Assembly: GCA_002304425.1 (NCBI GenBank)
Contig: NEUY01000007.1
Span: 1-34,945, forward strand
Direction of reading: 5' to 3'
Length of the DNA: 34,945 bases
DNA from: Opitutia bacterium Tous-C10FEB
GTDB lineage: Bacteria > Verrucomicrobiota > Verrucomicrobiia > Opitutales > Opitutaceae
In this document: piece after piece, positions 1 to 34,945 of the stretch
How the letters are laid out: each line of letters starts with the position of its first letter
How positions within the stretch are numbered: the first letter of the stretch is position 1
The notes under the pieces: generated by a model
The model's input: only the letters and a program-made list of their open reading frames with translations
Told to the model about the DNA's origin: nothing
Databases searched by the model: none
Program-made: the position numbers and the translations under genes

Positions 1-2330
1 ACGGATTCCGTACCGCCGAGGCGGGCCCACAGTTCTGCCGCGAGATGGGGGGCAAAAGGCGCGAGTAAACGAAGCACATCCCGCAGCACCGCGAGGGGCA
101 GAGCCGGTTCTTTTTGCAGCGCGTTCAAGAGGATCATCATCTGAGAAATTGCGGTGTTGAAGCGCAGATTCTCGATGTCTTCGCCAACTTTCTTAATCGT
201 TTCATGCCGTAATTTTTCAGCATCAGGGGTCAGTGCGGCGGTCGAACTCAGGCGGGGGTTGAGTCCGCCTTCTTCATTCAGGCACTCTCGCCAGACTTTG
301 CGGAGGAATCGATGTACGCCTTCGATGCCTTGGGGATTCCACGGTTTCATCGCTTCGAGCGGTCCTAAGAACATCAGATACATCCGCAGTGAATCGGCAC
401 CGTAAGCGGCGATGATGTCGTCGGGATTAACTACATTGCCGCGGCTTTTCGACATCTTGACGCCATCCTCGCCGAGAATGATTCCTTGGTGGAAAAGTTT
501 CTGGAAGGGTTCGCTTTCCGGCACGACGCCCAAGTCGAAGAGAACTTTGTGCCAGAAACGGGCATACAGCAGATGCAGGACGGCGTGTTCGGCGCCACCA
601 ACATAAAGATCGGGCGTCCCCCAATAGCGCAAAGCCTCTGGGCTCGCAAGGGCTGTCGAATTTTTTGGATCGAGGTACCGTAAATAATACCAGCACGAGC
701 CGGCCCATTGGGGCATGGTATTGGTTTCGCGCCGCGCGCGCACCCAAGTTCCGTTCGTGGGCTTCGTTTGGGTAGCAGGCACACTGGCGCCCGTGTTAAC
801 TTCCAGCCAAATTTCGAGCCAAGCAGTTTCATTCGCCAAAGCGCTTTCGCCCGTGCCACTGGGGAGATAGGACTGTACCTCTGGCAAGGTTAAGGGCAGC
901 GCCGCATCGGGCAAGGGCAGCGCATAATGGGCAACCCCAGCTTCGAGGAAGGTGACCGGTTGGGTGGGTAAATCGCGGCGGGTGGTAGCGGCGATTTGAT
1001 AATCGGTGGCGCTGACCCAGGCGATGGGGAAGGGTTCGCCCCAATAACGCTGCCGAGAAAATAGCCAGTCGCGTAATTTGTAATTAATCGTGCGCTGGCC
1101 AATCCCACGGGCCGCTAGCGCCGCGGTAATTTTTTGTTTAGCCTCTGGCCAGGCGAGGCCATCATAGCCTGGCGAATTTATCAGCGAGCCGTCGCCCGTG
1201 TAGGGCAGCTCAACCGTGGCCTCTGCGGCCGCAATGACGCGAATGATCGGCAATGCATATTTAACGGCGAACTCATGATCGCGGTCATCATGCGCCGGCA
1301 CCGCCATGATCGCGCCCGTCCCATAACCCATCAGCACATAATCCGCGATCCAGATGGGCACGCGCGCTTGGTTGATCGGGTTAATCGCATAGCTGCCGCT
1401 AAAAATTCCGCTCTTATCTTTGGCTAAATCTGTCCGCTCAAGATCACTTTTGCTGGCGGTTTTCAGGCGATAAGCTTTGACCGCGTCGCGTTGGGCGGGG
1501 GCCGTCAAGCCATCGACCAAGGGATGCTCCGGTGCGATGACCATGTAGGTGCAGCCAAATAATGTATCGGGGCGAGTGGTAAAAACTTTTAGCGCCCCGA
1601 GGGTCGCCGTTTCGAGGGCAAACGAAATTTCGGCGCCTTCGCTGCGACCAATCCAAGCCTCCTGCATCCGTTTGGTGGAATCGGGCCAGTCGACGTCCTT
1701 CAGTCCATCGATCAATTGCTCGGCATAAGCCGTGATCCGCAAGACCCACTGGCGCAGATTGCGCCGTTCGACGGGGAAATTCCCCACTTCAGATTTGCCG
1801 TCAACGACTTCTTCATTGGCCAACACGGTGCGCAATTCAGGGCACCACCACACGGGGCGTTCATCGACGTACGCGAGACCTTTCTTGAAGAGCTGTAAAA
1901 AAATCCACTGCGTCCAACGAAAATATTTCGGATCGGTGGTGTCGACTTCACGCTCCCAGTCATAAGAAAATCCCAAGGCCTTAATTTGGCGCCGAAAATT
2001 GGTGATATTGTTTTGGGTATTGCTGGCGGGATGCGTGCCAGTTTTAACGGCATGTTGTTCGGCGGGCAGGCCAAAGGCATCCCAGCCGATGGGGTGGAGA
2101 ACATTGAAGCCACGGGCGCGTTTATAGCGGGCGAGAATATCGGTGGCGGTGTAGCCTTCCGGATGGCCAATATGTAAACCCGCCCCCGAGGGGTAGGGAA
2201 ACATGTCGAGGATGTAGTATTTCGGCAGCGGCGAAGGCTGGGGGGCCCGAAAAGCTTTGGTTTGATCCCAGAAAGATTGCCAATGGGGCTCGATCTGGAG
2301 AAAGTCGTAGTCTTTGCAATTAGTAGCCAT
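1..2330 (-). CDS. leuS: Leucyl-tRNA synthetase, C-terminal end cut by window
   Basis: Class I aminoacyl-tRNA synthetase that charges tRNA-Leu in the cytoplasm. Translating the minus strand from the ATG at 2328-2330 gives one uninterrupted frame to the left window edge, about 776 residues. The N-terminal part carries the HIGH signature ([14 protein letters not shown] at residues 53-56), followed by the leucine-specific editing region ([27 protein letters not shown]). The KMSKS signature ([10 protein letters not shown]) lies at residues 625-629, and the anticodon-binding helical domain follows. Bacterial LeuRS is usually 800-870 residues, so only the tail is missing. The start codon overlaps by one base the start codon of the divergent protease gene, so each gene's promoter must lie within the other's coding sequence. 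No frameshift or missing motif is visible. Confidence 0.97.
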
Positions 2331-3703
2331 TGAATAGAATCCGCACATTGAGAGATTCCTTAGCACCGTCAACCATCCGCCGTCTACTGACGGGAGCGAC
2401 CGCTTTTCTCCTGCTTTCAGTCGTGGCCTCGGCGGCCATGAGTCGCGGTTTTAATCGCTTGCTCGAGGCGGTCGTGCGCATCGATGTCAGTGAGATCGAA
2501 TTTGAAGCGGGGTCCAAGCGCTTCACGGGGGGCATTGGCTCGGGGGTCATTATTTCGGCGGATGGACTCATTTTAACCAACGCGCACGTCGCGAGTCCGC
2601 AAGCGGTGACGATCTCCGTGACTTTAGCTAACCTGGAGCGGGTGAGCGCTAAGCTGGTGGGCTGGGATCATTGGACTGATTTAGCCGTCTTGCGCCTTGA
2701 TCTTGAGGAAATGCAGCGCCGCAAAATAAAATTTAAAGCCGCAGAATTTGGTGACTCGAGTGAGCTTTACGCGGGCCAGACCGTGTATGCGGTGGGCACG
2801 CCTTACGGTCTAGAGCGCACCCTGACCCGAGGAATTATTTCGAACACGAATCGGCCCTTTTCCGACACCCGCGGCGTGCGCGGTTACGAGACGGGGCTCT
2901 TTAATAATTGGCTGCAGACGGATGCCGCCATCAATCCTGGCAACAGCGGCGGCCCACTCGTCACAGAAAATGGTAAATTGGTGGGCATTAATTCTCGGGC
3001 TTACATTGGAGCGGAAAATTTGGGTTTCGCCATTCCCGCCAATGTGGCGCGGCGCGTTGCCGAGTCGTTAGCGCGCGAGGGCGGGATCATCCGTAGTTAC
3101 TTGGGTCTCGTGCCTGGGGTCTTGCAGGATTTGGAGAAATTTTACGCGCTCGCCGCCAATAATGGGCTGTTAATTAACGGCGTGGATCCGGGGTCACCCG
3201 CGGCGCGGGCTGGTCTACGCGCGGGTGATGTCGTTTTGGCGCTTAATGGGCAAAAACTTGACGGGCGTTTCCCAGAACAGCTTCCGCCAATCCAGCAAAC
3301 TATCGCCAGCCTGCCGGTCGGTACGGCGGTTGTGTTGACGGTCAAACGCGGGGCGCAGCTGCTCGCCTTAACCATGGTGACGGAAAAGCTCGAGAGCCGC
3401 GTGGGCGAGGAATGGGCTTTTGAGCAGTGGGGCCTGAGTGTGCGCAAGGTGACGCGCGCCTTTGCTCGCGAGAATCAGTTAACTGACGAATCCGGGGTGG
3501 TGGTGCTCGGGGTGCAGCCTGGTTATCCGGCCGCGGAGGCGGGGCTCGCGCGGGGGGACATTATCACTAAAATTGGCACCGCGCCCGTAGCCGAGCTGGG
3601 GCAACTCAAAGCGATTTATGCGCGTTATGAAACTAAACCAAGCCCGCAGCTCATCGAGGCACAGCGCAATCGGCAGATTTCGCTCTACGTGATTAAGCCA
3701 TGA
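2330..3703 (+). CDS. HtrA/DegP-type periplasmic serine protease, two PDZ domains
   Basis: Trypsin-fold protease of the HtrA/Deg family, expected to act on misfolded or specific proteins in the periplasm. A TTG start gives a credible signal peptide ([20 protein letters not shown], residues 17-36); another TTG six codons later is an alternative. The full catalytic triad is visible: His86 in LTNAHVA, Asp117 in [11 protein letters not shown], Ser206 in [12 protein letters not shown] domains lie at about 256-350 and 360-455, each with a carboxylate-binding core region ([26 protein letters not shown]). The length of 457 residues is normal for the family. The gene overlaps the next gene by ATGA (3700-3703), which suggests translational coupling to a catalytically dead paralogue. 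No Shine-Dalgarno is seen, since upstream bases belong to leuS. Confidence 0.93.
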
Positions 3704-5082
3704 GATTCTGGCGGCATTTATTTCTGCAGACTTGGGTCATGGCTTTGCCGCTCAGCGGCGCGGGCCTCTCTGAACTTTTTAACGAGCGAATCAAAGCAGT
3801 GGTCGCCGTAGAATTTTTTGTGCAGTCAGAAATCGAACGCCAGCCGGTGTTCGTTTTAGGCACGGTCATCGATGGGCAGGGCACGATCATCGTGCCCGCG
3901 GCGGCGATTTTGCCCAACGTTGCGCCTGATCAACTCAAGGATTTTAAAGTTTACCGCCCGGGTAGCACGGAGGCCGCGCAGGCGGAATATTTGGGGCAAG
4001 ATGCTTTCACCGGTTGGCATTATTTGCGCGTTGAAGCTAAGCTCCGACCGGCCTTAGTGCCCATCACGCATTTTCCCGCGGTGACAACTGATCCGGCGAT
4101 GAGCGATGAGTTGTGGGGCATTGGGCTACGGAATAAGGATGAGGATTTTTTACCTTATTTTTTAAGCGCGCGGGTTGCCACGGTCATGAAGCTGCCGCAG
4201 AAAACCGCGATTCTCGGCACCGAGGTCGCGGGTCCAGGTCTGCCAGTATTTGATCAGGCTGGGCGATTTGCGGGTTTAGCCCAAACTTCCTTTGGCCAAA
4301 ACTACTTACTCTTTTCCCGCAATCAGCACGGCAATCCGATTTTGCTGATCAATGTTGAGGAAAGCAGCGTTGTCCTCCTGGCGGCGGAAGTTTTGCCCCA
4401 TCTTGGCCGAGTCCCGCGTTCGATCACGGGCCGCCCCATTGCTTGGCTCGGCGTTTATGGTCTGCAGGCGATGGATCCTGAAGTCGCCAAGCTGCTTCAG
4501 CTTGAAAATAAATCGGGAGTTGTCGTGAGCGATATTCTGGCGGGCAGTCCCGCCGCGCGCGCGGGCCTGCAAGAACGTGATATCGTCCTCGCGATCGATG
4601 GCCAACCGTTGCCACGCCTTAAACCCGATCGCGTCGTCGTGGGTTACTTTAGTCAGGCGATACTGCAGCGGCAGCCCGGCGATGCGATTATTTTAAACGT
4701 CTGGCGCGGGACGCAGCACCAGGCGATCACGGTTCATTTAGGCGAAGAGCCTAAGCTGAGCCGCGAGGCCGATCGTCATTATTTTGAGCGGTTGGGCTTT
4801 ACGATTCGAGAATTTCTCATCGCGGACAGTATCCTGCAGCGCACTAAACCCACGGAGGCACAGGGGGTGGTCGTGCATTTTGTGAAACCGGGAAGCCAAG
4901 TAGCCACTGTCGGTTTGCGCCCTGACGATTGGATCCGCGAGATCGATGGGGATGAAATCAAGAGTTATGCGCAAGCCGTGGCTAAGCTTAGAAGTATCGA
5001 AGCGGAAAAAAACCGCGCCGAATTCATTTTGCTTGTCAGCCGCGCCGGCGAAACTTCCGTGCTGCGCGTTAAACTTAATTAA
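3700..5082 (+). CDS. Catalytically inactive HtrA paralogue with two PDZ domains
   Basis: A 460-residue protein with the same layout as the preceding protease: N-terminal hydrophobic export signal, trypsin-like region about 30-235, then PDZ domains at about 245-350 and 358-455 ([13 protein letters not shown] is nearly identical to the first PDZ of its neighbour). Aligned by eye, none of the three catalytic residues is kept. The His position is Ala68 (VPAAAIL in place of TNAHVAS), the Asp position is Gly105 (DAFTGWHYLR in place of [10 protein letters not shown]), and the GNSGGPL loop is replaced by GPGLPVF without Ser. The start ATG lies in the ATGA overlap with the protease stop. I infer an adaptor, chaperone or regulator forming a complex with the active protease; substrate and partner are unknown. 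The frame is intact and PDZ motifs are conserved, which argues against a decaying pseudogene. Confidence 0.9.
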   Translation: MRFWRHLFLQTWVMALPLSGAGLSELFNERIKAVVAVEFFVQSEIERQPVFVLGTVIDGQGTIIVPAAAILPNVAPDQLKDFKVYRPGSTEAAQAEYLGQDAFTGWHYLRVEAKLRPALVPITHFPAVTTDPAMSDELWGIGLRNKDEDFLPYFLSARVATVMKLPQKTAILGTEVAGPGLPVFDQAGRFAGLAQTSFGQNYLLFSRNQHGNPILLINVEESSVVLLAAEVLPHLGRVPRSITGRPIAWLGVYGLQAMDPEVAKLLQLENKSGVVVSDILAGSPAARAGLQERDIVLAIDGQPLPRLKPDRVVVGYFSQAILQRQPGDAIILNVWRGTQHQAITVHLGEEPKLSREADRHYFERLGFTIREFLIADSILQRTKPTEAQGVVVHFVKPGSQVATVGLRPDDWIREIDGDEIKSYAQAVAKLRSIEAEKNRAEFILLVSRAGETSVLRVKLN

Positions 5083-5153
5083 TCATGAGTGCCTTGCCTC
5101 AAAATGATGCGCCAGCTTGCTCCGAGGGACGGGTTGGGGTTAATTAAATTCTT

Positions 5154-5750
5154 ATGTTTACCGGAATCATTGAAGAAGTCGGTCAGGTGGGGACTTTCAC
5201 CCTCGGGACGGATGCTTGGAAGCTGCAGGTCGCGGCGGTTAAAACTTCCGCGCAGGTCGCCCTCGGGGATAGCGTCGCGGTCAACGGGTGCTGCCTGACC
5301 GTAACGCGATTTGCGGCGGGCCAGTTGTGGTTTGACGTGCTCGCCGAGACGCGGCGGCTGACCAATTTTGCTGAACTTCAGTCCGGGGCGGCCGTGAATC
5401 TTGAGTTGAGTTTGCGGCCGACCAGTCGCCTGGGCGGGCATTTTGTGACCGGTCATATTGATGGGCTGGGGCGCATTGCGGTGCTCGAGTCGCGCGGCTC
5501 GGATTATTATTTGCGCGTAACTATACCCGTAGGCTTTGACCGCTATTTGGTCGTCAAAGGTTCCGTCGCGATTGACGGAATTTCGCTGACGGTCGCGGAG
5601 GTAACGTCGGATGCTTTTGCCGTGTGGTTAATACCCACCACGCTTGCCGCGACTAATATTAAGCATAAAAAAATAGGGGACGCGGTTAATTTGGAATTCG
5701 ATCTTTTGGCCAAGTACGTGGAAAAACTGACCGCACCGCGCGCGGTTTAA
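5154..5750 (+). CDS. ribE: Riboflavin synthase, alpha subunit
   Basis: Catalyses dismutation of two 6,7-dimethyl-8-ribityllumazine molecules to riboflavin in the cytoplasm. The protein begins with the family hallmark MFTGIIEEVG. It has the two tandem lumazine-binding repeats expected: residues 1 to about 95 (DSVAVNGCCLTVT) and about 96-190 (GGHFVTGHIDGLG, KGSVAIDGISLTV). The length of 198 residues is typical. It follows the inactive HtrA paralogue by 71 bases and is 7 bases before the uracil-DNA glycosylase gene, so it is probably cotranscribed with both, although it has no functional tie to them. No Shine-Dalgarno precedes the ATG; the bases just upstream are ATTCTT. The symbol is ribE in many genomes and ribC in E. 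coli. Confidence 0.96.
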   Translation: MFTGIIEEVGQVGTFTLGTDAWKLQVAAVKTSAQVALGDSVAVNGCCLTVTRFAAGQLWFDVLAETRRLTNFAELQSGAAVNLELSLRPTSRLGGHFVTGHIDGLGRIAVLESRGSDYYLRVTIPVGFDRYLVVKGSVAIDGISLTVAEVTSDAFAVWLIPTTLAATNIKHKKIGDAVNLEFDLLAKYVEKLTAPRAV

Positions 5751-5757
5751 TTCAGCC

Positions 5758-6660
5758 GTGACTCCCCGCGATCAACTCTTAGCGCTCAATGATGAACTCC
5801 GTCGCCTGAAGGCGAGCGGTCAACGGACGGTGCCCGTGGCGCTGGAGAGTTTAGCCCAGTTGCAAGCCGCGGTTCGGGCCAATCAGGGGGGCGGGGAGAC
5901 CGTCGCCGCGGTTGCGGCGGTGCCGCCGATGGCCGCCGTTGATCGGAGAAATGAGTTACGACCATCTGCTCCGATTGCCCCCGTAAAAATCTTGCAAATG
6001 CCACCACCGATTCAGTTGCCCGCGGGGGATAAGGCCACGCGGTGGACGGCGCTACGTGAACTCATTTTGCATGATCCGGTGGGGCGAGCCCAGCTATCTT
6101 CTGAGGGAAAAATAGTTTTTGGGGTGGGCGATCTTAATGCCTCCATCTTTTTTTGCGCGGAGGCGCCGGGGCCGGAAGAGGCAAGTGCGGGCGAGCCCTT
6201 TGTCGGGCCTTCTGGTCAGTTGCTCACTAAAATGATTCAGGGGATGGGCTTGAAACGGGAGGAGGTCTATCTCAGCTATATCATGAATTGGCGGCCAGCC
6301 GTTCCGGCCGGCGCCAGTCTTGGTGCCACCGATAATCGGACGCCGACGACCGAAGAACTGCATTACGGTCTGCCCTATTTAAGAGCCCAGCTCGAGATTG
6401 TGCAGCCTCGGATGATTGTGGCTCTGGGCAAAACGGCCGCGGGTGGCTTATTGGGCGCTAGCAGTTTTAAAACTTTGGGCGAAGTTAAAGGACGCTGGCA
6501 TGAATTCGCCGGCATTCCGGTGATGGTCACGTATCATCCGTCCTATATTTTGCGCGACAATAGCAAGCGGTCAAAACGGGCCATCTGGGAAGATTTTCTG
6601 CAGGTGATGGAGCGGGCGAGTTTGCCCGTCTCAGCCAAAGTTAAGGCATATTATCTCTAG
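5758..6660 (+). CDS. Uracil-DNA glycosylase, family 4/5-like, without Fe-S cysteines
   Basis: Removes uracil from DNA to start base-excision repair. The catalytic domain spans about 95-285. Motif A is AEAPGPEE (134-141), followed by GEPFVGPSGQLL; the middle has NRTPTTEEL and VALGKTAA; motif B is YHPSYILRD (259-267). Family 4 enzymes normally hold a 4Fe-4S cluster through four cysteines. Here the protein contains a single Cys (Cys133). The usual CxxC site near residues 105-108 reads HDPV, and the usual Cys before RPP is Trp178 (NWRPAVP). The first 90 residues are an Ala/Pro-rich extension of unknown role. The GTG at 5758 is used because it is the first in-frame start after the ribE stop. The superfamily assignment is secure; the exact family is not. 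Confidence 0.85.
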   Translation: MTPRDQLLALNDELRRLKASGQRTVPVALESLAQLQAAVRANQGGGETVAAVAAVPPMAAVDRRNELRPSAPIAPVKILQMPPPIQLPAGDKATRWTALRELILHDPVGRAQLSSEGKIVFGVGDLNASIFFCAEAPGPEEASAGEPFVGPSGQLLTKMIQGMGLKREEVYLSYIMNWRPAVPAGASLGATDNRTPTTEELHYGLPYLRAQLEIVQPRMIVALGKTAAGGLLGASSFKTLGEVKGRWHEFAGIPVMVTYHPSYILRDNSKRSKRAIWEDFLQVMERASLPVSAKVKAYYL

Positions 6661-6735
6661 CTGCATCGGTCCTTGGCGACCGCCGGGAGAAAAGGCGGGC
6701 AGCGCAGATCCATAATTAGCTAGAAAAGCTAAAAA

Positions 6736-7092
6736 CTAGTGGCTGGTGATGCTGGCCGTCAAAGCTTCGGCCACGCGCCCATATTCCGCTAGCAGTGCTT
6801 TGACGTTAGCTACCGTGGCACCACCTAAGGGCGCGGCTAACTCCAGCTCGTGCGCTAGCTGGGCAAGCTGGGTGGCCCCAAAATTACCGGAGCTCCCCTT
6901 AATCGAGTGGGCAAGCCGGCTCACGGTCAGCCCATCGCCAGCGGCTAAGGCTTGCTCCAGTTGGGCCAAGAGAAGCGGAGTGTCTTGGAGGTAGAGGGTA
7001 ATGATTTCCCGTAAAAAATCATCACTGCCGGCCGTACTTAATTCTTGCAGCGCCGCAATGGCTCGCTGGTCGATGGCGGAATGGTCTGGCAT
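6736..7092 (-). CDS. Stand-alone histidine phosphotransfer (HPt) protein
   Basis: A single four-helix HPt domain of 118 residues. The phospho-acceptor motif LAHSIKGSSGNFGA places the active His at residue 62. HPt proteins relay phosphate between the receiver domain of a hybrid sensor kinase and a final response regulator in the cytoplasm. No kinase or regulator is present nearby, so this is an orphan relay protein whose partners cannot be deduced here. The gene is convergent with the glycosylase gene and divergent from metK, from which about 190 bases separate it. It lacks a Shine-Dalgarno (ACACCT before ATG). Confidence 0.9.
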   Translation of the reverse strand: MPDHSAIDQRAIAALQELSTAGSDDFLREIITLYLQDTPLLLAQLEQALAAGDGLTVSRLAHSIKGSSGNFGATQLAQLAHELELAAPLGGATVANVKALLAEYGRVAEALTASITSH

Positions 7093-7213
7093 AGGTGTTA
7101 CTTGCTATCGGCGCAATTGACCGGTCGTTGAATTTTTTCCGCCAGTGGTTTTGCCCAAGGCAGCTGGAGCCGGTCGGTTAGCGCGATTTTTCCCACTATT
7201 TACATACATATCA

Positions 7214-7219
7214 TATAAT
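7214..7219 (+). promoter_or_regulatory. Candidate -10 element upstream of metK
   Basis: A perfect TATAAT hexamer sits in an AT-rich stretch 63 bases before the metK ATG, in the only sizeable noncoding leader of the left part (7093-7282). No good TTGACA box lies 16-18 bases upstream; the nearest TTTACA (7199-7204) is too close. The -10 is therefore suggestive only. I see no fold that I can match to a known SAM riboswitch class in the leader. Confidence 0.4.
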
Positions 7220-7282
7220 CCAGATACGTTGATATTCTACTTGCAGTGCAGACCGCGGCGGCTTTTTTTGGCGGCTACCTCT

Positions 7283-8449
7283 ATGGCAAACACATTCGTA
7301 TTTTCATCTGAATCAGTAGGCGAAGGTCATCCCGACAAAGTGGCTGACCTTATTTCCGATAGCGTCCTGGACGCTTGCTTGGCGCAGGACCGCACCAGTC
7401 GCGTCGCGTGTGAAACGATGGTTAAATCAAATATGGTCATCTTGGCCGGTGAGATCACGACCAAGGCTCAGCTTAATTATGAAGCGATCGTTCGGGCCGC
7501 GATTCGCGATATCGGCTACGTCAATAGCGACGATGTGTTCCACGCGGATACCGTTTTCATCAATAACTACCTCACCCGTCAGTCCCCCGATATTTCTCAG
7601 GGTGTCGACGCCAAGAAGGCGAAAGGCAAGAAAACCGCCGAGCAAGGCGCGGGCGATCAAGGTCTGATGTTTGGCTATGCCTGCACCGAGACCCCTGAGT
7701 TGATGCCGACGCCAGTGATGTTTGCCCATCGCTTGGGTCGCAAGCTCACGCAGATTCGCAAAAGCGGCAAAGTTGACTGGTTGCGCCCTGATGCGAAGTC
7801 GCAGGTTTCAATTCGCTACGAAAATGATAAGCCGGTCGCGGTTGAGAACGTCGTGATCTCCACGCAGCACACGGCGGATGTTTCGCATAGCAAAATTGAA
7901 AGCTACCTAATTGACGAGGTGGTCAAAAAGGTAATTCCCGCTCGGTTACTCACCAAGAAGACTCAATTTTTGATTAATCCTACCGGTCGCTTTGTGGTCG
8001 GTGGGCCGCAGGGTGACTCCGGTCTGACTGGTCGCAAAATCATCGTCGATACCTACGGTGGTTGGGGCCGCCATGGGGGCGGTGCTTTCTCCGGCAAGGA
8101 TCCCTCGAAGGTCGATCGCTCGGCGGCCTATATGTGCCGTTGGGTCGCCAAGAATATTGTGGCCGCGGGCCTCGCCGACCTCGCTGAACTACAAGTCGCC
8201 TACGCCATTGGCTATCCTGATCCGGTGAGTGTCTACGTTGACACGATGGGTACGGGCAAAGTCTCGGACGAGAAAATTGCGCGGGCCGTCACGAAGATTT
8301 TCGGCTTCAAGCCAGCGGAAATTATTCAGCAGCTGAACCTGCTCCGGCCGATTTATCGGCAGACGACTAATTACGGTCACTTCGGCAAGGCGGGTCTGCC
8401 GTGGGAACAAACCAACAAAGTCGCCGCCCTGCGCGCTGTCCTCCGTTAA
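7283..8449 (+). CDS. metK: S-adenosylmethionine synthetase
   Basis: Makes S-adenosylmethionine from methionine and ATP in the cytoplasm. The start at 7283 gives [19 protein letters not shown], the normal N-terminus. The open frame extends 46 codons further upstream, but that extension is unlike the family and would overlap the putative promoter. Signature regions are [26 protein letters not shown] (ATP-binding) and [19 protein letters not shown] near the C-terminus. The length of 388 residues is typical. A Lys-rich stretch just before GAGDQG ([12 protein letters not shown]) is seen in some lineages. It lies 19 bases ahead of ahcY, so the two form a methyl-cycle operon ending at the terminator at 9904. 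Upstream bases are ACCTCT rather than a Shine-Dalgarno. Confidence 0.97.
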
Positions 8450-8468
8450 CCTTTTAACGATTATCTTT

Positions 8469-9893
8469 ATGCCTACTACTACCACGCGTCCCGCTCTCGA
8501 TTTTCACGTCAAAGACATTACCCTCGCCGATTGGGGGCGCAAAGAAATCTCGGTGGCCGAGCATGAAATGCCGGGCTTGATTTCCTGTCGCAAAAAATTT
8601 GGACCCGCTAAACCGCTGCAAGGCGTTCGGATCACGGGTTCGTTGCACATGACGATCCAGACGGCTGTCCTCATTGAAACCCTGAAAGAACTTGGCGCCG
8701 ATGTGCGTTGGGCTTCGTGTAATATTTTTTCCACCCAAGATCATGCGGCCGCCGCGATCGCGCAGACGGGCACGCCAGTTTTCGCCTGGAAGGGTGAAAC
8801 GCTCGAAGAGTACTGGGATCTGACGCTCCGCGCCATTGTCTTCCCTGGTGGGAAAGGCCCCCAGCTCGTGGTGGATGATGGTGGCGACGTTACCTTGCTG
8901 ATTCACAAAGGCTGCGAACTCGAAGAGGGGAGCGATTGGGTCAATACCACTTCCGGTTCACACGAAGAGCAGGTCATTAAAAATGTGCTCAAGCGGGTGC
9001 ATAAAGAAGATCCCCTCCGCTGGACCACCATGGCCAAGGAGTGGCGCGGCGTTTCTGAGGAAACCACGACGGGGGTTCACCGCCTCTACCAGATGATGGA
9101 GAAGGGTAAGCTTCGCGTGCCGGCCATTAACGTGAACGACTCGGTCACCAAATCGAAATTTGATAATCTTTACGGCTGCCGCGAATCGCTGGGTGACGGC
9201 CTCAAGCGCGCAACGGATGTCATGATCGCCGGCAAGGTCGCTTGTGTTTGCGGTTACGGCGACGTGGGCAAGGGCTCGGCCTTTTCCCTGAAGGGCTTCG
9301 GCGCCCGCGTGATCGTCACTGAAATTGATCCCATCAATGCTCTGCAGGCCGCGATGGAAGGCTTCGAGGTCAACACCTTGGAATCCACCCTCGGCACGGC
9401 GGATATTTACGTCACGACCACGGGGAACAAGGACATCATCACGCTCGAGCACATGCGGAAGATGAAGGATCAAGCCATCGTTTGTAACATTGGTCATTTC
9501 GATAACGAAATTCAAATTGATCGGCTGAACACTTCGGATGCGAAACGCACGACCATTAAGCCGCAATACGATCTCTATACCTTCCCGACCGGTAACAGTA
9601 TTTATATGTTAGCCGAGGGTCGTTTAGTGAATCTCGGCTGCGCGACCGGGCATCCGTCCTTCGTGATGTCAGCGAGCTTCACCAACCAAACGCTCGCGCA
9701 GCTCGATCTCTGGAAGAATAAAGACACTTACAAGGCCGGCGTGTACCGCCTGCCGAAGTATCTCGACGAGGAGGTCGCCCGGTTGCATCTCGATAAAATT
9801 GGGGCGAAACTCACCAAGCTCTCCAAGGAGCAAGCGGAGTATCTCGGCGTTCCCTTGGAGGGACCTTACAAGCCCGAGCATTATCGTTATTAA
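8469..9893 (+). CDS. ahcY: Adenosylhomocysteinase
   Basis: Hydrolyses S-adenosylhomocysteine to adenosine and homocysteine, relieving product inhibition of SAM-dependent methyltransferases. The 474-residue protein has the substrate-domain signatures ([34 protein letters not shown]). It also has [19 protein letters not shown], the NAD-binding loop [22 protein letters not shown] and the invariant C-terminal end KPEHYRY. The presence of ahcY directly after metK indicates use of the one-step hydrolase route rather than the Pfs/LuxS route, at least at this locus. A strong terminator follows 10 bases after the stop. Confidence 0.97.
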
Positions 9894-9903
9894 TTAATGA
9901 CCC

Positions 9904-9934
9904 AACGCCGCGGATTATTCCGCGGCGTTTTTTT
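9904..9934 (+). terminator. Intrinsic terminator after ahcY
   Basis: A 10-bp perfect stem AACGCCGCGG / CCGCGGCGTT with the loop ATTATT is followed by a run of seven T residues. It begins ten bases after the ahcY stop and closes the metK-ahcY operon. The remaining bases to 10048 hold no other recognisable element. Confidence 0.95.
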
Positions 9935-10048
9935 ATGCCCGCGAACTTGGCGGCTGGTCATGACGTGTGACATGTTTCCGCGATTGCGTTGCCGTGACGG
10001 TGCCGCCCTGATGCGAACTTACCCCCGTAGTTTAACGCTTTTTAAAAA

Positions 10049-10963
10049 ATGAATGCGACCGCCGAACGTCAGGTTTATCTTTCCGGTGAATGGGTGCGCG
10101 AAGCCGACGCCAAGATTTCAATTTTCGATAGCGCCATCATGCTGGGGGATTGCGTCACTGAATCTACCCGCACCTTTCGGCATCAGCCGTTTCGTTTAGA
10201 TGATCACCTGAAGCGGCTCTATCAGTCATTAAAGGTCTGCCGCATTGATCCTGGTGTCACCCAAGCCGAAATGCGAGCCGTGACCCTAAAACTATTGGCG
10301 ATCAATCAGCCTCTGCTCGGGCCCGCCGATGATTACTGGATCGTACACAATATCTCGCGGGGCTTAAGCAAGCCCGGACCTAATCCCGCGCAGAAAAACC
10401 CGGCGACGATCATGATTTTTAATAGTCCGATGGATTTGCGCGGGTGGAAAAAATATTACACCCAAGGCTGTCACGCGGTGACCTCCTTTAGTCGAGCGAT
10501 TCCGGCCCAATCTTTGGATGCCCGGATTAAAAACCGCAGCCGGCTTTCCTATACGCTGGTTGATCAAGAGGCGCGCTTGGTGGATCCGGAGGCGCAAGTG
10601 GTCATTCTCGATATCCACGGTCACGTTTCAGAAAATAAAGGCGGAAATATTTTTGCCGTTACCGATGGTCAATTGCGTACGCCGACGGCGGATAATTGTT
10701 TGGCGGGGATTAGCCGCCAGACCGTCTTAGAATTAGCGCGTTCCCTGCAGCTCCCTATCTCGGAATGCTGCTTGCAGCCTTATGATTTGGCGACTGCCGA
10801 TGAGGTGTTTTTCACGAGTACCCCGTACTGCATCATGCCGGCCACGCGTTTCAATGGCCTGACTATTGGCAATGGTACGGTGGGGCCGGTGACCCGCCAA
10901 TTGCTCGGGGCTTGGAGCAAATTAGTCGGGATGGATATTGTCGCTCAAGCTGAAGCTCAGTAG
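10049..10963 (+). CDS. Class IV PLP aminotransferase, branched-chain type
   Basis: A 304-residue fold-type IV PLP enzyme, most like branched-chain amino acid aminotransferases (IlvE). Family markers are the N-terminal YLSGEWV and GDCVTESTRTF, the likely catalytic Lys in RIKNRSRLSYTL, SENKGGNIFAV (equivalent to the EGSGENLF region) and CLAGISRQTVLELA. D-amino acid transaminase or aminodeoxychorismate lyase are alternatives within the fold. Length and overall motif order favour the IlvE-like group, but substrate specificity cannot be read from sequence alone. It is a single gene with its own leader after the ahcY terminator and converges with the sugar locus, leaving only eight bases between stop codons. 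Confidence 0.85.
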   Translation: MNATAERQVYLSGEWVREADAKISIFDSAIMLGDCVTESTRTFRHQPFRLDDHLKRLYQSLKVCRIDPGVTQAEMRAVTLKLLAINQPLLGPADDYWIVHNISRGLSKPGPNPAQKNPATIMIFNSPMDLRGWKKYYTQGCHAVTSFSRAIPAQSLDARIKNRSRLSYTLVDQEARLVDPEAQVVILDIHGHVSENKGGNIFAVTDGQLRTPTADNCLAGISRQTVLELARSLQLPISECCLQPYDLATADEVFFTSTPYCIMPATRFNGLTIGNGTVGPVTRQLLGAWSKLVGMDIVAQAEAQ

Positions 10964-10971
10964 CTACGCGT

Positions 10972-13900
10972 TTAATCGGCCAAGAAAATTACGTCGGGTG
11001 AGCTGAGTTTAATCGCGGCCGGATACACTGAAGCCGGAAAGCGGAACACCAAAGTATTTACCCCTACGTTCGTTTCGATAGTGAATTGAGCGCCGGGCTT
11101 AATCGTCTGACCATTAAGCCAGATACTATCAACCGCGCCGCCGAGCGTGAAGGTTGTGGCGCCCTGTTTAAGTGTTTGGAAGCGCGTGGCAGCGAAGAGG
11201 CCGCGGGCTTGCTCATGCTTAAGATAAACGGTTGCGAGTACCTCGCTCGGTAGGGTGCCATTGACCAGCGAGTTAGTGGGGACCCAATCGGGCAGGGTAA
11301 AGTCGCCCTTCGCCACGCGGTCGACCCCGAGATGACTATTTTTCCAGGTCGCCTGATAGAGGCGCCAGAAACGGGCGACATCGCGTTTGGCGGCATCGTA
11401 ATTCCCGGGCTTCCCGAGTTGGGCGAGGAATTTGATGAGGTCTAGTCGTTCGTCTGGAAGTAACGAGTCGAGCAAGCCCGCTGGCATCAGCGAGCCCACC
11501 GCTACTCGACTAGTAATATCTTGGGCCGGAAGGGAGATTTCTTGGTTTGCGATATTGCGAATGACGAGTTCACGGTCGCTTTCTTTGATAATAATTCCGC
11601 TTACGATTTGCTGGTTCTGGGTGGTGATCGCGACTGCGTGATAGCCTTCTTTGATCTTAGAATTTGGATAGAGCAGTGATTCCCATAAATAGTCGGTGGG
11701 GGCGCTGGCGCCAATACTGGTGAGATCGGGGCCGATCTTGCCGCCCACGCCGCCGATGGCGTGGCAGGCGCTGCAGGCGAGATCCGCGCGCCGGTAGATC
11801 TGTTCGCCACGGACCGCGTCGCCATGGGCGAGCGCCGTAGTGGCGAGAGTTTGCAGTTCAGCGGACGTCAGGGAAACGGTGGAGACGGTGAGTCCGGCGA
11901 TTTGAGTTAACGCTTGGACGAGGGCGGGGTGCTGATTGCCTTCCCGCGCAAAGCGCAAACCCTCCCGCGCGGCTTCGACGGATAACGTTGTTTTGGGTAG
12001 CTCTTGAGCGAGTAAATTACCGGCGCCATTGATCCCAAGTAAACCGCGCCAGAGGAGTTGCGCTTCCATGGGTGCGGTGGCCTTTTGCAGTACGGCGAGG
12101 ATCTCAGGTAGCGCCGCGGGTAAATTTAAGAGAGCGAGTGTCACCACCGCTTCGCGCCGAATCGCGGGGGAGGCGGCTTGTCCGATCAGGTGCTTCAGAC
12201 CCGTCGTGACTTGCTCTCCGCCGATTTCCTGCAACGCGGTCAAGGCGCCGGTGCGTTCGGCGGGTGAGGTGGTCGCGCGGCCGGCGATTTCAAGTAAAGT
12301 GGGGTTAAAAGCCGAGAGTTTCCATATCCCGATAAGTTGAGCGGCATTAATTCGAATGAGCTCATGGTCTGACTGGAGTAATGCCGGGGCGAGGGTGAGT
12401 TCTCCGGCCGGGATTTTTTTTCTTAAACGGGCGGCTTGATTGAGGGCCGCGAGTGCTTGAATCGTGGCGGCATCAGTGAAGCCACCCGCATTAATTTGGA
12501 CGAGTAGTTGCTGCAGTTCAGCCATCTCGCCGGCTGAGCCGATCAGTTCAATCCACGGGCCCGAACCATCGGCGGAAATTGGTTGGCGCGCGAGGAGCGG
12601 TCCAAGCACTTCCGCCGCGCGCGCTGGCGCTAGCGCCTTGAGCGCAAAGCTTAAATAATGTTCGCGGCCGGCGATTTTCCAATTTCCTGATTTCACCGCC
12701 GCTAGCCAAGGATCGGCTAGTTCATTGACGGTTAGCCACAGGGCATGGTCGATAAAAACATCCATGGGATAATTCAGTACCGTGAGGGCCTGATCCATGG
12801 CGGCGACCGAGGAGATTTTTCCTAAGGCGCGGACGGCTTCTAAACGAACGCGAGGATTTTGATCGGCAACGAGCTGAGTCAGTTGCGCCAGGGCGTTCGG
12901 CATTTCTGGCGGTAGGGCCCGAACCGCCGCCGCTCGGATACCGGGATCATGGGCCGACAATAACGTGGTAAATATATTTTGCGGTGGCTGATTGAAGCTT
13001 TGGTACAGCCAGAGCGCTTGGAGCAACGCGGGCTCGGTGGCATGAGTCAGCGTCCAGCGGGCGAGTTCAGGTAATACGCTTTCAGCACCACGCTCAATAA
13101 GCACACGGCGTGCACTGGCCAGATGGTAATTATTGGGGGAGAGCAGCTGATCAAGCAGGGCGGGCACGGTCAGCTGGGTGAAATCAGTTATGGGGAGAGC
13201 TGCCCGGCCCTTGGCGGTTACGCGCCAAATGCGACCGTGGACTTTGTCCCGCCGGGGATCACGGAAGTCGACCTCGCCGTGTTGAATAATCGGATTGCTC
13301 CAGTCTGCGATATAGAGCGCGCCGTCAGGTCCGAGTTTTACATCGATGGGCCGAAATGAATCAGCCGTGGTGCGCAAGATATCAGGCATCTGCTGAGTTA
13401 CATAGCCGGCGCCTTGATCGGAGATTTTAAAGCGGACGACGCGGTTGGCCCGAAAATCATTCGTGATGAGGTCGCCTTGCCAGTCGCTAGGAAATTGGGC
13501 GCTGTGCACAATCTCGAGTCCGCAAAATTTGGAATAGCTGCCTACGCTGACGCTCTGCAGCACCCGGCGAGCCGGGCCGAGGGTGAAATAGGTGGCCCCG
13601 GGAACGCCCCAGCTGATGCCAAAACTCCCCGCTCCATCGGTGAAGAAGGATTGGCCGTAGCGATCAAATTGGTGACCCCATGAATTAACCCAGCCGCGGT
13701 AGACGATTTCCATTTTTTGATCGCGGGGATCAAAGCGGAAAACACCACCCGCGTTGAGGCGTACAATGCCGGAGGGCGTTTCGGTGTTGGTTCGCGTGTA
13801 CACGGACTGATTCATGTAAAGGCGCCCATCGGGACCCCAGTGCAGCGTGTGGAGATTTTGATGAGAATCTTCGGTACCAAATCCACTGAGCACGACCCGT

Positions 13901-15294
13901 CGTTCGTCAGCTTTGCCGTCACCATCCGTATCTTTAAGAAAAAGCAGATCAGTGCTTTGGGCCACATAGACGCCGCCGTTGCCGGGCTCCAGGCCGGTCG
14001 GTATGAGGAGGTCCTGAGCGAAGAGGGTAACTTTATCGGCGCGACCCTGACCAGTGCTGTCCTCGAGGATAACGATTTTATCGGTGGGCGCTTGGCCGGG
14101 TTCGATTTGGGGGTAGACGGGCGAGCAGGCGACCCACAGCCGCCCGCGGGGGTCGAAATTCATATGGATCGGTTTATCGAGCAGAGGATTCTCGGCCCAA
14201 AGCGTGACTTCGAGGCCCTCGGCGACCTCGAATTGGGGGTGGGCTTGGGTCACGCGGTTTGAAATTATATTCCCTTCACGACGCGGAATGACGGGGACCT
14301 CGACTCGTTGAAGCGGGCGGAGTTTCGCGATGCGGATTTCTTCCGCTAAAATGTTTTCATCAAATTTGGGAATCTCTACCGCGTTGGCGCCTTGTTCCTT
14401 TTTTCGAAAGCCGAAGATGTAGGCCATATTGCCTGGTCGGGACCGATGGAAATACCATTCGTCTTTGCGTAAGATAGCTTGGCGGAGGTTTTCGGTCTGG
14501 GGACTGGTGCGCCAAGCGCCGGGGCTCGCGAAAAGCTGCTGCTCGATTAATTCAGCCAGTGCGCGATAACCCTGATCATTGAGGTGAATGCCGTTGTCGG
14601 TCAGCTTAGTCGTCGACGAGCTGGCCTGAAGGTTAGTGAGCGGAATAAATACGGCGGGGGTTGTTTTTTTAGTCGGCGCGTAGAAAAGAGACGGGGCAGG
14701 CGCGTGCTGCGATTGGGCAATTTCACCGATCGCCTCAGTATAAAGCCTCAGTTGCTCATTATGTTTGGCCGCGTCGCCCCAAGGCGCGCCGAGTGATTCA
14801 TGGGGAACGGGTCCGAGCAGGACGAATCGCACGGTCGGTGAGACGCGTTGGATGACCTCAAGCAGTCGGGTATAGTTTTTTTTGAAATCCTTCAAACCCG
14901 CTTCCCCGGCGAAGGAGCTCGCCATGCCGTAGCCGAGAAAAACGACATTGGGTTTCGCTGCTTCAAGCTGCTTAACCAGTTGCTGCCAACTTTCGCCCGC
15001 AGGCTCATGGCCCGCTTGCAGCAGGCTTAACCCTAGACGAGAATCGCCATCAGGCGTGTCAGCGCTCCAGCCGAGGTTGCGAAAGGTAATGTTACGATCG
15101 GCAAAGCGCGTCGTGAGCATCAGCTCAATCCAGCCATGATACTGGGCGCGTTCGATTAAGGTATCGCCCAAGAAAACGACGCGCTCGCCCTCGTGCAGCT
15201 CGAAAGGGGCTGATCGTTCATAGAAACTGAAGGCCAACAGGCCAATGAGAGCTAAAGCCGTTGCGGCTAAGAGTAATTTAATAAGAGAGCGCAT
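10972..15294 (-). CDS. PVC-type secreted dehydrogenase: SGNH-like, propeller, HEAT, cytochrome c
   Basis: A 1440-residue exported protein with signal peptide KLLLAATALALIGLLAF. Domains in order: an SGNH-hydrolase-like module, about 30-255; a six-bladed propeller of the 'putative membrane-bound dehydrogenase' family, about 346-700 (FDPRGRLWVACSP, LKDTDGDGKADERRVVLSG); HEAT-type helical repeats, about 710-1130; a c-type cytochrome domain, about 1160-1297, with CSACH at 1174-1178 and a likely axial Met in GSLMPAGL; and a C-terminal beta-rich domain of unknown role, about 1300-1440. The SGNH module reads GDT and NGIHL where GDS and DGxH are expected. Last gene of the minus-strand sugar locus. I infer oxidation of a carbohydrate with electrons passed to the attached haem; the substrate is unknown. 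Confidence 0.85.
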   Translation of the reverse strand: MRSLIKLLLAATALALIGLLAFSFYERSAPFELHEGERVVFLGDTLIERAQYHGWIELMLTTRFADRNITFRNLGWSADTPDGDSRLGLSLLQAGHEPAGESWQQLVKQLEAAKPNVVFLGYGMASSFAGEAGLKDFKKNYTRLLEVIQRVSPTVRFVLLGPVPHESLGAPWGDAAKHNEQLRLYTEAIGEIAQSQHAPAPSLFYAPTKKTTPAVFIPLTNLQASSSTTKLTDNGIHLNDQGYRALAELIEQQLFASPGAWRTSPQTENLRQAILRKDEWYFHRSRPGNMAYIFGFRKKEQGANAVEIPKFDENILAEEIRIAKLRPLQRVEVPVIPRREGNIISNRVTQAHPQFEVAEGLEVTLWAENPLLDKPIHMNFDPRGRLWVACSPVYPQIEPGQAPTDKIVILEDSTGQGRADKVTLFAQDLLIPTGLEPGNGGVYVAQSTDLLFLKDTDGDGKADERRVVLSGFGTEDSHQNLHTLHWGPDGRLYMNQSVYTRTNTETPSGIVRLNAGGVFRFDPRDQKMEIVYRGWVNSWGHQFDRYGQSFFTDGAGSFGISWGVPGATYFTLGPARRVLQSVSVGSYSKFCGLEIVHSAQFPSDWQGDLITNDFRANRVVRFKISDQGAGYVTQQMPDILRTTADSFRPIDVKLGPDGALYIADWSNPIIQHGEVDFRDPRRDKVHGRIWRVTAKGRAALPITDFTQLTVPALLDQLLSPNNYHLASARRVLIERGAESVLPELARWTLTHATEPALLQALWLYQSFNQPPQNIFTTLLSAHDPGIRAAAVRALPPEMPNALAQLTQLVADQNPRVRLEAVRALGKISSVAAMDQALTVLNYPMDVFIDHALWLTVNELADPWLAAVKSGNWKIAGREHYLSFALKALAPARAAEVLGPLLARQPISADGSGPWIELIGSAGEMAELQQLLVQINAGGFTDAATIQALAALNQAARLRKKIPAGELTLAPALLQSDHELIRINAAQLIGIWKLSAFNPTLLEIAGRATTSPAERTGALTALQEIGGEQVTTGLKHLIGQAASPAIRREAVVTLALLNLPAALPEILAVLQKATAPMEAQLLWRGLLGINGAGNLLAQELPKTTLSVEAAREGLRFAREGNQHPALVQALTQIAGLTVSTVSLTSAELQTLATTALAHGDAVRGEQIYRRADLACSACHAIGGVGGKIGPDLTSIGASAPTDYLWESLLYPNSKIKEGYHAVAITTQNQQIVSGIIIKESDRELVIRNIANQEISLPAQDITSRVAVGSLMPAGLLDSLLPDERLDLIKFLAQLGKPGNYDAAKRDVARFWRLYQATWKNSHLGVDRVAKGDFTLPDWVPTNSLVNGTLPSEVLATVYLKHEQARGLFAATRFQTLKQGATTFTLGGAVDSIWLNGQTIKPGAQFTIETNVGVNTLVFRFPASVYPAAIKLSSPDVIFLAD

Positions 15295-15342
15295 GGGGAG
15301 AGGAGCCGCGCAACCGCGTGAGGCCGCCTAAACTGTTTTAAC

Positions 15343-16077
15343 TTATGGGGAGAGAGTCTTGAGCGAAATATCCTTAAATTGTACGGTCATCGGCAAGCCC
15401 GCGTGAAGCTGGAGCGCGAGCAAACCAGAGCTAGCACTTTTGGTGCTATCAGTGTCGATGGCTTCGGCCGTGAGCTTCCCATTTACAAAATGACGGAGGT
15501 GGTTGCCTTCGGCGATAATGACGAGGTCGTTCCACTCACCCGCATGAATGGCTGCTTTTATTTCAGTAGGCGCGAGACGAACGCCAATCGGTGAGAGTTG
15601 GGGTTTCCCGGTAGGACCGAACTCGCCAATGCGGATTCGCTCGCCTGGTTGGACGAGAATGCCCCGGCCTTTCTCTTCATAGAGCATCCCGGTGTAAGTA
15701 TTGCCTGCATCCATATCGGCTTGGTAGCCGCCGACGACCCAGTGGGCTGGATCGATGAGGCGGCTGCGGTATTGCACGCCGGAGTTGGCGAAATTTTTAT
15801 CGTTGTTAGCGACTAACGTAAATTTTGCGTGCAATTCGAAATTGGTGACCTGACCACCTTGCCAAACTATAAAAGTATTTCCTTTGAGCGGAGTTTCGAC
15901 CGTGCTGCGTCCGGTAATGGCCCCATCGCGGACGGACCAGAAATTACTATTACCAGACCAACCCGCGAGATCGACGCCGTTGAAAAGTGACCGGAATCCA
16001 GGTTCGGCGGCTGGCGCTAAGGTGGCTAAACAACTAAGGGCGAGGTACGGAGCAATAAGGCGAAGAGTGGATTTCAT
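15343..16077 (-). CDS. Secreted DUF1080 protein (3-keto-disaccharide hydrolase family)
   Basis: A 244-residue protein with signal peptide LIAPYLALSCLATLAPAAEP and one concanavalin-like beta-sandwich DUF1080 domain. Typical features are GFRSLFNGVDLAGW at the start, SGVQYRSRL, and GGYQADMD followed by YTGMLYEE. Members of this family hydrolyse or eliminate 3-keto-glycosides in the periplasm. It lies between two haem-containing PVC dehydrogenases, 48 bases before one and 75 bases after the other, consistent with cleavage of a keto-glycoside produced by an oxidoreductase of the locus. Biochemical activity is inferred from family and context. The upstream sequence ATTTTT offers no Shine-Dalgarno. 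Confidence 0.85.
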   Translation of the reverse strand: MKSTLRLIAPYLALSCLATLAPAAEPGFRSLFNGVDLAGWSGNSNFWSVRDGAITGRSTVETPLKGNTFIVWQGGQVTNFELHAKFTLVANNDKNFANSGVQYRSRLIDPAHWVVGGYQADMDAGNTYTGMLYEEKGRGILVQPGERIRIGEFGPTGKPQLSPIGVRLAPTEIKAAIHAGEWNDLVIIAEGNHLRHFVNGKLTAEAIDTDSTKSASSGLLALQLHAGLPMTVQFKDISLKTLSP

Positions 16078-16152
16078 AAAAATAGCGGCATCCAGATACT
16101 AGCAGTTAAAAATTACCTGATCATAAAGCGGCGGAGGACGGCATGCCGATTA

Positions 16153-18897
16153 TCAGGGCTGCGGGGCAAACATCGGATCGGCGGGATTGCCGCCGGAAAG
16201 AATATAAGCGAGCAGGTCTTTCAGCTCATCGGGATTGAGGGCGTTGATGAGCCCGGGTGGCATCATCGAAACGGGGTAAGGTTTGCGTTCGATGATCTTG
16301 GCGATTTCCACGCCCATGGCCTCATCAGGCGCAAACGGATTAGTCATTACTTTAATCCAGCCATCCTCTTCGCCGAGCACGCGACCGACGATGGAGTTGC
16401 CCTCGGGCATGGTGAATTCCTCGCTACCGTATTGATCGCTGATCACGAGGGAAGGCTCGATGATGTTTTCCAGCAAATCACGCACGCTGTAGCGCCGGCC
16501 GGCGTCGGAAATATCGGGGGCAATGCCGATGCCTTCACCGTTGAAGCGATGGCAAGCCGTGCACGCGGTGGCGGTAAACATGGCTTTGCCTTGGGCAAAA
16601 TCACGGCCGGTGAGCTTCGCGGGAAAGAGTGGCAGCGTGTCTTTCAGGGTGTAGGCCCGACCGGGACCACGCGGAATTACTGCTCCCGTGACGATCGCAT
16701 GCACGGGGGCATTGGAAAGTTCATCGAGCGCGGTGCGTTCGGCTAGGTCAGGAACTTTGGCGAGAGATTCATTTCGAATATTTTTTAAAAATCCAGTGAA
16801 GCTGGCGCCTCCCATCCAATGATGGGTACGGGGGAACCAGGAGAAAAATTTTCTGCGCAGTTCCGGGGTCCAGCCGACCGTGGCGTTGCGCAGAGTGTAG
16901 GCGATAGCGATTTGCTGCCGATCCGGTCGGCTGGCGGCTACATTGGCTACGGTCTGGCCGTAACCATCGTTACGTGCGAGGAGCGCGTGACTCGCGAGTT
17001 CTTCGGCGGAGGTTCCGCGGGGTTCTGCTACGGTGAGAAGGGGAACTGCTCGTTCCACGATCGTCGGTGAATCAAGATAAACTAGGAGCGCCAAAAGTTC
17101 GCGGTTGAGCAAGGCGTCGGATTGCGGAAAAAGTGGATCCAGTTTTTTTAAGAGGCGGGCGCAAGTGACGGCCTCCGGTTTTCCCATACGGGTGAACGCG
17201 AGTTGCCAAGCGCGCAGGAGGCGAAAGCGGAACTCGGTGGGTTGCTGGACGAAGTCGAATTTAATGAGAGCGTCGATCAGCCGTGCCTGATAGGAACGTT
17301 CGCCAACCCGGGCGAGGGCGGTTAGAGCCTCGAGGGCGGTTGAGGGATTTTTTTCCTGTAAAGCGCGCTTCGCCCAATTTTGCGGGAGTTGCCGCTCCAG
17401 GGCGGCGCGGGCGGCGAAACGAACAAAACGATCGGAATGCCCAAGGTGTGGCCAAATGGTATCGATGGCCTCTGGACCAACTCCCTCAACATGCAGCGCT
17501 TCGAGCGAATGGCGAAGTATCGCTTCTGGAGTGGGCGCTGGCGGTGCAGCGGGCTGGGTGCTGTCCGTGCCTATGTAGGTCACGCGATAAAGCGCCGATT
17601 GGGTCTTCCGGCCGCCAACGATGAAATAGAGCGCGCCGTCATGAGGGTTAACGACGAGATCAGTCAGGGGAAGAGGTTTGCCGGAAATGAATTCTTCCTT
17701 GGTTCCGCGAAAGGTGGCGCCATCAGGCGCGAGGTGGATGGCGTACAAAGTGCCGTAGGTCCAGTCGCAGGCGAAGAGGGCCGTTTGATAAGTGGCAGGG
17801 AATTTTGCGCCCGTGCCAAAGACGGTGCCCGTGGGGCAACCTGGACCGATATCGAGGGATGCCGGTAAGCTGTCGCTATAGTAGGCCGGCCAGCGACCGG
17901 CACCACTGCGCCAGCCGTAATCACCGGCGTCCACCACGTGATTGATTCGGGTGGGCATATACCACGGCGCACCTTGATCCCATTCCATGTCGGAATCGTA
18001 AGTGAAGAGCTCACCATTTTGGTCGAAGGACAGATCGAACTGGTTGCGAAAGCCGAGCGCAAAAAGCTCCACCGATTTACCCTCGGGATCAGTCCGGCCG
18101 ATATAACCGCCCGGCGCATATTTATTTTTGGCATGGCCGCGGGCATCCCACATGCGGGGCAGGAGTTGGTCTTCATCCCAGCGGACCGCGCGAGATTTTT
18201 CCATATTCACGGGTAAGTCGGTGTGGTTGCCGTTGGCGAAGTAGATAGATTTTCCATCCGGCGACAGCGCGAGTGAATGCGGGCCATGTTCGCCGCCTCC
18301 TTTCATCGTGCGGAGATACTTCAGTTCATCAAATTGATCGTCGCCGTTCGTGTCGCGCAGTCGCCACAGGCCGCGTTTATTGGGAGCCTCACCGACCATG
18401 ACGTAGAGACTGTCAAAAGCGTAAAGTAGGCCATGCGCTCCGACGGCGGGCGTACCTCCCTCTGCATCCTGCATGCGCTTCGGAGTCGTCTCCGAATCAG
18501 TTGTCAGCGGGACGGCCGGTAAGGCAATTTTGAGCCGTTCCACCTGAGTGCTCATCGCCGTGTTAATCGGCGGCAAGCTGATCCGGTAGAGGCTACCGTA
18601 TTGGTCGGCCGTGAGGAGCCGGCCTTGGGGATCCAGGGCGATACTGACCCAAGAGCCTTGTTCTGCTTTAGGCACACTGTAGAGCAAGTCCACCTTGAAG
18701 CCTGGCGCCACTTGCAAGGCGGCGGGAGTACTGGCCTCAGGTAGATCGCTCGGTTTTGCGTTGGGGATTGGTTCAGCGGAGAGCGTCAGCGCGGCGCAAC
18801 TGAGCAGAAACCAAGTCCGCGACAGGGCGGCGGCCGCGGTAAGGCTTGGGTGGGTGGGGGAAAAGCAGGCTGATCGAAATGCTGCAGAAGTGATCAT
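16153..18897 (-). CDS. PVC-type secreted dehydrogenase: propeller, HEAT, cytochrome c
   Basis: A 914-residue exported protein (hydrophobic LSRTWFLLSCAALTLSA, then a predicted cleavage before EP). A six-bladed propeller spans about 50-440 (LRDTNGDDQFDELKYL, RNQFDLSFDQNGELFTYDSD, PHDGALYFIVGG), HEAT-like repeats about 455-730, and a c-type cytochrome domain about 765-905 with CTACH at 779-783 and a probable axial Met in VSMMPPGL. It lacks the N-terminal SGNH module and the C-terminal beta domain of the 1440-residue paralogue. The start ATG lies in the ATGA overlap (18894-18897) with the stop of the cupredoxin fusion gene, so the two are probably made in fixed ratio. I infer a carbohydrate dehydrogenase coupled to haem electron transfer; the substrate is unknown. 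Confidence 0.88.
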   Translation of the reverse strand: MITSAAFRSACFSPTHPSLTAAAALSRTWFLLSCAALTLSAEPIPNAKPSDLPEASTPAALQVAPGFKVDLLYSVPKAEQGSWVSIALDPQGRLLTADQYGSLYRISLPPINTAMSTQVERLKIALPAVPLTTDSETTPKRMQDAEGGTPAVGAHGLLYAFDSLYVMVGEAPNKRGLWRLRDTNGDDQFDELKYLRTMKGGGEHGPHSLALSPDGKSIYFANGNHTDLPVNMEKSRAVRWDEDQLLPRMWDARGHAKNKYAPGGYIGRTDPEGKSVELFALGFRNQFDLSFDQNGELFTYDSDMEWDQGAPWYMPTRINHVVDAGDYGWRSGAGRWPAYYSDSLPASLDIGPGCPTGTVFGTGAKFPATYQTALFACDWTYGTLYAIHLAPDGATFRGTKEEFISGKPLPLTDLVVNPHDGALYFIVGGRKTQSALYRVTYIGTDSTQPAAPPAPTPEAILRHSLEALHVEGVGPEAIDTIWPHLGHSDRFVRFAARAALERQLPQNWAKRALQEKNPSTALEALTALARVGERSYQARLIDALIKFDFVQQPTEFRFRLLRAWQLAFTRMGKPEAVTCARLLKKLDPLFPQSDALLNRELLALLVYLDSPTIVERAVPLLTVAEPRGTSAEELASHALLARNDGYGQTVANVAASRPDRQQIAIAYTLRNATVGWTPELRRKFFSWFPRTHHWMGGASFTGFLKNIRNESLAKVPDLAERTALDELSNAPVHAIVTGAVIPRGPGRAYTLKDTLPLFPAKLTGRDFAQGKAMFTATACTACHRFNGEGIGIAPDISDAGRRYSVRDLLENIIEPSLVISDQYGSEEFTMPEGNSIVGRVLGEEDGWIKVMTNPFAPDEAMGVEIAKIIERKPYPVSMMPPGLINALNPDELKDLLAYILSGGNPADPMFAPQP

Positions 18898-21800
18898 GGG
18901 GCGAGGCGCGAGTTGCCGGATGTGCTCGCCAGCGCTTGATTAATGCGGGGATCGCAAAGTTCGATCGTTGTCACCAACGGCTGTTTGGGCGGCAAGGGGT
19001 TATCCTTGAGATAGGCGGAAACATTTTTAGTTACAACCAATTGGCCATACATCATCGCCCAATGGCCGGGAAAGGTGCAGACGAATTCGTAGATTCCTTC
19101 GCTCGTTAACTCCGAAATTTTAAGCGTCGCCAGTTGATCCGTCTCGAGGATTTTGGTGGCCGCGATTACGTCGGAGGAATTGGGAACGTAGGCTCGGCCA
19201 TTCCAATCCAGTTGCTCTGGCAGTAGCGTCATCGCCGCTAGCCCGACGCGTTCGCGGGTGCCGGGTTTAACCACGACTAGATTATGGGGAAGGCCATCAA
19301 TATTTTCGAAAATGATTTCGAACGGTTTCCCTGCTTCAACGACGAGGCGCGCGGTATCGAAACGCATCTCTTCGGGCACGGTGGTGACAGTGAAAACTGC
19401 CACGCGCAAGCCGGCCAGGGTGGCGCGGAGCGTTTCGGCTTCAGCCGCTGGCAGGGTTCCCAGCAGATCATCGGCGACTTGCACAGTTTCGCTATAGTCG
19501 CGCCGCAAGTGGCCGAAAATGTCGCGCTCGGTGCGTTCGCTCGGGTGGGTGTTCGCTGCCCACGCTACGAGGATGCGGGCGGTGGCGGCGGCGCTGTCCG
19601 CCGGCCAACTAGCGCGGGGGAGGACGCGGAGACCTTGGGCCGCCGCGGGGATTTGGTCGCCGCGTGCAATCAGGTCGGCAAGTGCGTTGAACACCGCCGT
19701 GGGTTCGCGCCGAGTGCTGACCGCCGTTCGAATCGCCTCGCGTTGGATCGCCGCGACCGTGGCGGGCGGACCTGGAAGATCAGCCACTTTGGTCGCTAAG
19801 ATTGGCATCACGATTTCATAGGCGGTCGCGCGAAGGGCGGCATCGGGGATTAAGGATAGTCCACCGAGGAAACTGGCCTCGGTCAGTGGAGATTTGAGGG
19901 CTTCCGTCCAAAGAGCCGTGAGCGAACCGTCCGCGATGGCCAGTGCGGCCCAAGCGAAGGAGCGACCCTCCGCGTTATCGGTCAGGGCCAATTTATGAAT
20001 GGCCGGGCGTTGGGCGCGGAGGTCAGCGGCCGGTTGAGCGAGGAGGAGGCGGCCGACGCTTTTAACATCGATCTCGGCTGGTGAATCAATGGTGGTGAGC
20101 AGCAATGCCACGCGATCGACCTGACGAGCCGCGGCCACGGCGGCCAGAGCTTCGGCGCGCACGGTATCGTTGATCCCCTTACGGCCTAAGATATTTTCCT
20201 GCACGTCGACGGTGCGCGGTAATTTAAGGAGCTCGGCTACGGCCAAGGTGCGGAGCAGGTAACGAAAGCTAGCCGGATCACCGCCGGCGATGGCGGTACC
20301 CTCGCTGATGCTCTTGGCCCATAAAGGCCGCAGTTGGCGGAGCGTTTCGCCGATGGTGTAATCGAGATAATAATCGATGGGTAATTTAGTCGCGGCGAGG
20401 GCGATTTCGGTGGCGCCAGTCTCGGAGAAAAAGCTAGCGGCCCGAACCGCGTGCAGCCGCACGCGAGCATTTTCATCGGTGGCTTTGCTTTGGAGTAACG
20501 TGAGCGCGGTGGGCAAGCGGTCGCGCCAGTAGCCGAGCACACGAACGGCCGCGGCCCGAGCATCGGCGTTGGGGGAATTTAAGACGCGTTGGAGCAGATC
20601 CTCATCCACGACATTGTGCCACTGGTGGAGCCAGAGCGCTTCGGTGAGGTGATGGGCGTAGTCCGGAGTCGTGGGATCAAGTGCAGCGAGCCAAACTTTT
20701 GCCGCCGCGATAACTTTCGCGGTGTCGTGCCGGCCAAGTTCAATTTTAGCTAAGTTGCGGATTTGATTCTCGGGGCGCTCGAGCAGTTTCAGCAATGCCG
20801 GGATGGGTTGACCAGCTATGGCGGGCGGAGTGGCCAGCGGGCGACCTTCGTAAGTGAGACGATAGATGCGGCCGTGGCTGTGGTCACGGTTGGAGTCGCG
20901 CAGGTGGCTCTGGAGATGGCCGATCAGAGGCGTGCACCAATCGATAACGTAGATCGCGCCATCGGGGCCCACGGAGGTATCGATCGGTCGAAAATCTCGA
21001 TCGGTCGAGGACATGAGATCGGGTTGACGTTCGCCTTTGATCCCCGCGCCGTCGTCGACGAGTTTTAGCCGATAGATACCCTGAAAACCGATGACATTGG
21101 GATTGAGATAATTCCCCCAATACTCCGGCGGGAAATGCGTGCTAGTGATGATGCTACTCCCAGCCGAAGGCCGAGAAGGCCGGTCCCAGATCGTTTTTAA
21201 TTTGGGATGTTTTTTCGGATAATCGATCTTCCCGCTGATGGCGGCGCCGAAATAAGTGTGGTTGCCGGTGGCGTCGGTGATAAAATCATTGCCCCAATAG
21301 TCGAAGGCGCGGCCGTGTGGGTTCATGAAATTATATGAGGCGTAAGTCTCGAATTTCCCGGTGCGCGGCTCAAAGCGGTAGATGGCTCCGTCGATGTTGC
21401 GCACGGGTCCGAGGGCGGTCTCGATCTGCGAACGGTGGAAGACGCCGTCGCTTAAGAGAATCGCCCCACCGGGTTCGTAAACGAACGAGTTGGCCGTGTG
21501 GTGGGAGTCGGCGGAGTCGAGGCCCATCAGGACGCGCTCCTTGGTGTCCGCTTTGCCGTCCCCATCTGTATCGCGGGCAAACCAGAGATCCGGCGCCTGC
21601 ATTACGAGGAGGCCATCTTTGTAAAATTGAAACCCCGTCGGACAATTTAAGTTGTCGAGAAAATGAATGCATTTATCTGCGCGACCATCGTGGTCGGTAT
21701 CTTCGAGGATGATAATACTGTCCCCGAGCGTAGACGTTGGCGTGCGTTCAGGATAATTAGGCCAGACTGAGACCCAAAGCCGGCCTTGCGGGTCCCACGC

Positions 21801-23975
21801 CATTTGCACCGCATTAGCTAATTCTGGGAATTCTTTTTCGCTGGCGAAAACATTTACTTTCACGCCGGGCGCCAAAGTCATTTTGGTGAGCGCTTCATCC
21901 GCGCTGAGGAAATCGTAAGTGCCGTCGGGGTTTGGACCGGGTTTATTTGTACCAAAAGGCGTGACTGGCGGCAGTGGGATCACTTCCGGTGGAGTGGTTT
22001 CACCCCGCGCCAGCGCCCAAAGCTGGCGATCGCGATTTGCCGTCAGCACATCGCGTTGCGCCATTTCTTCCTGCATAATCTGATTATTAGTCAGCTTAGG
22101 TTTATCCTTCGCGGATTCATAGGCCAATTTGGAGCGATCACCGTAAACATTGAATCCATCCATCGTCCGATAGCGCGCATGCCACTCTTGATTTTTAGCC
22201 GTCACCGCAGTTTGGAGCGCGGTAAAATTACCAACGGGAGCGGACTCACCGAAGAGGGTTTTAAAAATCACGGGCGCCAGTGCCGCGTCCCCCGCGGCGG
22301 TCAGGTGGAGGCCGTTAAAAGTCAGCGCTCGACCTTGCGCCGCCGCTTCCGCGTAAAGTTTCTGCGAGGGCGCAAAGAGATCGATGAATGTCACGCCCGC
22401 TCGATCGCGCGCGACCTCCGCCATGGCGGCCGCATAAAGCGCGAGGTTACGATTGTTGTCCGCGGGAATCGCGTAATTGCGATCGGATAAATTTTCGTTG
22501 GCGATCGGCGAGAAGAGCACGATGTGGGGGACGCCGTGGGTGCCATAGTTTTTGCTGCGCGTGTCACTCAGAAAAGCGGCCAGATCAGCTTTGAATTTAG
22601 TTAAGCCAGCGGGCCCCGCAAAAGATTCATTGAAGCCAAAAAAAGCAAAAATCACATCGGTGCCCGTGCGGCTGAGCCATTCATCGGGGGTGCCAAAATC
22701 TTTGGACCGGGCGCGGGCGACGATTTCATCTCCGGTGACCGCTAGGTTACGAAAAACCAATTCATGCTTTGGGTACTTGGCATGGATCAACGTCTCGAGG
22801 GCGCCCGCGTGCTGCATGCGATCAGCGAGACCGTTACCAATAAAGGCAATGCGGGCCCCTAGGTTGAGCGTGATTGGGGTATTGATGGCGTTCGGGGTCC
22901 CTGGGGGTGGCGCCGAGGGAACCGTGCCGCCCGCAGGCAAAATTTTACCCAAGGCGTGATCAGCGGGAGTGAGACCCGTGCGATATCCAGCAAAACCGTA
23001 AGGGCGCGGGGCGTAGTTATCAAAGGGGGTGACGTCGGCTTTGGCGGGTACCGCCAGTTCCGCGGCCCAGTAGGTAGCATTAACAATCAGCCGCCGGAGC
23101 GACTCTTGTTCAAAATCAGTGGCGGCCCCGAGTGTGGTGGTGAAGATTTTAGCGGATGCCCCGCTGCTCGTTAAATAATTTCGCGTCCAGACGATGGGCA
23201 TCGCGGGGGCGTTGACGGCTTGTTCGATTTTAGCGGCGGTTGTTTTGCGGTAAGTCGCGGGAGCGTCGGTGGGCCGCATCCCTTGCAGCACGAGTCCCCG
23301 CGCAAGAATTTTGGCGTCAGCCGGTGGGGCGGCCTCATAGACATCGGTCGTGCCGAATAGATCGGTCACACTATTAAACAATGCATCGGTGGTAGCCGCG
23401 GGTTCGAGGACACCCCGCGTGGCTTCAACTTTATGTTTCCCCCAATGCGCGACCCAAGTTTCGCCTAGCACTTGGCGGCCGAAGCCGCCCGGATGGGTGG
23501 TTTTATTATTCCAAGTATAATTGGACCACGGACTGCCGGCCGGAAAATTAAAGGCGTGGGTGGAGGTGCGGAGCGCAATAATGGGGACGCCCCGGCGGTG
23601 CGCGGCATCGAAATGCTTCATTGCCTCATCCGGCCAGGCGCGGAAGCGCAGGGACATAATGATCACATCAGCCGTATCGAGGGCATCGGCGCCGGGCAGT
23701 GATTGCACCTGAGTGGGGTTGATGGTGCCGTCCGCATCGAGGGCGAAGAGCACCGTGGTCTTGAAGCCGTGGCGTTGGCTCAGGATTTTAGCCAACATGG
23801 GCAGCGCTTCTTCGCTGCGATATTCTTCATCGCCGGACAAGAGCACGACGTGTTTGCCCTTCGCGGGGGCACTGCGGGCTGGCTCTAGCTCGAGCCGCGT
23901 GTTGTCAACGGCACCCAGCACCACCGCGGTTAGGAAAGGGAGCAAGAGACGCATCGAACGGTGTAGATTGATCAT
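18894..23975 (-). CDS. Giant ThuA/SGNH-like/propeller/HEAT protein with C-terminal cupredoxin
   Basis: A 1693-residue exported protein (signal MRLLLPFLTAVVLGAV). Domains: a ThuA-like region, about 40-320 (KHVVLLSGDEEYRSEEALP); an SGNH-like module, about 370-575, with GNG and NGLHL replacing GDS and DGxH; a PVC dehydrogenase propeller, about 698-1048 (DTDHDGRADKCIHF, RDTDGDGKADTKERVL); HEAT-like repeats, about 1055-1500; and a blue-copper (cupredoxin) domain, about 1530-1650. The type 1 copper ligands are all present: His1564 (GLPHNLVVV), then Cys1633, His1638 and Met1642 in VCTFPGHWAMMYG. There is no CxxCH haem site, unlike its two paralogues. ATGA overlaps join it to both neighbours. I infer sugar oxidation with electrons passed to copper; the role of ThuA may be keto-trehalose-like chemistry, by family analogy. 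Confidence 0.86.
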   Translation of the reverse strand: MINLHRSMRLLLPFLTAVVLGAVDNTRLELEPARSAPAKGKHVVLLSGDEEYRSEEALPMLAKILSQRHGFKTTVLFALDADGTINPTQVQSLPGADALDTADVIIMSLRFRAWPDEAMKHFDAAHRRGVPIIALRTSTHAFNFPAGSPWSNYTWNNKTTHPGGFGRQVLGETWVAHWGKHKVEATRGVLEPAATTDALFNSVTDLFGTTDVYEAAPPADAKILARGLVLQGMRPTDAPATYRKTTAAKIEQAVNAPAMPIVWTRNYLTSSGASAKIFTTTLGAATDFEQESLRRLIVNATYWAAELAVPAKADVTPFDNYAPRPYGFAGYRTGLTPADHALGKILPAGGTVPSAPPPGTPNAINTPITLNLGARIAFIGNGLADRMQHAGALETLIHAKYPKHELVFRNLAVTGDEIVARARSKDFGTPDEWLSRTGTDVIFAFFGFNESFAGPAGLTKFKADLAAFLSDTRSKNYGTHGVPHIVLFSPIANENLSDRNYAIPADNNRNLALYAAAMAEVARDRAGVTFIDLFAPSQKLYAEAAAQGRALTFNGLHLTAAGDAALAPVIFKTLFGESAPVGNFTALQTAVTAKNQEWHARYRTMDGFNVYGDRSKLAYESAKDKPKLTNNQIMQEEMAQRDVLTANRDRQLWALARGETTPPEVIPLPPVTPFGTNKPGPNPDGTYDFLSADEALTKMTLAPGVKVNVFASEKEFPELANAVQMAWDPQGRLWVSVWPNYPERTPTSTLGDSIIILEDTDHDGRADKCIHFLDNLNCPTGFQFYKDGLLVMQAPDLWFARDTDGDGKADTKERVLMGLDSADSHHTANSFVYEPGGAILLSDGVFHRSQIETALGPVRNIDGAIYRFEPRTGKFETYASYNFMNPHGRAFDYWGNDFITDATGNHTYFGAAISGKIDYPKKHPKLKTIWDRPSRPSAGSSIITSTHFPPEYWGNYLNPNVIGFQGIYRLKLVDDGAGIKGERQPDLMSSTDRDFRPIDTSVGPDGAIYVIDWCTPLIGHLQSHLRDSNRDHSHGRIYRLTYEGRPLATPPAIAGQPIPALLKLLERPENQIRNLAKIELGRHDTAKVIAAAKVWLAALDPTTPDYAHHLTEALWLHQWHNVVDEDLLQRVLNSPNADARAAAVRVLGYWRDRLPTALTLLQSKATDENARVRLHAVRAASFFSETGATEIALAATKLPIDYYLDYTIGETLRQLRPLWAKSISEGTAIAGGDPASFRYLLRTLAVAELLKLPRTVDVQENILGRKGINDTVRAEALAAVAAARQVDRVALLLTTIDSPAEIDVKSVGRLLLAQPAADLRAQRPAIHKLALTDNAEGRSFAWAALAIADGSLTALWTEALKSPLTEASFLGGLSLIPDAALRATAYEIVMPILATKVADLPGPPATVAAIQREAIRTAVSTRREPTAVFNALADLIARGDQIPAAAQGLRVLPRASWPADSAAATARILVAWAANTHPSERTERDIFGHLRRDYSETVQVADDLLGTLPAAEAETLRATLAGLRVAVFTVTTVPEEMRFDTARLVVEAGKPFEIIFENIDGLPHNLVVVKPGTRERVGLAAMTLLPEQLDWNGRAYVPNSSDVIAATKILETDQLATLKISELTSEGIYEFVCTFPGHWAMMYGQLVVTKNVSAYLKDNPLPPKQPLVTTIELCDPRINQALASTSGNSRLAP

Positions 23976-24829
23976 GGGCGGTAGCCGGCGGCGGCAATTT
24001 CACGACGGAGAAAAGTGTGGCCAGATTCGGCGATGTCCCAAGCCGGCGAGTACTCGCGCCAGACGTTGATCGCGTTGGCAAAGGCTGGATCGGAACGACT
24101 AAAGGCTTCGATCGCCATCCAGCCGTCGTAGCCGACTTCGCGCAGGGCGATGAGATTTTCGCGGAAATTAATATGTCCAGAGCCAGGGGTGCCGCGGTCA
24201 TTTTCGCTGAGGTGAACATGCTTGAGCACCGGCGCGATGGTACGAATCGCGTCAGGGAAAGTTTTTTCCTCCATGTTGGCGTGGTGCGTATCATACATCC
24301 CGCGCACGTTGGGATGATCGGTTAGTTCAACTAACATGCGCAGTTGGGCCATGGTATTGCACAGATAACACTCAAACCGGTTGAGTGCCTCCGGGCAGAG
24401 CGTGACGCCGGCCTGCTTAGCGTAGTCGCCAGCGGCGCGCAGGGTGTCTGCGCTGCGCTGGTATTCATCAGGGTGAATATCGGTCCGCGTGAACGTTGCA
24501 AAGGCTGAGTGAAATGGCCCGCACAGTAGGCTGGACCCGCAATCCACGGTGCGGTCGATATTCCATTTCAGTAAATCGAGGCCTTTGCCGCGAATCGCGG
24601 CGTCGGGGCTGGCGGGATTAGCGTCGGCTCCGAGGATGGTGACGCATGTCACGCCGAGGTTGAGATCCGTGAGCAATTTTTTCAGCCGCTTGTACGCGGC
24701 GGGATCTTGTTGGCCGTTGCAGATCTCGATGCCGTCATAGCCGATTTTTTTAAGACGTTCGATGTGCGGAAAAAACTCGTCGGAGATCGAGGCAGTCCAA
24801 GCGAGAAGATTGAAGCTGAGTTTAGGCAT
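23972..24829 (-). CDS. Sugar isomerase/epimerase, D-tagatose 3-epimerase type
   Basis: A 285-residue TIM barrel without a signal peptide, so cytoplasmic. The four metal-binding residues of the D-tagatose/L-ribulose 3-epimerase group are present with matching spacing: Glu147 (CPEALNRFE), Asp180 (MYDTHHANMEE), His206 (KHVHLSEN) and Glu241 (WMAIEAFSR). The usual reference quartet is E152/D185/H211/E246, a constant offset of five. A TTG five codons upstream is possible, but the ATG at 24827-24829 gives the canonical MPKLSFNLL start. The stop overlaps the start of the cupredoxin fusion gene (ATGA). Probably isomerises or epimerises the (keto-)sugar released by the extracytoplasmic enzymes; hydroxypyruvate isomerase is a less likely alternative. 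Confidence 0.85.
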   Translation of the reverse strand: MPKLSFNLLAWTASISDEFFPHIERLKKIGYDGIEICNGQQDPAAYKRLKKLLTDLNLGVTCVTILGADANPASPDAAIRGKGLDLLKWNIDRTVDCGSSLLCGPFHSAFATFTRTDIHPDEYQRSADTLRAAGDYAKQAGVTLCPEALNRFECYLCNTMAQLRMLVELTDHPNVRGMYDTHHANMEEKTFPDAIRTIAPVLKHVHLSENDRGTPGSGHINFRENLIALREVGYDGWMAIEAFSRSDPAFANAINVWREYSPAWDIAESGHTFLRREIAAAGYRP

Positions 24830-24876
24830 GGGAGTTAAGGGCAATGGTAAGCGAGTGAGCGAGGCAGAGGGGGGCA

Positions 24877-24916
24877 GGCTGATGACCGCGGCTAGGTAAG
24901 TAGCCGCGGGTCAGCC
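24877..24916 (-). repeat. Strong inverted repeat between Gfo/Idh and epimerase genes
   Basis: Two arms, GGCTGA plus CCGCGGCTA against TAGCCGCGG plus TCAGCC, form a 9-bp inner stem with a six-base loop (GGTAAG), a small internal loop, and a 6-bp outer stem. It sits in the 107-base gap inside the minus-strand operon. No T-run follows on the minus strand, so it is not a classical terminator. An mRNA stabiliser, processing site or attenuator are possibilities. Confidence 0.7.
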
Positions 24917-24936
24917 CAAGGGGCAGCAAAGCAGGG

Positions 24937-26076
24937 TTAGGCTTTTTTTACATTGGTCCAGCGACCGGAGGCGGCTGATTTAAGGACGGCATCAGTGACG
25001 TAGTCGGTGGCGAGACCATCGCGGAAGGTAGGGGCCGCTGGCCGGCCCGACTCGATACCCTGAAGGAAATCGGCGACTTGGTGCACGAAGCTGTGCTCGT
25101 AGCCAATCGCGAGACCCGGCACCCACCAATTTTTCATGTAAGGCTGATCTCCGTCGGTGACGTGAATGCTCCGCCAGCCGCGGGTGAGTCCACCGTCCTT
25201 ATGATCAAACCATTGGAGGCGGTGCAAATCATGGAGGTCCCAGAAAATGGAACCGTTCTCGCCATTGATCTCGAACGTGTAGAGCGCCTTGTGACCGCGC
25301 GCATAGCGGGTGGACTCAAACGTGGCGAGGGAGCCGTTGCTGAAGCGCGCTAAAAAAGCGGAGGCATCGTCGATGAGGACTTTTTGCTTTTTGCCAGTGA
25401 GCGAGTGGTGGCGCTCTTTGACGAAGGTCTCCGTCATGGCGGTGACGGAATCGATCCCGCCGTTGAGCCACAGGGCGGTATCAATACAGTGCGCCAGCAG
25501 ATCACCGGTGACGCCGCTGCCGGCGATGGAGGCGTCGAGGCGCCAAGTGCCGGGTCCGCCTTGGGGAACGTCGGCATTGATCGTCCAATCTTGCAGAAAT
25601 TTGGCGCGGTAGTGGAAAATTTTCCCCAGGCGGCCTTCATCGATCAGTTGTTTGGCCAGCGTGACGGCCGGAATTCGGCGATAGTTATACCAGACCATGT
25701 TAGCAATTTTAGCCTTCTCGACGGCCTTGGTCATGGCGAGTGCCTCGGCGGGATTCATGGCCAGAGGCTTTTCACACAGAATCATCTTGCCCGCTTTAGC
25801 CGCGGCGACCGCGATCTCGTAGTGGACGTTGTTAGGGGCGGCGATGTCGATGAGGTCGATATCTTTGCGCGCGATGAGGGCGCGCCAGTCGGTTTCCACG
25901 GACTCGTAGCCCCAGTTGGCGGCAAACTCGGCGGCTTTGACGCCATCGCGGCCGCACACGGCTTTGAGGACCGGTTGAATTTTTCCGGGAAAGAAATTAC
26001 GAACTTTGCGGAAGGCGTTGGAGTGCGCGCGACCCATAAAGCCGTAGCCGATCAGACCAATGTTGAGTGATTTCAT
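24937..26076 (-). CDS. Gfo/Idh/MocA-family sugar oxidoreductase
   Basis: A 379-residue NAD(P)-dependent oxidoreductase of the glucose-fructose oxidoreductase/inositol dehydrogenase family. The Rossmann motif is [12 protein letters not shown] near the N-terminus, the family EKPLAMN motif (catalytic Lys region) follows, and [14 protein letters not shown] lies in the C-terminal substrate domain. The frame extends 29 codons further upstream, but the ATG at 26074-26076 starts directly with the Rossmann strand ([15 protein letters not shown]) and is preferred. There is no signal peptide, so it acts in the cytoplasm, in contrast to secreted Gfo/Idh proteins of some glycan loci. Likely interconverts hydroxyl and keto forms of a sugar acid or inositol-like compound; the substrate is unknown. 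The leader is CTTCTCCTCTT. Confidence 0.88.
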
Positions 26077-26204
26077 AAGAGGAGAAGTAAAAGAACCGTG
26101 AGTTGAGATTAAATAAAACGAGCGCCGTGGGGGAGGGGAATTAGTCTGAAGCCGGCTAACCACACCGGGTAGTTAGCGAGCGCTTATTCCTGCCCCCGCT
26201 GGCC

Positions 26205-27242
26205 TTAGCCGACCCAGCCGTGATTTTTCCGCACCTCGATCATCGCGGCGAGAATGTCATTCCACGTCTGCTGCTTCAGCATCACTTCATTGGGGAACAT
26301 GCAACCATCCCAGCAGAGGTGTTTAATTTTCTTGGTTACTTTACCTTGGGCGTCGCGGAGCCAATAGCCGGAGTCGCGTGGGATATTTAATTTACCCTTG
26401 GGATCGGTCGCGAGGCAGTGGCGGCCGGTCTTTTCGTGGGAACCTGAGCCAAAAACGGTGCCATCGTTCTGCGCGACGTGAAAATCGATTGTCCAGGGAC
26501 GCAAAGCCGCGGTGAGCTTGACCATCGCCTTGTGAAATTCGGCCGGTTCCCAGTGGAAATTTTTCGGCACGATGCGGTGGGCTTCAGCATTCTCGCCCAG
26601 GGTGTAGAGTAGGGTGTGCGACATATCGGCTTGGAAGCCGACAATTTTTGGCATGTTCACCGCCTCGAGGAGATTCACCATGTTCTTCCAGCTATGCATG
26701 CCACCCCAGCAAATCTCGCCTTCGGCCGCCAAGCGCTCGCCGGCGTCTTTGGCAATTTTGCCCGCTTCACGAAATGATTGCGCGATGAGTTTGGTAACGC
26801 CCTTAGGATCGGCATCCCACGTCTTGACGCTGGTCGCGCTGTCGATGCGCACGATGCCATAAGGCCGCACACCGAGTTCGCGCAGTTTTTGCGCAATGCG
26901 AATCGCTTTGCGGACATGACTAACCCAATTCCCGCGGGCGGTGGCGTCACCACCCGCGGCGGCGTCGAACCATACGGGGGCGACGACAGAGCCGACGACT
27001 AATCCCTTGGCCTTGATTTTAGCGGCGAGGGCTTTGATGCCATCGTCTGAAATATCGATGTCCGTGTGCGGATTATAGAGAAAGAGATCAATGCCGTCGA
27101 ATTTCACCCCGCCGACTTCCGCTTGGGCCGTAAGCTCAAGCATCGTGTCGAGGGAGATGAACGGTTCTGCGCCAGGGCTGCCTTTGCCGACGAGGCCGGG
27201 CCAAGCTGCGTTGTGGAGTTTGGGGAAGTTATTGTCAGACAT
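26205..27242 (-). CDS. TIM-barrel sugar isomerase-like protein
   Basis: A 345-residue member of the xylose isomerase-like TIM-barrel superfamily, cytoplasmic (no signal). Visible barrel features are [41 protein letters not shown] (probable metal-ligand Glu), [13 protein letters not shown] (Asp/His) and [12 protein letters not shown] (His). It is distinct in sequence from the shorter epimerase at 23972. The frame is open 21 codons upstream of the chosen ATG (27240-27242), but that stretch would come within 38 bases of the cupin gene stop and is not family-like. It lies between the cupin isomerase and the Gfo/Idh gene in one operon. The specific substrate cannot be named. Confidence 0.78.
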
Positions 27243-27279
27243 CGGTAATGGGGGGTTGAGGTGAAGATAAGGGGAGAGA

Positions 27280-28551
27280 TCAGAATTTGTTCTGGCGATA
27301 GGCACCCATTTTAGGCGCGGTGGGATTTACTTCCGGACCGAAGTAGCGCAGGCAAACCAGCGGTTCGGTGCTACTGGTGTTTTCAAAAGTGACGCCCGCC
27401 TTGGCGCCGTCTTCGGTACAGAAATATTCATCCTCGGTGAGTTCGTGGAAGCGAATCAACTTGGGGCTCACGAGAGGTTCGCCGTTAATTTTGCCTGAAC
27501 CCTGCACACAGATGAGTCCATAGGCGCCGGTATCTTTGACGGTGCACTTGGTGCCCGGGTCGATTGTGATTTCCTTGGCCGTGAAGCGCTGCTCGCCGTT
27601 AACTTTGCCGTAAACGATCCAGCGATCCACGTAACCCTCGCGGCGGGTGTCAGCGACCGGGACCGGTTCGAGGTAGTGGTTGTCCTTGAAGTTGGGGTCG
27701 ACGTTTTTATCCCAATCGAGCTGATCGACAATGTAATCGATGTCTTGGTGTTTGGCTTTGGGGACATCTTTGACGAGCAGAGACCAAGGGACCTCGCGGC
27801 CCTCGACGAGATTTTGATACATGCCAAACACATCGCTGCCCCATTGCGGTTCGTAGGTGCAGAGCGAGCCAGGCGCGTGGAGAATGCAGGGATCGATCAG
27901 CCAGCCCGTGCCCGGCTTTAGGCGATAGGCTTTGGAGAGATCGAGAATGCCGTTGTCGCCTTGGTTCCATTTGGCGATGCAGGCCCGTACCTGCGCTTTG
28001 GTGGTGCCGGGCTCGAGGCCCATGAAGGTGTAGGGGAAATTGTTGCCTACGTTATTGTGCTGCGGGGGGAAATAATAGGACTCGGGCTTGCCCTCTTGGC
28101 CGACGAGTTTTGCCTGCGCGGCATTCTGGTGCATGTGGTGCGGAATGGGCCCCATGTTGTCGAAAAATTTCGAGTAGACGGGCCATTTGCTGTATTTTTT
28201 CCAAATGGCTTTGCCCACGAGGGTCGCGCCCGTGTCGGCGACGGCTTGGGCGAGGGTGAGGCGTTCTTTGCCAATCACCACGTAGCTGAGCCCCTCGTCA
28301 GCGGCCCGGCCTTCATTGGCGGTTACGGTGGTGGACGCAAACCAGCGCTCATCGATCCCTCCTCGATTGAGTCCGTAGGCGTAGGTGTCGTCTGGATGAA
28401 GTTTAATCCGCAATCCCGGTTGCAGGAAAGAGCGGGGCACCCAAGCGGGGGCCAACCGGAGTAAGCCGCCAGTGCGGGAGATCTCGGCTTCGACGAGGCT
28501 CTGCGTTGATTTTTTGACGATCTTCAGATCGAGGACGGAGGGAATAGCCAT
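27280..28551 (-). CDS. Type I phosphomannose isomerase-like cupin protein
   Basis: A 423-residue cytoplasmic protein resembling class I mannose-6-phosphate isomerases (cupin fold). Candidate metal ligands are in the right order: [10 protein letters not shown] (His138/139 and His141, replacing the usual QVHPDD region), KPESYYF (Glu157) and PCILHAPG (His225). A second beta-barrel ([15 protein letters not shown]) fills the C-terminal third. The sequence is divergent from ManA proper, so the substrate may be an unphosphorylated or unusual sugar rather than mannose 6-phosphate. It is the first gene of the cluster after the regulator and has a 269-base upstream gap with a direct repeat. The ATG is preceded by TTCCTCCT, the opposite of a Shine-Dalgarno. 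Confidence 0.75.
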
Positions 28552-28705
28552 AGGAGGAATGAAAAACTAAAAATTAAACGAGCGAGGTGCTGGTGAAATT
28601 ACGAAAGTAAAAAAATGAATGGGGTCGCCTCGATATGGAGGGAGGTACGCGCAGGGCAAGGGCGACGCGAATCAGGGGTGGAAGGCAGGCGAAGGGGTGA
28701 GCTTT

Positions 28706-28731
28706 GGGACCAAGACAATCTGAGGGACCAA
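28706..28731 (-). promoter_or_regulatory. Direct repeat, candidate AraC operator
   Basis: The 8-base word GGGACCAA occurs twice, at 28706-28713 and 28724-28731 (18 bases start to start; TTGGTCCC on the minus strand). It is about 155-180 bases upstream of the cupin gene and just downstream of the AraC-type regulator gene. Tandem half-sites spaced about two helical turns apart are usual for AraC-family binding. The rest of the gap (28552-28820) shows no convincing -35/-10 pair. A weak hairpin with a T-run at about 28797-28822 may end the regulator transcript. Confidence 0.4.
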
Positions 28732-28820
28732 CGATAAGCTAATCGATGATTTTTCTCTAGAAGACTGACGACAATATTTGGAAGGAAAACGTCGAGAAAA
28801 AACTCAGGCCCGTGCTGTTT

Positions 28821-29585
28821 TTATCCGGTGGTATGGCTGGCGTAGCGGAGCCGATAGGCCCGTGGGGTTTCTCCCATGAGGCGGCCAAATTCTTTGGTGA
28901 AGTGACTTTGATCGGCAAAGCCCGACTCGGCGGCGATTTCTGCTAGCAACTTCCGCGTGAAAACAAGGGCGCTACAGCTCATGCGTACACGGAGGTTACG
29001 TACATAATGATGCGGGGATACATGATAGGTGGCCTGAAATTGACGTTCAAAAACCCGCAGGGAGAGGCCGCAAATTTTGGCTAATCGGCTATTGGTAATC
29101 GATTCGCTGTAATTTTGACTAACAAACCGAATGGCCGCACTCAGCGGGGAGTCACCGGGAGACACCGGGGCCCGTTCGTCGATCGGTCGCGTGACCCCGG
29201 CCGTCCCGACGATGCGCCCTTGGGCATTATAGAGGGGGATTTTCGAGGTGATGCACCAGCGCGCGGTGTGATTGAAGCGGCCGATCAGTTCCACGCGGGA
29301 GAGAATGCGTTCACCTTGGAGCACGCGCTCGTCGTCCACGCGATACTGGTTAGCCATGACCGGTCCGCAAAAATCAAAATCAGTGCAGCCAATGATATCA
29401 GCGCGGCTGGCGACGCCAAAATTAAGCAGAAAGGCCATGTTGACCCATTGGTAGTGGCCCTCGGCGTCTTTCACCCATACCAGCAAATTTTCGACGTAAT
29501 CTAACAGCTCGATAATCTCGGGTGGTTTAGCCCCGATCCGGCGGAGTGAGGCTAGGAGATGGGGATCGGCTGATGGCGTTTTCAT
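28821..29585 (-). CDS. AraC-family transcriptional regulator with PAS sensor domain
   Basis: A 254-residue cytoplasmic regulator. Residues about 25-133 form a PAS domain (LVWVKDAEGHYQWVN, IIGCTDFDF, ARWCITSKIPLYNAQGRIVGTAGVTRP). Residues about 148-250 form the AraC double helix-turn-helix (SRLAKICGLSLRVFERQF; LAEIAAESGFADQSHFTKEF). The frame is open ten codons upstream, but the ATG at 29583-29585 overlaps the stop of the mutarotase-like gene as ATGA and is preferred. Transcribed toward the sugar locus, it probably activates that locus. The PAS ligand or redox signal is unknown. Confidence 0.9.
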   Translation of the reverse strand: MKTPSADPHLLASLRRIGAKPPEIIELLDYVENLLVWVKDAEGHYQWVNMAFLLNFGVASRADIIGCTDFDFCGPVMANQYRVDDERVLQGERILSRVELIGRFNHTARWCITSKIPLYNAQGRIVGTAGVTRPIDERAPVSPGDSPLSAAIRFVSQNYSESITNSRLAKICGLSLRVFERQFQATYHVSPHHYVRNLRVRMSCSALVFTRKLLAEIAAESGFADQSHFTKEFGRLMGETPRAYRLRYASHTTG

Positions 29586-30742
29586 GACGCCATAGCCGCC
29601 GTCGACGTGAGCCATGCTAGGTCAAGTGCGGTGTGCGTTTGCCGGCCATTAGCCGCGACCAGGTCAACGCCATCGCCGCGGGCGGTAATCGAGGCCACGC
29701 GATCGAAGCTTTTTGGAATCACGGCCATGGCCATGATGGTGCTGATCGAGGTGGGACGCTGCGCGTGTAATTTCAGCGTGGTCGGAATTCCCCGGCGATT
29801 GAGCGAATTAGGTCGGGCAGATTCGGCGAGCCCCAGATGGAAATAACCGGTGATATCCTCTAAGCCCATGACATCCGTATGTCGACCGTTCCAAGGGGCA
29901 TAATGCCGGCCGCCGTTGGAGATCCACATGACCGTGTGCCGCAGTACCCGTGGATCACGCAGGGCAAACCAAACATAGCCTTCAGCGGGGAAAGTTACGG
30001 CCGTCCAAGCGAAGGGAAGTTTCGCGTCCGCCGTCAACAGGGCGAGATCCTCATAACCGCGGCGGGCAGGATAAAGACTGAGATCAGCCTGACCGCCATC
30101 GAGCCGCGGCACGCGCTGCAAGGAACGAAACACCGCGCCCGGCTTCAGGCTTTGATAGCCGCCATTTTCTGGTAATTCGAACGGCTCGGGTAGGACTTGG
30201 CCGCGGATGAAACGACTCGTGCTGATGACCCCGCTGCCGGGTGAGGCGGGAAATTTTAGCGTAGCGTGATGACCGACATTCATGGGCCCGGTCATGCCAG
30301 TGAGAATATGCCGCGAGTAGATCGCGGTGTGGCCATCAATAAGGCTGATGAATTTATCCACGCGCCCCTTTCGCACCGTAGTGGCGAGGCTGGTCTGCAG
30401 AGTAACTCGGGCGCCGGAGCGCGTGAGCGACGCTGGCCGCCAGGTAGCGTTAGCCGTCTCGCCATGCGGCGGGTGTTGTTCGCCGCGCCAAGCGGTGGCG
30501 TTACCACCGAACGGGCAACAGAAAAAATCACCCCGCAAGGCGCGGAGGATGGCCGGTGATCCCGCGGCGAGGGGTTCCTCGGCCCAAGGGGCGACGGCAT
30601 AAGGCTGGACGATTTTCCGGCCTAACTGGAATTGCACGGGGCCGAGGTGGCCGCCTAATTTGGTTAGCCAGCCCTTAACCAAGCTCGATTTAATCGGCCA
30701 AGAAGGTTGGCCCTGGATGGTCGTCAGCGACAGGAAAGACAT
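29582..30742 (-). CDS. Hypothetical protein, possibly galactose mutarotase-like fold
   Basis: A 386-residue protein with no signal peptide and no cysteine-rich or membrane segment. I do not recognise a named family with certainty. The pattern HPPHGETANATW followed by repeated beta-strand stretches (ATLKFPASPGSGVIS, PFAWTAVTFPAEGYVWFAL, HTVMWISNGGRHYAPWNG) recalls aldose-1-epimerase-like beta-sandwich proteins, in which HG-x-x-x-x-x-W is common. It overlaps the AraC regulator by ATGA, so it may provide or remove the sugar signal of that regulator. This is inference from layout. The upstream region carries an epimerase-gene remnant rather than a clear promoter. Confidence 0.7.
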   Translation of the reverse strand: MSFLSLTTIQGQPSWPIKSSLVKGWLTKLGGHLGPVQFQLGRKIVQPYAVAPWAEEPLAAGSPAILRALRGDFFCCPFGGNATAWRGEQHPPHGETANATWRPASLTRSGARVTLQTSLATTVRKGRVDKFISLIDGHTAIYSRHILTGMTGPMNVGHHATLKFPASPGSGVISTSRFIRGQVLPEPFELPENGGYQSLKPGAVFRSLQRVPRLDGGQADLSLYPARRGYEDLALLTADAKLPFAWTAVTFPAEGYVWFALRDPRVLRHTVMWISNGGRHYAPWNGRHTDVMGLEDITGYFHLGLAESARPNSLNRRGIPTTLKLHAQRPTSISTIMAMAVIPKSFDRVASITARGDGVDLVAANGRQTHTALDLAWLTSTAAMAS

Positions 30743-30747
30743 GGCAG

Positions 30748-30906
30748 ATTGGGGACGCTTTTAAAATTAGAGTAATTCAGTAAGCGCGCGCTATCAGTCT
30801 TACTGCCCGTGGGAAAATTATCGAGATCGGCAATTTTGGGTTTTTTCGCGAGAAATTTGTCGCACAAATGTCTGCCCAGAAACCCCGCTTCGCCGGTGAT
30901 GAAATG
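30748..30906 (-). pseudogene. Remnant of NAD-dependent sugar-nucleotide epimerase/dehydratase
   Basis: The minus strand, read from 30906, gives 53 codons without a stop. They begin HFITGEAGFLGRHLCDKFL and continue through ADLDNFPTGSKTDS to LLNYSNFKSVPN. This matches the N-terminal Rossmann fold of extended short-chain dehydrogenases such as UDP-glucuronate decarboxylase, which read roughly VTGGAGFLGSHL, then LDNFFTG and a following helix. No start codon is in place, the second Gly of the GGAGFLG motif is Glu, and similarity ends just before the start of the 386-residue gene, where over 200 further residues would be expected. I read it as a truncated gene fossil. Confidence 0.75.
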
Positions 30907-30994
30907 TGCATTGTAAGAAGTAAGCCAAAAGTGAAAGAGGCCCCAAGCAGCTTGGCGAGCCTCCAGTCACGCGCTGAGGGAGCTACTTATCTTT

Positions 30995-31022
30995 GCGCTT
31001 TTGCGCTACCTTTAAAAGGCAG
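30995..31022 (-). terminator. Tandem hairpins downstream of lipoprotein gene
   Basis: Just after the lipoprotein stop (minus strand) come two small inverted repeats: CTGCCTTT/AAAGGTAG (31006-31022) and GCGC-AAAA-GCGC (30995-31006). They could end transcription of the lipoprotein gene, but neither is followed by a clear T-run. From here to 30907 I see nothing else interpretable. Confidence 0.35.
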
Positions 31023-31035
31023 TGAGGCCTAAAGC

Positions 31036-31908
31036 CTAGCGCGAAGCTGGTTGACCTAGAGGGGCGGCGTGATCTTTCGCCGCAGGCGCGTTTACATCGG
31101 ATGTTTCAGCTGCAGCCGGGTTGGTTAGGTGTAAACCAAGACCTATTCCCAGCGCGCGATTTCCAAGGTTGAGCCGCGATCCATATTGTGAGCATGGGTC
31201 CGATTTTGGCACATCTCGTTTATCGGCGTCTGGCCCGACCAAAAGTGCGGTAAAGCTTTCTGCAAAGTCTGAAGCAAAACGATGAGCGTCGCCGACGGCG
31301 GAGAGAGAACCCTTGTCAAAGGCAACGCTTGCGCCGCGCGACCAAGCCATCGCCGCGGCCTCGCCCCCGCCATTAGGAAGATCGACTGCCGCTTCTACGT
31401 TTAACCCGCCAAGACCAAGCGGTAAACGGATTGAACCTGGTCCTGGTACCACGCGGCTGACAATTGCACTGGCGACCGAAGCGACTGGATTCGTCTGTTG
31501 AAGGCCGGTCAGCGCAACGCGCACCGTGCTCGCGGCGATCAAGGGCTTTGCAGCGCTCGGAGGTGAGCTTGGCTCGATGTCGAAATAACGAGACAATTTA
31601 AAGCACATTTGCCGATCGATTTCGCCCAAAACCAAAGCGATATCGGCTGATGAAATCCCGCTGGGCAGGATTACGCCGTCTGCCACTTTTGCCGGTTCGA
31701 TTCGCACCGAGCGAATCTGGGTGAGCCGAGCGGGATCCGAACGCACATCCACTTGGGCCCGCATCACACCTTTGCTACGTACCATGGGCTGGGCCGCGTC
31801 GATAAAACCGGACCGCGTTGGCGCTTTGGTCACGCAGCCAGCAGTCAAGCCGAAGACTGCGGCGAGCGAGACGGCTAAGAAGGTTTGCTGGAGTGGAGTA
31901 TTTTTCAC
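31036..31908 (-). CDS. DUF3313-like lipoprotein
   Basis: A 290-residue lipoprotein, probably anchored in a cell membrane. With the GTG at 31906-31908 the N-terminus is a compact lipoprotein signal (LAVSLAAVFGLTAGC) with the lipidated Cys at residue 25. An ATG 16 codons upstream is also open but gives an unusual extension that reaches the end of the sulfatase remnant. After the lipobox, TKAPTRSGFID resembles the conserved start of DUF3313 proteins, and the central GLGGLNVEAAVDLPNGG and the late FASDFAESFTALL fit that family. No function is known. It stands alone between two gene remnants, which may mark a recombination-prone spot. Confidence 0.75.
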   Translation of the reverse strand: MKNTPLQQTFLAVSLAAVFGLTAGCVTKAPTRSGFIDAAQPMVRSKGVMRAQVDVRSDPARLTQIRSVRIEPAKVADGVILPSGISSADIALVLGEIDRQMCFKLSRYFDIEPSSPPSAAKPLIAASTVRVALTGLQQTNPVASVASAIVSRVVPGPGSIRLPLGLGGLNVEAAVDLPNGGGEAAAMAWSRGASVAFDKGSLSAVGDAHRFASDFAESFTALLVGPDADKRDVPKSDPCSQYGSRLNLGNRALGIGLGLHLTNPAAAETSDVNAPAAKDHAAPLGQPASR

Positions 31909-31949
31909 GACTGATAGAAAACTGGATGGGCCTAGGGGAGTGGTGCATG

Positions 31950-32192
31950 TTACCAAGTCAGAGGCCAGCCTGATTGCTCGCCGCCCCTTTGCCCCATTCT
32001 TTTTAAAAATTTAAAAAACTGCGCAAAGGGCGCCTGTTTCTGCTCCGCCGGAGCCAGATCGGCGACAAGATCCTCTAACTCGAGCGGATCTTTGGCGACA
32101 TGATAGAGTCTCGCGACCTGCGTCTTCGGGTAAAGGATGAGCTTCTATCCGTCATGAACCACCGCCCGCCGCAAGTCGAGATACGCGTCGAA
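31950..32192 (-). pseudogene. C-terminal remnant of a sulfatase with in-frame amber codon
   Basis: The minus strand from 32192 to the TAA at 31950-31952 encodes FDAYLDLRRAVVHDG, then TAG (32145-32147), then KLILYPKTQVARLYHVAKDP and LELEDLVADL. This is the hallmark end of type I sulfatases (RAVRDGRYKLIxYP ... LYDLxxDPxExxNLA), with the TAG sitting where Tyr or Trp is normal (TAT/TAC or TGG to TAG is a single change). No catalytic N-terminal part (CxPSR) is present; the 93 bases between it and the next gene are not recognisable. Apart from this remnant, 31909-32285 holds no gene. Confidence 0.8.
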
Positions 32193-32285
32193 CCCCTCCC
32201 TTTGAAGCGGTTAGCGGTAACGCGGGGCGGGTGGGGGAGACGTAGGCAGCGGGCAGGTCGCGGGGAGGGGAAGACGCGTACAGAA

Positions 32286-34526
32286 TTAGCTCCAGCGTAG
32301 ATCGCTGCGCGACAGGGGCATTTGGCGAATGCGTTTGCCGGTGGCGGCGAAGATGGCGTTGCAAATCGCTGGTGCGACCGGCGGTAAAGCCGGCTCACCG
32401 AGACCAGTGGTCGGGTAATTCGTCGAGAGGAAGTAGGTTTCCACTTTAGCGGGGGCCTCAGTGATGCGCATTAGCGGATAATCGTTAAAATTCCCCTGCA
32501 CGACGCGGCCACGTTCAATATTAATCTCCTGGCTCTTCAATGCGCAGAGACCGTCGAGCACGGAGCCTTCGACTTGATTCTCAGCGCCACTGAGGTTGAC
32601 CACTTGGGCACCGATGTCGCCGCCGGTGACAAAGCGGTCCACCTTGAGCTCGCCATCTTTGGTGACGGTGACCTCGGCGACTTGGGCAAAGTAGCCGAGG
32701 TGGCTGAAGTGAAAAGCCAGACCTGCGCCTGAGCCCTTGGCGAACTGCTTTTTGCCCCAACCAGCTTTCTCGGCCGCGAATTTAAGGACGTTACGCATGC
32801 GAGCGACGTTGTAAGGCCGACTGACTTGCTTGCCTTTGCCGCCTCCGCTGTTGCTGGCTGGCATTTCATCTTTATCGCCGAGGATTTCGAGCCTGAGTTC
32901 GAGCGGATCGCGCCCGCCGGCGTGGGCAAGTTCGTCGATGAAACTGTGAAAGACCCAAGAAAAAACGCAGCTACCGGGAGCGCGCCACGGACCCATGGGC
33001 CAGCCGGTGTCAAACATGGTTTGCTCGGCTTGGTAATTAGCGATCCAGCGGCCGGGAAACTCATCGGCGCTGAGATTGCCGCCGCTGCCGGGGCTACCGC
33101 CCTCGCCAAAGGTGAAAAAGTGGTTTTTCCATGCGACGATTTTTCCTTGGGCGTCGATCCCACCTTTTAGAAAGTGTAAACCGCCCGGGCGATATTGATC
33201 GTGTCGCATGTCGTCTTCGCGTGACCAAGTGAGTTTCACCGGTGCGTTAACCTTTTGGGCGATCGCAGCGGCCTCGATGAGGTAGTCCGCGCCGATCCGG
33301 CGACCGAAACCGCCGCCGGCGCGGTTAAGATGGAGGATGATCTTTTCAGGTGGGATGCCGAGGATCCGATTGACCATGCCGGTGCCGATGGACGGAATCT
33401 GGGTCGGGGACCAGATTTCCATCACGCCGTCTTTCCAGTGGGCGGTGGTATTTTGCGGCTCGAGGTTGGCGTGAGAAATGAACGGATAAACATAATTTGC
33501 TTCGACGATTTTGGCGGCTCCGCGTAGGGCGGCATCGGGGTCGCCATCTTTGCGGAGAACACGTTCACCGGGTTGGCCGGCTCTTTCTTTGGCCTGTTGA
33601 ACGAACCCATCCCAGCTCTCGTTTACAACTTTGCCCTCGTCCCAGACGATTTTCAGCTGTTTGCGGGCGGTCATCGCGGCCCAAGTCGAGTCGGCAATAA
33701 TGGCAACCCCGGGAACCAATTCTTTCAGTTTGCCGTTGCCCCCTAAAATAAAAGCGTCCCTGACGCCGGGAAGGGTCTTAATCTGGTCGAGGTTGGCGCT
33801 AACTACTTTGCCGCCAAAGGCCGGGCATTTTTCGTAAATGGCATAGAGCAGGCCCGGCAATTTGACATCGATACCAAACAGCGGTTTGCCGGTGACAATC
33901 GAGGGGGTGTCGTACTGCGGAACGCGCGTGCCCAGCAATTTGTAATCCTTGGGCTGCTTCAAAACTACGGCTGACTTATCTGGTACGGGCAACGTGGCCG
34001 CGGTGGCTGCAAGGTGACCATACGACAGCTTTTTGCCGGATGCGGTGTGGATTACCGTGGCGTTTTCGGCGCGGCATTCGCTTGCCGGGACACCCCAAGT
34101 CTGAGCGGCGGCTTGGACTAGCATCGTGCGCGCGGTGGCGCCGACGAGGTGGAAATTGTCGTAATTATTGGGCGTCGAGTTACTGCCGCCAGCTCCTTGA
34201 TTGCCGAATTTAGCGAGGTCGAAGTCTCCTTGCTCAATGGTAATATCATTGAACGGCACCTCGAGTTGCTCGGCGATGATCATCGGGAGCGAGGTTTTTA
34301 CGCCCTGGCCCATTTCGGGTTGTTTGGAGATAATAGTTATCTTCCCCGCGCCGGTAATGCGGACGAAGGCGTTGGGCGTGAAATCAGCTGAGGCCGAGGT
34401 GGCGGCGGCGACAGCGTCGCTGCCGGAGCGGATGTAAAATGCGAGGGCGAAGCCGCCGCTCGCGAGGCCCGTAAGTTTGATAAAGTTGCGGCGATCAACG
34501 GCGCGGGAGAGCAGGGATGCGTTCAT
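32286..34526 (-). CDS. Molybdopterin-binding subunit of xanthine dehydrogenase-family hydroxylase
   Basis: A 746-residue large subunit of the IorB type (isoquinoline 1-oxidoreductase-like aldehyde or N-heterocycle oxidoreductases). The ATG at 34524-34526 gives a twin-arginine signal ([20 protein letters not shown], Arg12-Arg13), so the folded Mo-enzyme is exported. A longer frame upstream is rejected because this ATG overlaps the small-subunit stop as ATGA. Cofactor-site motifs include [52 protein letters not shown] and the C-terminal [19 protein letters not shown] with the probable catalytic Glu. The partner is the 2Fe-2S subunit next to it. The substrate is unknown (aldehyde or N-heterocycle by family). 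Confidence 0.92.
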
Positions 34527-34945
34527 TGGGCACCTCCGATAGCAGGAGTTAGGGCGGCGGCAAGTTTGATGCCGGCGCGAATGCGCATGTAGGTGCCGCA
34601 GCGGCACAGATTACCAGCCATCGCGCCGTCGATGTCTTCGTCCGTCGGCTTAGGGTTGTCTTTTAAAAGTGCGGCCGCGGTCATAATTTGACCGGCTTGA
34701 CAGTAACCACATTGGGCAACGTCGAGGTCGGACCAGGCCTGCTGCACGGGGTGCAGTTTGGTGGTGCTGGCGGCTAGACCTTCGATGGTGGTTATCTTCA
34801 TGCGCCCAACGGTGGAAACAGGCGTGATGCAGGACCGAGACGGCACGCCGTTCAGATGAATGGTGCAGGCACCGCATTGGCCGATGCCGCAACCGAATTT
34901 TGTGCCGACGAGCTCGAGATGATCACGCAATACCCAAAGCAGCGG
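34523..34945 (-). CDS. 2Fe-2S subunit of molybdenum hydroxylase, N-terminus cut by window
   Basis: Small electron-transfer subunit (IorA/CoxS type) carrying two 2Fe-2S clusters. The plant-ferredoxin-type site is visible ([16 protein letters not shown] and a later Cys in SRSCIT), followed by the helical C-terminal cluster ([10 protein letters not shown] ... [11 protein letters not shown]). The frame runs into the right window edge (residues [12 protein letters not shown] lie before the first visible internal start), so roughly the first 30 residues are missing. The stop overlaps the start of the large subunit by ATGA, giving coupled synthesis. No FAD subunit is seen between them, consistent with the two-subunit IorAB layout. 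Confidence 0.93.

Follow-up and report, generated by a model that had tools for sequence, protein, structure and literature searches.

A gene on the minus strand of the 34,945-nucleotide stretch of Opitutia bacterium Tous-C10FEB DNA analysed here (contig NEUY01000007.1; the window) encodes a giant protein, P0001, whose C-terminal domain carries what appears from its sequence to be a complete azurin/auracyanin-like type 1 copper ligand set and is predicted to bind copper. Among its relatives, the (ThuA-)SGNH-propeller-HEAT scaffold that precedes this domain ends in copper, haem c, or copper plus haem, and neither the copper nor the haem ending forms one clade. As relatives carry haem, or copper and haem, at the place of the copper module, these ends look like exchangeable outlets for electrons in a family of enzymes that may process sugars. 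Our preferred reading, which we hold at a probability of roughly 0.45, is that P0001 is an exported glycoside-oxidising unit that would pass electrons via blue copper towards cytochrome c.

The open reading frame (18894-23975, ATG start) encodes 1693 residues, arranged as ThuA, pseudo-SGNH, β-propeller, HEAT and cupredoxin modules. A preliminary description had proposed both the protein and its five-module chain without stating the strand; both hold, with support for every module, and P0001 lies on the minus strand, as do all features located below. Lipase_GDSL_2 (residues 394-564), DUF7133 (692-1042), HEAT_2 (1126-1195) and Copper-bind (1534-1648) all scored above their Pfam gathering cut-offs. 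The ThuA-like domain (residues ~38-318; 23022-23864) scored 24.5 bits, below the cut-off of 33.4, and was assigned because fold comparison of the predicted model supports the sub-cut-off match (4e5v, Z 16.8, rmsd 3.5 over 226; 1t0b, Z 16.6); in the relative L170 the ThuA score is 40.8 bits. The SGNH-fold domain (residues ~365-577; 22245-22883) matched Lipase_GDSL_2 with 39.9 bits and the folds of 7br2 (Z 20.9) and 4q9a (Z 18.6). Its nucleophile position, residue 382, is occupied by Ala in 14, Gly in 10, Thr in 5 and Ser in 2 of 31 aligned rows; in our first homologue set, Ser is found there in 3/29 rows and at position 381 in 8/29. With serine at the nucleophile position in just 2/31 and 3/29 rows, the module is likely an inactive pseudo-SGNH domain, as had been claimed. 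The HEAT-repeat solenoid (residues ~1058-1522; 19410-20804) was delineated from Pfam and the model. In the relative L007, this region contains an F5/8-type-C-like insertion that matches F5/8-type-C models; a cytochrome was considered for the ~150-residue insertion of L007-like relatives and rejected, as the insertion contains no CxxCH.

The cupredoxin (residues ~1525-1650; 19026-19403) resembles azurin and auracyanin, superposing on auracyanin 6kol with a Z of 18.8 and an rmsd of 1.5 over 118/125 residues. The putative ligands, assigned by spacing and conservation, are His1564 (19284-19286), Cys1633 (19077-19079), His1638 (19062-19064) and the axial Met1642 (19050-19052), the last three in the azurin spacing C-x4-H-x3-M. 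In the first set (n=30), the rows that reach the site are P0001 itself and 28 homologues, and all four ligands are kept in each of them (29/29); the remaining row, L021, ends ahead of the copper site. In a second set (L031-L110, window left out) of 77 cupredoxin regions, three of them cut ahead of the C-terminal loop, the first ligand His is kept in 77/77 and all four ligands in the 74/74 that reach this loop. The auracyanin/azurin match and a mean pLDDT of 90-91 in the model blocks holding the ligands indicate that the four side chains would converge on one site. Spacing, conservation and fold thus bear out the type 1 set named in the preliminary description. The domain shares its fold and all four ligands with azurin and auracyanin; it differs in being the C-terminal domain of a giant protein, and in the residue preceding the first ligand His, which is Pro here and Gly in azurin. 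It also falls below the cut-off of the NCBIfam azurin equivalog TIGR02695 (37.5 vs 105.1 bits).

No CxxCH occurs anywhere in the 1693 residues of P0001. P0001 shares its propeller family and HEAT repeats with the PVC-type heme-binding CxxCH proteins (TIGR02604 / TIGR02603; DUF7133), and a cupredoxin stands at the place of their haem domain. Sister proteins ending in a CxxCH cytochrome had been noted before, and two are encoded in the window: P0002 (propeller-HEAT-CxxCH; 16153-18897), which has a 4-base overlap with the P0001 stop and is a candidate haem partner, and P0003 (SGNH-propeller-HEAT-CxxCH; 10972-15294); both match Pfam models and, above cut-off, TIGR02603. Copper and CxxCH occur together in one chain in at least nine subunits among 286 genomes, five of the nine having the partner scaffold as the adjacent ORF. 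Further such chains are two L170 ORFs (one confirmed by Pfam), L075 and L079.

We built a tree on the scaffold with the terminal module left out. Of 162 ORFs, 6 were skipped (coverage below 450 query residues); a 72% identity filter took the remaining 156 to 53 rows, and removing 4 of them, three truncated where their contig ends and one disrupted by a frame break, left 49. End labels were assigned by motif, with Pfam run on 6 end-labelled proteins, and three rows took their label from an adjacent ORF whose sequence was not joined. On this tree the haem label requires 4 changes, each of them imposed by starred branches, and the three end labels together require 7, with four rows without an assigned tail left out; a count of 8 for the copper label is inflated by treating those four rows as their own group. 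A tree with haem held in one clade was rejected at p-AU 9.2e-8, and the one-clade tree of copper against haem at p 2.7e-64. The labels are clustered far beyond shuffles (for neither copper nor haem did any of 500 come out as low), which argues that exchange of ends has been repeated but not frequent. The earlier proposal of copper instead of haem, read as a fixed alternative, was therefore too strong, as the one scaffold occurs with a haem end, a copper end or the two combined.

A fusion in which the copper domain serves storage, sensing or adhesion, with no part in electron transfer, would also account for this architecture, and azurin-like domains do serve varied roles; functional data on copper-ended members were not found in the literature searched. 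Retention of all four ligands in 74/74 regions, together with the finding that c-type cytochromes replace the domain or are fused to it, points instead to electron transfer and makes this explanation very improbable.

The β-propeller (residues ~702-1045; 20841-21872), matched by profiles and by six-bladed enzymes in fold comparison, scored 209.5 bits against TIGR02604 (cut-off 122.2), and by this profile P0001 is a member of that PVC-type family. The match list from fold comparison was wholly occupied by propellers, with the best match to a PQQ sugar dehydrogenase (3a9g, Z 21.8, rmsd 3.0 over 282) and others within ~1 Z. SMP30, lactonase and DFPase folds matched at ~Z 20, ~1 to 3 Z below the best PQQ enzyme, so fold alone cannot pick the chemistry, which may also be that of a family outside this list. 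Because the propeller profile gave no usable sugar dehydrogenase match against PDB sequences (best such row 2ism, E 1.5), we turned to profile-profile comparison, in which it aligned with the soluble PQQ sugar dehydrogenases (GSDH, PF07995) at an hhalign probability of 98.5 over 278 columns. In that alignment, His826 (21498-21500), kept in 30/30 rows (window included, as in all cofactor-site counts), aligns with His144 of the A. calcoaceticus enzyme, the catalytic base of that protein (PMC6881810); the His826 loop has a local pLDDT below 50 (model residues 183-190). Asn885 (21321-21323), also kept in 30/30, aligns with Asn229, which is paired with Arg228 at the PQQ ketones. The Arg of this pair is found in 0/30 rows, position 884 being Ala, Val, Met or Leu.

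These features bear on whether P0001 is a classic quinoprotein that oxidises sugars with PQQ acquired from its surroundings and sends the electrons to copper. The fold, the profile homology and the His and Asn positions are those of the soluble PQQ enzymes, and PQQ enzymes are described in fungi and E. coli that have no PQQ synthesis of their own (PMC6881810). Absence of the Arg in every row sets P0001 apart from them, as does the distribution of PQQ synthesis genes. Among 90 genomes with a P0001 match, pqqC and pqqE both exceed their cut-offs in one, G191, whose single P0001 match is the ThuA part, and neither does so in the other 89; in G196, pqqC matched below cut-off, and in the genome that the window comes from, which is 70% complete, neither gene exceeds its cut-off. 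Across all 286 genomes, pqqC exceeds its cut-off in 19 and pqqE in 17, and these genomes, G191 apart, have no P0001 match at 1e-20. Both searches gave 0/14 positives in control genomes, and their sole positive check is the matches within the class. Taken with the missing Arg, we regard a classic PQQ enzyme as unlikely.

The near absence of PQQ genes, like the nearly equal Z of lactonases, SMP30 and DFPase, also fits the main rival to glycoside oxidation, namely that the propeller acts as a glycoside hydrolase or lyase with no redox chemistry of its own and that the copper or haem domain is a tethered electron carrier or docking module for another enzyme. This rival rests foremost on the reported hydrolase activity of a haem-type relative: Lac161_ORF7, a verrucomicrobial TIGR02604-HEAT-CxxCH protein purified from E. 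coli BL21(DE3)pLysS, was reported to hydrolyse lactose with release of glucose (Km 1.8 mM, kcat 13.2 per s), and the available parts of that account mention no electron acceptor (PMC5342196). It shares the TIGR02604 propeller and HEAT repeats with P0001 and differs in its haem c end and, as far as those parts describe it, in having three listed domains that include no ThuA, SGNH or cupredoxin (PMC5342196). Against a hydrolase, the P0001 propeller profile matches PQQ sugar dehydrogenases (in the comparison that left lactonase profiles out), and a redox end that is conserved and has been swapped repeatedly on one scaffold suggests that electrons play a part in the reaction of the scaffold. In addition, BL21(DE3)pLysS has its own lacZ, a possible contaminant of the purified protein. 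On balance, we consider a hydrolase or lyase somewhat improbable. That P0001 is an oxidoreductase, as the preliminary description had it, stays plausible from the homology of its propeller to PQQ sugar dehydrogenases; the missing Arg, the PQQ genes in 1/90 genomes and the reported hydrolase count against it.

The same description called the protein self-contained, which its surroundings do not support: P0001 overlaps the genes on both sides by 4 bases and sits in a gene cluster that is conserved in ThuA-fused relatives. Downstream of P0001, beyond P0002, lies P0004 (15343-16077), a member of the DUF1080 / 3-keto-disaccharide hydrolase family (Pfam, 131.6 bits) with a signal-like N-terminus. 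Upstream, P0005 (TIM1; 23972-24844), which overlaps the P0001 start, is a TIM barrel that by Pfam and sequence comparison resembles ketose 3-epimerases and, less so, 3-keto-D-glucoside 4-epimerase. It is followed by a Gfo/Idh/MocA oxidoreductase with no signal peptide apparent by eye (24937-26163), a second xylose-isomerase-like TIM barrel (TIM2; 26205-27305) and a PAS-AraC transcriptional regulator (28821-29615), all recognised by sequence comparison. Between the last two lies a 423-residue protein (27280-28551), recognised as an ORF conserved upstream of relatives, for which we found no Pfam match and no PDB sequence match. With matches accepted on either strand and at any position of a flank of up to 10 kb, fused-ThuA loci with enough flank carry DUF1080 in 22/25 and a P2-type ORF in 12/25 downstream, and Gfo/Idh/MocA in 21/25, TIM2 in 22/25, the 423-residue protein in 18/25 and PAS-AraC in 11/25 upstream. 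The cluster is absent from loci without fused ThuA (n=45; DUF1080 0/26, P2 0/26, Gfo/Idh/MocA-like 1/32), so not all copper-ended loci share the sugar context. ThuA-fused relatives come mostly from Opitutae-titled records, and in L186, L189 and L112 Pfam places DUF1080 in the same chain as the propeller.

We propose that P0001, a very large protein that is probably exported, is a copper-ended member of the modular PVC propeller family acting on glycosides or keto-sugars. A hydroxyl group of the sugar would be oxidised at the propeller, with a 3-keto-glycoside as the most likely product. The ThuA module and the SGNH module, the latter probably inactive, would handle the substrate, and the HEAT solenoid would hold the azurin-like domain in place to relay single electrons. 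From the reduced copper, the electron could then pass to a c-type cytochrome, either a haem sister such as the adjoining P0002 or a cytochrome fused behind the copper domain. DUF1080 may cleave the keto-glycoside, leaving the keto-sugar to be processed in the cytoplasm by the epimerases and the Gfo/Idh/MocA enzyme. Conserved ligands, homology of the propeller to PQQ sugar dehydrogenases, exchanged ends and the DUF1080 cluster lead us to this reading, as does a comparable gene set, LacABC plus DUF1080, that serves lactose 3-oxidation in Caulobacter, where the dehydrogenase is membrane-bound LacABC (PMC9007349); here a propeller carrying copper or haem would take that role. The same reading is weakened by the Arg absent from 30/30 rows, the PQQ genes in 1/90 genomes, the low pLDDT of the His826 loop, the closeness of SMP30, lactonase and DFPase folds and the reported hydrolase (PMC5342196). 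We speculate further, and think it doubtful, that the propeller oxidises sugar without PQQ, flavin or NAD and feeds single electrons to the fused blue copper, with copper-plus-haem chains as possible intermediates in repeated haem/copper exchange.

Relatives of P0001 are not rare. At least 541 of 587 pattern-matched stretches encode one among the matches listed, and 79/80 kept loci among those matches have verrucomicrobial titles, the exception being L085, titled Gemmataceae. The suggestion of a little-described system thus holds for the copper-ended form, of which no description was found in the literature searched and which we regard as a new variant; it does not hold for the PVC propeller family, which is common and already known (TIGR02604), if poorly characterised. 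Copper-, haem- and copper-plus-haem-ended members on one scaffold constitute a natural swap set in which the redox role of the scaffold is directly testable, and which could show how metal supply shapes sugar respiration. If the propeller does oxidise sugars without PQQ, it would represent a new kind of carbohydrate dehydrogenase.

The 1693-residue protein P0001 is encoded at 18894-23975 on the minus strand and comprises five modules with a copper end, as the preliminary description had proposed. Pfam and NCBIfam identify a GDSL/SGNH domain, a DUF7133/TIGR02604 propeller, HEAT repeats and a plastocyanin/azurin-type domain, with ThuA scoring under the Pfam cut-off; the N-terminus looks like a signal peptide. 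AlphaFold2 models of residues 23-660 (pLDDT 80.4) and 640-1693 (pLDDT 81.7) matched solved folds for four modules: as predicted models, ThuA superposed with 4e5v (Z 16.8), SGNH with 7br2 (Z 20.9), the propeller with 3a9g (Z 21.8) and the cupredoxin with 6kol (Z 18.8, rmsd 1.5 over 118). The HEAT module was assigned from Pfam and from helix pairs in the model; Foldseek added weaker matches to Kap121p and other helical solenoids. In one relative (L007:1462-5985), the locus to which Pfam was applied, an F5/8-type-C (galactose-binding-like) domain is inserted in the HEAT region at residues about 1136-1241; L008-L013, L015, L016 and L018 share a match gap at the same place, pointing to a carbohydrate-binding insert in many of the copper-ended relatives.

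The copper ligands named from the sequence, H1564, C1633, H1638 and M1642, are indeed present, and in alignments each falls on its counterpart in auracyanin A and azurin. In a first set of 30, all four are kept in each of the 29 rows long enough to include the site (that of the window and those of 28 homologues; the remaining row ends before it). In a second set of 77 cupredoxin regions, three of which are cut before the copper loop, they are present in all 74 that reach it, among the matches listed. P0001 differs in having a proline where azurin carries Gly45. The same genome encodes a second, shorter propeller-cupredoxin ORF of 677 residues (contig C17, L111:3312-5342), with its own copper loop, CSFPGHAMVM, and a small azurin-like ORF of 164 residues (contig C56, L114:874-1365), with a lipoprotein-like start by eye and one extra loop residue between the second histidine and the axial methionine.

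In hhalign, the propeller profile matches that of soluble sugar dehydrogenases over 278 columns with a probability of 98.5; in these enzymes His144 is the base and Arg228 and Asn229 lie at the PQQ ketones (PMC6881810, accessible part). The equivalents of His144 and Asn229, His826 and Asn885, are each kept in 30 of 30 rows, whereas position 884, equivalent to Arg228, carries Ala (24), Val (4), Met (1) or Leu (1) and never Arg. The downstream haem sister, P0002, keeps the Arg-Asn pair in the matching stretch, by eye, and looks more canonical than P0001. Among 286 genomes of the sampled class, 19 have a pqqC match and 17 a pqqE match that exceeds the cut-off; G191 is the only one of the 90 matching P0001 to have both, and its single P0001 match is the ThuA part. 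A pqqC match in G196 (33.6 bits) falls under the cut-off, and neither gene was found in the window's own genome, which is 70% complete. This near-absence makes self-made PQQ unlikely; the propeller may instead use scavenged PQQ or another chemistry.

At the SGNH nucleophile position, 31 rows carry Ala (14), Gly (10), Thr (5) or Ser (2); in the first, partly overlapping set, Ser occupies it in 3 of 29 rows and the preceding position in 8 of 29. The SGNH module of P0001 is probably not a hydrolase, while these serines leave room for an active copy in some relatives. Every one of the 29 rows of the first set retains R386, Q388 and H389, from which we infer that the site may serve for binding instead of cleavage.

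Our tentative reading, with a probability of about 0.45, is that P0001 is an exported sugar-oxidising unit, which would oxidise a sugar while its copper domain would relay electrons to a c-type cytochrome. The leading alternative, that P0001 is a hydrolase or lyase, we consider unlikely. To our knowledge, Lac161_ORF7 is the single purified relative; the strain BL21(DE3)pLysS has its own lacZ. Purified Lac161_ORF7 released glucose from lactose, but it was expressed in that strain, is haem-ended, and has a printed kcat/Km that is off by a factor of ten relative to the printed kcat and Km (PMC5342196, accessible part). For the sugar-oxidising reading, a comparable gene set is that of lactose 3-oxidation in Caulobacter (PMC9007349, accessible part).

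The P0001 gene shares 4 bases with each of its neighbours, the epimerase-like gene upstream and the P0002 gene downstream, suggesting translational coupling with both. The minus-strand order is a PAS-AraC regulator (28821-29615), a 423-residue protein, a TIM barrel (TIM2), Gfo/Idh/MocA, P0005 (TIM1), P0001, P0002, the DUF1080 protein P0004 and P0003, an SGNH-propeller-HEAT-CxxCH protein. P0005 is similar to D-psicose and D-tagatose 3-epimerases and, to a lesser degree, to the 3-keto-D-glucoside 4-epimerase 6wn6. Beyond the regulator, 32286-34607 (minus strand) encodes a molybdopterin-binding aldehyde-oxidase-type large subunit with a twin-arginine-like start by eye.

Neighbours were counted when matched anywhere in the fetched flank, in loci with enough flank only. 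Among the matches listed, ThuA is fused in 35 of the 80 loci kept; such loci carry DUF1080 (22/25) and a P0002-type haem protein (12/25) downstream, and TIM2 (22/25), Gfo/Idh/MocA (21/25), the 423-residue protein (18/25), AraC (11/25) and TIM1 (8/25) upstream. From the 45 listed loci without fused ThuA the cluster is absent, with DUF1080 and the haem protein each at 0/26, AraC, TIM2 and the 423-residue protein each at 0/32, and Gfo/Idh/MocA-like and TIM1-like genes at 1/32 and 2/32. On this gene content, the sugar context is a feature of the type with fused ThuA, whose records are mostly titled Opitutae, and does not extend to every copper-ended protein. DUF1080 is fused ahead of a propeller of the P0001 type in L186, L189 and the own-genome locus L112, and also, by BLAST only, in L190, a hint that the two act on one substrate. 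The L112 fusion with a DUF7133 propeller (contig C51, L112:10490-12685) is open to the contig end, and the contig also carries a DUF1080-matching ORF (L112:283-1671) and a propeller-CxxCH ORF. Large TonB-dependent-receptor-like ORFs, by eye, lie near the copper-ended gene at L034:14061-17075 and L070:12620-15445. ORFs resembling these two occur in 7 and 5 of 80 loci, respectively, among the matches listed; L106:9080-17595 holds a tandem pair of copper-ended scaffold copies.

P0001 was matched at 1e-20 in 90 of the 286 genomes, its own included, part of them by ThuA only. Among the matches listed, 541 of the 587 stretches found by pattern match contain a gene for a relative, the closest locus, L031, reaches 96% identity in its best segment, and the 80 loci kept are verrucomicrobial by title save L085 (Gemmataceae). 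That ThuA-fused copy (L085:1116-5258), cut by a contig end and 48-70% identical to P0001 by module, may reflect transfer or mis-binning. Three of four other sampled genomes of the window's genus gave no match at 1e-20 and the fourth, G117, a weak one, a patchy distribution near the window. With the C-terminal part as query, 18 of 240 genomes in a phylum sample matched at 1e-8, the own genome included, several by short cupredoxin matches only. Titles and abstract openings of the open-access articles searched yielded no description of a cupredoxin fused to this scaffold. Azurin genes are recorded in Verrucomicrobia in the accessible part of PMC8779525, which there makes no mention of such fusions, and nothing is known of PSCyt gene functions according to the accessible part of PMC5615132. 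P0001 belongs to a known but poorly characterised kind, of which it represents a new variant.

The proposed oxidoreductase interpretation stands in part: the modules and copper ligands are supported, but copper as a fixed alternative to haem is not, since the ends interchange. In 40 further homologous regions, the ThuA-SGNH-propeller-HEAT scaffold carries a CxxCH end in L155, L157, L158, L160, L161, L173, L178 and L184 and a copper end in L172, L177 and L185, and one 1719-residue ORF of L170 has copper followed by CxxCH (Pfam Copper-bind and Cytochrom_C). A split form, in which an ORF of 632-759 residues joins HEAT-like sequence, cupredoxin and CxxCH, occurs in at least nine of the 286 genomes and likewise in L075 and L079. 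This ORF adjoins an SGNH-propeller-HEAT ORF in five of nine (L127, L130, L131, L132 and L133, among the matches listed); for L125 and L128 the scaffold ORF lies elsewhere in the same genome, on a different contig (L126 and L129), and for L134 and L135 none was found within the stretch fetched.

In a quick maximum-likelihood tree of 49 rows, built from SGNH and propeller columns with the tail excluded, the haem label requires four changes, all four forced by starred branches. The copper label requires eight (seven forced) if four unassigned rows count as not-copper, and the three labels copper, haem and both together require seven once these rows are omitted. Haem-ended L154 and L162, from one genome, fall inside a copper clade beside copper-ended L022 (starred), and haem-ended L163 shares another starred group with three copper-ended rows and one that carries copper plus haem. 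End labels are nonetheless far more clustered than shuffled ones (0 of 500 shuffles as low). Grouping all haem rows as one was rejected (p-AU 9.2e-8), as was a separation of copper rows from haem rows (p-AU 2.7e-64). Because the tree is unrooted, with three long branches and ends named by motif, each exchange could have run in either direction. We regard this interchange of copper and haem ends as the most interesting result.
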